From a virus: DNA of 48,493 bases. The position numbers were made by a program, and so were the translations under genes. A model generated the notes under the pieces. The model had not been told where the DNA came from. It saw nothing but the letters and a program-made list of their open reading frames with translations, and searched no databases. The DNA is taken from IMG/VR virus record IMGVR_UViG_3300003702_000951, positions 1 to 48,493 of that record. The stretch is one strand, 5' to 3'. Shown here piece by piece: positions 1 to 48,493 of the stretch (position 1 is its first letter; every line of letters begins with the position of its first letter).

Positions 1-12
1 GTTTAACAGCAT
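1..12 (-). CDS. Start of a minus-strand gene cut by the window edge
   Basis: Only the first four codons (M-L-L-N) lie inside the window. The reason for calling it is a purine-rich ribosome binding site (AGAGGAAG on the minus strand, about 20-27) placed about 8 bases before the ATG at 10-12. Nothing can be said about the product. The stretch between this start and the plus-strand gene at 189 would then be a divergent intergenic region. Confidence 0.3.
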
Positions 13-158
13 AAATTACTTCCTCTTCGTTATATTAGAAACGCGAAGTTTCGAATCACTGAGATTATTGTTAAAGTGTATTCAAAACTGCATCCCTGCA
101 TAATTATTTAATACAATCCTTGTCATATGACCCTAAAAGAGCATATTTTATACCAATT

Positions 159-166
159 AATAAATA
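159..166 (+). promoter_or_regulatory. T4-late-type promoter octamer
   Basis: AATAAATA differs at one position from the T4 late consensus TATAAATA. It lies 22 bases before the ATG at 189, with the GGAG ribosome binding site (177-180) in between, so a transcript from it would carry a normal short leader. It supports the start at 189 rather than the TTG at 120. Confidence 0.45.
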
Positions 167-188
167 CATACATAATGGAGAACAACAA

Positions 189-902
189 ATGGCTGAAAGA
201 GAATACCTTGTAGAACAAGAATATTATAATTTAGACAGTTCAGAATCAATAACAATTAAAATCCCAAAAGATACTATTAGAACAGACAAAGTAAAAACAC
301 TTGGGATATGGTGTTCAGGCGGAGCAGATTCTGGTGCATTATTATATCTACTTGCTAAAACTATAAAAGATAATGATCTTAATATAGAAATTCAACCTAT
401 GACTGTTCGAAGACAACGACCATGGAATCCTGTAAAAGCCGCGCAAGTTATACAACGAGTTACTGAAATTCTCGAGTTTAAAGGAATGCGTCAACATCTA
501 GTTTACTTTCCAGATAAAAGCGATGCTCACCAAACAGAATGGCAAGAATTTCAAGACAAAGATCAGGAAAATATGGAAAATGGTATTTGGGATACATTAT
601 TTGATGGACTTACTTCAAATCCACCAGAAGGTGTTATGCCATATTCAAATCAAGAAGAACACAGACGCGGACCTGATGTAGAAAAAGAATTAGCAAGTCC
701 TGCAGGATTGCATTTTCGACCATTTTGGCAAATAGACAAAATGTTTATTGCAGATATATATAGACAATTTAATATTATAAATTCACTATTTTCAGTTACA
801 TGGTCATGCGAAGGAACCGTTGAAGACTCTTGTAACTTTACTATTCATTGTGAAAAATGCTGGTGGTGCATTGAAAGAATGTGGGCGTTTGGTAGATTAT
901 AA
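189..902 (+). CDS. QueC-like PP-loop ATPase
   Basis: This 237-residue protein has the ATP-pyrophosphatase loop SGGADS at about residues 43-48 and a cysteine cluster near its C-terminus (SCEGTVEDSC, then HCEKCWWC). That is the layout of QueC, the 7-cyano-7-deazaguanine (preQ0) synthase, whose C-terminal cysteines bind zinc. PP-loop enzymes adenylate a carboxylate or carbonyl before amination. I chose the ATG at 189 because GGAG sits 8 bases upstream; an in-frame TTG at 120 has no such site. Phage QueC homologues can serve 7-deazaguanine modification of DNA or host tRNA. No queD, queE or DNA-inserting transglycosylase is visible nearby, so the substrate is unknown. The PP-loop family call is secure and the QueC role tentative. 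Confidence 0.7.
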   Translation: MAEREYLVEQEYYNLDSSESITIKIPKDTIRTDKVKTLGIWCSGGADSGALLYLLAKTIKDNDLNIEIQPMTVRRQRPWNPVKAAQVIQRVTEILEFKGMRQHLVYFPDKSDAHQTEWQEFQDKDQENMENGIWDTLFDGLTSNPPEGVMPYSNQEEHRRGPDVEKELASPAGLHFRPFWQIDKMFIADIYRQFNIINSLFSVTWSCEGTVEDSCNFTIHCEKCWWCIERMWAFGRL

Positions 903-903
903 T

Positions 904-1188
904 TTATATTATACCAGTCCAAATTTGAGCCTGTTGTCCTACAGAACCATCTTTATCGGGTTCATCAGATGGATTAACTGTGCCTGCCAAAGGTGCACCA
1001 GTTGTTAACGCATCTACCTTATTATTAGTACCTATCATATTAAGGCGAAGAGTATTTACACGAGTATCCAGTGCATTTAGTCTATCTACTATATTCTGAT
1101 AATCATTATCCCACTGATCATTTTTACTATCAATTTTATCAGATAATTCTTTAACTAATTTAAATAAATCTTTAATTGCTTGACTCAT
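904..1188 (-). CDS. Small coiled-coil protein
   Basis: This is a 94-residue protein whose first 70 residues are heptad-like and strongly charged (repeated L/I with K/D/E, as in LFKLVKELSDKID). A short G/P/D-rich tail follows. The start at 1188 lies inside the last codons of the lysozyme gene, a 17-base overlap; the longer ORF up to 1227 would overlap the lysozyme more and looks like read-back into it. The coiled coil suggests an oligomer or a structural or lysis-related part. I do not recognise a family. Confidence 0.6.
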   Translation of the reverse strand: MSQAIKDLFKLVKELSDKIDSKNDQWDNDYQNIVDRLNALDTRVNTLRLNMIGTNNKVDALTTGAPLAGTVNPSDEPDKDGSVGQQAQIWTGII

Positions 1189-1675
1189 TCTCAAATAACC
1201 CCGCTTCGGCTTTTCTTCGAACAACAAGTCCTTTTAAAACTTGACCGCCGGCCCTATTCCATCTTTTCATTTGATAAGGAACTTCGCCATACTTACCAGC
1301 ATTTAATTCTTTTAACATTGTGCTATTTTGTAAATTAGTAGGACCCAAATTATAAACCCAACTTACAAGTGCATCAAATTGATTTTGAGTCAAAGGAACT
1401 ATAACAAGTTTATTAATATATCCCTCAAATTCTCGTAAATCAACCGCTAACATTATATCAGCTTGATGTTGAGAAATTGTCATATCCTCATCAACACCTT
1501 TTGTATGGCCATATCCTATTGTCCATACACCCACTGAATCTTGATATGCTGTAAGTTTGCAACCTTCAAACGATCTAATTAAAATAACCCCTGCTTCACT
1601 TGTTTTCATTTGATAACAATTAACTCCAATCACAAATAAAACTAATACTATAGACCACTTAACGATTTTATTCAT
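1172..1675 (-). CDS. Endolysin, GH24 (T4-type) lysozyme with N-terminal membrane signal
   Basis: This 167-residue muramidase hydrolyses the MurNAc-GlcNAc bond of peptidoglycan. The GH24 catalytic arrangement is exact: Glu37, eight residues, Asp46, five residues, Thr52 (SFEGCKLTAYQDSVGVWT). Residues 4-19 form a hydrophobic segment, so it may be exported as a signal-anchor-release or signal-peptide endolysin rather than through a holin like T4 gpe. A Cys at 20 after GVN is only a poor lipobox. The next small gene starts inside its 3' end, and its own start overlaps the upstream gene by 8 bases. The spanin-like pair lies about 5 kb upstream in the same direction. Function is confident; the export route is inferred. 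Confidence 0.92.
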   Translation of the reverse strand: MNKIVKWSIVLVLFVIGVNCYQMKTSEAGVILIRSFEGCKLTAYQDSVGVWTIGYGHTKGVDEDMTISQHQADIMLAVDLREFEGYINKLVIVPLTQNQFDALVSWVYNLGPTNLQNSTMLKELNAGKYGEVPYQMKRWNRAGGQVLKGLVVRRKAEAGLFENESSN

Positions 1676-2462
1676 CTACAATATCTGTAACTGTTTCGCC
1701 TAATTCATCATATCTAAATACTCTTTCAACAAACTTAATATCTTTACTTACTCTTAACTTTATCATCACGATATCTTCTTTATGATTTAGAAACAAATTA
1801 TAACCATAATAATAATATCGAGTTCTTAATCTTGGCGAAACAATTCCTTTATGTGTGTTAATATTTATTAAATTTCTGAACACATGATCAAAATTAATAT
1901 TAAACCTATAATCATCTTTATCTTTATTTTCAAAAAACTCCTTAAGCCATGGTATTTGTCGATCATAAAAATCTGGCGAAGACAAAAAACCTATTTTATA
2001 TCTATATTTTCTCCAAAATAATTGTGGCCGAAATAAAACTTTATCACCTTCAAGTAACGTATCATAATGCTCTTGATTAATTGGACGCTCAGCAGAAATA
2101 ACATATTCTCCAAACAATTCAATTAGTTTATTAAAATTCTTATAGCTTTTTAAAAAAATTGTTCGATTAAGATCGTGCCTTTCTTTTAAGTCTGAGGGAA
2201 AAGGATAATGTTCTTTATATGTAGTAGAAAGCCATTTATCTAGTTTCCTTTCATACGCTGACCATTCTTTATAAGTCTCAGCTGACATTTCATAACCAGT
2301 ATAATTATTTTGATATAAATTATCATTAACTCGATAATAACGATAACTTGATTTAAATATTATTTTAAAAGCAAATCCACTATATGGTGGTGCTTTATAA
2401 TATAACTTTGGAACCGGTTTGATCCGTTGAACAACCGGCATAGGATACATATCTCTAAACAT
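1668..2462 (-). CDS. Hypothetical phage protein rich in Tyr and Phe
   Basis: This 264-residue protein is not recognised. It is rich in aromatic residues and lysine, with runs such as RYYYYGYN near residue 215, has no clear transmembrane segment and is probably soluble. It sits between clpA (4 bases away) and the lysozyme (8-base overlap), so it belongs to the same late transcription unit. A structural or host-interaction role is possible, but no motif supports either. Confidence 0.7.
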   Translation of the reverse strand: MFRDMYPMPVVQRIKPVPKLYYKAPPYSGFAFKIIFKSSYRYYRVNDNLYQNNYTGYEMSAETYKEWSAYERKLDKWLSTTYKEHYPFPSDLKERHDLNRTIFLKSYKNFNKLIELFGEYVISAERPINQEHYDTLLEGDKVLFRPQLFWRKYRYKIGFLSSPDFYDRQIPWLKEFFENKDKDDYRFNINFDHVFRNLININTHKGIVSPRLRTRYYYYGYNLFLNHKEDIVMIKLRVSKDIKFVERVFRYDELGETVTDIVDE

Positions 2463-2466
2463 GTTC

Positions 2467-4659
2467 TTAACTATAAGTAAATATTATCTCATCATTTTCA
2501 ACTGTTGCACGTACCGAACCGCCATTTTTAAGTTGGCCGAACAATATCTCTCTACTTAATGGCTTTTTAATTTTTTCTTCAAATAATCTTTTTAAGGGCC
2601 GGGCACCCATAGTTTCATTATAACCATTTTCACTTAACCATACTTTTGTATTCTTTAACATACTAATTTTTACTTTCTTAGGCTGTAACAACACATTAGT
2701 CTCATCTATAATTTTATCAACTATTTTTAAAATAATAGCCTTTGATAATTTACCAAACTTAACTGTTGCGTCAAGCCTGTTTCTAAATTCAGGAGCAAAG
2801 AATGATTCAACAGCAGAATCATCAGCACCAAACATTTCCAAAGAACCAAAACCAATTGCATTCTTTTCCATATCAACAGCACCTAAATTAGATGTCATTA
2901 TTAATATTGCATTTCGAAAATTAACTGTTTTACCATCACTACTAGTTAATTTACCATCATCCATAATCTGTAACAAAATTTGTAATACTTCTGTAGCGGC
3001 TTTTTCAACTTCATCTAACAAAAGTACACAATTAGGATATTGCTCTACATCATTAATAAGTTGTCCAGACCCTACACTACCTTCAGAATATCCAACATAA
3101 CCTGGAGGAGCACCAATAAGTTTACTTACAGAATGTTTTTCCATATACTCTGACATGTCATACCGTAGTAATTTAATATTAAGATTACTTGCTAACTGTC
3201 TTGCCGTCTCAGTTTTACCACAACCTGTAGGTCCAACAAACAAAAAACTACCAATTGGTTTATTTTCTTCACGCAAACCTGCTTTATTAACAAGTATAGC
3301 ATCTACTAATGTAGTTAATGCATCATCTTGTCCAAATACAACTTTAGATAATCTGTCTTCAAGATGCTCATACGTATCAGTTTCATCTTTATCAACAACT
3401 TCTATTGGTAATTTAGAAATTTTACTAATAATGCTTTCAATGTCCTTAATTCCAATATTTGTTTTTTCTTTAGCTTCATGATTAAACAACCTAACTTTTG
3501 CACCAGCCATATCAATTACATCAATTGCTTTATCTGGTAAATGCCTGCCCTGTATATACTTGTCACTTGCTTCGGCAACATAATCCAAAGTACCTTTATC
3601 AAATTTAATATTATGAAATGCCTCATAATAAGGACGAAGGCCTTCTAAAATTAATTTACAATCCTCTACACTTGGTTCTGGTACATCTAATTTATAAAAT
3701 CGACGCATTAATGCTCTATCTTTTTCTATATGTTTACGATATTCTTCATATGTTGTAGCACCAATAACTTGTATATCACCTTTACTTAAAATGGGTTTTA
3801 ATATTTGAGCGGCATCTATATTACTTTGTCCTGCTGAACCTGCACCAAGTATTTGATGAATCTCATCGATGAACATAATAGCATTGCCTTTGGTTTCCAT
3901 TTCTTTAAGTACAAACTTAATACGTTCTTCAAAATCACCTCTATATTTTGATCCAGCAACCATTGCACCTATATCTACAGACCAGATTTCTTTATCTGCA
4001 AGTAACTTTGGTACTTCTTTATCTACAATCTTTTTAGCAAGGCCTTCAGCAATAGCTGTTTTACCTACACCTGCTTCACCAACAATAATAACATTATTTT
4101 TACGCCTGCGAGCAAGTGTTTCCATCAATGCCAATACTTCAGGTTCGCGGCCAATTAGTGGATCTATTTTACTTTCTTTTGCTTCATCATTAAGATTTAT
4201 ACACCATTTTTCTAATTCACTTTCGTCATTTTCATTTGCTTCATCAGTAATAGATTTAATTAATTCATCTTTATCCATTCCTGCTTCTACTATAAAATAA
4301 TAAGCATAACTTTCTGTTTCACTCATTATACTAACAAGCAAATCTTTTGGTTCTAATATTTTTCTACCACTAAAAATAACCTGTGTAAATGCTCGATGAA
4401 ACACACGTTCTAAACTTTGTGTCTTTTGTGGAGTAACTTCTTCTCTATCTAGAACAATATCTTGTTTATCAACTTTAATATGGTTACCAACTTCTTTATT
4501 TAATTCTGATATATCCACTTCAGACTTTGATATTAACTTAATTACTTCTTCTTCTTGCAAAAGACTATATAACAGATGTTCAAGAGTAACATATTCATGT
4601 TTATTCTCTGTAGCCATATCGACTGCTCGTTCAACTAACTCTTCAATTCTATCAGACAC
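2467..4659 (-). CDS. clpA: ClpA-type AAA+ unfoldase
   Basis: This 730-residue protein has all the parts of ClpA (E. coli 758): a Clp N-domain (1-145), a first AAA module with Walker A GEAGVGKT (194-201) and Walker B FIDEIH (263-268), and a second with GPTGCGKT (476-483) and LLLDEVEK (546-553). There is no ClpB/ClpC middle coiled coil. An IGF tripeptide at about 602-604, at the ClpA position before PEFRNRLD, is the loop that docks into ClpP. A ClpP homologue is encoded at 47213. The enzyme would unfold proteins and feed them to ClpP in the cytoplasm. Its 5' end overlaps the upstream deformylase gene by 8 bases. No ClpS adaptor was seen in the window. Confidence 0.95.
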   Translation of the reverse strand: MSDRIEELVERAVDMATENKHEYVTLEHLLYSLLQEEEVIKLISKSEVDISELNKEVGNHIKVDKQDIVLDREEVTPQKTQSLERVFHRAFTQVIFSGRKILEPKDLLVSIMSETESYAYYFIVEAGMDKDELIKSITDEANENDESELEKWCINLNDEAKESKIDPLIGREPEVLALMETLARRRKNNVIIVGEAGVGKTAIAEGLAKKIVDKEVPKLLADKEIWSVDIGAMVAGSKYRGDFEERIKFVLKEMETKGNAIMFIDEIHQILGAGSAGQSNIDAAQILKPILSKGDIQVIGATTYEEYRKHIEKDRALMRRFYKLDVPEPSVEDCKLILEGLRPYYEAFHNIKFDKGTLDYVAEASDKYIQGRHLPDKAIDVIDMAGAKVRLFNHEAKEKTNIGIKDIESIISKISKLPIEVVDKDETDTYEHLEDRLSKVVFGQDDALTTLVDAILVNKAGLREENKPIGSFLFVGPTGCGKTETARQLASNLNIKLLRYDMSEYMEKHSVSKLIGAPPGYVGYSEGSVGSGQLINDVEQYPNCVLLLDEVEKAATEVLQILLQIMDDGKLTSSDGKTVNFRNAILIMTSNLGAVDMEKNAIGFGSLEMFGADDSAVESFFAPEFRNRLDATVKFGKLSKAIILKIVDKIIDETNVLLQPKKVKISMLKNTKVWLSENGYNETMGARPLKRLFEEKIKKPLSREILFGQLKNGGSVRATVENDEIIFTYS

Positions 4660-5119
4660 GGTTTTTCCTTTGTTTTTTCTTAGCTAAAGCAAACACCATT
4701 CTTGATACTCGTTGATTAAAACAAATACCATCTAAGTGATCTAGCTCATGTTGAAAGCATCTTGCTTTTATACCAGATAATTTATCTTCTTGTTTCTTGT
4801 TCTTTACATCGGTGTAACCTACAACAATTGCCTTGGCTCTTTTTACTTTCATCCATAAATTAGGAAAACTAAGACAACCTTCACCAATTAACTCATATTC
4901 ATTGCCCATTTCAACTATCTCTGGGTTAACATATATTTTATCCTTCATAATAAACAACCGATAATCCAATCCTACTTGTGGAGCGGCCAATCCTATACCA
5001 TCATTGTTTATCATTATATCAAACATTTGACTAAACAATTTTTCAATGTCAACGTTATTAACATTAACTTTATTACATTTTTGTAATAAAATACTATTTG
5101 GATAATGGACTAACTTCAT
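4652..5119 (-). CDS. def: Peptide deformylase
   Basis: This 155-residue metalloenzyme removes the N-formyl group from nascent proteins at the ribosome exit. The three diagnostic motifs are intact: GIGLAAPQVG (motif 1), EGCLSFP (motif 2, metal-binding Cys) and QHELDHLDG (motif 3, two metal-binding His and catalytic Glu). It is slightly shorter than most bacterial forms (about 165-190), mainly at the C-terminus, as is usual for phage deformylases. It overlaps clpA by 8 bases, so the two are probably translationally coupled. Phage deformylases are known from marine T4-like viruses. Identification is very secure. Confidence 0.96.
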   Translation of the reverse strand: MKLVHYPNSILLQKCNKVNVNNVDIEKLFSQMFDIMINNDGIGLAAPQVGLDYRLFIMKDKIYVNPEIVEMGNEYELIGEGCLSFPNLWMKVKRAKAIVVGYTDVKNKKQEDKLSGIKARCFQHELDHLDGICFNQRVSRMVFALAKKKQRKNRV

Positions 5120-5129
5120 TATTATTTAA

Positions 5130-5137
5130 TATTTACC
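5130..5137 (-). promoter_or_regulatory. Possible late-promoter variant before def
   Basis: Minus-strand GGTAAATA lies 10 bases before the deformylase ATG, overlapping the end of the J-protein gene. The same GGTAAATA variant recurs at 37228 and 39315 in intergenic DNA upstream of other genes. It matches six of eight positions of the T4 late octamer. Evidence is the motif and its position only. Confidence 0.3.
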
Positions 5138-6026
5138 GTAACTCTCTAATAGTTGATAATACATCTAACTGTTTTTGGGTTAAATCAGTTGGTATAATTA
5201 CCTCTACTAATAAAATTAAATTGCCATATTGTCCAGTTCTTGTACTTATAATACCTTTTTCTTTTAATCTAATTTTTGCATTTGGCTGTGTACTAGGTGG
5301 TATTTTTACACTAATATACTTTTTATCTATATGTCGAAATTTTACTTCACAACCAAGAATAGCATCAAACACATTAACTTTAATTGTAGTTATTAAATCA
5401 TTATTTTTACGATGCCACTTAGATGAACTTGTAACTCTTATAACAATAATTAAATCACCTGCAGACAACGACGGATTAGTATTATCTCCCAATCCAGCAA
5501 ACTTTAATTTGCTACCATCCATTACGCCTGGCGGTATTTTTACATTTACACTCCTTACCGAACCACTTGGTAAATTAATATCTAATTGCTGTTCTATACC
5601 TATATAAGCATCTTCTAAACTAATTTCATATTCTAATGTAATATTACGATTTATCGGTCTTTGCCGAGCAAATCCTTGACCAAATACTGTTGAAAAAACT
5701 TCCTCAATACCACCAGGTTGTCCCGTACCAAATGAAAATTCAAACTGGCCTGGGCCTGTTTGAGAAAAACCTCTTTGGGTAAAACTTGGATGAGGAGCAT
5801 GTTGACGTGCCTGAAAACCCGATTGCTGAAATTGACGTTGTTGATCATATTCAATTTTTTTATTAGTATCACTTAAAGTTTCATATGCTTCATTAATTTT
5901 TTTAAAATCTGTTTCTTTCCCACCGCGATCAGGATGATGCTTCTGTGCAAGTTTACGGAACGCTTGTTTTATTTCTTTTGCTGAAGCATCTTTATTAACA
6001 CCTAAATCTTCATAATAGTCGGACAT
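5133..6026 (-). CDS. DnaJ/CbpA-like J-domain co-chaperone
   Basis: This 297-residue protein starts with a complete J-domain (residues 2-66) carrying the HPD motif (HHPDRGG), which stimulates DnaK ATPase. A Q/F/G-rich linker (67-115) and the two C-terminal beta-rich client-binding domains follow. The cysteine zinc-finger domain of DnaJ is absent, so it is of the CbpA type (E. coli CbpA 306 residues). It would direct host DnaK to clients during infection, for example virion proteins. It sits just downstream of the spanin-like genes (1-base gap) and upstream of the deformylase. Confident as a J-protein; the client is unknown. Confidence 0.92.
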   Translation of the reverse strand: MSDYYEDLGVNKDASAKEIKQAFRKLAQKHHPDRGGKETDFKKINEAYETLSDTNKKIEYDQQRQFQQSGFQARQHAPHPSFTQRGFSQTGPGQFEFSFGTGQPGGIEEVFSTVFGQGFARQRPINRNITLEYEISLEDAYIGIEQQLDINLPSGSVRSVNVKIPPGVMDGSKLKFAGLGDNTNPSLSAGDLIIVIRVTSSSKWHRKNNDLITTIKVNVFDAILGCEVKFRHIDKKYISVKIPPSTQPNAKIRLKEKGIISTRTGQYGNLILLVEVIIPTDLTQKQLDVLSTIRELR

Positions 6027-6027
6027 A

Positions 6028-6471
6028 TCATTTTCTAAAAAAGTCCAGAATTGAATTTGACTTGTTATTACTATTTAACTTATTGTTATAGTCGTCCTTT
6101 TGTTTCTCAATTCGTTGTTCAGTTTCTTCATAATATTCCTTGTATGCTTGAATGATAGCCTGTTGCTGTAAAAGAAGTTCTCTAATTTGTGCTAAATTTA
6201 AAGACAACCCTTTATAGCCATCATCTGTAAGAGCAAATAATACAACATCTGTTCTTGCAGTTTTAAGTTTTTCAAATACTTCTTCTGCATTTTCAGGTGT
6301 AACAATAAACCATGTTACACCATTTAATTCCAAATTTCTTATGTTAGGTGGATTAAGTGCTACAGAAGTAACTGGCTCACTGAGAATCCTTACTGTTTTA
6401 GTTGTAGTGCAACCTGTGATACCTAAAGATATTACTAATAATGCTACTAACAATGAACTCCGCACTTCCAT
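6028..6471 (-). CDS. Putative outer-membrane spanin lipoprotein (o-spanin-like)
   Basis: This 147-residue protein has a signal peptide ending in a good lipobox (LGITGC, Cys at about 21), so it should be lipidated. The body is soluble and the C-terminal third is helical and charged (QQQAIIQAYKEYYEETEQ). Immediately upstream, with no gap, is a single-pass membrane protein with a long coiled coil, the other half expected of a two-component spanin. The pair would span the periplasm and fuse inner and outer membranes at lysis. The gene is longer than most Rz1 proteins. Lipoprotein is clear; spanin is inferred from the pair and the phage context. Confidence 0.65.
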   Translation of the reverse strand: MEVRSSLLVALLVISLGITGCTTTKTVRILSEPVTSVALNPPNIRNLELNGVTWFIVTPENAEEVFEKLKTARTDVVLFALTDDGYKGLSLNLAQIRELLLQQQAIIQAYKEYYEETEQRIEKQKDDYNNKLNSNNKSNSILDFFRK

Positions 6472-6966
6472 TTACTTTTTCTCCACATAATTTGGATTAG
6501 CAATTGATGGGCACTCTTGATTTGTTTGTGATTTCTTTGTTGCATTAATTTCTTTTTCTGTTAGCGGTGAACCTGATGCTATCTCGAAACATCGCAATAC
6601 CTTTTTAGTTGCATTATTAATAATCCTCTCAATAAGAGCTGGCTTAACTTCTGCAAGTTTACCAATGTCTCGAGTACCGAAATTTTTACTACGTTTATTA
6701 AACTTATTCACAAGGATTTCATAATCCCTTCTATACTTGCCAAACTCGTTACGCAACTTTACTAAAGTCTCTCGGCTACGAACTATATCTTCATTCAACT
6801 TTTCAATAGTCTGTGCTTGTAGCGTCCCTTGAATTTTCATTGCGGCATTTTCATTAGCGGCCGCTACTAATCTTTCTTGAGTATCTGTATAATACAAATA
6901 CCCAACTCCTCCTACTGCACCGAGTATAAGAAGTATAAAAAAATATAATTTTATTGTCCCAAACAT
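6472..6966 (-). CDS. Putative inner-membrane spanin (Rz-like)
   Basis: This 164-residue protein has an N-terminal transmembrane segment (about 7-26), a long coiled coil (30-95) and a C-terminal region with two cysteines (RCFEIASG, then QECPS). This N-in, C-out layout is that of an i-spanin, with the coiled coil crossing the periplasm to meet an outer-membrane lipoprotein. The next gene encodes exactly such a lipoprotein. I infer the role from architecture and gene pairing rather than from a recognised family match. The upstream 81-residue gene ends 1 base before the start. Confidence 0.65.
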   Translation of the reverse strand: MFGTIKLYFFILLILGAVGGVGYLYYTDTQERLVAAANENAAMKIQGTLQAQTIEKLNEDIVRSRETLVKLRNEFGKYRRDYEILVNKFNKRSKNFGTRDIGKLAEVKPALIERIINNATKKVLRCFEIASGSPLTEKEINATKKSQTNQECPSIANPNYVEKK

Positions 6967-6967
6967 A

Positions 6968-7213
6968 TTAAATACCCTTAAACTTTATTAATTTAAACAA
7001 TATAATATCTATAGCCCTTTCAAAACTAATATAACCATAATCTCCATCAAACCACCAGCTCCATTTACCATCACAATTTTCTTCACACCATTCACAATAC
7101 AGATGGGGTACACCCTCATCAGCCATTTTGACGTTATATTGATATTTTTCTGCTTCCCCAGGAATCCATGAATATATTTTATTTAAATTTTTATTTGGAT
7201 TATGCATATGCAT
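6968..7213 (-). CDS. Small Cys/Trp-rich hypothetical protein
   Basis: This 81-residue protein starts at the ATG at 7213, 13 bases after the stop of the upstream gene; the longer ORF to 7255 would run back into that gene. The centre carries LYCEWCEENCDGKWSWWF, three cysteines and five tryptophans within about 20 residues, followed by an FDGDYGYISF turn and a hydrophobic C-terminal helix (IDIILFKLIKF). The cysteines could bind a metal. No family is recognised. Confidence 0.6.
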   Translation of the reverse strand: MHMHNPNKNLNKIYSWIPGEAEKYQYNVKMADEGVPHLYCEWCEENCDGKWSWWFDGDYGYISFERAIDIILFKLIKFKGI

Positions 7214-7226
7214 AATATCCAGGCGC

Positions 7227-8006
7227 TTATGCTTCTGCTTTAAGTGCCATTGCATTTCCGTGGCTATTTGTAACTACCACATATTTTCCTACACTATTAA
7301 CATTATACGACGGACCGAACAGTCTTGTCAATCTTAAAATACGAGGATTTTCATATTTAATAGGTTTATTTTTTAATTGTTTTGTTTCAAAAAGATTATC
7401 TTCAGTATCAATTGCCTCTATAAAAAACATCAAAGGACGGCCTTGATTTAATTTAATAAATAATTTTCCTTCAGTAATATAATAAGGTCTTGCTAACTCT
7501 GAATGTAGAAAACTTTCAGCGGCGGCTTCCCTATCATGCATATCTTTTGCACTTGTATATGATTCTGGATCTAATAAAACTTCTTTTAATAAACTCTCAG
7601 GTGATAAAGTAGTACTAACTTTATTTGGATAACTTTTAAACTTCCATTCATTATTTTTAATAACATGTTTAATATCATTTAACAAACGAACAAACTTTAC
7701 TGGAAATTTATTATCCCGTTTAAATTCAGCAAATACTATATAATTACCATCTGCGGTTGGGCCGGGACTTATATCTGAATCTAATGTATCAATTGGACCT
7801 GTTCTAATAAATTCTTCTAAATCTTTTGCTGGAGGTTCATCAATACATTCAAAAGCAACAACAATAATATCTTTTTCATTACCACCTTTTGGTTGAAAAA
7901 GGTCAATAGAAACTTCTGAAAGGATGGTATCCTTTAGATCTCCAAATCTTAATCCCTCATTAAGCTGCTGGGGTTGCGGCTGGGGCGAGCGGTTCTGCTT
8001 GTTCAA
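7227..8006 (-). CDS. Hypothetical phage protein, possibly structural
   Basis: This 259-residue soluble protein begins with a P/Q-rich segment (about residues 6-15) and continues as a mixed alpha/beta protein. Its first codons overlap the 3' end of the next upstream gene by 47 bases in another frame. I do not recognise the family. The pairing with the 194-residue protein upstream, both without enzyme motifs, fits virion or assembly components, but this is a guess from context. Confidence 0.65.
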   Translation of the reverse strand: MNKQNRSPQPQPQQLNEGLRFGDLKDTILSEVSIDLFQPKGGNEKDIIVVAFECIDEPPAKDLEEFIRTGPIDTLDSDISPGPTADGNYIVFAEFKRDNKFPVKFVRLLNDIKHVIKNNEWKFKSYPNKVSTTLSPESLLKEVLLDPESYTSAKDMHDREAAAESFLHSELARPYYITEGKLFIKLNQGRPLMFFIEAIDTEDNLFETKQLKNKPIKYENPRILRLTRLFGPSYNVNSVGKYVVVTNSHGNAMALKAEA

Positions 8007-8544
8007 TATTATTCTCTACGTCTGTTTCCTCATTTTTAGTTGCATCTGCGTCATCGAGACCTTCAATATTTGCTTTATTAACTGCCGCAATATCCAATTT
8101 CTGTCCGGCAACCTCTAAACTACGATCATCAAATGTTTCTAAAAATCTACGAGGCATTTGAATTTTTACTAACCAAACCTGTTGTGATTCCATCTTTGGT
8201 TCTTTAGTTCTTAAATCTTTTAAATCTTCAACACCTTTAACTCTAACAGGAACTTCTATTTCTTCCTTAACAAAATTAACTTTACATCCATATTTGTCCA
8301 AACGACGAATAGCATCTGGATCTGGCATTCCTTTACGTGGATACATAAGTGTTACATTAAACCAATGCCGCTCTAATATTGGACCTTCAACAACTTCACC
8401 TGCCATCCAATTTTTGTAAGCATAAATGCCAGTGTCGTCAAGAACTTTCTCAAATTCTAACAACATATCTAATAATGTCTTGTTGCCATTAATGCGATTT
8501 ACATTTTCAACGGCATTTCGAATAAAAGTATTATCTAATCCCAT
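7960..8544 (-). CDS. Hypothetical phage protein with acidic, Ala-rich tail
   Basis: This 194-residue protein has a folded first 150 residues and a disordered acidic/Ala/Pro-rich tail (EPLAPAATPAA at the end). The tail-coding DNA is read in a second frame as the start of the next gene (47-base overlap). The core has no catalytic motif that I recognise. A late-promoter octamer stands exactly 5 bases before the ATG, suggesting late expression and a virion or assembly role. Confidence 0.65.
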   Translation of the reverse strand: MGLDNTFIRNAVENVNRINGNKTLLDMLLEFEKVLDDTGIYAYKNWMAGEVVEGPILERHWFNVTLMYPRKGMPDPDAIRRLDKYGCKVNFVKEEIEVPVRVKGVEDLKDLRTKEPKMESQQVWLVKIQMPRRFLETFDDRSLEVAGQKLDIAAVNKANIEGLDDADATKNEETDVENNIEQAEPLAPAATPAA

Positions 8545-8549
8545 AGTTA

Positions 8550-8557
8550 TATTTATC
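8550..8557 (-). promoter_or_regulatory. T4-late-type promoter octamer, 5 bases from ATG
   Basis: Minus-strand GATAAATA is followed by five bases and the ATG of the gene starting at 8544. T4 late transcripts start about six bases after the octamer, so this one would produce a message with essentially no leader. It is one of six sites in the window with the same 5-base spacing. Confidence 0.5.
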
Positions 8558-8563
8558 TTTTAT

Positions 8564-9322
8564 TTAATAATCTTGATTAACTAACTCTAAATTTCTTTTA
8601 TGATATTGCTCAATTTCATATTTATAATACTCAATTAACTTTTTAGAATTAAAAAAATGCATTAATTTTTTTATAGTTACATCATCCTGTTCAAAAAATA
8701 ACTTTCTATAATCGAATTTAATTAGTTTATCACTTGAGAGAAAATCAAAATAATTTACAAATCTTGTACTTGGGGACATCTTTGTCTTTATATAAAACAA
8801 TCTATTAACATATTCTTCCAAAGATGACTCAATATCAATTATTACTATTTTTATTTTCTCAAAATTTTTATAATAAACATATGGTAAAATTGGTTGCTGT
8901 TGAATAACATACTTCTTGCCAACCATTGCTAAACATGCTTGATAAAACATATTATCAAACTTTTTTATTATATCTTTTGAAAAATTTAACTCCTCTATAT
9001 CTCCAACTTTAAAATGGGTATTTATTTGATCTAATTCCTTGTTTAAATAACCATTCATATCATATACACCATAATCAAAATCAGGATCTATACAAGGAAA
9101 ATATCGATTTTTTTTCAAGTAGGATGTGTTATCTAGTTTTTTAAATGTTTTAATAACCTCTTTAAATCTTGGCAAATTATCTAAAAATAAATTAAGAAGA
9201 AAATCTCCACCAGCACCTCCGGCCCACACAAAAAAAGATATCTCACCATTATCTATTGATTTATAATATGCAGAATGCTCAAAAAAAAGTTTATCAAGCT
9301 CATCTAATGTAATATCATTCAT
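8564..9322 (-). CDS. Sulfotransferase-like P-loop protein
   Basis: This 252-residue protein opens with a strand-loop-helix segment, SFFVWAGGAGGDFLLNLF (about residues 29-46), which resembles the phosphosulfate-binding loop of sulfotransferases. It ends with a helical KLIEYYKYEIEQYHKRN segment of the kind seen at the C-terminus of that fold. Such a protein would transfer sulfate or a related group from PAPS to a glycan or small molecule. The canonical PSB loop (PKSGTTW) is not matched, so the assignment is weak. It lies directly downstream of a HAD-family gene, 2 bases away. Marine phages do carry sulfotransferase-like genes, but the family here is uncertain. Confidence 0.4.
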   Translation of the reverse strand: MNDITLDELDKLFFEHSAYYKSIDNGEISFFVWAGGAGGDFLLNLFLDNLPRFKEVIKTFKKLDNTSYLKKNRYFPCIDPDFDYGVYDMNGYLNKELDQINTHFKVGDIEELNFSKDIIKKFDNMFYQACLAMVGKKYVIQQQPILPYVYYKNFEKIKIVIIDIESSLEEYVNRLFYIKTKMSPSTRFVNYFDFLSSDKLIKFDYRKLFFEQDDVTIKKLMHFFNSKKLIEYYKYEIEQYHKRNLELVNQDY

Positions 9323-9324
9323 TA

Positions 9325-9951
9325 TTATTCTTTAATAATTAAATCATAAATTTCTTTCCAATTTTTAACAACAATAGCATCACCCTCATAATCCATATTA
9401 TGACCATGCTCCATCAAAATACTATTAAGTCCCAAGTTTATACCAACATCTGCATTCTGCATTTTATCTTCAATCCACCAGCAACCTGAATCTTTATATT
9501 GAAGTAATTCCTCATCCTTGTCTGCTCCTGTATCTAAGCATACGATCCTTTCAAATACAGTTTCTCCAAATAATTTATATAAATTTTGTGTTCTTAATCT
9601 AACAGCATGTTGATTTGTACTTAACGAGGTAATAGCATGAAAAACATATCCATGCTCTTCATGTAATTTTTTCACATAATGCATTGCATCACGTAACGGT
9701 GGGAGGAATCCTATAGCGGCACTCTCATTAAAAACAAGAATCTGGCGATTGCCAGTTTTTTTAGGAATATTAAATCTCTTACCAATACTATATTTTAATT
9801 TATGACCATCTACAGGTTTATAACCATGCTCTTCCATCCAAGTATGAAAAGCAAATTCCCAATTTAACAAAACACCATCGACATCTGTTAATATTATTCT
9901 ATCTGCTTTCATTAAATAACTTTGTAATGAATGTTGTTCTAGTGTTGCCAT
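9325..9951 (-). CDS. HAD-superfamily hydrolase, possible 5'-nucleotidase
   Basis: The protein has HAD motif I DVDGVLLNW (about residues 23-31), a motif II-like serine or threonine near residue 105 (HAITSLS) and a motif III/IV region with WWIEDK. This is the deoxyribonucleotidase-like or polynucleotide-phosphatase-like branch of small phage HADs. The substrate cannot be read from sequence. I use the ATG at 9951; a GTG at 9957 and an ATG at 9912 are alternatives and none has a strong ribosome binding site. A second HAD domain of similar type is embedded in the 693-residue protein at 40980. Confidence 0.75.
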   Translation of the reverse strand: MATLEQHSLQSYLMKADRIILTDVDGVLLNWEFAFHTWMEEHGYKPVDGHKLKYSIGKRFNIPKKTGNRQILVFNESAAIGFLPPLRDAMHYVKKLHEEHGYVFHAITSLSTNQHAVRLRTQNLYKLFGETVFERIVCLDTGADKDEELLQYKDSGCWWIEDKMQNADVGINLGLNSILMEHGHNMDYEGDAIVVKNWKEIYDLIIKE

Positions 9952-9994
9952 CAACACTATTTAACATGATAATTCGAGGAGAAATAACCCTTCC

Positions 9995-10372
9995 TTAAAT
10001 CTTAAATGTCTTATTAATATCTGAACCTTTCACAACAATTGCATAGCCTTTACCTTTTGGTCCAAATGTTACATGATGGCCTGAGAATAAATCAAGATTC
10101 TTCATTACTACATTACTAATTTCTCCAGAATTATTACCGGTATACTCAGGTAATGTATTTAAGAAATCTTGAATCTCATCACCGGTTGAACTAACAAGAT
10201 CAGGGCGAGTTTTTACTGACGAAATTACTACAGGTGCTTCTTCATATTCAAGAAGTTGCTGAACAATAGTAGACTTTTTAAGGCGTCGATCTAATTCAAT
10301 ACCGACAGTACGACCATAGTCCTCTAATTGGGACTTTGTCATCTTATTTAATTCTGTTTTAGTTTTTGCCAT
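9995..10372 (-). CDS. Small SAP/Rho-N-like domain protein
   Basis: This 125-residue basic protein begins with a helix-extended-helix segment (about residues 8-45, LNKMTKSQLEDYGRTVG then RRLKKSTIVQQLLEY). It resembles the SAP, HeH/LEM or Rho N-terminal nucleic-acid-binding folds. The C-terminal half is beta-rich with a GPKGKGYAIVVKG segment. AGGTGAT gives a good ribosome binding site, and a GATAAATA octamer (10389-10396) lies 16 bases upstream. It follows the clamp-loader gene, so a replication or virion DNA-binding role is plausible. Confidence 0.6.
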   Translation of the reverse strand: MAKTKTELNKMTKSQLEDYGRTVGIELDRRLKKSTIVQQLLEYEEAPVVISSVKTRPDLVSSTGDEIQDFLNTLPEYTGNNSGEISNVVMKNLDLFSGHHVTFGPKGKGYAIVVKGSDINKTFKI

Positions 10373-10388
10373 TTAATCACCTCAATAA

Positions 10389-10396
10389 TATTTATC
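10389..10396 (-). promoter_or_regulatory. T4-late-type promoter octamer
   Basis: Minus-strand GATAAATA lies 16 bases upstream of the ATG at 10372, with the AGGTGAT ribosome binding site between them. This is an ordinary leader spacing, unlike the 5-base cases. It overlaps the last codons of the clamp-loader gene. Confidence 0.45.
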
Positions 10397-11321
10397 CATT
10401 ATTACGTAATGCGTTTAACTGAACAAGACATGCGGCTAAATTTATCTCTGGATCTGCACAAGTTGTTTGCTTTACTAAACTATCTCGTATAATAAGAATT
10501 GCTTCATCTTGCAACTCTATAGTATCACCCCAATATTCTAAATTACGATACAGAAATTTAAAAATATCCGTATACTCTTGTGGGTTTGCTTTACTACATA
10601 CTAATTTTCGTGCTTCAGTTATTTTACCTTCTTTAAACAATTGCACCATTTTAAGTCTATAATCTGGACCAATGATTTCACTTTGGTGCGGAGAAAGTAA
10701 CTTACCAGTTTGTGAATTCATTTGACACATGTTAATACATTTACGCAAATCTGGATATGTCGCTTTTACATATAATTCTAATGTATCTATATCTATTTCA
10801 ACACCTTCACTTGTTAACACCTGACCAAGCCTTACCATAAAATCAGTCTCATTTAAACGTTCAATATGGAAACCTTGACATCTGGAATGTATTGCTTCAA
10901 TAATCATAGTAGGTATATTACAAGTTAAAATAAATCTAACTGTACTTGCATACTGTTCCATTACACCACGCGATGATGCTTGTGCCTCTTCTGTAAGGTA
11001 ATCTGCTTCATCTAGTATAACATACTTAAACTCACCAAATGGTAATGTACTACAGAAATTAGAAATTCGATCTCTTATCATATCTATGCCACGTTGACGA
11101 CTTGCGTTAATTTCTAAAACATCACCCCAATCAACATCAAGTTCATATAGTAACACTTTTGCAAGAGTTGTTTTACCTACACCAGGTGCACCACTAAACA
11201 TCAAATGCGGAATTGCTCCACTTTTAACCCAAGACTCTACCTGCTGTTTTTGTGCATCATCTCGAAACACATATTCAGCCAGAGTTTTAGGCCGATATTT
11301 TTCAACCCAAAGTTCTTTCAT
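10392..11321 (-). CDS. Clamp-loader AAA+ ATPase, T4 gp44 type
   Basis: This 309-residue protein (T4 gp44 is 319) loads the sliding clamp onto primer-template DNA. It begins with the RFC signature WVEKYRPKTLAEY. It has Walker A GAPGVGKT (44-51), Walker B with DEAD (104-107), sensor 1 (TCN, about 133-135) and the SRC arginine-finger motif (146-148). A C-terminal collar domain follows. The partner gp62 and clamp gp45 are not in this window. In T4, gp44/62 also put gp45 on DNA for late transcription, which fits the late octamers seen here. The 54-residue gene upstream overlaps its start by 4 bases (ATGA). Confidence 0.93.
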   Translation of the reverse strand: MKELWVEKYRPKTLAEYVFRDDAQKQQVESWVKSGAIPHLMFSGAPGVGKTTLAKVLLYELDVDWGDVLEINASRQRGIDMIRDRISNFCSTLPFGEFKYVILDEADYLTEEAQASSRGVMEQYASTVRFILTCNIPTMIIEAIHSRCQGFHIERLNETDFMVRLGQVLTSEGVEIDIDTLELYVKATYPDLRKCINMCQMNSQTGKLLSPHQSEIIGPDYRLKMVQLFKEGKITEARKLVCSKANPQEYTDIFKFLYRNLEYWGDTIELQDEAILIIRDSLVKQTTCADPEINLAACLVQLNALRNNG

Positions 11322-11482
11322 TTTTTATTCTCTTGTCCAACGCCTGTAATAATTAAAAATACATATAATATTGGCCAGGCCCATCCTGTTATGTAGCCTG
11401 TAATATGTAATATCATTAACACAATGCCAGTTAAACCTGTTGTGCTAATACCTGCTGGTTTGTTAACTTCTGGTAATTTCAT
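11318..11482 (-). CDS. Small two-segment membrane protein
   Basis: This 54-residue ORF is linked to both neighbours by ATGA overlaps: its stop overlaps the clamp-loader start, and its start overlaps the stop of the 11479 gene. The protein is hydrophobic throughout, with likely membrane segments at about 16-31 and 33-47 split by a GWAWP turn and a charged GQENKK tail. The overlaps on both sides make a real translated gene likely despite the size. Function unknown. Confidence 0.65.
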   Translation of the reverse strand: MKLPEVNKPAGISTTGLTGIVLMILHITGYITGWAWPILYVFLIITGVGQENKK

Positions 11483-11730
11483 AATTTTAATTTAGCGATA
11501 CAAATATCTTCTTTTTGGTTAAAGGTTAAAGTAATACCATCATATCCAGTATCATCCCAATAAAAATCCTTACCATATTCCAATCCTTGTTGTCCTAACT
11601 TATTACATAATACAGCAAGTGCTTCACTTTGTCTATAGTTTGCATTAAGGGCACCTCCTTCCTGCACTGGAAGTTTATAGTATGATCTGTTTGAAAGGCT
11701 ATCTACATTAAATGTTTGTTTAAATCCCAT
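11479..11730 (-). CDS. Small hypothetical protein
   Basis: This is an 83-residue protein if started at the ATG at 11730, just before the end of the GroES-like reading frame. In-frame ATGs at 11742 and 11763 are alternatives and none has a clear ribosome binding site. The sequence is mixed alpha/beta with EALAVLCNKLGQQGLEYG followed by YWDDTGYDG and KEDICIAKLKL. No family is recognised. It is coupled by ATGA to the 54-residue membrane protein. Confidence 0.6.
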   Translation of the reverse strand: MGFKQTFNVDSLSNRSYYKLPVQEGGALNANYRQSEALAVLCNKLGQQGLEYGKDFYWDDTGYDGITLTFNQKEDICIAKLKL

Positions 11731-11997
11731 CTGGGTATTCATGACTATGTAACAAAATACCATTTGGATCTATTTTCCAAATAGTTTCTCCTTCTACTTC
11801 AACTCCATCCGTCCATCTACCTTGTGCAACTAAAATCCAATCACCTGGCCTAATATCATTCCTAAAGTGCACCAGCGGGGGCGGATACCTTGATCCTTGC
11901 CGACATCATCTAGTATAACAATACCGCCCGCTGATGTTCGTTCACCCTTTTCTAGCGTAACTGCTAAGATATTACTGCCTATTGCTCTAATTTTCAT
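11720..11997 (-). CDS. GroES/gp31-like co-chaperonin, reading frame broken
   Basis: The first frame (ATG at 11997 to TAG at 11830, 55 residues) starts like a GroES: MKIRAIGSNILAV, then the mobile-loop-like TSAGGIVILDD and DQGIRPRW. It then loses similarity. A second frame continues to TAA at 11720 with the matching C-terminal half (NDIRPGDWILVAQGRWTDG, then GILLHSHEYPDG). The break lies near 11874, beside a run of five G (11877-11881). The total of 278 bases is one short of 93 codons, and homologues I recall have a few more residues between the halves. GroES-like phage proteins cap GroEL for folding of phage proteins such as the capsid. It may be a sequencing error, a real deletion or recoding. 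Confidence 0.6.
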
Positions 11998-12469
11998 TTC
12001 TTACCACCGGTAGTATTTTAAGTCGTTGAGCACAAGTTTTAGTAGGTCCTAATACTGCATAGGCTGCCTCGTAATTGGCAGGCCCATTAGGATTAATTCC
12101 ACTCTTAGTAATGTGCTTATACACTTTTTCTAAAAAATCTTCTTCAGTATATTCTAACTGAAGTCTTCGTACAATACATCTACAAAATTTATCACCCACT
12201 GCTATAAGCATTTTTAAATCATATGTTCTACCAGTAAGTTTACCGTTAGCAACTCTATCATTTAATCGTCCCATGCACATTTTATCCCATGCTTCTATAG
12301 TACTATCTTTGAAGGGGCAAGCAGCTCGGCTTACACCATCATATGGAGACATACATGGTCCGTGTGGCCACGGATCATTGTGCTGTTGCTTAAATTCATA
12401 ATATGGATTTGATCCATATACTGGTAATGTTAAAAATACCAGGAAGAAAGATATTAAAAATTGTTTCAT
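11987..12469 (-). CDS. Secreted Cys-rich hypothetical protein
   Basis: This 160-residue protein has a clear Sec-type signal peptide (hydrophobic residues 3-18, cleavage likely after VYGS). The mature part has seven or more cysteines (CMSPYDG, ACPF, MCMGR, FCRCIV, TCAQR), which fits a disulphide-bonded periplasmic protein. It overlaps the GroES-like gene by 11 bases. No known lysis or superinfection-exclusion family is recognised, though a periplasmic phage protein could serve either. Confidence 0.65.
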   Translation of the reverse strand: MKQFLISFFLVFLTLPVYGSNPYYEFKQQHNDPWPHGPCMSPYDGVSRAACPFKDSTIEAWDKMCMGRLNDRVANGKLTGRTYDLKMLIAVGDKFCRCIVRRLQLEYTEEDFLEKVYKHITKSGINPNGPANYEAAYAVLGPTKTCAQRLKILPVVRNEN

Positions 12470-12479
12470 TATATTTCTC

Positions 12480-12920
12480 TTAACTATAAATGTCGTCTAT
12501 ACTTTTTGTTTTAGGCTGTACTTTTTTCTGTACAACTTGAGCCTGCTTTTTCTTTGAACCAGCGGCAATAACCCTATCTTCTTCTTTAGTTACTTTTCCA
12601 GTTGGTGTTTCAACTGTATCTTCTGGATCATTCCATTCATCAAACTCTTGTTTCTCTGCTGTCAAATTATCTGGCTGTAGTGTAGTCTGTTGTGTTACAC
12701 CCAACTCTTCTTTAGTACTTTGTGTAATTACTGCCTTTGGATTTTCTTTATAATATGCTGTGGCTACTTGTTGTGCAGTTTTAATAACTTCACCGCCAGG
12801 ACCTAATTGATCACCTCGAGCATTTGTTCTAGCATTGCCTACTGCAACTACATCTTCATTCTCGGCCATTAATGCTTCCATGTCAAGTATTTTTCCACTT
12901 GCTGTTTTACGTTCTACCAT
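12480..12920 (-). CDS. Disordered hypothetical phage protein
   Basis: This 146-residue hydrophilic protein begins MVERKTASGKILDMEALMAENE, continues with an NARTNARGDQLGPGG segment, and ends in a lysine/glutamine-rich tail (KKKQAQVVQKKVQPKTK). It looks largely disordered, with neither transmembrane segment nor enzyme motif. The style resembles small virion-associated proteins of T4-like marine phages, but I cannot name it. It sits 1 base downstream of the DnaE-like fragment gene. Confidence 0.65.
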   Translation of the reverse strand: MVERKTASGKILDMEALMAENEDVVAVGNARTNARGDQLGPGGEVIKTAQQVATAYYKENPKAVITQSTKEELGVTQQTTLQPDNLTAEKQEFDEWNDPEDTVETPTGKVTKEEDRVIAAGSKKKQAQVVQKKVQPKTKSIDDIYS

Positions 12921-12921
12921 G

Positions 12922-13449
12922 TTATTCTCCTGTTAAAAACTCGTTAAAATTAAGTTTATATTTAATGCTGTCTACCTTATGAGTACCAATGAGAAACAAT
13001 ACATAACTCGCTACACTTGATCCTCTACCGACACCCCATACAATATTACTATTCCTCATAACATCTACTAGGTACATAAGAAATCGTAACAAATCTAACA
13101 AACCTCGTTTCTCATATATTGTTAATTCCGCTTCTGTTCTTAACCTATGATACGTGAGAGGTTTCTTTCTAGCCTTCTCTATTAAAACATAAGCAATATC
13201 TAACTTTTTATATTCTTCTGGCATAAACCAAGTTTTTTGATTTAATTTATCAAATTCATCAATATTATCAATATCACCTACTTGCTCTAATAATGGATAT
13301 CCAACATTCATTATATACGTATATTTATTATATAAATCTACATCAGAATCTATATCAATTAATAAATTATCCTTAAATTTATCATTATACAATAATTCAA
13401 TACAATCATTTGTATTCAATACAACCCTACCTGCATTATCTGTTCTCAT
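12922..13449 (-). CDS. DnaE (Pol III alpha)-like fragment
   Basis: The C-terminal third of this 175-residue protein matches the palm-domain segment of bacterial DNA polymerase III alpha. It includes VWGVGRGSSVASYVLFLIG (GRGS nucleotide-binding motif), then VDSIKYKLNFNEFL, equivalent to DPLKYNLLFERFLN. In DnaE the catalytic DFDxDF aspartates follow immediately, but here the protein stops at FLTGE, just before them. The upstream helical part (YEKRGLLDLLRFLMYLVDVM) also fits DnaE. It cannot polymerise DNA as read. It may bind nucleotide or DNA, or compete with host Pol III. The start overlaps the upstream stop by a base. Confidence 0.65.
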   Translation of the reverse strand: MRTDNAGRVVLNTNDCIELLYNDKFKDNLLIDIDSDVDLYNKYTYIMNVGYPLLEQVGDIDNIDEFDKLNQKTWFMPEEYKKLDIAYVLIEKARKKPLTYHRLRTEAELTIYEKRGLLDLLRFLMYLVDVMRNSNIVWGVGRGSSVASYVLFLIGTHKVDSIKYKLNFNEFLTGE

Positions 13450-14114
13450 TAAACTATAGTCGGCCTAAACTTTTTAATGTCTAGTATCTCACCAGGCATA
13501 CCTCTACCTTCCAGTAATAACTCTACTACTACATCAAAGTTTACACTACTTTCGGGTGGGTTGTCAAGTTCTTTTTTATTTTCAGGAGTATAATCACGAG
13601 TATCACAATCATTCCTAAAATACCAAGGTTGACTATGAAAAGATAACTCACCAACCGTTTCCTCAATACCCGGCAATGAAACAGTTTCTTCTCCAATAAA
13701 ATTAAATTTTAACTTGGTTGACGAACTCCAAATTGCAATATCTACTATCAAAAACGCAGGAAAAGTAATTGCTTGCATTTTATAATACAAATATTTTGTT
13801 ATTAAATCATCATATGGATCTTGATGAAATACTACATAATTATTTGTTGTTTCTAAACTAGCCATCTCATACCAAAATACATTATGCCGATTAACAAATA
13901 TACTTTTATTCAAAACATAATCAACAAAAAATTCCAACTTATTATATGCAATAGTTTGTTCATTATCAGGGTCATCTGCAGAAATTGCTTCGCCAGGCCC
14001 AAATTGAAATCCTACTTCCATTTCAAGTTCAACAGGCTCTATATAATTTTCAACAATTCTTGTTGCAAAAAAATTGGATCTATATATAAGAAAATTACCA
14101 TTAGTAATTTGCAT
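13449..14114 (-). CDS. Hypothetical phage protein
   Basis: This 221-residue protein is aromatic-rich, mostly beta by appearance, with no transmembrane segment and no catalytic motif that I recognise. It begins MQITNGNFLIYRSNFFATRIV and has a Pro/Glu-rich linker (about 172-192) before a short C-terminal domain. It is overlapped at both ends by single bases (TAATG-type junctions), so it is co-translated with the DnaE-like fragment. A structural role is possible but unproven. Confidence 0.65.
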   Translation of the reverse strand: MQITNGNFLIYRSNFFATRIVENYIEPVELEMEVGFQFGPGEAISADDPDNEQTIAYNKLEFFVDYVLNKSIFVNRHNVFWYEMASLETTNNYVVFHQDPYDDLITKYLYYKMQAITFPAFLIVDIAIWSSSTKLKFNFIGEETVSLPGIEETVGELSFHSQPWYFRNDCDTRDYTPENKKELDNPPESSVNFDVVVELLLEGRGMPGEILDIKKFRPTIV

Positions 14115-14374
14115 TAACTTTCTTCTGAAGGAAGACTTTCTTCACCTTCAATAGTCCCTATATTAAGAACTGTTGTATCTGTGTTAGTATTTTTTTGTGT
14201 TAGTCTTTCTTGATACGCAGAATTTAACTGATGATACATTATTTCTAATTGATGTATCATATTATAAGCCATATTCGCTCTTCGCGCACTAGATACTTTA
14301 TTTGCTACTTCATTTATTTTATCCAGTAACTGATCTTCGGTCATTTCTTCTGTTTCTAAGAACGGATTGAACAT
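14114..14374 (-). CDS. Small helical hypothetical protein
   Basis: This 86-residue protein has two helices (about residues 12-60, EDQLLDKINEVANKVSS and NMIHQLEIMYHQLNSAYQE) and a disordered acidic tail. It starts with MFNPFLETEE. A perfect TATAAATA octamer lies exactly 5 bases before the ATG, so it heads a late transcript that includes the DnaE-like gene. The family is unknown. Confidence 0.65.
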   Translation of the reverse strand: MFNPFLETEEMTEDQLLDKINEVANKVSSARRANMAYNMIHQLEIMYHQLNSAYQERLTQKNTNTDTTVLNIGTIEGEESLPSEES

Positions 14375-14379
14375 ATTAA

Positions 14380-14387
14380 TATTTATA
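14380..14387 (-). promoter_or_regulatory. T4 late promoter octamer, perfect, 5 bases from ATG
   Basis: The minus-strand sequence reads TATAAATA-TTAAT-ATG, a full match to the T4 late consensus in the 25-base gap between two genes. With the usual T4 start site the message would begin at or next to the AUG. No Shine-Dalgarno sequence fits in the space. Confidence 0.6.
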
Positions 14388-14399
14388 GGTGAAAAAAAT

Positions 14400-14924
14400 T
14401 TATACTTTTACATAGCTTGCAATATGATTACAATTAGGATAGTCATTGCAAGCCAAATATACACGTTGCTTTGGCATGCCGCCCTTACCGGATACTTTTC
14501 GAGAAAGAGCATATGGATCTTCTTGCCGAAGTTTTTTTGCTTTGCGTGGTACTAATATACCATTACATTTAGGACATTCATTTTCGACAGCTAATGCATA
14601 CTCCTCAAAATAATTCGAATGCTTGACAACTTGTTCGAGCATATTATCATTAATTCGAATTTTTCTCGCCATAAAAACAGGCTTGCCGCCTAATTTTTTA
14701 TCCTTAAAACATACACCAATTCTAACCTGCCAACGAAACATCTCTCCTTTAAGCACTTTCCACATTCCATCTGGCGACCGGTCTTTAATCAATTTCATAT
14801 AAACAAAATCATTATTAGAATAAAAACGATTAAAGATCGTAAAATTACGAACGTCTATTTTTGTACGATCGTAACCAAGTTCTGTAAATAGAACCTTTTC
14901 CAAATTGTAAAGAGAATCAGACAT
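14400..14924 (-). CDS. Zinc-ribbon protein (topoisomerase-type C4 finger)
   Basis: The last 60 residues of this 174-residue protein carry a four-cysteine ribbon, CPKCNGILVPR and later LACNDYPNCNH. This is the pattern of the C-terminal zinc fingers of bacterial topoisomerase I, which bind single-stranded DNA. The first 110 residues (FNRFYSNNDFVYMKLIKDR, then FRWQVRIGVCFKDKK) are not recognised. The gene overlaps the upstream nuclease-like gene by 8 bases. A DNA-binding role is likely; the specific function is unknown. Confidence 0.65.
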   Translation of the reverse strand: MSDSLYNLEKVLFTELGYDRTKIDVRNFTIFNRFYSNNDFVYMKLIKDRSPDGMWKVLKGEMFRWQVRIGVCFKDKKLGGKPVFMARKIRINDNMLEQVVKHSNYFEEYALAVENECPKCNGILVPRKAKKLRQEDPYALSRKVSGKGGMPKQRVYLACNDYPNCNHIASYVKV

Positions 14925-15471
14925 TTAATTGATCATATCTTTTCTGGGCATCATCACGTGCTTTCAAATAAAAAGTTTTCATTTCTTCTTTTAATTTTAC
15001 TTTCCATTCTTTTTCGGACAATGTACCAACAGGCGATTTCAAAAACTCTTTCATATTTTTAATCTGAAGTTGGCCTTTACCTAAATTTTGTATTTTGAGA
15101 TGCTCCCAATTAAGTTGATATACATTATACGCAAACGTGTTTATTATTTTTTTAGTTTCACTATTATAAATTATAAAATTATATATTAATGGCTTATCAA
15201 TACCTAATAATCTAGCAACACTTATTAGATTAGGCATTTTGAATGACCCTTTTTCATCACTGGTTTTATGATCTATATAAGTATCATTAATTATTAAATC
15301 TTCAATGCTTCTTACACTTCGAGGTTGCTTAACATCATCAAAATGTTCCGTAAGTATTACATTACAAGCATCTTCTAATGCATCACCAAAGGATCGCTGT
15401 CCTTTAAGTTGTTGCTTCGGAAATGATAATTGACTATTTAGAACTTCTGATAGTCGATTTTCTAACATCAT
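14917..15471 (-). CDS. Possible PD-(D/E)XK nuclease
   Basis: Residues 50-90 of this 184-residue protein read RSIEDLIINDTYIDHKTSDEKG and KMPNLISVARLL. The IDHKT segment preceded by a conserved-looking acidic residue fits the D...(D/E)XK core of restriction-type endonucleases, and the KMPNLIS helix is of the kind that follows in such folds. A type II restriction-like enzyme, or a phage nuclease for host DNA degradation, are the obvious readings. A DNA methyltransferase lies 1.6 kb upstream. The call is from a short motif only. Confidence 0.4.
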   Translation of the reverse strand: MMLENRLSEVLNSQLSFPKQQLKGQRSFGDALEDACNVILTEHFDDVKQPRSVRSIEDLIINDTYIDHKTSDEKGSFKMPNLISVARLLGIDKPLIYNFIIYNSETKKIINTFAYNVYQLNWEHLKIQNLGKGQLQIKNMKEFLKSPVGTLSEKEWKVKLKEEMKTFYLKARDDAQKRYDQLNV

Positions 15472-15788
15472 TATTTGCCCATAGCATCAAAAACTAATTC
15501 AACAGCCTGATGAGTTTTTCCGCCAATGTGCCATTGGTATTTTCCGTACATTGCATCTGATGCTGACTGTTCTTTCCAATCATATATTGTAACATTAACA
15601 GTGTCCCAATCATCATCTTCAGGATCTCCAATTTCAAATTCTATCCCCCATTCGTTCCATGTTTTATCACTGGGTTCAAGATTTGGCTCACCAAACGTTT
15701 CAACTACTTCAGCATAAGTAGCCGTAATATGACCTTGTAACGAAGTACCAAATTTTAATATATCGTTTAATTCCCATTTAACTCCCAT
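15471..15788 (-). CDS. Conserved-looking small phage protein
   Basis: This is a 105-residue acidic soluble protein. The segment GTSLQGHITATYAEVVETFG followed by EWGIEF, VTIYDWKE and WHIGGK resembles a small protein common in phages of many bacteria that has no assigned role, though I cannot name the family. A strong ribosome binding site (GGAGGTGA) precedes the ATG. It overlaps the upstream membrane-protein gene by 11 bases. Confidence 0.65.
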   Translation of the reverse strand: MGVKWELNDILKFGTSLQGHITATYAEVVETFGEPNLEPSDKTWNEWGIEFEIGDPEDDDWDTVNVTIYDWKEQSASDAMYGKYQWHIGGKTHQAVELVFDAMGK

Positions 15789-15957
15789 TTTTCACCTCCT
15801 TATTAAGTGCTGATACTGCCTTTGGCAGTACTGCCCAAAACATCAGAAGAATTCCTAATGTAGCAACTAACGAAGCCAATCCTAAATTTATAGTATCAGC
15901 ATCAAGTCCGCCTGCTACACCGAACACTAACAAGAAACCTAATATAAAACGTATCAT
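15778..15957 (-). CDS. Small two-pass membrane protein
   Basis: This 59-residue protein has two hydrophobic segments (about residues 2-16 and 22-44) around a GGLDADT turn and a short basic tail. I take the ATG at 15957, which forms TAATG with the stop of the upstream gene and has GGAAAG as its ribosome binding site. The longer ORF to 15999 lies inside the neighbour. Two short membrane segments fit a holin-like or membrane-associated phage protein, but no family is evident. Confidence 0.65.
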   Translation of the reverse strand: MIRFILGFLLVFGVAGGLDADTINLGLASLVATLGILLMFWAVLPKAVSALNKEVKNGS

Positions 15958-16187
15958 TATATCTTTCCTGTGCGAATTGAAGTTAAAAAGTCTTCCCAAT
16001 CAGGTTTAGCGGCTGTATTCTTGCAACCATACGCTCTGCTATCCTGCCATAAATTCCAATAATACTTGTCACACAAGGGATCAATACCTTGAAACTCGTA
16101 TGACATTACACCTCTGAAGTCATCAAAGGACATGTTATACGGATCAAATAGATTATCTCCGCACAAATATTTGTACTCACTTGTCAT
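15957..16187 (-). CDS. Small hypothetical protein
   Basis: This 76-residue protein is rich in Asp, Tyr and Trp (EYKYLCGDNLFDPYNMSFDD, YYWNLWQDSRAYGC) with three cysteines. It is soluble. It overlaps both neighbours (ATGA-like with the gene above, TAATG with the membrane protein below), so it is part of the early operon that begins at the promoter near 16968. Function unknown. Confidence 0.6.
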   Translation of the reverse strand: MTSEYKYLCGDNLFDPYNMSFDDFRGVMSYEFQGIDPLCDKYYWNLWQDSRAYGCKNTAAKPDWEDFLTSIRTGKI

Positions 16188-16933
16188 TTTTCCACCTTAA
16201 CTCGGTTCAACATCGTTTCTTTTAACTTCGAATATTTACTTACATTCTGATCTTTAACAAACCCAGCAATATTCAAAACCTTACCAACTTCAATACCGTT
16301 CATATTAAGGTCGTTAGCAAAGAAAAACTTTACAACATTTTTCTTACTTTCAACACAAGTAATCAACTCACCATATGGAAATGAACGAGTATCTTTAACT
16401 TCTACTGTAAACTTACCGCGTTTACGCAAAGTACCAACATACTCACTATCGACAGTTTCTTCATTGAATTCCTGCCTTTTAATATCTCTCTTAAAACCAC
16501 TTGGTAACGAAGCAATAATAGCAAGGCCAAGATTATCAACTTTTTCAGCATTCATATACATAAGAACACTATTCTGAAAATCATTTGTTTTGCCTGACAA
16601 CTTTTTAAGAGCAAGACCTCGAAAATGTTCAGTCATCTCATCTGCTAGTTCTTTATCTTTAGCAGTAACGTGGACTTTTTTCTCACCTTTAAGATGCTTA
16701 TGGATTACTGTTTTATTATCCTCTATAACCACATGCTCTTCCTCCGGAAGGTATTTGCCATCTTCATCATTTGTAATGGTGTAACCATATCCAGATTTAA
16801 TAAATCCTTGCTTGCGATCAATAACAATCGCTAACTCTAGGATTTCCCTAGTGTCATATTTAGGTTTGCTGTTTGTAGGTTTATTCACGTAATCAGTATA
16901 ACCTCTTCGTGCTTCGATATACCTAGATCTCAT
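16184..16933 (-). CDS. Early hypothetical protein
   Basis: This 249-residue basic protein is the first gene after a strong sigma70-like promoter (16968-16995), with a 34-base leader and an AGGAAG ribosome binding site. The sequence is mixed alpha/beta with long charged stretches (VIEDNKTVIHKHLKGEKK, RKRGKFTVEVKDTRSFPYG). No enzyme motif is recognised. The promoter type and place suggest early or middle expression, for example nucleic-acid metabolism or host takeover. Confidence 0.65.
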   Translation of the reverse strand: MRSRYIEARRGYTDYVNKPTNSKPKYDTREILELAIVIDRKQGFIKSGYGYTITNDEDGKYLPEEEHVVIEDNKTVIHKHLKGEKKVHVTAKDKELADEMTEHFRGLALKKLSGKTNDFQNSVLMYMNAEKVDNLGLAIIASLPSGFKRDIKRQEFNEETVDSEYVGTLRKRGKFTVEVKDTRSFPYGELITCVESKKNVVKFFFANDLNMNGIEVGKVLNIAGFVKDQNVSKYSKLKETMLNRVKVEK

Positions 16934-16967
16934 TAAACTTCCTTTTTAACATTTTAACTATACATAT

Positions 16968-16995
16968 ATTATACAACATATTGGTATATTGTCAA
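16968..16995 (-). promoter_or_regulatory. Sigma70-like promoter for the 16184-16933 operon
   Basis: On the minus strand the -35 box TTGACA (16990-16995) and -10 box TATAAT (16968-16973) both match the consensus, 16 bases apart. The -35 is preceded by AAGG, an extension shared with the promoters at 18279, 29783 and 47177. It should be read by host RNA polymerase. Confidence 0.8.
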
Positions 16996-17005
16996 CCTTA
17001 AAAAA

Positions 17006-17033
17006 GTGTGGGTTTTTTACAACAAAAACCACC
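17006..17033 (-). terminator. Probable intrinsic terminator after the methyltransferase operon
   Basis: On the minus strand a stem of GGTTTTT pairing with AAAAACC, with flanking GTG/CAC pairs, is followed by ACTTTTTT. It sits between the methyltransferase stop and the next promoter, where a terminator is expected. The stem is AT-rich, so efficiency is doubtful. Confidence 0.4.
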
Positions 17034-17087
17034 TATATTTACTAGGGTTTTTATAGGGTATATTAGAGAATACTAATATTAGAAACC

Positions 17088-17957
17088 CTACACTTTATTT
17101 GGTATTTTGGACTCAAATAAGTTATCATAAACTGTACCGGAATTATTGGTATCTGGGTTTTTCTCATTTTTTATTCTTGTTTCAATAATTTTGCAATATG
17201 TTTCATCTTTTTCAAAAATTATACAATTTCGTCCAGTTTCCTTTGATGCAATAAGTGTTGTACCACTGCCTCCAAAATAATCTACTACCGTTTCACCAAT
17301 ATTAGAACTTGCAAGAATACATCTTTTAACAAGTTCTTTTGGCTTTTGTGTATTGTGCTTTTCAAATTTATTATCAGGAGTTCTTTTAGTTTTTGCATAA
17401 CTTCTAACTTCATGACTACTCCAAAAAGGAATACTAATAGTATCCCATAAATTACCTGGATGTGTTAATCTAACCTTTTCTCCAGAATCATTTACCCACC
17501 AATCTTTAGGATTACCTTCTTCATCCCTATAAGGAGCAACTACTTTTTTTTCTACTTTAACATCATCAACATTAAAAGTATATTTCTTGCTTTTACTTAC
17601 AAACCAAATATCTTCATGCATCTGCTTCCAGTTAATTGAAGAACCTCTACCTTTGTCCTTTTTCCAAGTAATTCTATTCAGAATATTAAAACCTGCATCT
17701 TGCAACATTACTTGATACATACCGCTATGCGGCCATTGACAACAAATATATGCACATCCTGTTTCTTTTAATTCTTTATACATTTTGTTGATCCATTCTC
17801 GGCACCAACTATAATATTCATCATTTGATTTCCATTGTTTGTCCCAATCAAGAGATGTTGTAAAATAAGGGGGGTCTGCAAAAAATAAATCTATACTACT
17901 TTCTTGTATAAAAACAGACGTATCTAAACAACTACAATTATGTATAACATAATCCAT
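17088..17957 (-). CDS. Beta-class DNA N4/N6 methyltransferase
   Basis: This 289-residue enzyme methylates the exocyclic amino group of adenine or cytosine in DNA using S-adenosylmethionine. Motif IV DPPY (about residue 23) precedes motif I VVDYFGGSGTTL (about 230), the order that defines the beta class. Between them is a target-recognition region (100-200). I take the ATG at 17957, which forms TAATG with the upstream stop; an in-frame ATG at 17978 lies inside that gene. It probably protects phage DNA from host restriction or marks it for regulation. The recognition site is not predictable from sequence. Confidence 0.9.
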   Translation of the reverse strand: MDYVIHNCSCLDTSVFIQESSIDLFFADPPYFTTSLDWDKQWKSNDEYYSWCREWINKMYKELKETGCAYICCQWPHSGMYQVMLQDAGFNILNRITWKKDKGRGSSINWKQMHEDIWFVSKSKKYTFNVDDVKVEKKVVAPYRDEEGNPKDWWVNDSGEKVRLTHPGNLWDTISIPFWSSHEVRSYAKTKRTPDNKFEKHNTQKPKELVKRCILASSNIGETVVDYFGGSGTTLIASKETGRNCIIFEKDETYCKIIETRIKNEKNPDTNNSGTVYDNLFESKIPNKV

Positions 17958-18247
17958 TAATCTACTTCGGGGAAACATTTCTTAACATGTAGGAGCACGT
18001 CTGCAGGATAGTCGGTAGGACCGCCTGTGCCTGCGGTTTTTACTGTTTTTTTGGCTAAACGCAAAATTTCACGTTTATTCATACCTTTTATTTTTTCTGT
18101 AGGATTATTTCGAGATGCCCATTCCTTACTTATTTCATCATGAAGAACCGCGGACCATGCAAAGCCGGCTATGGCCTCAACATCCATAGGAACTTCGATT
18201 TTTGTTAAGATCCGTCGTTTTCCATCTTTACATCGTGTGCTACGCAT
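17957..18247 (-). CDS. Small basic hypothetical protein upstream of the methyltransferase
   Basis: This 96-residue basic protein has the segment AGFAWSAVLHDEISKEWAS in the middle and KREILRLAKKTVKTAG after it, probably helices. It is the first gene after the promoter at 18279-18307 and joins the methyltransferase by TAATG. Co-transcription with a methyltransferase may mean a DNA-binding or modification-related role, but there is no recognised domain. Confidence 0.6.
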   Translation of the reverse strand: MRSTRCKDGKRRILTKIEVPMDVEAIAGFAWSAVLHDEISKEWASRNNPTEKIKGMNKREILRLAKKTVKTAGTGGPTDYPADVLLHVKKCFPEVD

Positions 18248-18278
18248 CCATTAATCCTTTATAATCTTCATAATACTA

Positions 18279-18307
18279 ATTATACAAGATATCTTACTTT
18301 TGGTCAA
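18279..18307 (-). promoter_or_regulatory. Sigma70-like promoter for the methyltransferase operon
   Basis: On the minus strand TTGACC (18302-18307) and TATAAT (18279-18284) lie 17 bases apart, with the same AAGG extension upstream of the -35 as at 16968. The start codon of the first gene is 31 bases downstream of the -10 box. Confidence 0.78.
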
Positions 18308-18318
18308 CCTTAAAATTC

Positions 18319-18663
18319 TTAATCTCCATCAGCAGGGGTTTCATCAAAATACTGCATTTTATCCATTACCTCAACCCAATCGTCTGCATCTGCAGGAGCA
18401 TCTTTCCTACGAACAATATTAGGCCACGGTTCAGCATATTTGTCGTTAAACTCAATCCAGTATGTTTTCTCTGGTTCTGCTAACAATGTATCAGGAATAA
18501 TAGCATCCACTGGACACTCTGGTTCACAAACACCACAATCAATACACTCATCAGATTTAATTACAAGCATATTAGCACCTTCATAAAAACAATCAACAGG
18601 ACAAACTTCTACACAATCTGTATACTTACATTTAATACAATTATCATTAACTATATAGGTCAT
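18319..18663 (-). CDS. fdxA: 7Fe (3Fe-4S/4Fe-4S) ferredoxin, FdxA type
   Basis: This 114-residue electron carrier has the cysteine pattern of Azotobacter ferredoxin I: C9, C12, C17, C21, C25, then C40, C43, C46 and C50. In that family C9, C17 and C50 hold the 3Fe-4S cluster and C21, C40, C43 and C46 the 4Fe-4S cluster. The C-terminal extension after residue 60 is also typical of FdxA. It sits directly below an IscA-type Fe-S carrier (9-base gap) and just downstream of the radical SAM operon. A ferredoxin reductase is at 43524. I infer that it delivers electrons to the radical SAM proteins or another redox enzyme. Confidence 0.92.
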
Positions 18664-18672
18664 TAAATTCCC

Positions 18673-18999
18673 TTACTTCATTTGAAAGGATTCGCCGCAC
18701 CCACAAGATGAGGTATCTGGGATGGTAACTTTAAACGCTGGCATAAAGTCGCCAGTATAATCAATTATTGCTCCATCCATATACTCTATTGTAAACTTAT
18801 CAATAACAAATTGTTTATCTTCTCCCAACTCAAATGTAATATCACCTTCTTCTAGCTCTGCAGAATTTTCCCATTTGCCAATCAAACCTGAACATCCACC
18901 ACCATCAAGTAGATAACGAACATAAGGGACATCATTTTTAGTTGCTACTGTCAGCAATTGCTTTTTTGCTGTTTCAGTTATTTTTATATTGTGTTCCAT
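18673..18999 (-). CDS. A-type Fe-S carrier (IscA/ErpA family)
   Basis: This 108-residue protein has the HesB/IscA fold signatures, with the three Fe-S-binding cysteines at 36 (GGGCSG) and 99/101 (SCGCGESF). A-type carriers receive clusters from a scaffold and pass them to apo-proteins, typically 4Fe-4S enzymes. The neighbours fit: a ferredoxin below and three radical SAM genes above. A perfect TATAAATA octamer lies 5 bases before the ATG, so late expression is expected. Confident in family; the client is inferred. Confidence 0.92.
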   Translation of the reverse strand: MEHNIKITETAKKQLLTVATKNDVPYVRYLLDGGGCSGLIGKWENSAELEEGDITFELGEDKQFVIDKFTIEYMDGAIIDYTGDFMPAFKVTIPDTSSCGCGESFQMK

Positions 19000-19004
19000 A
19001 TTAG

Positions 19005-19012
19005 TATTTATA
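19005..19012 (-). promoter_or_regulatory. T4 late promoter octamer, perfect, 5 bases from ATG
   Basis: The minus strand reads TATAAATA-CTAAT-ATG for the IscA-type gene. Its start overlaps the stop region of the PLP-enzyme-like gene. It gives the Fe-S carrier and ferredoxin a late promoter of their own inside the larger minus-strand unit. Confidence 0.6.
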
Positions 19013-19940
19013 TCCTATTTTGTCTTCGTAATTTGACTAGTTTATTCAATCCTACTCTGTAGTGTAAACCTGCCAATTCAAATTCACTCCATTCATCTGT
19101 TCTGGGGGCCATGCCTATATGCATACAATTTGATGGTGTTATTTTAAGTTCATTGCATAAATCTTGTTGCATTTCTCTAAACCTATAAGGAATATGATCA
19201 GATCCAAAATGTTTCATCATCCATATTGCCAATTGCATATTGCTACCTACTAAATGATTATAATTATTATGTTGGCAAATCATACCATCATCGTAATTAC
19301 TATATCTAATTCCACTACGAAAACGACCACATCCTAAACCTTTACTTGTGCTAAAACTTACTTCAGTAATTGCTGGATGTAAAAAATCAAACTCTATATC
19401 CATACAAGTGCCATACCATGCACAATCTACTAATACCGGAGTATCAGATTGTAATGCATCATCAAGCATCTCATCCATATGATAATGCCTGTCTCCAAAT
19501 CCTGCAAACGGAAGACTAATAATAACATATTCATTTTTAGTTAAAGGTGCATACTCGCCTGTTGCTCTATCAAGATGATCTAATTGAGGAACAAAATCTA
19601 TATACGTTTCGTACACTCTTTTATTATAACCATACTCTCCGCGAAAGACTCGCAATGTTTTACCGCGGTGTCGCCAATGAAATTCATCCAATGCTTGCGT
19701 ACTTCCTATAATTGAATCTTTACGACTAAATCTAAATGGTTCTAAGCTTGTAACATTTATAGTATTTAGAGCATTCTCAATGATCCAATTATGCATTCGT
19801 TCTAAGAAGTAATCCTTGCAATCAAAGAAATTATTATCCTTTATCCATTGTTTCCATGGTGCTTCACTTAACACTGCTTGCCATTTTGGTTCCCATACTG
19901 CATGTGCATCTGTTAATAAAACATCTTTATGCTTTAACAT
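19008..19940 (-). CDS. Divergent PLP-dependent aminotransferase-like protein
   Basis: This 310-residue protein has the two landmarks of fold-type I PLP enzymes in correct order: an Asp in a strand end (VLVDCAWYGT, Asp172) that would hold the pyridine nitrogen, and 28 residues later a lysine in FSTSKGLGCGRFRSGIRYS (Lys200), the Schiff-base position as in SxSKxxGxxGxRxGY. The N-terminal STQALDEFHWRHRGKT segment could be the cofactor-phosphate region. It is shorter than typical aminotransferases (about 380-400). It ends the radical SAM operon, overlapping the fusion gene by 14 bases. It may transaminate or rearrange an amino acid made by that operon. Family likely, reaction unknown. Confidence 0.65.
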   Translation of the reverse strand: MLKHKDVLLTDAHAVWEPKWQAVLSEAPWKQWIKDNNFFDCKDYFLERMHNWIIENALNTINVTSLEPFRFSRKDSIIGSTQALDEFHWRHRGKTLRVFRGEYGYNKRVYETYIDFVPQLDHLDRATGEYAPLTKNEYVIISLPFAGFGDRHYHMDEMLDDALQSDTPVLVDCAWYGTCMDIEFDFLHPAITEVSFSTSKGLGCGRFRSGIRYSNYDDGMICQHNNYNHLVGSNMQLAIWMMKHFGSDHIPYRFREMQQDLCNELKITPSNCMHIGMAPRTDEWSEFELAGLHYRVGLNKLVKLRRQNRI

Positions 19941-21618
19941 ATTCTACAAACTCTTTTAACTTTGGTTCTATTTCTTTTAAATCCTCTTCTCTTATTATAT
20001 TACATTTCTCTATCCATTGCAACGATATTTTTTGCTTTTCTGTAGAAAATGTATTATATTCTTGTAATGTTTTAATTAACTGGTGCAGTTCAGATTGATG
20101 AAGTGTTTTTAAATTTAACATGTATATGTCTTTTAAACGATCAATAGTATCTTTTAACATAAACGAAGGAATGTTTTCAAGACTTGCATAATAAGGTGCT
20201 TTAACAAAATTAATTAACTTTATTTTTGTATTACGTTTTGTTGCTAATGCATTGTGCCACATTATTAAATCAGGTATATTAAAAACATTAAACAAACTAA
20301 ACACTGGCATTATTAAAATAGTTGCGTCTAATGTTAATAACTTTTTTATATTTTCCTCAACAACATTAAATTCATAATCACGAATATAATTATACAAGGG
20401 TCCTATAGCATCAATACTACAAACTATAATTAAATCCGTAATTTGATGTAACTGTGAAATAATCTTATCTGTAATTAAAGTACAATTTGTAGTTATAGTT
20501 ACTCGATTAGTTAATTGCATATCAGCAAACTTTTTAAGAAAAGTAAGAACTGATTTATTAAACATAGGTTCTCCACCTATTAACTCGATACTTAATTCCT
20601 TATCCTCTACTACTTTATTAAATAATTCATCCATAAATATATCATTTATTCTAAACTTATTAGTTGCTAATTTTTGCCTATCAATAAATTTCTCACCTGT
20701 CATATTTTTATCATACTTACTCCATCCAGTTGAAAAGAAACTATCACATGTAGCACAAGCAACATTACATCTATTTGATACTGCTACTTCAATAAACACT
20801 GGTGCAGTCCTATCAGATAAAAATTCTATATTATTTTGCTGTCTATTATGAGACCATTTTTGTCTCTTTGACTTCATTCCATACTTTTCTTTCTGTATAC
20901 AATTTAAACAACCATTAGGAATTTTTCCATTAAGAAAACTATCTTTTATTTCTTGCAATTTATCAGAAGTAAAATATTCATCTATTGTAATAGGAGTTGT
21001 TGTATAATCAAATAACGCATACTTAGGATCATATGCACAACAAGGCATTACATTCCCAGCAGTATCTATAGCCATTGTTTCAAATGGCATATAACAAAAC
21101 TTATTCATCAAATAATCTGTACCTCCAGTACCCAGCTTATCTCCTATAATACGCTCTACTGCTTTCATATGCGAAAACTGCCATTTCTTAAATGCATTCT
21201 CAATATCACACAATTCTTCTCTATTTCCCGTAACCCTAGGGTTACGAGAAGTATTACATTTACTTGGCAATATTTTTAATAATCGTTCTACTTCTAAATA
21301 TTGTTTTGATTGTTTTCCTGAAGCTGTCCCTAATGTTCTTCTGAATGCTTCATAATCTTTGGGCGTCATTGTTGCTATAATATCCCACAAGGCATTTAAA
21401 TGATTAAATATTTTTACAATACGCTTTAAATTTACACCAATTGGTGAATTTAATTCGTGTATCAATACTTTAAACCATAACTCTGACGATTGATGTGCAA
21501 CTATAAACATTAATTCAGTATGTTCATTAGTTAATGATTCTTGTATTGATAATAATTCATCTAATTTTAAATAAGATTCATAAGTTAATATATCATCCAA
21601 AATAATCTTCCTGGCCAC
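19927..21618 (-). CDS. Tryptophan 2,3-dioxygenase-like/radical SAM fusion
   Basis: Residues 1-172 of this 563-residue protein match tryptophan 2,3-dioxygenase: YLKLDELLSIQ, NEHTELMFI (His33), HQSSELWFK, FRRTLGTASGKQS (Arg93/94) and FSHMKAVERIIG (His150, the heme-ligand position), then GTGGT (163-167). Regions between the motifs are shortened (the free enzyme is about 280 residues). Residues 173-563 are a radical SAM protein with a front cysteine block (C175, C193, C194, C237, C240) for an auxiliary cluster and the CxxxCxxC triad at C284, C288 and C291, followed by an IGGEP segment. The fusion suggests oxidation of an indole plus radical chemistry on the same substrate. It overlaps genes on both sides. 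Confidence 0.85.
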   Translation of the reverse strand: MARKIILDDILTYESYLKLDELLSIQESLTNEHTELMFIVAHQSSELWFKVLIHELNSPIGVNLKRIVKIFNHLNALWDIIATMTPKDYEAFRRTLGTASGKQSKQYLEVERLLKILPSKCNTSRNPRVTGNREELCDIENAFKKWQFSHMKAVERIIGDKLGTGGTDYLMNKFCYMPFETMAIDTAGNVMPCCAYDPKYALFDYTTTPITIDEYFTSDKLQEIKDSFLNGKIPNGCLNCIQKEKYGMKSKRQKWSHNRQQNNIEFLSDRTAPVFIEVAVSNRCNVACATCDSFFSTGWSKYDKNMTGEKFIDRQKLATNKFRINDIFMDELFNKVVEDKELSIELIGGEPMFNKSVLTFLKKFADMQLTNRVTITTNCTLITDKIISQLHQITDLIIVCSIDAIGPLYNYIRDYEFNVVEENIKKLLTLDATILIMPVFSLFNVFNIPDLIMWHNALATKRNTKIKLINFVKAPYYASLENIPSFMLKDTIDRLKDIYMLNLKTLHQSELHQLIKTLQEYNTFSTEKQKISLQWIEKCNIIREEDLKEIEPKLKEFVEYVKA

Positions 21619-22663
21619 CTTCGCGGATTGTATCCATTGTTAAGCAATGTACTGCACCATCCCAAAAATGCTGATGCCTAAAATGCCATGGCCAACCTTC
21701 TATACCAGCTTTTGCAAACTGATCATATATTTCTTTATTATAACCATTAGTAATAACTAATTCTTCACTAACACTAAACATATTAACATCAAATACTGTC
21801 TCATCACAATATCCAATCCACTCTGTAAGATAATCAGATACAAAACTTTTATACCATCTTTTTTTACGAGTATTTCTAAACCCTTCTGGTAAGTTAAATG
21901 CAGTATCGGGTATTTGAATTATATCCCAACTTTTCATAATATCAGGTATAACATTTTTATTCCAACATGCAACAACACCAGGTTTAAGTAATGCTAATTT
22001 ACCATCTAGATGCCCACCGTGATCTATAGCATGGAATCTAAACTTGTCTCCTAATGCACGTTGAATCCATTCCATACCAAGGTCAGTACCTTTACCTATA
22101 TGCCTACCTTGACTAGGTTGTACTAACGAGTAAAAAATATCGCGGCCGCATCGTAACAGGTTTGCTGAATGATATAATAACCGTTGCCCGTCATGCTCGT
22201 TATATTGTTTTGTATCACTGTCAAAGTTCGGCATTGGCATTGACAGCCAGTTATTGCCTGCTTTGTAATACTCTACAAAATAATCGTATGTACTCCAATT
22301 ACTAAAAAAACGTCCATTATTACCTGTATAAAAATCTATTAGTGTATCACCATACACGCCTGCTGTATCTCGCGGCTGTAATGGATGATCAGGAAAAGCA
22401 AACTCGAATTTTTGTAAATTACAAAACCCTTTTCTCTCTTTAAGATCAAAAACAACTTTTGGACGAAGCACATTAACTCCTAAACTTTCTAAAAATTCTT
22501 TAACTTTTAAAATATCTTCCTCAGTTTCATCAAATATTCTTTTTAATCCATTACGTAATTCGTCATCGGGGAAATGTTCAGCAGTAATATCTTCTGAGCT
22601 ATATGCTTTTCCTAATATAACTTCTTTAAGTGGCTGAAACTCTGACCATGAATTAGCTTTCAC
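21593..22663 (-). CDS. Amidinotransferase family enzyme
   Basis: This 356-residue protein resembles glycine (L-arginine:glycine) amidinotransferase. It has an N-terminal FQPLKEVILGK strand, PRDTAGVYGD, the GGHLDGKLALLKPG segment with the catalytic His, and DGAVHCLTMD near the C-terminus with the catalytic Cys. These enzymes move the amidino group of arginine to an amine such as glycine or lysine, or hydrolyse guanidines. Substrate-binding loops cannot be read. The 3' end overlaps the TDO/radical SAM gene by 26 bases and the 5' end overlaps a radical SAM gene by 11. Family is confident; that it makes a guanidino compound in this operon is inference. Confidence 0.85.
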   Translation of the reverse strand: MKANSWSEFQPLKEVILGKAYSSEDITAEHFPDDELRNGLKRIFDETEEDILKVKEFLESLGVNVLRPKVVFDLKERKGFCNLQKFEFAFPDHPLQPRDTAGVYGDTLIDFYTGNNGRFFSNWSTYDYFVEYYKAGNNWLSMPMPNFDSDTKQYNEHDGQRLLYHSANLLRCGRDIFYSLVQPSQGRHIGKGTDLGMEWIQRALGDKFRFHAIDHGGHLDGKLALLKPGVVACWNKNVIPDIMKSWDIIQIPDTAFNLPEGFRNTRKKRWYKSFVSDYLTEWIGYCDETVFDVNMFSVSEELVITNGYNKEIYDQFAKAGIEGWPWHFRHQHFWDGAVHCLTMDTIREGGQEDYFG

Positions 22664-24284
22664 TTTTCTTCCTTAAAATTTGTATCTGTGTATACTCTAA
22701 TTGATTTGAAGCTTCAACATCTTGTGTTTGTACATTAACAATATACGCATCCTCAAGCATATCCAAAGTACCACTTATTTTTTCGGCCGCAGTTTGTAAA
22801 GGATCATATTCTTTTAATAAACTATATAACCCTGGTAATGCTTCTTCTAATTTCTGAGAACGATATCGATCCATTAAACGAGTTTCTACAAAAAATTGAT
22901 CTAACGCATCAGGTGTATTATCACGATACATATGGTTAATTACACCCTGCCCTTGCTTTTTCCAAATACCTGTTTCCTTTCCTATTTTTTCAATTTTCTC
23001 TGCTATAATATCTTTTACATTAGTAGGCAACGATGCTATATTAAAATATCGTGGATCATGAAGCATATGTAAAATCATATCATCCATTTTAATATCTTTA
23101 TGACTGCGTATTTCATCAACAAGTTCACGTAAATAAAAAACATTATAAATTTGTACTGTTGTTATCATTTCTAAGGATAAGTTAATTTTACCACTTTCTT
23201 TTATATTAGTTAAAAGACGAAGATTTCTTAAAACAATATCCCAATTACTTGGATAACGAATATACTCATTTACTTTACCAGGTGCATCTATACTTGTACG
23301 TAACTCAATCTTTTTAAAATGCTCCCATAATTCCAATGCTCTCTCAGGAATATTTGAAAGATTAGTATTATAATTTAAAATAATGTCCTTTGCTTTACCA
23401 TTGTCTACATATCCTTGCAAGAATTCATAGTGCTGAGTAATCATGAGTGGTTCTCCACCACTCATATGTATGTGTTTTATTTTAGGTGACTTATCTGATA
23501 ACTTTTCAAATAATACTTTACTATCTGTCCATAGATATGGATCACTTTTAACATCCAAAATAACATTTGATTGTGCAATGTCCTCGCCATCTAATACCTG
23601 ATGCTTTGTTATAATAGCCTTTTGATTATTATCTAATCCTATCGTCATTTTAGTATTACCAGGCCCAGTAAATTTTGGTTCCCATACACTTTTAGCTCCA
23701 GTATAAACAATATGTCTATATTGAAACATATCATACCATTCTTGATACCAAGCAGAACTTTCTCCCGGATAACACATACGACATTGTTGATTACACAAAT
23801 TACCTAAACGTATGTCAGCGGCAAACAATGGTACTTCTGCTATATCATTAATTGTTCCATCTTCAGCTGTTGTTTCAAATGCATCATCAACTGTAAAACC
23901 ATTATTGCGGTGTACTTCCCTATCTGCCATTCGACGACTTTTAATACCATTATCATCTTCATCATTACATCTTTTACAAATAGGATGACGTTCACCACGT
24001 AACATATAAGACCGCACTTCTTTAAGAAAATCATTATTACGAATTTCATCTAAATCAGTAGTACGACAATCAAGAGGAACATTATCTTCTTTATCTGGAT
24101 CATTACTTTCCCATAGAGTACCTCGAGTAAACTTTCCCATACTCCCTTCTTGCTTCCATCTGTTATTGCGACGTTTATAACTATTTGCTTGAACACATAA
24201 TCGATAATGCCCTAAGCTGTTTATACTATAAGTTACCCATGGTACTGGGCACCAACTTTTATTTTTAGTTAGATCCTTTGACAT
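22653..24284 (-). CDS. Radical SAM protein with auxiliary-cluster cysteines (twitch/SPASM-like)
   Basis: This 543-residue protein has an N-terminal cysteine block (WCPVPWVTYS, RLCVQ, PICKRC), the radical SAM triad CNQQCRMC at about 163-170, and SGGEP further on for S-adenosylmethionine binding. The front block is like that of the other two radical SAM proteins in the operon, so they are paralogues. Radical SAM enzymes use a 4Fe-4S cluster to make the 5'-deoxyadenosyl radical. The C-terminal 100 residues (EEALPGLYSLLKEYDPLQTAAEKI) are extra and helical. It overlaps the zinc-finger gene by 20 bases. Confidence 0.88.
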   Translation of the reverse strand: MSKDLTKNKSWCPVPWVTYSINSLGHYRLCVQANSYKRRNNRWKQEGSMGKFTRGTLWESNDPDKEDNVPLDCRTTDLDEIRNNDFLKEVRSYMLRGERHPICKRCNDEDDNGIKSRRMADREVHRNNGFTVDDAFETTAEDGTINDIAEVPLFAADIRLGNLCNQQCRMCYPGESSAWYQEWYDMFQYRHIVYTGAKSVWEPKFTGPGNTKMTIGLDNNQKAIITKHQVLDGEDIAQSNVILDVKSDPYLWTDSKVLFEKLSDKSPKIKHIHMSGGEPLMITQHYEFLQGYVDNGKAKDIILNYNTNLSNIPERALELWEHFKKIELRTSIDAPGKVNEYIRYPSNWDIVLRNLRLLTNIKESGKINLSLEMITTVQIYNVFYLRELVDEIRSHKDIKMDDMILHMLHDPRYFNIASLPTNVKDIIAEKIEKIGKETGIWKKQGQGVINHMYRDNTPDALDQFFVETRLMDRYRSQKLEEALPGLYSLLKEYDPLQTAAEKISGTLDMLEDAYIVNVQTQDVEASNQLEYTQIQILRKKSES

Positions 24285-24459
24285 TCTTTAATATATCCAT
24301 TTTATTATAACTGTTTTCATTATAATATTTTGTACCGCATTCACAACCACAAAATGGTAACAATTTTTTACTATCCTTTACATAAAATTTCTCATCAAAA
24401 TAATATTTTATATCCATATCAGGAGGTAATATAGTTGAGCAATAAGAACATTTAAGCAT
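24265..24459 (-). CDS. Small FCS/TRASH-like zinc-finger protein
   Basis: This 64-residue protein has an N-terminal CSYC pair and a second block FCGCECGTKYY about 33 residues later, with an aromatic stretch between (IKYYFDEKFYV). This matches small FCS or TRASH-type zinc fingers (CxxC...FCsxxC). The gene overlaps radical SAM genes on both sides (8 bases above, 20 below), so its product is made with them. It could be a metal-binding accessory or a substrate carrier. A ribosomal precursor peptide was considered, but no leader/core division is visible. Confidence 0.65.
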   Translation of the reverse strand: MLKCSYCSTILPPDMDIKYYFDEKFYVKDSKKLLPFCGCECGTKYYNENSYNKMDILKNVKGSN

Positions 24460-25855
24460 TACAAAATTCCCAATACATTTTTAATTTAGGGAATACTTTA
24501 TGAAAATCTGTATTACGCATTTCATCAAATTTTAATATAGAATTAATAAATGCTTTTTTCTCAAAATCTGGAATTATTTTTTCTGTTACTTCAAGTGATG
24601 AAATATATTGATAATATGGTTGACCATTTTCAAAAATACCTAATTCTTTACATCGGTTAACACACTGATGTAATACTTCCAATGCATTTTCTCTTAATTG
24701 AGGTATAACTACAATATTATCAAATTTAAATACATCGTTCCACGGATTCATTGTTAAACCTGTCCATTGATCAGGCAAACAATTAGTAATATACCATTCT
24801 AAACATTCCTTCTGATGTAAAATATTAAAAATATTAATAGAATGTTGTAAATTTACTGAACAACCGGCTTCAACGAGACGATTATATGTTTGTATCCATT
24901 TTTTATCTTTATATCCATACCGAACATATTCACCAACAGGTCCACAACCATCATGGCTCATTGTAATACGAAAACGTTCTCCCCATTTTGACAAATATTT
25001 TTCAATAATATCTATACCTTTATATGTACGAATAGAACCGTTAGTATGACACCATATATAAACTCCAGTATCTGGGTTATGTAAATCATGCTCAATTAAT
25101 CTATCTAATGTTTGATACACTTCGGGCATCATAAATGGTTCACCACCTTGAAAATGAATATGAGTAATTGTATCTTTATGCTCAATAATATAATCAATTA
25201 ACCCGTTTGCATCTACTTTACTTTCTAAGCATTCATCTTCAGCAAAAGATTCGCGGACGTTAGCATGAGTATCACGTATATCATAAGCAGTTATATATTT
25301 TCCAATAGTTGTACTATTAGACATATGACAACCCATACAAGCAAAATTACATTTATTCGAAAACATTATATCAAGCCACACAGGTTTCTGCTCATGCATA
25401 TAACCTGTTTCATCAGTATGCTCTATTAAATCATCTAACACCGAAACAGCCCAGTCAGTGTTACTTACTCGAGGATTTGCTGGCACTTTATAACGGTGTT
25501 CTAGATCCCAACATGTATCACAATATTTCTCATCAATGCTACCTGTCCATAATTCTATTTTACCTGTACGTCTCTTTTCCATATGGCCATTTAAAAAATT
25601 TAATCTTACTTTTTTAGCAACAGATGAATTTAATATATCTTTAAGGTTAGTATGTCCCTGTCGAAGATCGCCATTCTCACCACGACCAGCCATGCAACAA
25701 AACTTAATATCACCAGTTGCCTCAAAAATAAAACTTGACCATGGTGCTCCACAAATACTTTTACCATGTCTTTGCGTAAGTGGTAAAAATTCAGTATGAT
25801 ATGGATCTATACCATCTCCATCGATATATGCACGATTAATCTTATCTGCGTCCAT
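24452..25855 (-). CDS. Radical SAM protein, first gene of the operon
   Basis: This 467-residue protein has a front cysteine block (ICGAPWSSF, FCCMAGRG, YCDTCWDLE), the triad CNFACMGC at about 168-175 and FQGGEP for S-adenosylmethionine. The block with APW and CC pairs is the arrangement of radical SAM proteins with an extra Fe-S cluster (twitch/SPASM-like). It is the first gene of the six-gene operon that runs to 19008, and a CTAAATA octamer is 5 bases before its ATG. Its reaction is unknown; peptide or amino-acid modification is the commonest job of this branch. Confidence 0.88.
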   Translation of the reverse strand: MDADKINRAYIDGDGIDPYHTEFLPLTQRHGKSICGAPWSSFIFEATGDIKFCCMAGRGENGDLRQGHTNLKDILNSSVAKKVRLNFLNGHMEKRRTGKIELWTGSIDEKYCDTCWDLEHRYKVPANPRVSNTDWAVSVLDDLIEHTDETGYMHEQKPVWLDIMFSNKCNFACMGCHMSNSTTIGKYITAYDIRDTHANVRESFAEDECLESKVDANGLIDYIIEHKDTITHIHFQGGEPFMMPEVYQTLDRLIEHDLHNPDTGVYIWCHTNGSIRTYKGIDIIEKYLSKWGERFRITMSHDGCGPVGEYVRYGYKDKKWIQTYNRLVEAGCSVNLQHSINIFNILHQKECLEWYITNCLPDQWTGLTMNPWNDVFKFDNIVVIPQLRENALEVLHQCVNRCKELGIFENGQPYYQYISSLEVTEKIIPDFEKKAFINSILKFDEMRNTDFHKVFPKLKMYWEFCNA

Positions 25856-25860
25856 ATTAA

Positions 25861-25868
25861 TATTTAGT
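25861..25868 (-). promoter_or_regulatory. T4-late-type octamer for the radical SAM operon, 5 bases from ATG
   Basis: The minus strand reads ACTAAATA-TTAAT-ATG, two mismatches to TATAAATA but with the same TTAAT spacer as at 14380. It lies in the 30-base gap below the EF-G gene. It would time the operon to the late phase. Confidence 0.45.
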
Positions 25869-25885
25869 ATTATAAAAGCAACTAA

Positions 25886-27949
25886 TTATACTTTCTTTGT
25901 AATTACTTCAACTATATTACTAGGACATGGAGCATAATGACTAAACTCCATACTAAATTGGCCGCGGCCACTTGTCTGACTGCGTAAATCACCTATATAT
26001 CCAAACATTTCACCCAATGGTGCTTCTGCTGTTATACGAGTAATTATTCCAACCATTTCTTGATTACGAATCATACCACGGCGTCTGTTTATATCACCTA
26101 TTACATCACCAACTTTATTTGCGGGACAAATTACATCAAGTTTCATAATTGGCTCTAATAATTGCGGACCTGCTTTAGGCATTGTTTGTCTAAATGCAGC
26201 TCGTGCCGCTAACTCAAATGCTACCGCACTACTATCTACAGAATGGCTTGAACCGTCCGTTAATGTTACTTTGTAATCAAGCATCGGATAGTTAGCAAGT
26301 ATACCGCCGGCACTAGAGTTTTCAAATCCCTTTTCTACTGCGGGCCAGAACTCCCTTGGAACACGGCCACCCGTAACCTTGCTTTCAAATTGAAATCCTT
26401 CGCCTGCTTTTAAAGGTTCAATTGTATATTCAATATCAGCAAACTGTCCTGCACCACCAGTTTGTTTTCTATGCACATATTTGTCACTAACTGTTTTAGT
26501 AATAGTTTCTCTATATGCTACTTGTGGTTTACCAATACTTACTTCTATTCCATATGTACGTTTTAATATATCACATTTAATATCCAAATGTAATTCACCC
26601 ATACCTTTAAGTATTGTTTGGCCTGAATCTTGATCTGTCTCAACATGAAATGACGGATCTTCTGCTACCATTTTACCAACAGCAGTACCTAACTTATCCA
26701 TATCACTTTGTGTTTTAGGTTCTATTGCTATACTAATAACAGGATCTGGAAATACCATTGGTTCTAATATTGCTGGATTCTTTTTATCACATAATGTATG
26801 ACCTGTTTTCACAGATTTCATACCAAGCAATGCAACAATATCACCTGCCTTAGCATTAGGAAGTTCTTCTCTATCATCGGCATGCATTTCAACAATACGA
26901 CCTACCCTTTCTGTTTTACCATTTGTACTATTATATATAGAATCGCCCTTTTTCATTTGACCAGAATATATTCTAACAAATGTTAAAGCACCATACTTGT
27001 CTTCCATTATCTTAAACGCTAATGCTCGTAACGGACTATCAACATCTACTATAGCAACTTCACCAGTTGCTTCACCTTTCTCATCCACTTCTGGCTGTGG
27101 TTCAACCTCTGTTGGATTAGGTAAATAATCTACTACAGCATCCATTAAAAGTTGTACACCTTTATTCTTAAAAGAACTACCACAATATGTTGGAAAAAAG
27201 TTAGTACTAATAGTGCCTTTGCGTATACATTTTTTAAGTTGATCTACAGTAATAGAAACAGGATCTTCAATCCATTGCATCATTATTTCATCATCCATGT
27301 CTACTACTGCTTCTACAAGTTCTTCATAATACTGCTTTGCTTCCTTAACCATATTATATGGAATTGGGCCATCAGTGTACGACATAGGATCTGCCGGGTC
27401 TGACCACGTTCGTGCTGTTTGATTTAGTATATCAACAACACCAATAAAAGTATCCTCTACACCAATTGGAAGTGTCATAATAACTGGCATAGCACCCAAT
27501 CTAGTTTTAATTTGTTTTATTACACGTTTATAATCAGCACCAATCCTATCCATTTTATTAACATAAATAATTCGTGCTACATTACTATCATTGGCATAAT
27601 GCCAATTCGTTTCTGATTGTGGCTCTACACCTCCATTGGCACAAAACACACCAACACCACCATCGAGTACCTTAAGGGAACGATAGACTTCAATTGTGAA
27701 GTCTACGTGGCCAGGCGTATCAATAATATTAAACCGATGATCTTTCCAGTAGCAAGTAGTTGCGGCAGACTGTATCGTAATGCCTCGCTCTTGCTCTTGC
27801 TCCATAAAATCTGTGGTAGCGGCGCCATCATGAACTTCTCCCATCTTGTGGATCTTTCCGGTAAGCTTCAGAATACGTTCCGTAGTTGTAGTTTTACCTG
27901 CATCTACATGAGCAAATATTCCTATATTTCTGTACTTTTCTAATTCCAT
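25886..27949 (-). CDS. fusA: Elongation factor G
   Basis: This 687-residue translational GTPase drives translocation of tRNA and mRNA on the ribosome. G1 [16 protein letters not shown]2 [12 protein letters not shown]3 [12 protein letters not shown] and G4 NKMDR are all intact, and the domains II-V segments ([15 protein letters not shown], then ASSAGGIL and [16 protein letters not shown]) are full length, so it should be active. The [18 protein letters not shown] segment resembles a second EF-G type of marine proteobacteria rather than the standard form. It follows the YqgE gene by 4 bases. EF-G is very unusual in a phage; with bL33 and deformylase it implies altered translation during infection. 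Confidence 0.96.
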
Positions 27950-27953
27950 TATT

Positions 27954-28517
27954 CTAAAAATCCAACAATTTATCTACTGTCTCTGTAGCATAACTACCAA
28001 TTGCTTTTTCCCATTTATCTCGATCATCTGTACCAAATAACAATTCTTCTGTAGCATCAATATACATCCAACCACTGGTTGGGTCTCGTGGCCACGAAGA
28101 TTCTACTTCTAATTCAAGTTGGCCCGGGTTCCAACCAGCATATCCTAAAGTAATTTGGAATTGACGAGGGCCTAAACCTTGGGCAATATCTACTAAAATA
28201 TCTACACCTTGTGTAACTGACAACCAACTGGTTACTTCTTCTGTTAGCATCGTCTTGTAATCAGATGTATGTAAAACAAAACCTACTTGTGATTCAACTG
28301 GCCCACCAAAATATATTGGTACATTTTTTTGTACCGGATTTTCAATATTGGCTTTTTTACACAGTTCTAACCACAAAGATCTACTAACAGGTTTATTACT
28401 AATAAACCCAATAGCACCTTCAGCATTATGCTTATACATAAAAATAACACTTTCGATAAATCGAGGGTCATTCATTTTTGGTGCCGCTACTAAAACTTTA
28501 TTATGTAAATTCTCCAT
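27954..28517 (-). CDS. YqgE/AlgH family protein (DUF179)
   Basis: This 187-residue protein has the family pattern: [23 protein letters not shown], then [25 protein letters not shown] and [23 protein letters not shown]. Bacterial YqgE (about 187 residues) is widespread with no settled biochemical role; AlgH affects alginate regulation. The start matches the family N-terminus, even though a perfect late octamer lies only 2 bases before the ATG, too close for that promoter to include the start codon. It is likely a host-derived gene. I cannot say why a phage keeps it. Confidence 0.92.
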
Positions 28518-28519
28518 AG

Positions 28520-28527
28520 TATTTATA
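28520..28527 (-). promoter_or_regulatory. T4 late octamer only 2 bases before an ATG
   Basis: The minus strand reads TATAAATA-CT-ATG. With the T4 geometry a transcript starting here would miss the AUG of the YqgE gene, so it may serve a downstream gene (EF-G), be inactive, or start at an unusual place. It is a test case for the spacing rule seen at the other sites. Confidence 0.4.
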
Positions 28528-28544
28528 AGATATCTTACTATTAT

Positions 28545-28808
28545 TTATCTTCCAATATCCTTAACACAATCACGACTAATTACCATATATGGACCTTTAT
28601 TAAATGCTGGAGCAATTGTATGATTAGATTGATACGACTTACACCTAGGCAACGCACCAAGTATTCGTGTATCTAACGAAGGTATTAACTTTGTAGGACA
28701 ATTTGATTCATAATTAGGAAATGGATATATTCCTAAAAATACTTTTTTCTTTACTCGTGGTCTTTTTTTACGAGCGGCTTTTGCCATACGTTCTCGATAA
28801 CTACTCAT
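28545..28808 (-). CDS. Small basic hypothetical protein
   Basis: This 87-residue protein has an Arg/Lys-rich start (ERMAKAARKKRPRVKKK) that should bind nucleic acid or ribosome, then FLGIYPFPNYESNCP and two more cysteines. It overlaps the DexA-like exonuclease gene by 8 bases. No family is recognised; the basic N-terminus resembles those of ribosomal or virion DNA-binding proteins, but this is only composition. Confidence 0.6.
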   Translation of the reverse strand: MSSYRERMAKAARKKRPRVKKKVFLGIYPFPNYESNCPTKLIPSLDTRILGALPRCKSYQSNHTIAPAFNKGPYMVISRDCVKDIGR

Positions 28809-29352
28809 AATTAGAAATCCTCAATAATCTAAAAATATTTTGAACTCCTATCACTTGTCTATAAGCATCATATAATGCATTATGCCTTGCCTCATTAGGA
28901 ATTTCTGCATCTACTAATCCAAACAATGTACGAGTATCTCTAACTTGCCAATATTTCCATGGCACCCCTCGATGTAATTTTTTAGCTACATGCTCTAAAA
29001 TATTATAATCAAATATTGCACCTTGTGCCCAATAAAAATCACTAGAAGAACAAAATTTATACATTTTTTTCATTACAACTTGTATACTTTCTCTATCCTC
29101 ATAATTAAATGCTTCCTCAATAATTTCTACATCTTGCTTGCTCCACCAATCTAATGTATCGTCATCTATTTCACAACCAATATCAGTACAACTTTCAACA
29201 GTAGGTTTCAAATACAACGTATTTAAATCTTCTATTGCTATTTCACGATAATCATCCCACGGATCATATAACACTATTCCCATAGACAATATTACTGGCA
29301 TATCTCCAGTACCTAACGTTTCAATATCAATCATTGCCCAATTTTCGGTCAT
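28801..29352 (-). CDS. DexA-like 3'-5' exonuclease (DEDD family)
   Basis: This 183-residue protein has the DEDD nuclease motifs in order: MIDIETLGTG (ExoI), AQGAIFDYNIL (ExoII) and ARHNALYDAYRQ (ExoIII, DEDDh-type with His). The order and the DWWSKQ and VRDTRTLF segments resemble T4 exonuclease A (DexA), including the WWKNQ and RDIRT segments of the latter. It would trim single-stranded DNA or RNA ends. It is the gene after the 29389-29417 terminator, so it must be transcribed by readthrough or its own promoter. Confidence 0.85.
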   Translation of the reverse strand: MTENWAMIDIETLGTGDMPVILSMGIVLYDPWDDYREIAIEDLNTLYLKPTVESCTDIGCEIDDDTLDWWSKQDVEIIEEAFNYEDRESIQVVMKKMYKFCSSSDFYWAQGAIFDYNILEHVAKKLHRGVPWKYWQVRDTRTLFGLVDAEIPNEARHNALYDAYRQVIGVQNIFRLLRISNYE

Positions 29353-29388
29353 TTTAATATTAAACTATACTTCAAGTATTTTGTCAAA

Positions 29389-29417
29389 GAAAAAAGGTCC
29401 GTCTCAGGACCCTTTTT
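29389..29417 (-). terminator. Bidirectional intrinsic terminator after the 75-residue membrane protein
   Basis: A run of A, then GGTCC-GTCTCA-GGACC and a run of C/T gives a stem of at least 5 GC-rich pairs extended by A/T pairs, with a T-tract in either direction. On the minus strand it lies after the stop at 29467 and before the exonuclease gene, so it ends the small transcription unit. Confidence 0.8.
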
Positions 29418-29466
29418 CAGTTATAACTGAGTTATCCCTGGGAGGATAATCATCGATGAATTCACA

Positions 29467-29694
29467 TTAGTCTTTAGTGAAAGCCCAATACAGGACACCA
29501 AGTGCAACTAATCCAACTAAACCTTGACTTCCTAAATCGTTAACGATGCCAGTAATCCCGCTAATGGGATCAATTCCGAAGAATGGTACGGCTCCACCAA
29601 ATAGAATTTGTAGTACAACAACTAATGCAACTGCTACAATCCCTAGATCTGTAATGGCCCTTGCCCATCCACGAACGCTTGATAGCATATCCAT
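29467..29694 (-). CDS. Small two-segment membrane protein with own transcription unit
   Basis: This 75-residue protein has membrane segments at about residues 14-32 and 52-72 with a glycine- and proline-rich middle (FFGIDPISGITG) and short charged ends. The length and two segments fit a holin-like or other inner-membrane peptide. It has a very strong ribosome binding site (GGAGG), its own sigma70 promoter at 29783-29812, a hairpin terminator between promoter and gene (29724-29746), and another terminator after it (29389-29417). Function unknown; the tuned expression suggests a dose-sensitive or strongly expressed peptide. Confidence 0.75.
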   Translation of the reverse strand: MDMLSSVRGWARAITDLGIVAVALVVVLQILFGGAVPFFGIDPISGITGIVNDLGSQGLVGLVALGVLYWAFTKD

Positions 29695-29723
29695 GTCTAA
29701 TGCCTCCTTTTACATTATTCATA

Positions 29724-29746
29724 AAAAAGCAGGCTAGCCTGCTTTT
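29724..29746 (-). terminator. Terminator hairpin in the leader of the membrane-protein gene
   Basis: On the minus strand GCAGGC-TA-GCCTGC is followed by TTTTTT; the reverse orientation also carries a T-tract. It lies about 30 bases before the ATG at 29694 and about 37 bases after the -10 box of the promoter. It can therefore act as an attenuator or stop readthrough from the other strand. Confidence 0.75.
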
Positions 29747-29782
29747 TCTTAAAAAGTAATAATATTATCACTTTAGTATATA

Positions 29783-29812
29783 ATTATAACAACACAATGT
29801 GCTTCTTGTCAA
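29783..29812 (-). promoter_or_regulatory. Sigma70-like promoter for the membrane-protein unit
   Basis: On the minus strand TTGACA (29807-29812) and TATAAT (29783-29788) are 18 bases apart and preceded by AAGG, as at 16968 and 47177. It lies just after the stop of the leucine-dehydrogenase gene. Confidence 0.75.
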
Positions 29813-29821
29813 CCTTAATAA

Positions 29822-30847
29822 TTAGATATCATTTATACGGTTCCACGCAATTTCACGACTAACCTTATCTGTAGGAATATTCTCTATTTTACTCCTAACT
29901 AATATCTCCATTGTACGATCACTTATTTGTTCTAACTGTTCGTCAACTTTATCTAAAGTATCATATATCTCAGCACTAATAGCAATTACTCCTCCACTAT
30001 TCACCAAATAATCTGGAGCATAAACAATATTGTTCTCAAACAACCATTTATCTGTTTCTATATCATCTAATTGGTTATTTGCTGAACCTACAATAGCATT
30101 GCATCTCAGCTGTCGTCGAGTGCCTGCATTAATTATATTTCCCAATGCACAAGGACTAAAAACATTACAACTAACCTTGTGTATTTCTGTTACTTCAATT
30201 TCTGTATAAGGAATTTCTTTCTTAAGACTATTTAACGCTGATCTGTCTATATCAGCAATTATAAGGTGTACATTGTCATTATTAAGCAATTTTGCTAGTT
30301 TACTCCCTACTTTACCTATACCACTAATAGAAATATACATACCATCTAAACTATCAGTTGAATTCATAAATTTTGACGTTGCTTTTATTGCATTATATAT
30401 ACCAACGGCTGTTGGTTCTCCACTATCGGATTTTACACCACCGCAATATTTTGTTACTGATTTTGTATGTAATAAGTCTTCAATTGTTGTTCCAACATCA
30501 CCAGCAGTATAATATATACCACCTAATAATTCAACTGCTTCACCTAATGCTTTATAAAGTTCTGGTGTTTTTATTCCATTAGCAACCTTTGCATTAATTA
30601 CAGCTTTACCACCACCATGATTAAGACCACAAATACTATTCTTATATGTCATGCCTTCTGCTAATCTAAGAGCATCATTTAATTGTTCTTCAGTATTTTC
30701 ATACTCCAGAAAACGACAACCACCAAGCGCAGGCCCTAATGCAATATTATGTACTGCAATTATAGCATCAAGATTTACATCATCATTTGTTGCTCTAACT
30801 ACACGTTCATAATCGTCAATATGCAAATCTTCTATTATTGTTGGCAT
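29822..30847 (-). CDS. Leucine dehydrogenase-like amino-acid dehydrogenase
   Basis: This 341-residue protein belongs to the Glu/Leu/Phe/Val dehydrogenase family. The active-site lysines are seen in GGCRFLEY, MTYKNSICGLNHGGGKAVI, and GDVGTT further on, and the NAD-binding GxGxxG is GIGKVGS (about 175-181). The enzyme interconverts leucine or a related amino acid and its keto acid with ammonia and NAD. It is slightly shorter than bacterial LeuDH (about 365). It follows the SpoVR gene by 5 bases, in the starvation-response cluster. Family is confident; substrate specificity is not determined. Confidence 0.88.
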   Translation of the reverse strand: MPTIIEDLHIDDYERVVRATNDDVNLDAIIAVHNIALGPALGGCRFLEYENTEEQLNDALRLAEGMTYKNSICGLNHGGGKAVINAKVANGIKTPELYKALGEAVELLGGIYYTAGDVGTTIEDLLHTKSVTKYCGGVKSDSGEPTAVGIYNAIKATSKFMNSTDSLDGMYISISGIGKVGSKLAKLLNNDNVHLIIADIDRSALNSLKKEIPYTEIEVTEIHKVSCNVFSPCALGNIINAGTRRQLRCNAIVGSANNQLDDIETDKWLFENNIVYAPDYLVNSGGVIAISAEIYDTLDKVDEQLEQISDRTMEILVRSKIENIPTDKVSREIAWNRINDI

Positions 30848-30852
30848 AATTA

Positions 30853-32382
30853 TTATATCTCCAATGCTGGTAAAGTATTAGTCTGATATGCTCTCAAAAT
30901 TCTATCCCCTGTTAATGTATCTATACTTTCTAATTTTACTGTATACCCCCACAACCTTTTAACATGTTTTAACATTTCATCAGTACTACGATCAAGTAAC
31001 CTACCATTTACAACATTATGTCGTAATGTTAATGTACGCGATGCTGTAAAATCTGCATCTGCTACTTCTATATCAGGAATTAAATTACTAATATTATACA
31101 TATTAGATAGCGTTTCTCTAATACTCTTATATCCAACACTATTATGAATATTTTTTACTTCATACTGGTTACTGCTTGTATTGTTATTCAATGAAAATAA
31201 TCTCATTTTTCTCATTAATGTAGGACTTAAAAATTGCTTAATAAATGATTCATCTCGATAATCCCTAACAGCATGTAAACAAGTTTCAAGCCAATCACTT
31301 CCAGCAAAACCAGGAAACCATTCTTTATCTTCAGCAGTTGGATTTTCACAAATTCGCCTAATATCCCTAAACATTTCAAATCCTAAATAATATGGATTAA
31401 AACCATTGTATCCTTTCATATCAAATGATGGCTGAAACATTACTCCACTGTGTGTATGAAAAAATTCTAACATAGCACCTTCTGTTAAAAGACCTTTATC
31501 GTATAATCTATTCATTATATAAAAATGAGAAAATGTTGCCCAACCTTCATTCATTACTTTTGTTTGATATTGTGGATAAAAATATTGTGCAACCTTACGC
31601 ACAATACGAACTAACTCTCTTTGCCAATCTTTTAAAATAGGTGAATTCTTTTCTATAAAATATAAAACATTTTCCTCTGATAACTTTGAATCACCGTCTG
31701 AAAATGCAACGTCTTTCTTTTTCTCTTGTTGTTTTTTTGTTTTAGGCAATGTGCGCCACAAATCATTATAAATTTGTCGCAGATACGTTCTACGTTCGGC
31801 TGCTCTTTCTTTCTCTTCAAAAAAGTTTAATTTCTGTGGACGCTTATACTTACTAATACCATGCTTACTTAATGCATGACAACTATCTAGAATTTTTTCA
31901 ACAACCTCAGTTCCGTGCTTTTCTTCACACTCTGCAATATAATTTTTAGCAAATACAAGATAATCTATAATATGACTAGCATCAGTCCATTGCCTAAAAA
32001 GATAATTGTTTCTAAAAAAATGATTATGTCCAAACGCGGCATGTGCAATAACAGTAGTCTGTGTTGTTATTGTATTCTCTTCCATTAAATAATTAATACA
32101 AGGATTACTATTAATAACTATCTCATATGCTAAACCAGTATAACCCTTTCTATAATTTTGTTCTTCAGCAGAAAAATGCTTACCAAAACTCCAATGCCTA
32201 TAATATATTGGTAATCCTGAACTTGCATAGGCGTCAAGCATTTGCTCAGACGAAATAACTTCTAGCTGATTTACATATACCTTTAATTTTAATTCCTCTA
32301 AAGCTATTTTTTCACATTCAGTATAAGCATCTTCTAAAAGAGGAAATGACCATTCTGTTCCAGTATATAACGGTGATACCAT
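30853..32382 (-). CDS. SpoVR family protein (YcgB-like)
   Basis: This 509-residue protein matches the SpoVR family in length (E. coli YcgB 510) and sequence: WSFGKHF, the IVINSNPCINYLMEEN segment, HAAFGHNHFFRNNYLF, and KVMNEGWATFSHFYIMNRL. Its histidine- and glutamate-rich segments look like metal-binding helices. In bacteria SpoVR is encoded with yeaG/prkA and yeaH and is induced in starvation or sporulation; the mechanism is unknown. Here it directly follows the YeaH-like gene (1-base overlap), preserving the host order. All three are full length. Confidence 0.94.
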   Translation of the reverse strand: MVSPLYTGTEWSFPLLEDAYTECEKIALEELKLKVYVNQLEVISSEQMLDAYASSGLPIYYRHWSFGKHFSAEEQNYRKGYTGLAYEIVINSNPCINYLMEENTITTQTTVIAHAAFGHNHFFRNNYLFRQWTDASHIIDYLVFAKNYIAECEEKHGTEVVEKILDSCHALSKHGISKYKRPQKLNFFEEKERAAERRTYLRQIYNDLWRTLPKTKKQQEKKKDVAFSDGDSKLSEENVLYFIEKNSPILKDWQRELVRIVRKVAQYFYPQYQTKVMNEGWATFSHFYIMNRLYDKGLLTEGAMLEFFHTHSGVMFQPSFDMKGYNGFNPYYLGFEMFRDIRRICENPTAEDKEWFPGFAGSDWLETCLHAVRDYRDESFIKQFLSPTLMRKMRLFSLNNNTSSNQYEVKNIHNSVGYKSIRETLSNMYNISNLIPDIEVADADFTASRTLTLRHNVVNGRLLDRSTDEMLKHVKRLWGYTVKLESIDTLTGDRILRAYQTNTLPALEI

Positions 32383-33761
32383 TATTCGTCCTCTGTTACT
32401 GCTTCCATTTTATTTTCTGCACTCATATTCACTGTAGAGAAAAACTCTCTAAACACAGGAACAATTTCTGTAGCATCTTTAACTTTTCTACTAACTAAAT
32501 TTGGCCATTGCGTATGCAATTTTTCATATAACTCCCACATGGAAGAACGGTTACTACCAGATTGCGCCGACCAAAAACTTCTACTTTGTTCATACATACC
32601 TGCAATCTCAACATATGTATAAAATTTTACTATTGGTAATATACTATTTACAAGAACTTCTTCTAGATCAGGAATATCACTAGCAAAATTATCACCATCA
32701 CTTGCTTGGGCAATATAAGCATTCCATTCAGATTGCAGATAACGCTCTTTAAGTATTTTTTTAGCTAATATTAAACCACTGCTAACAACTGTCCCTCCTG
32801 TTTCTTTACTATGAAAAAACTCTTCTTCAGTACACTCAATTGCTTCAGTATGATGCCTAATAAAAACTACATCAACATCCTCATATTTTCTTTCAAGAAA
32901 CAGATACAACAAAAGAAAAAATCGTTTAGATAATTCTTTTTCTCTTTCACCCATACTAGCACTAACATCCATAATACATATCATTACAGCAGAAGATGTT
33001 GGCTTTGGATATTTTACAAAATTATTAAATCTTAAATCAATAGGATCTATAAATGGAATTGATTTTGCACGTTTTGCTAATTTTTCTCTTTTAATTTTTA
33101 ATTCTTCAATTAATGCCCTATTCTTTGTCATAGGTTTAACTTCTTCTTTATAATATTGTATTTCTTCTTCTAGCCGTATAATTTCGTCATCTATTTCTTT
33201 AAGTTGTTTTTCTTTAGGAAATTTTAATGCAATACGTCGTCCTAAACTTCTAATCATACTTTGTTCAACATTAAGTTGACTAGGACTACCTACAGTTGTA
33301 TATCCAGAACGATGACTTTCCCATACTGTAACATTTTCTTTATTTTTTTCTTCTAAATTAGGTAATTCTAAATCTTCAAATACTATATCTAAATATTCTT
33401 CTCTTGATAAACTAAATTGAAATTCATCTTCACCTTCACCTGAATCACCTGCACCAGGGCCGCCACCATTACCGCTACCACCTCGTGGTTTATCAATTTT
33501 ATCACCTTTAATAAAATCCTTATTACCTGGCAATATAAAATCATAATCACCGGTAGTATGATCGTTTCCAAATATTGGTTCTTGAATGCCATCCGTAGGA
33601 ATACTAATACTCTCTTCGCCTTTATCTGTTATAGATCGATTAACAACATTCTTATGAATGCGCTCAGATAAATGTTTTTTAGCACGACGAATAAATCGTT
33701 GACGATTTGAAATACTTTTACCTTTCGGATTAAGTCTCCGATCAATAATATATTTAGACAT
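32382..33761 (-). CDS. yeaH: YeaH/YhbH family protein (DUF444)
   Basis: This 459-residue protein (E. coli YeaH 427) has the basic N-terminal segment (NRQRFIRRAKKHL, about residues 20-32), a Gly-rich linker (PRGGSGNGGGPGAGDSGEGED) and a C-terminal von Willebrand A-type domain with a metal-binding MDVSASMGE motif (DxSxS). In enterobacteria YeaH is encoded with YeaG, a kinase with roles in nitrogen starvation. The gene lies between spoVR and prkA and overlaps spoVR by one base. It probably acts as partner or substrate of the kinase. Confidence 0.93.
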   Translation of the reverse strand: MSKYIIDRRLNPKGKSISNRQRFIRRAKKHLSERIHKNVVNRSITDKGEESISIPTDGIQEPIFGNDHTTGDYDFILPGNKDFIKGDKIDKPRGGSGNGGGPGAGDSGEGEDEFQFSLSREEYLDIVFEDLELPNLEEKNKENVTVWESHRSGYTTVGSPSQLNVEQSMIRSLGRRIALKFPKEKQLKEIDDEIIRLEEEIQYYKEEVKPMTKNRALIEELKIKREKLAKRAKSIPFIDPIDLRFNNFVKYPKPTSSAVMICIMDVSASMGEREKELSKRFFLLLYLFLERKYEDVDVVFIRHHTEAIECTEEEFFHSKETGGTVVSSGLILAKKILKERYLQSEWNAYIAQASDGDNFASDIPDLEEVLVNSILPIVKFYTYVEIAGMYEQSRSFWSAQSGSNRSSMWELYEKLHTQWPNLVSRKVKDATEIVPVFREFFSTVNMSAENKMEAVTEDE

Positions 33762-33769
33762 TAGTATAA

Positions 33770-35716
33770 TTAACTACTCTTCTGGACCCGCATATACCAT
33801 TCAACTAAGCGGCGGACTTGTCTATTAGTATATCCTTTTACTTCCATTCGCTTAACAAAATCATTATGCTTCTTTTGATCATCTTTATTACCTTTAGCAG
33901 TAAAACTAATAACTGGTAATAATTCCTCAGTTGATGCGAACATCTTCTTTTCAATTACTTCGCGAAGTTTTTCATAGCTTGTCCATTTTGGATTTTTACC
34001 TTTATTACCTGCTTTAGCACGTATTACAAAATTAACTACCTCATTACGAAAATCTTTAGGATTAGCAATACCAGCTGGCTTTTCAATCTTTTCTAATTCC
34101 TCATTAAGAATATTACGATCAAACAAATTACCAGTGTCAGGATCTTTAAAATCTATCTCTTGAATCCAAGCATCAGCATATTCGATATAACGATCGAACA
34201 AGTTTTGCCCATAATCACTATAGCTTTCTAAATATGCCTTTTGTATTTCATTACCAATAAACTCAGCATACTTCAAACTTAAAAAATCTTTAATAAATTC
34301 TAAATAACCATCTTCTTTTTCTTTTGGAAATTGTTCTCGTTTAATACTATCTTCTAATACATACATTAAATGTATTGGATCAGCCGCAATTTCATCTGTA
34401 TCAAAGTTAAATGTCTTTGATAATGTCTTAAAAGCAAATCGTGTCGATATTCCTGCCATACCTTCGTCTACGCCAGCAGTATCTTTATATTCTTGCATAC
34501 TCTTTGCTTTAGGATCTACATCTTTAATACTATCTCCATTATATACACGCATCTTACTATAAAGAGAACTATTCTCATGTTCATACAAGCGAGTTAATAT
34601 ACTAAATTTAGAAAGCATATTTAAAGTTTCAGGCGCACACTTTGTTTGAGTAATACCTGATTCACTTAACATCTTATCATAAATTTTCGTTTCCTCGTCG
34701 ACACGCAAACAATATGGAACTTTTACAACACAAATTCTATCAATAAATGCTTCATTGTTTTTATTATTCTTAAACGTCTGCCATTCTGCTTCATTACTAT
34801 GTGCTAAAATAATTCCATTGAACGGAATAGCACTAATACCTTCTGTACCTATATAGTTGCCTTCTTGTGTAGCCGTTAACAAAGGATGAAGCACTTTAAT
34901 CGGAGCTTTAAACATTTCAACAAACTCCATGAGTCCTTGATTACCACGACACAACGCACCACTGTAACTATAACTATCAGTATCATTTTGACTATAATGT
35001 TCTAACATGCGAATATCAGTTTTTCCTACTAAAGAACTAATATCCTGATTATTCTCATCACCTGGTTCAGTTTTAACAACACAAATTTGCTCTAATTTAC
35101 TTGGATATATTTTAGCAATTTTAAATTTTGTAATATCACCTTTAAATTCTTTTAACCGTTTAATACCCCATGGACTTATTAATCCTGTTAAAAATCGGGT
35201 ATCAACATTATATTTTTTCTTTAATGTATCTCCAAACTTCTTAGGCTCAAATAATCCTAGTGGAGATTCAAATACTGGAGACAACTCTATCTCTCCATTC
35301 CTTTCAGCAGCTAAAGTATAAACTGGAAATGTTTGCATTAGTTCTTTTAATGCTTCTGCTAATGAACTCTTACCACCACCTACTGGTCCAAGCAAATATA
35401 AAATTTGCTTACGCTCTTCTAATCCTTGTGCCGCATGTGTAAAATAACCTACAATACGTTCAATTGTTTCTTCCATGCCATAAAACTTATCAAATGATGG
35501 ATAAATCTTAAGTGTCTTATTTAAAAATATACGAGATAGTTGATGATCTTTACTAGTATCTACTAACTTTGGTTCACCTATCGCAGAAATCATTCTTTCC
35601 GCTGGCGAAGCATAAACTAACTGATCCTTTTTACAAAGATTAAGATACTCCTCAAATGTTATATATTCAATTTGATTTTTAGCATGTTCGGCAAGATACT
35701 CCTTAAATATGGTCAT
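33770..35716 (-). CDS. prkA: PrkA/YeaG serine protein kinase
   Basis: This 648-residue protein (E. coli YeaG 644) has an N-terminal AAA-like domain with Walker A GPVGGGKSS (about 114-122) and a C-terminal kinase-like domain. Landmarks include GTEGISAIPFNGIILAHSN and GISTRFAFK. I start at the ATG at 35716, which has GAGGA ribosome binding site; the ORF continues in frame to 35794 but that part is the divergent intergenic region. PrkA phosphorylates proteins in starvation and sporulation. It heads the trio and would start from the region between it and the plus-strand gene at 35797, where a CTAAATATTAG motif is seen near 35755. Confidence 0.94.
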   Translation of the reverse strand: MTIFKEYLAEHAKNQIEYITFEEYLNLCKKDQLVYASPAERMISAIGEPKLVDTSKDHQLSRIFLNKTLKIYPSFDKFYGMEETIERIVGYFTHAAQGLEERKQILYLLGPVGGGKSSLAEALKELMQTFPVYTLAAERNGEIELSPVFESPLGLFEPKKFGDTLKKKYNVDTRFLTGLISPWGIKRLKEFKGDITKFKIAKIYPSKLEQICVVKTEPGDENNQDISSLVGKTDIRMLEHYSQNDTDSYSYSGALCRGNQGLMEFVEMFKAPIKVLHPLLTATQEGNYIGTEGISAIPFNGIILAHSNEAEWQTFKNNKNNEAFIDRICVVKVPYCLRVDEETKIYDKMLSESGITQTKCAPETLNMLSKFSILTRLYEHENSSLYSKMRVYNGDSIKDVDPKAKSMQEYKDTAGVDEGMAGISTRFAFKTLSKTFNFDTDEIAADPIHLMYVLEDSIKREQFPKEKEDGYLEFIKDFLSLKYAEFIGNEIQKAYLESYSDYGQNLFDRYIEYADAWIQEIDFKDPDTGNLFDRNILNEELEKIEKPAGIANPKDFRNEVVNFVIRAKAGNKGKNPKWTSYEKLREVIEKKMFASTEELLPVISFTAKGNKDDQKKHNDFVKRMEVKGYTNRQVRRLVEWYMRVQKSS

Positions 35717-35783
35717 ACAATGTCCTCTGTTATCTAAAAATATTGTTGTTCTAATATTTAGCAAAAGACTGGGAATGAAAATA

Positions 35784-35791
35784 GATAAATA
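35784..35791 (+). promoter_or_regulatory. T4-late-type octamer, plus strand, 5 bases from ATG
   Basis: GATAAATA-CAATT-ATG before the MscS-like gene. The spacing of 5 matches the minus-strand cases, so the rule holds on both strands. No ribosome binding site fits between. Confidence 0.5.
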
Positions 35792-35796
35792 CAATT

Positions 35797-36153
35797 ATGA
35801 ACATTAAAGAACTAACATTAGCAACTGGTTTAGATATTACTTCATTATTAATGCCATGGTTAACAGTTTTAATTAGTATTATATTGGCATTACTGATTAA
35901 AGACTGGACAACATCATTAGCAAAGGGATTAAAATTTAAAATGAACAGCGACTTTAACCCTGGCGATATAGTATTGCTCGATGGTGAAGAAGCTGTTATA
36001 ATAACAATAGGGGTAACAAAAACTGTGTTTGAAAAAGTAAACGACAGAGGTATAGTTTGGAGATATGTTCCAAATGAACGACTTGCTTATTTAAAACTTG
36101 AGAAAGTTATTAGAAGTGATGTGCATGAAAACGGCGTAATGGAAAAAAAATAA
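35797..36153 (+). CDS. Membrane-anchored MscS-like beta-domain protein
   Basis: This 118-residue protein has one transmembrane segment (about 15-36), then a soluble beta domain: NPGDIVLLDGEEAVIITIGVTKTVFEK and WRYVPNERLAYLKLEK. This is the pattern of the MscS channel beta domain (FxxGDxVxxxGxxGxVxxIgxxxTxlxxxdgxxvxiPN). The pore helices of a full MscS are missing, so it is not a channel on its own. It might mix with host MscS-type channels or simply bind the membrane. It begins a two-gene plus-strand island with bL33. Confidence 0.7.
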   Translation: MNIKELTLATGLDITSLLMPWLTVLISIILALLIKDWTTSLAKGLKFKMNSDFNPGDIVLLDGEEAVIITIGVTKTVFEKVNDRGIVWRYVPNERLAYLKLEKVIRSDVHENGVMEKK

Positions 36154-36197
36154 ACACTTTAAGTTAAACCCGAGCTTATGGATACGAGGATAATATA

Positions 36198-36383
36198 ATG
36201 GCTAAAAATATAATAGTTCTAATGGTACCTGAAGGAGAAAGAAAAAGTTACAAATATAGTTTTACAATAAAAAAATCTGCTACTATGGCTCGTTCGAGCA
36301 AAAAATTACGGATGCAGAGATATGATCCGTCTAAAAGAAAGCATATATGGTTTGAGGAACGTAAAGTTCCTTCTCACAATTAA
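36198..36383 (+). CDS. rpmG: Ribosomal protein bL33-like
   Basis: This 61-residue basic protein has the bL33 C-terminal pattern KKLRMQRYDPSKRKHIWFEERKV, matching [22 protein letters not shown] of bacterial forms, after a YKYSFTIKKSATMARSS segment at the position of the TTKN loop. bL33 is a component of the 50S subunit near the E-site. The zinc-binding cysteines found in some L33 are absent, as in many proteobacterial ones. It has a GAGGA ribosome binding site and a strong terminator just after the stop. Virus-encoded bL33 has been described, but rarely. Confidence 0.78.
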   Translation: MAKNIIVLMVPEGERKSYKYSFTIKKSATMARSSKKLRMQRYDPSKRKHIWFEERKVPSHN

Positions 36384-36386
36384 AAA

Positions 36387-36409
36387 TTAAGGGTGTTAAA
36401 CACCCTTAA
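36387..36409 (+). terminator. Terminator hairpin after bL33
   Basis: TTAAGGGTG-TTAAA-CACCCTTAA gives a nine-pair stem with five-base loop, followed by AAATTT on the plus strand and by a TTTTTAATT run on the minus strand. It stands between convergent plus- and minus-strand genes, so it can serve both. Confidence 0.75.
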
Positions 36410-36416
36410 AATTTAT

Positions 36417-36587
36417 TTAATCACTTTTAAGTAATGTCCATGCACCATAAATGATCGCCGCCCATGCAGCCCAACTAACAAACGGACTGAATAGTAATCC
36501 AACTATACCAACACCAATTAGAACAGTACCGTCCCATGATGTTCTTTCTGACCATCTATCTTTAATCCAAGCAATTGCCATTTCCAT
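36417..36587 (-). CDS. Tiny membrane protein
   Basis: This 56-residue protein has a short amphipathic start (WIKDRWSERTSW), then hydrophobic segments at about 21-33 and 36-51 and a KSD end. GGAGA forms its ribosome binding site. It follows the histone-like gene with a 9-base gap. Function unknown. Such small Trp-rich membrane peptides are common in T4-like marine phages. Confidence 0.65.
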   Translation of the reverse strand: MEMAIAWIKDRWSERTSWDGTVLIGVGIVGLLFSPFVSWAAWAAIIYGAWTLLKSD

Positions 36588-36596
36588 TAAAATCTC

Positions 36597-36773
36597 CTAC
36601 ATACTATTTTTTGTTTCTTGTATCTCAGCCCGGCGTGTCTTTGCTAGTTTGGCAATTTCACTTAATGATTTTCTTGCTCTTGCCGCCGCGGCTTTTACAC
36701 CTTTAGTTTCAAATTTCTCAGATTCTACAGTATATATTTCAAACAACTGAACTATCTCATCATGTATAGCCAT
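36597..36773 (-). CDS. Small basic histone-like protein
   Basis: This 58-residue protein begins MAIHDEIVQLFEIYTVESEKFE, and the rest is rich in Ala, Lys and Arg (GVKAAAARARKSLSEIAKL, KTRRAEIQETK). It looks like one long helix of the histone H1 or Hc1-tail type that coats DNA. GAGGA is the ribosome binding site. I read it as a possible DNA- or RNA-binding protein; composition and helix, rather than a proven family, are the basis. Confidence 0.6.
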   Translation of the reverse strand: MAIHDEIVQLFEIYTVESEKFETKGVKAAAARARKSLSEIAKLAKTRRAEIQETKNSM

Positions 36774-36795
36774 TTTTTTTAATCCTCGTTATTAA

Positions 36796-37167
36796 TTAAC
36801 TAGTAATAATTATTTTATCACCACCACCAGCACTAACAACTACATCCTCTTCGCCGTTATTAATACCGCCAAAATCCTCTATCATTGAATCACGATCATC
36901 GGCTATCGAGCCAGCATCATCGCCTTCAAATGTCGCTACAACCGAGCTACCAGTAACAACTTCTGCAACAGTTGCAGTTTCACCTGCTGGTTGCCTTTTA
37001 ATTGCTACAATTCTACGTACAATCAAATTTGCCGCCATGGCAGAAACAGCATACATTACTGCGGTCCATGGGCTAGCAAAATAACCTACTCCAATGGCTA
37101 ATCCAAACAATGCCCAGATGTATGCATTAACTAAAGAATAAGAACCCCATCCTACTGAGTTATCCAT
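36796..37167 (-). CDS. Membrane protein with acidic soluble tail
   Basis: This 123-residue protein has two hydrophobic segments (about 13-30 and 33-51, WALFGLAIGVGYF and AVMYAVSAMAANLIV) followed by an RRIVAIKRQ stop-transfer and a long acidic, Gly/Asp-rich tail. No recognised domain. GGAG is the ribosome binding site, and a GGTAAATA octamer (37228-37235) lies about 60 bases upstream. Confidence 0.65.
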   Translation of the reverse strand: MDNSVGWGSYSLVNAYIWALFGLAIGVGYFASPWTAVMYAVSAMAANLIVRRIVAIKRQPAGETATVAEVVTGSSVVATFEGDDAGSIADDRDSMIEDFGGINNGEEDVVVSAGGGDKIIITS

Positions 37168-37227
37168 TATTATGTTACTCCGTTTATAAATTTTAAATCA
37201 ATAAAATCAATTTAAACAATGTTATAG

Positions 37228-37235
37228 TATTTACC
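37228..37235 (-). promoter_or_regulatory. Possible late-promoter variant
   Basis: Minus-strand GGTAAATACTAT in the 74-base gap after the ribonucleotide reductase gene. The following CTAT is also typical of T4 late promoters. It would drive the 36796-37167 gene with a leader of about 55 bases. Confidence 0.4.
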
Positions 37236-37241
37236 TAATTA

Positions 37242-39248
37242 CTATATTTCACAGCCGCCTGCTACACATGCTAATTCTTGACTACCAATTGTCATATCTT
37301 GTTGTTCATAATCACTTAGATTTGCCCAATTTACATTTTTAGGCATACTTTGTATTGCTTCTTCATATTGTTCTTTAGTACAATCTTGATAAGGTGCTTG
37401 TCTATATGTATGATCACTAAACGGCAAAAAAGATACACCGGACATTTGATCAAAATGCTTGTAAACCCATGCTCCAACTTCTAACCATTCAGGTTCTTTT
37501 ACACTAATTGTTACTGAAGGTTTATGTTCACACCAATAATCTTGATATACTTTCCATAATTCTAACTGTTCTATAGCTGTCATATCCGTACGATAGACAC
37601 CATATTGTGGTCCTTTTATTGGAAAAGAAAATACTACAGTATATTCTGGTTTTGTCACATCATCTTCGTGCGGAAATCCTGCATCCATCATCATTTTTGC
37701 TAATGGATCTTTTTTATCAGCACGAATAGTTCTAATATAATACTGATTATGTCTTGCATGTATTCCACTTGCACTATCAACTAACTGTGATACTGTTCCT
37801 GATGGTTTAACACAAGTAACAGCAACAGATTGATTAATACCTAATTTCTTTGCCCATTCTTTATTAGTTGCAATCGCTACTTGTTTTAATTCGTCAAGTA
37901 ATACCTCAAGGCCTTTCTTTTTACCATTAGTTAATGCACAATCCATAATACCTGTTAATGATACACCTAACAATCGCTCTTCATCACAATTTTGTAACCA
38001 TCTCTTATTAAGATATCTAAAATTAGTAAGTGTTGATTGAAATGTACCCAATATAGTTGCAATAATAACTTTTTCTTTTAATGTTTCAAAAGTATCATTG
38101 GGTCTAATCACTACTTCAGATAAATTACAAAATTCTTCTGATCTCAAAATGATTTCACTACAAGGATTGGTACCAAAATTATAATCTGGATCTCTGCGTC
38201 CATTTTTAGCTGCTTGTGATTTTGCGGCAAGCCTGTTAAAAATACCACGCTCACCTGACTTTGATTCATAAAGAGATTGCCACTCATCCATAAAAATGCC
38301 AATATCTGTACGTTCTGTATAACAAGCAGAATTATTTGCTAATGCCCGTTGAGATTGTGTTTCCCACCACTGTCCTGACTTTGCTAAACGCATTCTATCA
38401 TCACTTAAATTTGACAAACTTATTAACGCAGAACGTCGTACACCACCTACTACTACTATCTCTGCAATTTTACAAGTAATGTCGTGACACTCTAAAGATG
38501 TTAGTCTACGACCCGCGGCACCACGAAATGTATTAACGCAAAAATTAAATAAATCTTCTAGTGGCCCTGGACCAGATGCTCTACCACCAAATGTTTTTAA
38601 TGGTGCACCAGCAGGACGCACTCTTGTTAAGTCCCATTGAGGAATTTGTCCTCCATACAATAGATGAATTAATTCTTTTAGGGATCTTGCCCATCCTAAC
38701 TTAGAGTCGCTTACTACTATTGTTGTTTTTGTATTATAAAAATCATCCGCAACACGTGGCATCTCATTAATCATTTGCCGCTCTACACTAAAGCCAACGC
38801 CTGTACCATTCATTAAAATGTATAGTATTTCATCAAATGCACGTGGATTATCAATTGCTACAAATGAACAATTATAACCTGCGACGTTTTCTCGTTTTAA
38901 TGCATCACCTGCTGTCATAAGACAACGCATCGATGGCATTACTTCCAAATCCAATACAGCCATCTCTAATTTACTTCGTAAAGTTTTAGTAAGCGTATAT
39001 TCATTGGTTTCCTTCAAATGAGCGGCGAAAAAACTAAAATATCTACTAACTGTTTCCGGCCAAGTTTCGCGTCTATTTACATCATTACGATATCGTGAAT
39101 ATCTTGAAAGATGAATATATTGTTGGTATAATGTTGGTAATTTTTTTACATCTTTGGCTATTGAATTGTTTGGTGCTGGTGTAACTGAAAATACTACTTC
39201 ATTTTGCTTTGTGGGTTCTAACACTGATACTTCCCCAGAATTTGTCAT
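37242..39248 (-). CDS. nrdJ: Adenosylcobalamin-dependent (class II) ribonucleotide reductase
   Basis: This 668-residue enzyme converts ribonucleoside triphosphates to deoxyribonucleotides with vitamin B12. Active-site residues align with the monomeric Lactobacillus enzyme: Cys127 (NCSF) and Cys374 (FCNLSEVV) form the redox pair, Cys363 (NPCSEI) is the thiyl radical site with Glu365 two residues on, and the C-terminal CVAGGC pair (661/666) is the thioredoxin-reduced relay. An RRSALISL loop and PSGTVSQLVDSASGIH are also typical. Being class II it needs no iron centre or second subunit but does need cobalamin from the host. AGGAAA is its ribosome binding site. Confidence 0.95.
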   Translation of the reverse strand: MTNSGEVSVLEPTKQNEVVFSVTPAPNNSIAKDVKKLPTLYQQYIHLSRYSRYRNDVNRRETWPETVSRYFSFFAAHLKETNEYTLTKTLRSKLEMAVLDLEVMPSMRCLMTAGDALKRENVAGYNCSFVAIDNPRAFDEILYILMNGTGVGFSVERQMINEMPRVADDFYNTKTTIVVSDSKLGWARSLKELIHLLYGGQIPQWDLTRVRPAGAPLKTFGGRASGPGPLEDLFNFCVNTFRGAAGRRLTSLECHDITCKIAEIVVVGGVRRSALISLSNLSDDRMRLAKSGQWWETQSQRALANNSACYTERTDIGIFMDEWQSLYESKSGERGIFNRLAAKSQAAKNGRRDPDYNFGTNPCSEIILRSEEFCNLSEVVIRPNDTFETLKEKVIIATILGTFQSTLTNFRYLNKRWLQNCDEERLLGVSLTGIMDCALTNGKKKGLEVLLDELKQVAIATNKEWAKKLGINQSVAVTCVKPSGTVSQLVDSASGIHARHNQYYIRTIRADKKDPLAKMMMDAGFPHEDDVTKPEYTVVFSFPIKGPQYGVYRTDMTAIEQLELWKVYQDYWCEHKPSVTISVKEPEWLEVGAWVYKHFDQMSGVSFLPFSDHTYRQAPYQDCTKEQYEEAIQSMPKNVNWANLSDYEQQDMTIGSQELACVAGGCEI

Positions 39249-39314
39249 AAAAGGTTTCCTTAAAATTATTATTATATTGTTAAAAAAATAAAACGAGAAC
39301 TGTGATGTTTTTAA

Positions 39315-39322
39315 TATTTACC
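39315..39322 (-). promoter_or_regulatory. Possible late-promoter variant before nrdJ
   Basis: Minus-strand GGTAAATATTA in the 83-base gap between the GMP reductase and RNR genes, about 66 bases before the RNR start. It is the third copy of the GGTAAATA variant. Confidence 0.4.
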
Positions 39323-39331
39323 AGTGCTATA

Positions 39332-40396
39332 TTAATCACCTACGGTTTCATTATTATATACGGTGTTATGAGTTGCGTTCACTAATATGAAAGTTGCACA
39401 CTTTGGCATGTCCTTAATTCGTCGAGCACCGATGTATGTACAAGCACTACGTACACCACCAAGTATTTCTGTAACTGTACCTTCTACTGGTCCGCGGGCA
39501 TTTAATCGAACATGACGGCCTTCAGAACTTCTATAACCATCTTTACGTGTGCCATGTTCTTGCATAGCACGATTAGAACTCATTCCATAAAATTCATATT
39601 GTCCTGCTACTGCTTCCATTTCACTCTCATCATGTCCTGCAAGCATACCACCTAACATAACAAAATCAGCACCTGAACCAAATGCTTTAGCAACATCACC
39701 TGGTTCGACACAACCACCATCTGCTATAATATGTCCACCTAATCCGTGTGCGGCGTCAGCACATTCCATAATACCACTTAATTGTGGCATACCAACACCA
39801 GTCATTGTTCGTGTTGTACATACTGACCCAGGACCAATACCACATTTTATAATGTCAGCACCAGCAATACATAACTGCTCAGTCATCTCACCAGTAATAA
39901 CATTACCTGCTATGATAATTTTTTTAGGGAACTGTTCTCTTACTCGTTTAACAAAGTCTGAGAAATTTTGCTGATATCCGTTAGCAACATCTATACAAAT
40001 AAACTTAATATCAGGCCAACGCATTAATATTTCTTGTGCTTTTCTATAATCCTCTGCATCAGGATCGAATATAGCATTAGTGCCTGTACTAACTGCTATA
40101 TTACTTAAACTCATACCATGTCCTACTGCATTTTCCCAATCTTTTATCGTATAATGCTTTTTAATGACTGTTAACATATTGTATTTTTGCAACACGTTTG
40201 CCATTGTAAAAGTTCCTACACCATCCATGTTTGATGCCATAATTGGAATACCTTCCCATGAGACAGCAGATTCGCTCCAATGCCTAAATACAAAATTACG
40301 TTCCATAGTAACACTTAACCTACTAGTTAATGTAGAACGTTTTGGCTTTAATAAAACATCTTTGAAATCTAATTTAATATCTGTTTCAATTCTCAT
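39332..40396 (-). CDS. guaC: GMP reductase
   Basis: This 354-residue TIM-barrel enzyme (E. coli GuaC 346) converts GMP to IMP and ammonia with NADPH. Key segments are SNMDGVGTF, the catalytic-loop GIGPGSVCTTRTMTGVGMPQLS with its Cys, IECADAAHGLGGH-like MECADAAHGLGGHI and GGMLAGHDESE. The long substrate-loop and absence of a CBS domain separate it from IMP dehydrogenase. It would recycle guanine nucleotides of degraded host RNA or DNA into the adenine pool, useful for an AT-rich genome. It overlaps the small upstream gene by 11 bases. Confidence 0.92.
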   Translation of the reverse strand: MRIETDIKLDFKDVLLKPKRSTLTSRLSVTMERNFVFRHWSESAVSWEGIPIMASNMDGVGTFTMANVLQKYNMLTVIKKHYTIKDWENAVGHGMSLSNIAVSTGTNAIFDPDAEDYRKAQEILMRWPDIKFICIDVANGYQQNFSDFVKRVREQFPKKIIIAGNVITGEMTEQLCIAGADIIKCGIGPGSVCTTRTMTGVGMPQLSGIMECADAAHGLGGHIIADGGCVEPGDVAKAFGSGADFVMLGGMLAGHDESEMEAVAGQYEFYGMSSNRAMQEHGTRKDGYRSSEGRHVRLNARGPVEGTVTEILGGVRSACTYIGARRIKDMPKCATFILVNATHNTVYNNETVGD

Positions 40397-40586
40397 CTTT
40401 TTTCCCTTCTGTCACATATAATTTATGTATATCAATGGGTGGACATCCTGAATCATCAACTATTCTACATAAACCCTTTTTTTCATCACGACCAATAATC
40501 ATACCAGATCGTGCTGGCATCTTTCCATAAAAATCAGGATAATACTCATACATACAAGGCTGTTTATGTTTTAACAGCACCATCAT
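40386..40586 (-). CDS. Small hypothetical protein before GMP reductase
   Basis: This 66-residue protein has a beta-like pattern with CMYEYYPDFYGKMPARSGMI and then GRDEKKGLCRIVDDSG, perhaps a small beta-barrel. It overlaps the GMP reductase start by 11 bases and so is coupled to it. It is unrecognised. It is the first gene of the leftward unit, diverging from the plus-strand gene at 40655. Confidence 0.6.
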   Translation of the reverse strand: MMVLLKHKQPCMYEYYPDFYGKMPARSGMIIGRDEKKGLCRIVDDSGCPPIDIHKLYVTEGKKDEN

Positions 40587-40637
40587 AATTTATATCAATC
40601 CCTTCTGTCTGCTCTCATTAAAAAAATTTACTCTTTT

Positions 40638-40645
40638 AATAAATA
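40638..40645 (+). promoter_or_regulatory. T4-late-type octamer, plus strand
   Basis: AATAAATACACTAT, nine bases between octamer and ATG at 40655. It lies in a divergent intergenic region of 68 bases and would leave a leader of only about three bases. Confidence 0.45.
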
Positions 40646-40654
40646 CACTATAGT

Positions 40655-41017
40655 ATGTTAACAAAAGATATAGAAAAAGTCAAGAAGAATATTTTTGAAA
40701 CTTGGAATAAAACCAAGAACTTAAAAACGGCTATAAAAAACGAAGCCAAAAAAGAAGACTCAGACAAACCAAAAAAGAAAAAAGATCCTTTATACCAACG
40801 AATGGTAAACAGAGCTATAGTAAAATATCCATATGTAGACACAGAAGATGACGCAATAGCAAGATATCTACAAGATACAGGATTTGAAGATCATGAGCGC
40901 ATGAAAGACATGACAGATATAGATAAAGACTTTAAACGCCAAATGAAAGATATGCAATCACAAATAGATACATTAAAAAATGAAATTGAGACACTTAAAA
41001 ACAGTAATAGAGTCTAA
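40655..41017 (+). CDS. Charged coiled-coil hypothetical protein
   Basis: This 120-residue protein is rich in Lys and Asp: an N-terminal basic half (KTAIKNEAKKEDSDKPKKKK), a short folded middle (VNRAIVKYPYVDTEDDAIARYL), and a C-terminal coiled coil (DFKRQMKDMQSQIDTLKNEI). The 3' end overlaps the next gene by 38 bases. The pattern fits a small virion or scaffolding-type protein. No family is recognised. Confidence 0.65.
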   Translation: MLTKDIEKVKKNIFETWNKTKNLKTAIKNEAKKEDSDKPKKKKDPLYQRMVNRAIVKYPYVDTEDDAIARYLQDTGFEDHERMKDMTDIDKDFKRQMKDMQSQIDTLKNEIETLKNSNRV

Positions 41018-43061
41018 TGGTCCTAATAAATATCTATACCATGTAACCTTTACTAAAAATATTCCAAACATTAAAAAGAAAGGGTTAGTCCAATTCCAAC
41101 CCAGTAACTGGATTAAAGGTCCAGGAGGCGATCGTTATAACAACGACATCGCTGGTATATTTGCATTTGATCATCCAGAGGATGCACTGAACTGGGCAGG
41201 CAAAATGGAATGGGAATTCCGCGACACAAACAAAGACATGTCCATTGTGCGTATTGACATGGAAGACTTTTGGGAAGATGATCCAGCAGAGGATCCATTT
41301 GTTTCCAACAAAGGTAAAGCAAGATACAGTAAGCGAAATATTAGTGCAGATAAAATTATAGATGTGCTTGATATGAGTGGCATTAAGAAACCCGGAGATC
41401 TTGGCATATCCCGAGACGAATGGCTTGCAGACGTTTCAAAGAAATTAAAAGAAATGCATGGTGGAGGTGGCATACCTGATTATACAACAATGCCAGCATA
41501 CGGATTAAAAAGAGCAAGAAAAGGCAAACACAAATTCTTTGTTCCCAAAGGTGAGAAACTGCCAGCAGGCGTTGCGGCAATTAAAGATGCAGTTGAAGAC
41601 GAAAACAAGGATCCAGTAGGTAAGAGTTATACTAACCAACCAATAGTATATGTTGATATGGATGGCGTGTTAGTTGACTTTTTTGGTGAATGGTCAAATA
41701 TGCACGGCGTAGATGGTTGGCGTGACATTGCACCATTAATGACCAAGCAAGGTAAAACAATTAACGATGCATTAGATGAAATTAGAACAAGGGATGACTT
41801 TTGGATTAACTTAAAACCACATACAGGTGCTGAAGCATTACTTGCCGCTATTAAAAAATATGCTGGCGAATATATTATACTCTCATCTCCATTAAGTAAT
41901 GATCCAAATTCAGAACCTCAAAAAAGAGCATGGGTTAAAAACAACCTCAGTGCATTTCCTCCAAAGGAAGTTATTATACATAAACGCAAAAGTGATTATG
42001 CTACACAAGCAGATGGCACACCAAACATATTAATTGATGATTTTAGCAACCAAATTAAACCTTGGGACGCGGCCGGTGGTATTGCTCTTAAACATAGTAA
42101 TTCAAATACTGCAAAAACAGTTAATGCATTAAAACAACAATTTGAAACAACAGCCGAAGAAGCATATAAGCCAGATCCGTTTACCCCTTATATAAAACCC
42201 GGTAAAATGTCAGACCAACAACTTAAATTTAGACTAACAAACATCATTAAGGAAATTGGTCAAAAGGCAGCGGCAGGTGAAGATCAAGAAGATAATATTT
42301 ATTACCAAGAGTTGTTTGATTATGAAGAACATGTTGAATTTGCTCATCCAGATATTCAAAAAGCATATGATACAATGCAGGCCTGGGCCGGCGGTGGTGA
42401 CTCAGACGAACAAGAAAGACTAGAACAACAAGTCGCCGCGGCAAAAAAAGCACTTAAGATATTAAGCGCAGTAGATGAAGCATGGAAAGTTAAAATACCT
42501 AAAAAACATAAAAGAAAAATGTCAAAACAAGATAGAGACTGGTCTTTATTAAAAACTGCACTTGAAAGTGATTTATTTGAAGCCGGAACTGGAGATTGTT
42601 TTGAAGTTGCTGGTAGAACAATGGTAGACATGACTGAAGAGCAAGAAATGTCTGGTATGAAAATGGTACATGCATACGTTTATGGGGAAGGCGACCTAAA
42701 GGGAAGACGATTCCCTCATGCGTGGAATGAACAAGGTGATGTCGTACTTGATAACAGCAATGGAAATAATATAGTAATGCGTAAAGAGCAATACTATCCA
42801 CTTGGCGGTATTGTAAAAGAATCGGGAGCATATGCTACATATGCCAAAGAAGATTGTTTAATTAAAATGCTAAAACATGGCCATTGGGGACCATGGGATT
42901 TAAACGACAGTCTTGACGAGGGAATACCAGATGAAACACATGAAATTGGTAAGAAAAAGTCAAGAATACCAAGTAAAACTTTAAATACAATTAAAGATGA
43001 ACTCGATATAGAAACACAAGTCGAGACTGCTTGGGCAAGGTTTAAATCAAATGTGGCATAA
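40980..43061 (+). CDS. Three-domain protein: ART-like, HAD nucleotidase, papain/transglutaminase-like
   Basis: The N-terminal domain (about 1-150) of this 693-residue protein has YLYHVTFTKNIPNIKKKGL and GIFAFDHPEDALNWA, like small ADP-ribosyltransferase or RNA 2'-phosphotransferase-type folds. The middle (215-395) is a HAD phosphatase of the 5'(3')-deoxyribonucleotidase type, with VYVDMDGVLVDFFGEW, IILSSPL, and LIDDF. The C-terminal part (540-660) has DCFEVAGRTM, then VHAYVYGEG, PHAWNE and VLDNSNG, a Cys-His-Asn/Asp order of cysteine peptidase or transglutaminase-like folds. Helical linkers join them. No ribosome binding site is evident; the start overlaps the previous gene. It may be a virion-delivered multi-enzyme, or ejected into the host. 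Confidence 0.65.
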   Translation: MKLRHLKTVIESNGPNKYLYHVTFTKNIPNIKKKGLVQFQPSNWIKGPGGDRYNNDIAGIFAFDHPEDALNWAGKMEWEFRDTNKDMSIVRIDMEDFWEDDPAEDPFVSNKGKARYSKRNISADKIIDVLDMSGIKKPGDLGISRDEWLADVSKKLKEMHGGGGIPDYTTMPAYGLKRARKGKHKFFVPKGEKLPAGVAAIKDAVEDENKDPVGKSYTNQPIVYVDMDGVLVDFFGEWSNMHGVDGWRDIAPLMTKQGKTINDALDEIRTRDDFWINLKPHTGAEALLAAIKKYAGEYIILSSPLSNDPNSEPQKRAWVKNNLSAFPPKEVIIHKRKSDYATQADGTPNILIDDFSNQIKPWDAAGGIALKHSNSNTAKTVNALKQQFETTAEEAYKPDPFTPYIKPGKMSDQQLKFRLTNIIKEIGQKAAAGEDQEDNIYYQELFDYEEHVEFAHPDIQKAYDTMQAWAGGGDSDEQERLEQQVAAAKKALKILSAVDEAWKVKIPKKHKRKMSKQDRDWSLLKTALESDLFEAGTGDCFEVAGRTMVDMTEEQEMSGMKMVHAYVYGEGDLKGRRFPHAWNEQGDVVLDNSNGNNIVMRKEQYYPLGGIVKESGAYATYAKEDCLIKMLKHGHWGPWDLNDSLDEGIPDETHEIGKKKSRIPSKTLNTIKDELDIETQVETAWARFKSNVA

Positions 43062-43527
43062 TTTACTTACAGCAGACTTCCATGGTGACCGACACTGGGT
43101 TTTAACTAACCCCTTACAATATACTTGTCCAAAGTTTATGATTCATTCTCATTACAAACTATGGCAAAGTATTGGAGCACCTATAGTTTTAAATGCTTCA
43201 GAAAATAATATAACAATTACTGTACCAAAAGGATTTAATACAGACCTTGCTTCTATAGCCAGACCAATGTGGAGTATTATTTCGCCATGGGATGTAGCAA
43301 GAGCGGCAGTCTTACATGATATGCTTTATGGAATTATAAGAAAAAATAAAGAACACCTTTCAAAAACACGTATTAAGATATTAAGAAAACAAGCAGATAT
43401 AATATTTAAACGAGGTATGCATGATGCAGATCCTGAAATACCAAATTGGAAAATTGGAACTTGTTATTACTTTGTAAGAAGTCTTGGTTGGGCATCTATG
43501 ATTAAAGCTCCTAAATTTAAAAATTAA
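43051..43527 (+). CDS. DUF1353 family phage protein
   Basis: This 158-residue protein has the family pattern: VPKGFNTDLASIARPMWSII, then WDVARAAVLHDMLY. DUF1353 members are common in phages and prophages, near tail or lysis genes, with no known activity; the conserved His and Asp suggest metal binding. It overlaps the three-domain gene by 11 bases and ends 4 bases inside the convergent FNR gene, so the strands meet here. Confidence 0.85.
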   Translation: MWHNLLTADFHGDRHWVLTNPLQYTCPKFMIHSHYKLWQSIGAPIVLNASENNITITVPKGFNTDLASIARPMWSIISPWDVARAAVLHDMLYGIIRKNKEHLSKTRIKILRKQADIIFKRGMHDADPEIPNWKIGTCYYFVRSLGWASMIKAPKFKN

Positions 43528-44570
43528 TGTATATTATCTAATTTTTTTCGTAGTTTAGGTGAAGTTGTTGTATATAAAAATCTTAATTTTTCACCTGGTC
43601 GTGCGCGGCGAAAACATTCTTGAACTGCTAAAGTTGTTTCATGAAATCCAGATAATATAAGTGGCAACTTTCCTGGATATGTACACATATCTCCTACAAC
43701 AAAAATACCTGGTACATTAGATTGAAATTTTTCTGTATCTACTGGTATTTTTCTTTCGTTTGCATCTAACTCTAGTCCCCAATCTTTAAGGAATGTTAAA
43801 TCAGTTTTTAATCCATAAAATATTAATACTTCATCACAAGGAACAATTATTGGGTCGCCATCAGTTTTAACTACAGCATAATCGAGATAACGTTTATCGG
43901 TCTCTAATCTTTCTAATATACCAGTAACTTCTTTTACATTAGATAATGCTCTTGCTTGATTTACAGTATGAGGCGCTGCTCGATATTTAGTAGTACGATG
44001 TATTAGTGTAACTTCTTTTGCTTTTTGTGCTAACTCAACTGTCCAATCTAATGCACTATCACCGCCACCAAATATTAAAACACGTTTATTAGCATATTTT
44101 TCTTTATCTCTAACAGCATATTCTAACCCTCTACCTTCAAATTTTTCTAATCCTTTAACTGTAGGTTTTTTTGGATGAAAATTACCAGCACCACCTGCAA
44201 TAATAATATTTTTTGTTATAAATCTTTTACCAGCAGATGTCGAAACATGAAACTCTTTTTCTTTATCTTTATTAGTAATGTTTACTAACTTTGTAACAGT
44301 TTGTGCTAAATGAAACGTTGGATTAAATGGATCCGCTTGTTTTATTAATGCTTCTACATGCTCTCTTGCAGTTTGGCTCGGTACTCCTGGTATATCATAT
44401 ATTGGCTTTTCTGGATACAGTTCAATACATTGTCCTCCAGGCCGTCCTAAACTATCAATTAAATGACATTCTAACTCTAAAATACCCGCTTCAAATACTG
44501 TAAATAAACCTACAGGTCCGGCTCCAATAATTAATATATCTACTTGAGTTGGCAGGACACGTTTGTTCAT
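43524..44570 (-). CDS. Ferredoxin/flavodoxin-NADP+ reductase, type 2 (TrxR-like)
   Basis: This 348-residue flavoprotein has FAD-binding GAGPVGLFTVFEAG (about 16-29), NADPH-binding GGGDSALDW (about 170-178) and the C-terminal FAD segment FVVGDMC. It lacks the CxxC redox pair of thioredoxin reductase at the expected place, which places it in the TrxR-like ferredoxin-NADP reductase family. It would move electrons between NADPH and the ferredoxin encoded at 18319, feeding radical SAM proteins, or RNR through thioredoxin. An octamer 5 bases before the ATG indicates late expression. Confidence 0.9.
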   Translation of the reverse strand: MNKRVLPTQVDILIIGAGPVGLFTVFEAGILELECHLIDSLGRPGGQCIELYPEKPIYDIPGVPSQTAREHVEALIKQADPFNPTFHLAQTVTKLVNITNKDKEKEFHVSTSAGKRFITKNIIIAGGAGNFHPKKPTVKGLEKFEGRGLEYAVRDKEKYANKRVLIFGGGDSALDWTVELAQKAKEVTLIHRTTKYRAAPHTVNQARALSNVKEVTGILERLETDKRYLDYAVVKTDGDPIIVPCDEVLIFYGLKTDLTFLKDWGLELDANERKIPVDTEKFQSNVPGIFVVGDMCTYPGKLPLILSGFHETTLAVQECFRRARPGEKLRFLYTTTSPKLRKKLDNIH

Positions 44571-44575
44571 TATAA

Positions 44576-44583
44576 TATTTATT
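44576..44583 (-). promoter_or_regulatory. T4-late-type octamer, 5 bases from ATG
   Basis: The minus strand reads AATAAATA-TTATA-ATG before the FNR gene, in a 24-base intergenic gap. It keeps the 5-base spacing. Confidence 0.5.
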
Positions 44584-44594
44584 ATAATAAATCA

Positions 44595-45185
44595 TTATAA
44601 TAAAATATTCTTTTTTAAATTAATCCATGGTACATAAATTGCTTTACCAGTAGGAAACGGAAATGTATGAATTTCTTCATCTTTAATTATACCTAGCAAC
44701 ATACTTAATGCCCGCAAAACATGATGATGTGAAATAATCAATATATGACCTTTATGTTGTAACGGTAATAACTCTTTTTCAACCCAAGATATTATTCGAT
44801 CAACTACATTATCAAAACTTTCACCATTTGGATAAGGAATATCAAAACTTTTTTGTAAGTTTCTAAACTTCCGTTGGCCGAATGTAATCAATGCCTCTTC
44901 TTTGCTTATCCCTGTTAAATCTCCGCAATCACGTTCAACTAATCTATCATCGGTTATAATATCACATACACTAAATGTTTTTTCTAAAATAATATTTGCA
45001 GTATCCATTGTACGCGACATTGGTGAAGTAAAAATATAATCAAATCGAATATTTTTATCCTTAATTTCGTTACCTAATATTTCTGCTTCAATAATACCAG
45101 CATCAGATAATTTACTATCTGTTCTGCCAGTAAGAAGATTTGCTTCATTATATAAACTTGAGCCATGGCGAGCCAATACTAACAT
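44595..45185 (-). CDS. Phosphoglycerate-mutase-like histidine phosphatase
   Basis: This 196-residue protein has the RHG motif (ARHGSSLYNEANLLTGRTD), then TSPMSRTMDTA, ERDCGDLTG, and LIISHHHVLRAL with the second catalytic His. The N-terminal motif with LTGRTDSKLSDAG resembles 2,3-bisphosphoglycerate-dependent PGM (GpmA), but the protein is shorter than GpmA (about 230-250) and the usual RHGES is RHGSS. It could be a mutase or a phosphatase of nucleotides or sugars. The stop is next to the FNR gene and the start abuts prs with no gap, suggesting a link with PRPP metabolism. Confidence 0.82.
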   Translation of the reverse strand: MLVLARHGSSLYNEANLLTGRTDSKLSDAGIIEAEILGNEIKDKNIRFDYIFTSPMSRTMDTANIILEKTFSVCDIITDDRLVERDCGDLTGISKEEALITFGQRKFRNLQKSFDIPYPNGESFDNVVDRIISWVEKELLPLQHKGHILIISHHHVLRALSMLLGIIKDEEIHTFPFPTGKAIYVPWINLKKNILL

Positions 45186-46133
45186 TTACATTTTCCAGTT
45201 ATCATCAACAAGTAAACTACTAACACTTTGCTCATTATGTATATTCATAATTGCTTTACCTATTAACGAAGCAATACTGACATAACGTATCTTATCAATT
45301 TCTATACACCTTGCAGGTTTTATTGAATCTGTAACAACAATTTCTTTAAGTACACTATTATAAATGCGCTCATCAGCTGCTTGAGTTAAAACACCATGTG
45401 TTATATATGCTTTTACACCTGTAGCACCATTATTCATTAATGCTTGAGCGGCATGACATAATGTTCCTGCACTATCACATATATCGTCAACAATAAGGCA
45501 TTCTCTATCTTCTACATCACCAACAACATGCATAACTTGACTGGCACCTGGTTCTGGACGACGTTTATCTATAACAGCAATTTCAGTATCAAACTTTTTA
45601 GCATAACTTCTTGCTCGTTCGGTACCACCAGCATCAGGACTAACAAAAACTAACTGTTCACCATTTACCTGTTGCCTAATATCATCAATTAAAACAGGAC
45701 GAGCAATTAGTGTATCAACAGGTATATTAAAAAATCCTTGTATTTGACCTGCATGTAAATCTACTGTTAATACTCTACTTGCACCTGCTGATGTAAGCAA
45801 ATCTGCTACAAGTTTTGCACTGATTGGTGCTCTGCTCATTGTTTTTCTGTCTTGACGAGCATAACCAAAATATGGAATTACTGCTGTTATACGTCTTGCG
45901 CTTGCACGTTTCAATGCATCTATCATTACAAGCAGTTCCATTAAATTATCGTTTACAGGTGAACTAGTGCTTTGAATGATAAAAACATCCTGCCCCCTCA
46001 TATTATCATTAATTTCTACACGAACTTCTCCATCTGCAAACCTTCCTATATTAACAGCAGATAATGAAGTATCTGTAGATTCTGCTATTAATTTAGAAAG
46101 ATCCAAATTTGAATTTCCTGAAATTAATTTCAT
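45186..46133 (-). CDS. prs: Ribose-phosphate pyrophosphokinase (PRPP synthetase)
   Basis: This 315-residue protein has exactly the length of E. coli Prs. It makes PRPP from ribose 5-phosphate and ATP, the entry to purine, pyrimidine and NAD synthesis. Signatures are NIGRFADGEVRVEI, YFGYARQDRK, VDLHAGQIQGFF and the PRPP-binding VDDICDSAGTL. No residues appear missing. The leader upstream is the structured non-coding region 46173-46326. It gives the phage a larger nucleotide supply together with RNR and GMP reductase. Confidence 0.95.
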   Translation of the reverse strand: MKLISGNSNLDLSKLIAESTDTSLSAVNIGRFADGEVRVEINDNMRGQDVFIIQSTSSPVNDNLMELLVMIDALKRASARRITAVIPYFGYARQDRKTMSRAPISAKLVADLLTSAGASRVLTVDLHAGQIQGFFNIPVDTLIARPVLIDDIRQQVNGEQLVFVSPDAGGTERARSYAKKFDTEIAVIDKRRPEPGASQVMHVVGDVEDRECLIVDDICDSAGTLCHAAQALMNNGATGVKAYITHGVLTQAADERIYNSVLKEIVVTDSIKPARCIEIDKIRYVSIASLIGKAIMNIHNEQSVSSLLVDDNWKM

Positions 46134-46172
46134 CGGATTTCCTATTCTATGGTACTATAATTATTTAGTGTA

Positions 46173-46326
46173 AAATAGCCCCCTCGCCGCTATTTAACGT
46201 GATTTGCCTATGCTACCATAACAAATCTTTCCTCTTGAATTATGCAGGTGGTGGTTACTGCATAATTATAGTCTGGGCTAATATTATATTAGCGTTGCGC
46301 CAGACTCGCAATCTTTACTTCCTTTG
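46173..46326 (-). ncRNA. Candidate structured RNA upstream of prs (three hairpins)
   Basis: In the only gene-free stretch over 300 bases (46134-46445) I find three stems. A: AAATAGC/GCTATTT (46173-46195), with a short T-tract on the minus strand. B: AATTATGCAG/CTGCATAATT (46238-46267), ten perfect pairs. C: AGTCTGG (46270-46276)/CCAGACT (46300-46306) enclosing GCTAAT/ATTAGC (46277-46293), with a six-base bulge. On the minus strand a ribosome-site-like AAGAGGAAAG (46227-46236) is followed by a three-codon mini-ORF (ATG GTA GCA TAG), and AAGGAAG (46316-46325) stands near a possible TTG start. It could be a leader controlling prs, or a separate small RNA ending at hairpin A. The strand is inferred from the neighbours. 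Confidence 0.45.
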
Positions 46327-46402
46327 TATGTTTAAATTAATTGATATTATTCTAAAATAATAACAGCTGATCGGAGCCACCCGTCTATATTATTATATGT
46401 CA

Positions 46403-46410
46403 TATTTATA
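46403..46410 (-). promoter_or_regulatory. T4 late octamer upstream of the structured region
   Basis: Perfect minus-strand TATAAATA, about 80 bases upstream of hairpin C and 270 bases before the prs ATG. It would transcribe the structured region and then prs. The rest of the gap up to 46445 is AT-rich without further structure that I can see. Confidence 0.55.
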
Positions 46411-46445
46411 AAATATTTAAAAACTAATTTTCATATCATTTACTC

Positions 46446-46649
46446 CTATATTTGTGCTAGATATTTTAAAAAATGTCGGGAAGGTGGAACCCTTGACCAA
46501 CCTCTTTTCTGATATTTTTCAGCTAACATCATTGCTTTTTCTCGTGTCCTAAAATAACATTCAATTGTTTTCTCACCTATAGATAATGTAACAACCCAAG
46601 GTAAGGTAGTTCTTCCATGAATCTCTTCAACTCTTATATCAAAAATCAT
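46446..46649 (-). CDS. Small hypothetical protein
   Basis: This 67-residue protein is beta-rich at the start (MIFDIRVEEIHGRTTLPWVVTLSIGE), then helix (TREKAMMLAEKYQKRG) and a basic C-terminus. It overlaps the upstream gene by 4 bases (ATGA) and so is co-translated with it. It is unrecognised. It might be a partner of the deoxyribosyltransferase-like protein, but this is only by position. Confidence 0.6.
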   Translation of the reverse strand: MIFDIRVEEIHGRTTLPWVVTLSIGEKTIECYFRTREKAMMLAEKYQKRGWSRVPPSRHFLKYLAQI

Positions 46650-47122
46650 AATTTCACACGCGGTATCAATACATAATCATCAAACAAACCATGTATAACA
46701 TCTATTGCATTATCAAAATCTTCAAACACCCAATTTACATTTGCTTTAATTAATGGATGCTCTGTTAAGTATGCATCATCTGTAACAAGTATAATGGGCT
46801 TACGCAATCCGATTGCCCAACCAATTTCAATAGTTGTACCATAAGACGGTCTACGCTCATTTAATTCACGTGGCAAATATGCAAGTATCAAATCACACTT
46901 CTCTGTATCATACCAATTCTTTGCCGCAATTGCTCCTGGTGAATTATATCGAGGATCATTACCTGGTCCATATGTCATACCAGCCATCGGCTCACAACGA
47001 AGCGGTGAAATTCCAATTATGTTTTCATGTAACTTATTACTAACATAGTCGCGCCAATCATTTGCTTCCTTATAAGAACACTGCGCTATAGGCCCAGCAA
47101 GATAAATGTATTTTCTAGTCAT
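46646..47122 (-). CDS. Nucleoside 2-deoxyribosyltransferase-like protein
   Basis: This 158-residue protein has the family pattern: IYLAGPIAQCSYKEANDWR, SPLRCEP, CDLILAYLP and SYGTTIEIGWAIGLRKPI. These enzymes break or exchange the N-glycosidic bond of deoxynucleosides or deoxynucleotides (also 5-hydroxymethyl-dUMP hydrolase in the same fold). The catalytic Glu is probably in GTTIEIGWA. It lies behind two tandem sigma70-like promoters, so it is expressed early. It may salvage or destroy nucleotides, possibly modified bases of the host or a rival phage; the substrate is not readable. Confidence 0.82.
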   Translation of the reverse strand: MTRKYIYLAGPIAQCSYKEANDWRDYVSNKLHENIIGISPLRCEPMAGMTYGPGNDPRYNSPGAIAAKNWYDTEKCDLILAYLPRELNERRPSYGTTIEIGWAIGLRKPIILVTDDAYLTEHPLIKANVNWVFEDFDNAIDVIHGLFDDYVLIPRVKL

Positions 47123-47128
47123 ATACTG

Positions 47129-47157
47129 ATTATACGATAAAATTTAGTAAATGTCAA
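47129..47157 (-). promoter_or_regulatory. Sigma70-like promoter, proximal, for the deoxyribosyltransferase-like gene
   Basis: On the minus strand TTGACA (47152-47157) and TATAAT (47129-47134) with 17 bases between them. The -10 box is only six bases from the ATG, so a transcript from here starts at about the AUG and would be leaderless. It lacks the AAGG extension. Confidence 0.65.
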
Positions 47158-47176
47158 TACTTTAATATAAAAATAT

Positions 47177-47204
47177 ATTATATAATATTAATATACATTG
47201 TCAA
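47177..47204 (-). promoter_or_regulatory. Sigma70-like promoter, distal, tandem to the previous one
   Basis: On the minus strand TTGACA (47199-47204) and TATAAT (47177-47182), 16 bases apart, with the AAGG extension upstream of the -35. A message from here has a leader of about 48 bases. It starts right after the ClpP stop codon. Confidence 0.72.
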
Positions 47205-47212
47205 CCTTATAA

Positions 47213-47797
47213 TTAATCTCGTTTATTTACAATTTGATCAATTAAGCCATAATCTTTTGCTTCTTTGGCTGTCATAAAATTATCACGATCTGTGTCATGA
47301 GTAATAGCCGCAAGACTTTGTCCAGTTAGTTCACTTAACAATGTATTAAGTTCTTCTCTTAAACGAATTATTTCACGAGCATGAATTTCTATATTTGTTG
47401 CATCACCTGACGCACCACCCGATGGTTGGTGAATCATTATACGAGAATGGGGCAATGAAAATCTATTTCCTTTGTCACCAGCCGCTAATAAAAATGAACC
47501 CATACTTGCAGCTTGACCACAGCACATTGTATGAACGGGAGGTTTAATATACTGCATTGTATCATATATACCCATACCTGCTGAAATTGACCCACCAGGA
47601 CTGCTTATATAAAGATTAATAGGTTTACTTGTATTTTCACTTTCTAAATACAACAACTGTGCAATAATTACATTTGCCAAAACATCATCAACAACTCCAT
47701 TTAAAAATACAATACGCTCTTTCAAAAGCCTGCTATAAATATCATAGCTCCTTTCACCACGACTAGTTTTTTCAACTACAATTGGTACTAATGTCAT
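47213..47797 (-). CDS. clpP: ClpP protease subunit
   Basis: This 194-residue serine protease has the catalytic triad Ser98 (GQAASMGS), His123 (RIMIHQP) and Asp172 (TDRDNFM), and the family patterns [20 protein letters not shown] and [17 protein letters not shown] start at the ATG at 47797 with GGAG ribosome binding site; the ORF extends in frame to 47902 but that part overlaps the upstream gene. ClpP makes a double heptamer chamber and works with ClpA or ClpX; a ClpA with ClpP-docking loop is at 2467. A phage-encoded ClpP may replace or modify host ClpP, or process a phage protein. Confidence 0.95.
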
Positions 47798-47798
47798 T

Positions 47799-48119
47799 CT
47801 ATTCTCCTGTTTTTTTCTTCTTGAAAGGTTTATTTTTACGCATACTTTTAATAATATAATCTTTACTTTCCTTACCTTTAAATGTTTCCTTAAATCTGTC
47901 AACTATTTTCAATGTTTCTAAGTATAACATATTATCATCTATTTTGTAAAGAAAATTCCATTTAACTCGACTATTAGCAATCCATTCATTTAATTTACTA
48001 TTTGCTATTAATGTATCCATCATACGAGTTATTGGTGGTGAATTATTTACCACTAATAAGATTCTATAAGAGAATCTTACACGGCCATTACTTGTATCTA
48101 TATTATTAATTCTGTTCAT
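47799..48119 (-). CDS. Basic hypothetical protein
   Basis: This 106-residue protein has a basic C-terminus ([15 protein letters not shown]) and a helical middle ([22 protein letters not shown]). The N-terminal [20 protein letters not shown] looks like a beta hairpin. It lies between the SufT-like and ClpP genes, 1-5 bases from each. The family is unknown; it could be nucleic-acid-binding or a ClpP partner. Confidence 0.6.
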
Positions 48120-48124
48120 TCATT

Positions 48125-48454
48125 TTACAACAACCCCATTTCAAGCTTTGTTGCTTCTGGCATCGATTCCATATCCCAGGCGGGTTCAAATGTTACTTCT
48201 ACATCTACTTCATCTATACCTTCCACCTTTCCAGCAGTTCCAACTGTCTCAAGAAGATAATCTGCTACAGGGCAAAAGGGAGACGTAAATGTCATTAAAA
48301 TATCACACTTCTTTTCTGTTAATGTTATTTCATATATCAATCCAAGATCATAGATATTAACAGGAATCTCAGGATCATAAACACTTTTCAAATTATTTAC
48401 AATATTTTGAATTATTGGGTCTGTTATTTCGCCTTTTTCTGCATGTGCTGTCAT
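48125..48454 (-). CDS. SufT/MIP18-like (DUF59) Fe-S assembly protein
   Basis: This 109-residue protein matches the DUF59 family: LKSVYDPEIPVNIYDLGLIYEI, MTFTSPFCPVADYL and VEVTFEPAWD. The Cys in TSPFCP is the conserved one. Bacterial SufT and eukaryotic MIP18 help insert Fe-S clusters into target enzymes. With the IscA-type carrier at 18673 it makes a two-protein maturation set for Fe-S enzymes. AGGAAA is the ribosome binding site. Confident as family; client inferred (radical SAM proteins or ferredoxin). Confidence 0.92.
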   Translation of the reverse strand: MTAHAEKGEITDPIIQNIVNNLKSVYDPEIPVNIYDLGLIYEITLTEKKCDILMTFTSPFCPVADYLLETVGTAGKVEGIDEVDVEVTFEPAWDMESMPEATKLEMGLL

Positions 48455-48456
48455 TA

Positions 48457-48493
48457 TTATATTTCCTGTATTTTTGCCATCATAATCTCAATC
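48457..48493 (-). CDS. C-terminal end of a gene cut by the window edge
   Basis: The minus-strand frame I-E-I-M-M-A-K-I-Q-E-I ends in TAA at 48457, two bases before the SufT-like ATG. The tight spacing matches the rest of the genome, so a gene probably ends here, but only 11 residues are visible and nothing can be said about the product. Confidence 0.3.
   Translation of the reverse strand, partial: IEIMMAKIQEI

Follow-up and report, generated by a model that had tools for sequence, protein, structure and literature searches.

The PrkA, YeaH and SpoVR genes carried by the phage genome described here form an old cassette that phages maintain under strong purifying selection and are not a recent host fragment, as indicated by the linkage of the three genes in all phage PrkA loci of sufficient length, by the single clade that 26 distinct phage trios form and by the separate versions found in other phages. 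In bacteria, PrkA-YeaH-SpoVR is a widespread stress operon that has been studied since the 1990s. We consider it fairly probable that the phage trio is a phage-owned copy of this stress machine, with a bacterial-type role in host physiology, and probable that it works by an AAA+/vWA/SpoVR mechanism in preference to a kinase; that both hold jointly has, in our estimate, a little less than an even chance.

The DNA we analyzed, in the following called the window, is a linear IMG/VR record of 48,493 bases. The trio and the two neighboring genes discussed below are:

33770-35716, minus strand: PrkA/YeaG homologue (648 residues; PF08298 and PF06798, NF011999)
32382-33761, minus strand: YeaH/DUF444 homologue, a vWA protein (459 residues; PF04285, NF003707)
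30853-32382, minus strand: SpoVR/YcgB homologue (509 residues; PF04293, NF008737; SpoVR_C at the C-terminus)
29822-30847, minus strand: ELFV-family amino-acid dehydrogenase by Pfam and NCBIfam, directly downstream of the trio
25886-27949, minus strand: full-length elongation factor G, part of the trio neighborhood in the window, L002, L005 and L009 groups alone

PrkA and YeaH are separated by 8 bp, YeaH and SpoVR overlap by one base, and gene order and strand are those of the bacterial operon. As the start of PrkA we took the ATG at 35716, which fits its relatives; the open frame as listed by program begins at an upstream TTG (35794). All three proteins match their Pfam families over the full length (PrkA: PF08298 5.2e-171 and PF06798 2.6e-70, both above cut-off; YeaH: PF04285 6.2e-154, full-length DUF444; SpoVR: PF04293 2e-160, SpoVR plus SpoVR_C). 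Orthology was called by the curated NCBIfam equivalog cut-offs, which PrkA (1178.6 bits, cut-off 576), YeaH (540.7, cut-off 396) and SpoVR (778.8, cut-off 679) all clear. Coordinates, family matches and operon order thus agree with the initial annotation, which had described a complete trio of adjacent, tightly spaced genes in host order within a phage.

The trio DNA is viral, in the window as in the main phage set. Most of the window has a co-linear counterpart in the independent contig L002, over tens of genes with ~35-85% identity, the trio included, and the GC content (0.315) and GC3 (0.14-0.19) of the trio are the same as in the remaining window; the median GC of bacterial trio loci is 0.62. 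Co-linearity and matching composition rule out host contamination or misassembly of the window, so that the phage origin assumed at the outset holds and a misjoined host segment does not account for the trio. The window itself contains phage hallmarks (endolysin, clamp loader and a virion structural protein), besides ribonucleotide reductase, a ClpA-type ATPase and PRPP synthetase. Of the other long trio contigs, 34 in number, 15 encode a terminase large subunit, contigs of 415 and 578 kb among them, and ribosomal protein uS12 exceeded its cut-off on none of the 34. The opposite reading, in which the trio is bystander cargo or host contamination and does nothing for the phage, can point to two host-like IMG/VR hits, L076, which is identical to an Enterobacter copy, and L078, which groups among betaproteobacteria, and to LAU1, which has enterobacterial yeaGH at its end. 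We accepted the IMG/VR contigs L076 and L078 as host contamination and set them aside. For the main clade this reading is contradicted by the co-linear contig, the phage-like composition, the terminase-bearing contigs and the linkage, phylogeny and selection described below, and we regard it as extremely improbable.

The phage trio is intact, is held as a three-gene unit and is under purifying selection. In the search of viral genomes that had been suggested as a check, YeaH and SpoVR followed PrkA in identical order in every one of the 51 phage loci that extend at least 5.5 kb beyond the PrkA gene, with median gaps of 11 bp (PrkA-YeaH) and −7 bp (YeaH-SpoVR). The trio genes are common to 30-35 of 36 representative loci, any flanking family to at most 8. 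Since the trio is constant while the surrounding genes vary, we take the three genes to act as one unit that is useful in infection. Insertions are found within this unit: genes for homing endonucleases of the HNH/NUMOD3 type sit between PrkA and YeaH in three loci (L005, L040, L058), L017 has a NUMOD3-only remnant, and the SpoVR of L074 is split by an intein-like insert inside its histidine motif. In LR756502 and LR756504 the genes are dispersed, yet PrkA, YeaH and SpoVR are all present. Apart from the intein-bearing SpoVR, all truncated trio reading frames in the phage loci analyzed are at contig ends, and dN/dS between related phages is ~0.03-0.12 (for pairs with finite dS, many of them near dS saturation). 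We therefore see no sign of the inactivation in relatives that would have spoken against a function.

To place the phage copies, we computed a tree of the concatenated trio, rooted on Thermomicrobium; all trees were quick ones, with SH-aLRT support only. In the concatenated tree, 26 distinct phage trios, including that of the window, form one clade (SH-aLRT 100) that is apart from Pseudomonadota and has the root outside. The single-gene trees gave similar splits, with 26 distinct phage sequences on one side of a branch for SpoVR (support 97) and 29 for YeaH (support 97), the window's included in both, and with ~30 phage rows separated from the remainder for PrkA (support 95). A PrkA tree rooted on Thermus phages was discarded, as its root fell within the phage sequences and its branch was very long. 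The closest phage PrkA is 85% identical to that of the window and the closest bacterial one, from Thalassospira, 71%; phage and bacterial PrkA are 65-71% identical, and bacteria outside Pseudomonadota were thinly sampled, so that a closer bacterial donor is possible. A second set of phages (LR745206, LR756502, LR756504, L077, L080, L081) lies near gammaproteobacterial copies, and Thermus phages and LR756511 have separate versions of ~25-30% identity with all three parts present. On the question of one or more transfers, raised in the initial annotation, the trees thus yield one old main lineage and at least three separate ones, and suggest that phages acquired or diversified the trio several times.

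The dehydrogenase next to the trio had been named a leucine dehydrogenase and taken to fit nitrogen stress. Only membership in the ELFV superfamily is supported: with the best NCBIfam model, that of the Trp dehydrogenase ScyB, it scores 256.7, short of the cut-off of 600. Only the window and L002 have this gene beside the trio; it is a lineage-specific neighbor outside the conserved unit and therefore uninformative on nitrogen stress. We also considered a role of the trio in anti-phage defence and rejected it: a PADLOC scan had no match for YeaH or SpoVR, and for PrkA only a P-loop match to IetA.

Other neighborhoods raise the question whether the trio might have been recruited as a virion-assembly chaperone that folds or matures head or tail proteins. 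The trio of L051 has a tail spike gene on one side and genes for a head-tail adaptor, a T4 neck protein and TerL on the other. In Lalka8, a Thermus phage, the vWA-SpoVR-PrkA genes are flanked by portal/minor head genes and by TerL, and the L019 group encodes a tape-measure-like protein upstream of the trio. A virion role has been proposed by Iyer et al. 2021 for a MoxR ATPase and a metallopeptidase-vWA fusion of group 2.2 jumbo phages (PMC7824862), and a precedent has been reported for Acidianus two-tailed virus. However, the position of the trio varies, its neighbors being DNA polymerase/UvsX (L061), NAMPT (L046, L049), RtcB (L071) or EF-G (window, L002, L005, L009), which weakens the virion role but leaves it standing. 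Further, the 65-71% identity of phage PrkA to bacterial PrkA, together with the bacterial equivalog cut-offs passed, argues that client specificity seems unchanged. We therefore judge a chaperone role in the virion unlikely and retain the bacterial-type role in host physiology as our preferred reading.

PrkA has the features of an AAA+ ATPase: a Walker A motif (GPVGGGKSS, residues 110-118), the E264/E267 region, sensor-1 N308, sensor-2 G422-x-S-T-R426 and R327 as a candidate Arg finger. Residues K116, S117, E267, N308, R327 and R426 are intact across relatives. As the initial annotation had stated, the GPVGGGKSS motif of PrkA and the MIDAS motif of YeaH are intact; in alignments of 39-40 rows, the AAA+ and MIDAS residues are invariant, save that the Walker A residues G114, G115 and S118 show rare exceptions (L073 has GPVGAAKSS). 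The predicted PrkA structure, of middling confidence (pLDDT 75.5, pTM 0.62), matched AAA+ machines in Foldseek and VIA searches. The best VIA rows were NorQ/CbbQ (Z-scores 12.3-11.8, rmsd 3.9-4.4, 221-241 aligned residues), with a lead of just ~1 Z unit over other AAA+ proteins at ~11. Among PDB sequences, PrkA matched one solved member of the PrkA family, 9xip. By sequence, PrkA also matched RavA weakly in PDB (E 0.33) and, of the MoxR-type Pfam AAA domains, only AAA_5 at E 0.0038, below cut-off, and is thus not assigned to the MoxR family.

An alternative, put forward in the initial annotation, is that PrkA is a serine kinase by which the phage phosphorylates host targets and controls starvation or persistence. 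It draws on the family name, on the in vitro phosphorylation of AceA by E. coli YeaG, reported with malate (PMC8055822), and on the null phenotype of the YeaG mutant K426A, which alters the kinase domain that had been proposed (PMC4664914). We found no protein-kinase Pfam domain in PrkA at E <= 0.01, and hence no match to a eukaryote-type Ser/Thr kinase; the C-terminal PrkA domain is modelled as all-helical without a β-lobe, and no kinases were among the listed Foldseek and VIA matches, which alone excludes nothing. For PrkA purified from B. anthracis, neither kinase nor protease activity could be detected, whereas the protein did oligomerize with ATP (PMC13001217). The K426A mutant is ambiguous: E. 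coli K426 corresponds to K430 in the window (constant offset of +4), four residues beyond sensor-2 R426, and due to this proximity its loss cannot tell kinase from ATPase. With the published evidence in conflict, these observations lean towards an AAA+ machine over a kinase, and we consider phosphorylation of host targets very unlikely.

A second alternative, in which a Lon-like PrkA or a metallopeptidase-like SpoVR acts as an ATP-dependent protease on host or phage proteins, appears quite unlikely. PrkA has weak Lon matches near Walker A, the B. subtilis protein is reported to cleave casein (work cited in PMC13001217), and the SpoVR model is gluzincin-like. The Lon likeness is confined to the P-loop region, however, the B. 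anthracis protein lacked protease activity once pure, and the SpoVR proteins inspected all lack the HExxH glutamate.

NorQ/CbbQ-type motors act via a vWA protein with a MIDAS motif, and NorQ/NorD put iron into their client (PMC9976466, PMC13036017). The MIDAS of YeaH is complete, with D265, S267, S269, T324 and D355 (DxSxS...T...D) invariant in the alignment, and a YeaH-type MIDAS is also kept in Thermus phages. Sequence searches found no relatives of YeaH among solved structures. Loss of yeaG and loss of yeaH lead to one and the same phenotype in E. coli, where the Walker A change K116A gives a null mutant (PMC4664914).

SpoVR contains, in this order, the motifs LMEEN, VIAHAxxGHxH and NEGxA; their likeness to M1 peptidases and the alignment of NEGxA were judged by eye. 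The HAxxxH motif contains H114 and H119, E279 of NEGxA is invariant, and the H-x(3,4)-H and EGxA motifs are retained at ~25% identity, with HEGxA or NEGWA in distant relatives. The catalytic Glu of HExxH is absent from every SpoVR inspected, being replaced by Ala (HAxxxH) or, in distant relatives, by Val (HVLGH/HVMAH). In VIA searches with the SpoVR model (pLDDT 80.6), gluzincins occupied the top rows with Z-scores from 13.1 to 9, where a Z-score of ~13 is possible for helical models by arrangement alone. Foldseek yielded no match in PDB at E below 0.001, a comparison with viral predicted structures a single match, to an unnamed protein, and a sequence search among solved structures no relatives. 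HHalign comparisons with M1, M32 and MATCAP gave probabilities <1%, not exceeding those of PrkA and YeaH as controls, from profiles of only 3-10 rows, which makes for a weak negative. H119, the second histidine of the motif, aligns with H127 of E. coli YcgB, and YcgB H127Y has been recorded in an iron(III)-selected E. coli population (PMC10044975). From motifs and model, SpoVR may be a gluzincin-like, metal-binding protein, one without the usual catalytic glutamate.

Taken together, the AAA+ folds, the MIDAS motif, the shared yeaG/yeaH phenotype, the SpoVR motifs and H127Y lead us to infer an arrangement of motor (PrkA), adaptor (YeaH) and metal-protein client (SpoVR). PrkA would form an ATP-driven AAA+ ring of the NorQ/CbbQ kind, on which the vWA domain of YeaH would dock, with its MIDAS gripping the client as in NorD and CbbO. 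SpoVR would serve as dedicated client or effector, and the PrkA-YeaH motor may set its metal site or its conformation. Bacterial yeaG keeps nitrogen-starved cells viable through damped metabolism (PMC4664914). A published E. coli phenotype of this system concerns the lag that follows nitrogen starvation. A trio expressed from the phage's own copy would free this adaptation from the host starvation regulators NtrC, ppGpp and RpoS, and a slowly replicating phage might thereby hold a starved cell viable and productive. Control of the host starvation state by the phage is plausible. A further-reaching proposal, which we hold to be rather unlikely, is that metal loading or remodelling of a gluzincin-like SpoVR by an ancient AAA+/vWA motor of huge phages represents the true biochemistry of the bacterial operon, and that it would run starved hosts independently of starvation signalling.

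Phage copies of these genes were already present in GenBank (the phiYS40 entries) and in the table of the paper on Ralstonia jumbo phage RsoM2USA (PMC8504454). The Thermus phage proteins were deposited as serine kinase, SpoVR, and conserved bacterial protein or vWA. RsoM2USA, a cultured phage, encodes SpoVR as ORF28 and PrkA as ORF30, two ORFs apart; its authors filed the two separately, left ORF29 unnamed in the text and did not treat them as a module (PMC8504454). In our literature search we found no paper recognizing the trio in phages as a module, and three jumbo-phage papers (PMC9723777, PMC12619734, PMC9123017) do not mention PrkA/SpoVR. New are the phage-specific lineage, its breadth and the proposed mechanism. 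Phage trios offer small natural variants for solving the mechanism of the stress operon, infection of starved hosts a strong phenotype by which to screen them, and the AAA+/vWA/metal-protein reading a testable replacement for the kinase hypothesis, in which YcgB H127Y already marks the residue equivalent to H119.

Compared to known systems, the phage trio is closest to the bacterial operon of Pseudomonadota and Thermomicrobium, with which it shares the three families, their order and strand, the tight spacing and the equivalog passes; in E. coli, yeaGH are together and ycgB is separate. The phage copies differ from this operon in forming their own clade, in a GC content of ~36% against ~62% and in the frequent overlap of YeaH and SpoVR. 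Thermus phages phiYS40, TMA, phiLo and Lalka8 have relatives of PrkA, vWA and SpoVR in one neighborhood, yet in the order vWA-SpoVR-PrkA, at ~25-30% identity and as a separate lineage. The uncultured huge phages LR745206, LR756502 and LR756504 (634-642 kb) have all three genes at 39-61% identity; they belong to the second lineage near gammaproteobacterial copies, and in LR756502 SpoVR is ~245 kb away. Among better understood machines, the pairs NorQ/NorD and CbbQ/CbbO, each a MoxR AAA+ protein with a vWA adaptor, provide the closest folds to the PrkA model and have a MIDAS-bearing vWA partner in both cases. Unlike NorQ and CbbQ, PrkA carries a long helical domain at its C-terminus and lacks a MoxR sequence match above cut-off, and neither pair has a counterpart to SpoVR. 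The MoxR and metallopeptidase-vWA pair of group 2.2 jumbo phages likewise combines AAA+, vWA and metallopeptidase-type parts, but these are of other families than the trio, and the peptidase is fused to the vWA protein (PMC7824862).

Five features of the window, all on the minus strand, accompany the PrkA, YeaH and SpoVR genes:

2467-4659, minus, phage-encoded ClpA/ClpC-type double AAA+ ATPase with a Clp_N domain
19927-25855, minus, three twitch-domain radical SAM proteins (NF033640)
25886-27949, minus, complete elongation factor G (TIGR00484, 936.8 bits against a cut-off of 659.4)
27954-28517, minus, phage-encoded AlgH/YqgE (DUF179) homologue
29822-30847, minus, ELFV dehydrogenase, closest to the tryptophan dehydrogenase ScyB

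Elongation factor G adjoins the trio in the window and in the groups of three other viral loci (L002, L005 and L009), with whose copies the window protein shares 78-82% identity. The complete gene in the window is phage-encoded. Its AlgH/YqgE neighbor, for which PHROG gave no match, is also adjacent to elongation factor G in L002. One of the three radical SAM proteins carries a tryptophan 2,3-dioxygenase-like part at its N-terminus, and the same phage encodes both this domain and the ScyB-closest dehydrogenase.

In other viral loci, the trio itself is interrupted:

L005:11957-12478, HNH/NUMOD3-type gene between PrkA and YeaH
L040:11895-12677, HNH/NUMOD3-type gene between PrkA and YeaH
L058:11928-12899, HNH/NUMOD3-type gene between PrkA and YeaH
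L074:13397-15817, SpoVR of 806 residues with an intein-like insert

The L074 insert lies within the conserved motif HAA|xGH, starts with CVSGDTEYLS and ends with VTGN, followed directly by a cysteine; Pfam searches at E ≤ 0.01 found no Hint or intein match in this SpoVR. In the PrkA of a further locus (L073, 10001-11929), the Walker A motif GPVGGGKSS is replaced by GPVGAAKSS.

In the record of the small Enterobacter phage LAU1 (MN688132.1), YeaG and YeaH occupy the terminal stretch 1-3308 and look like flanking host chromosome.
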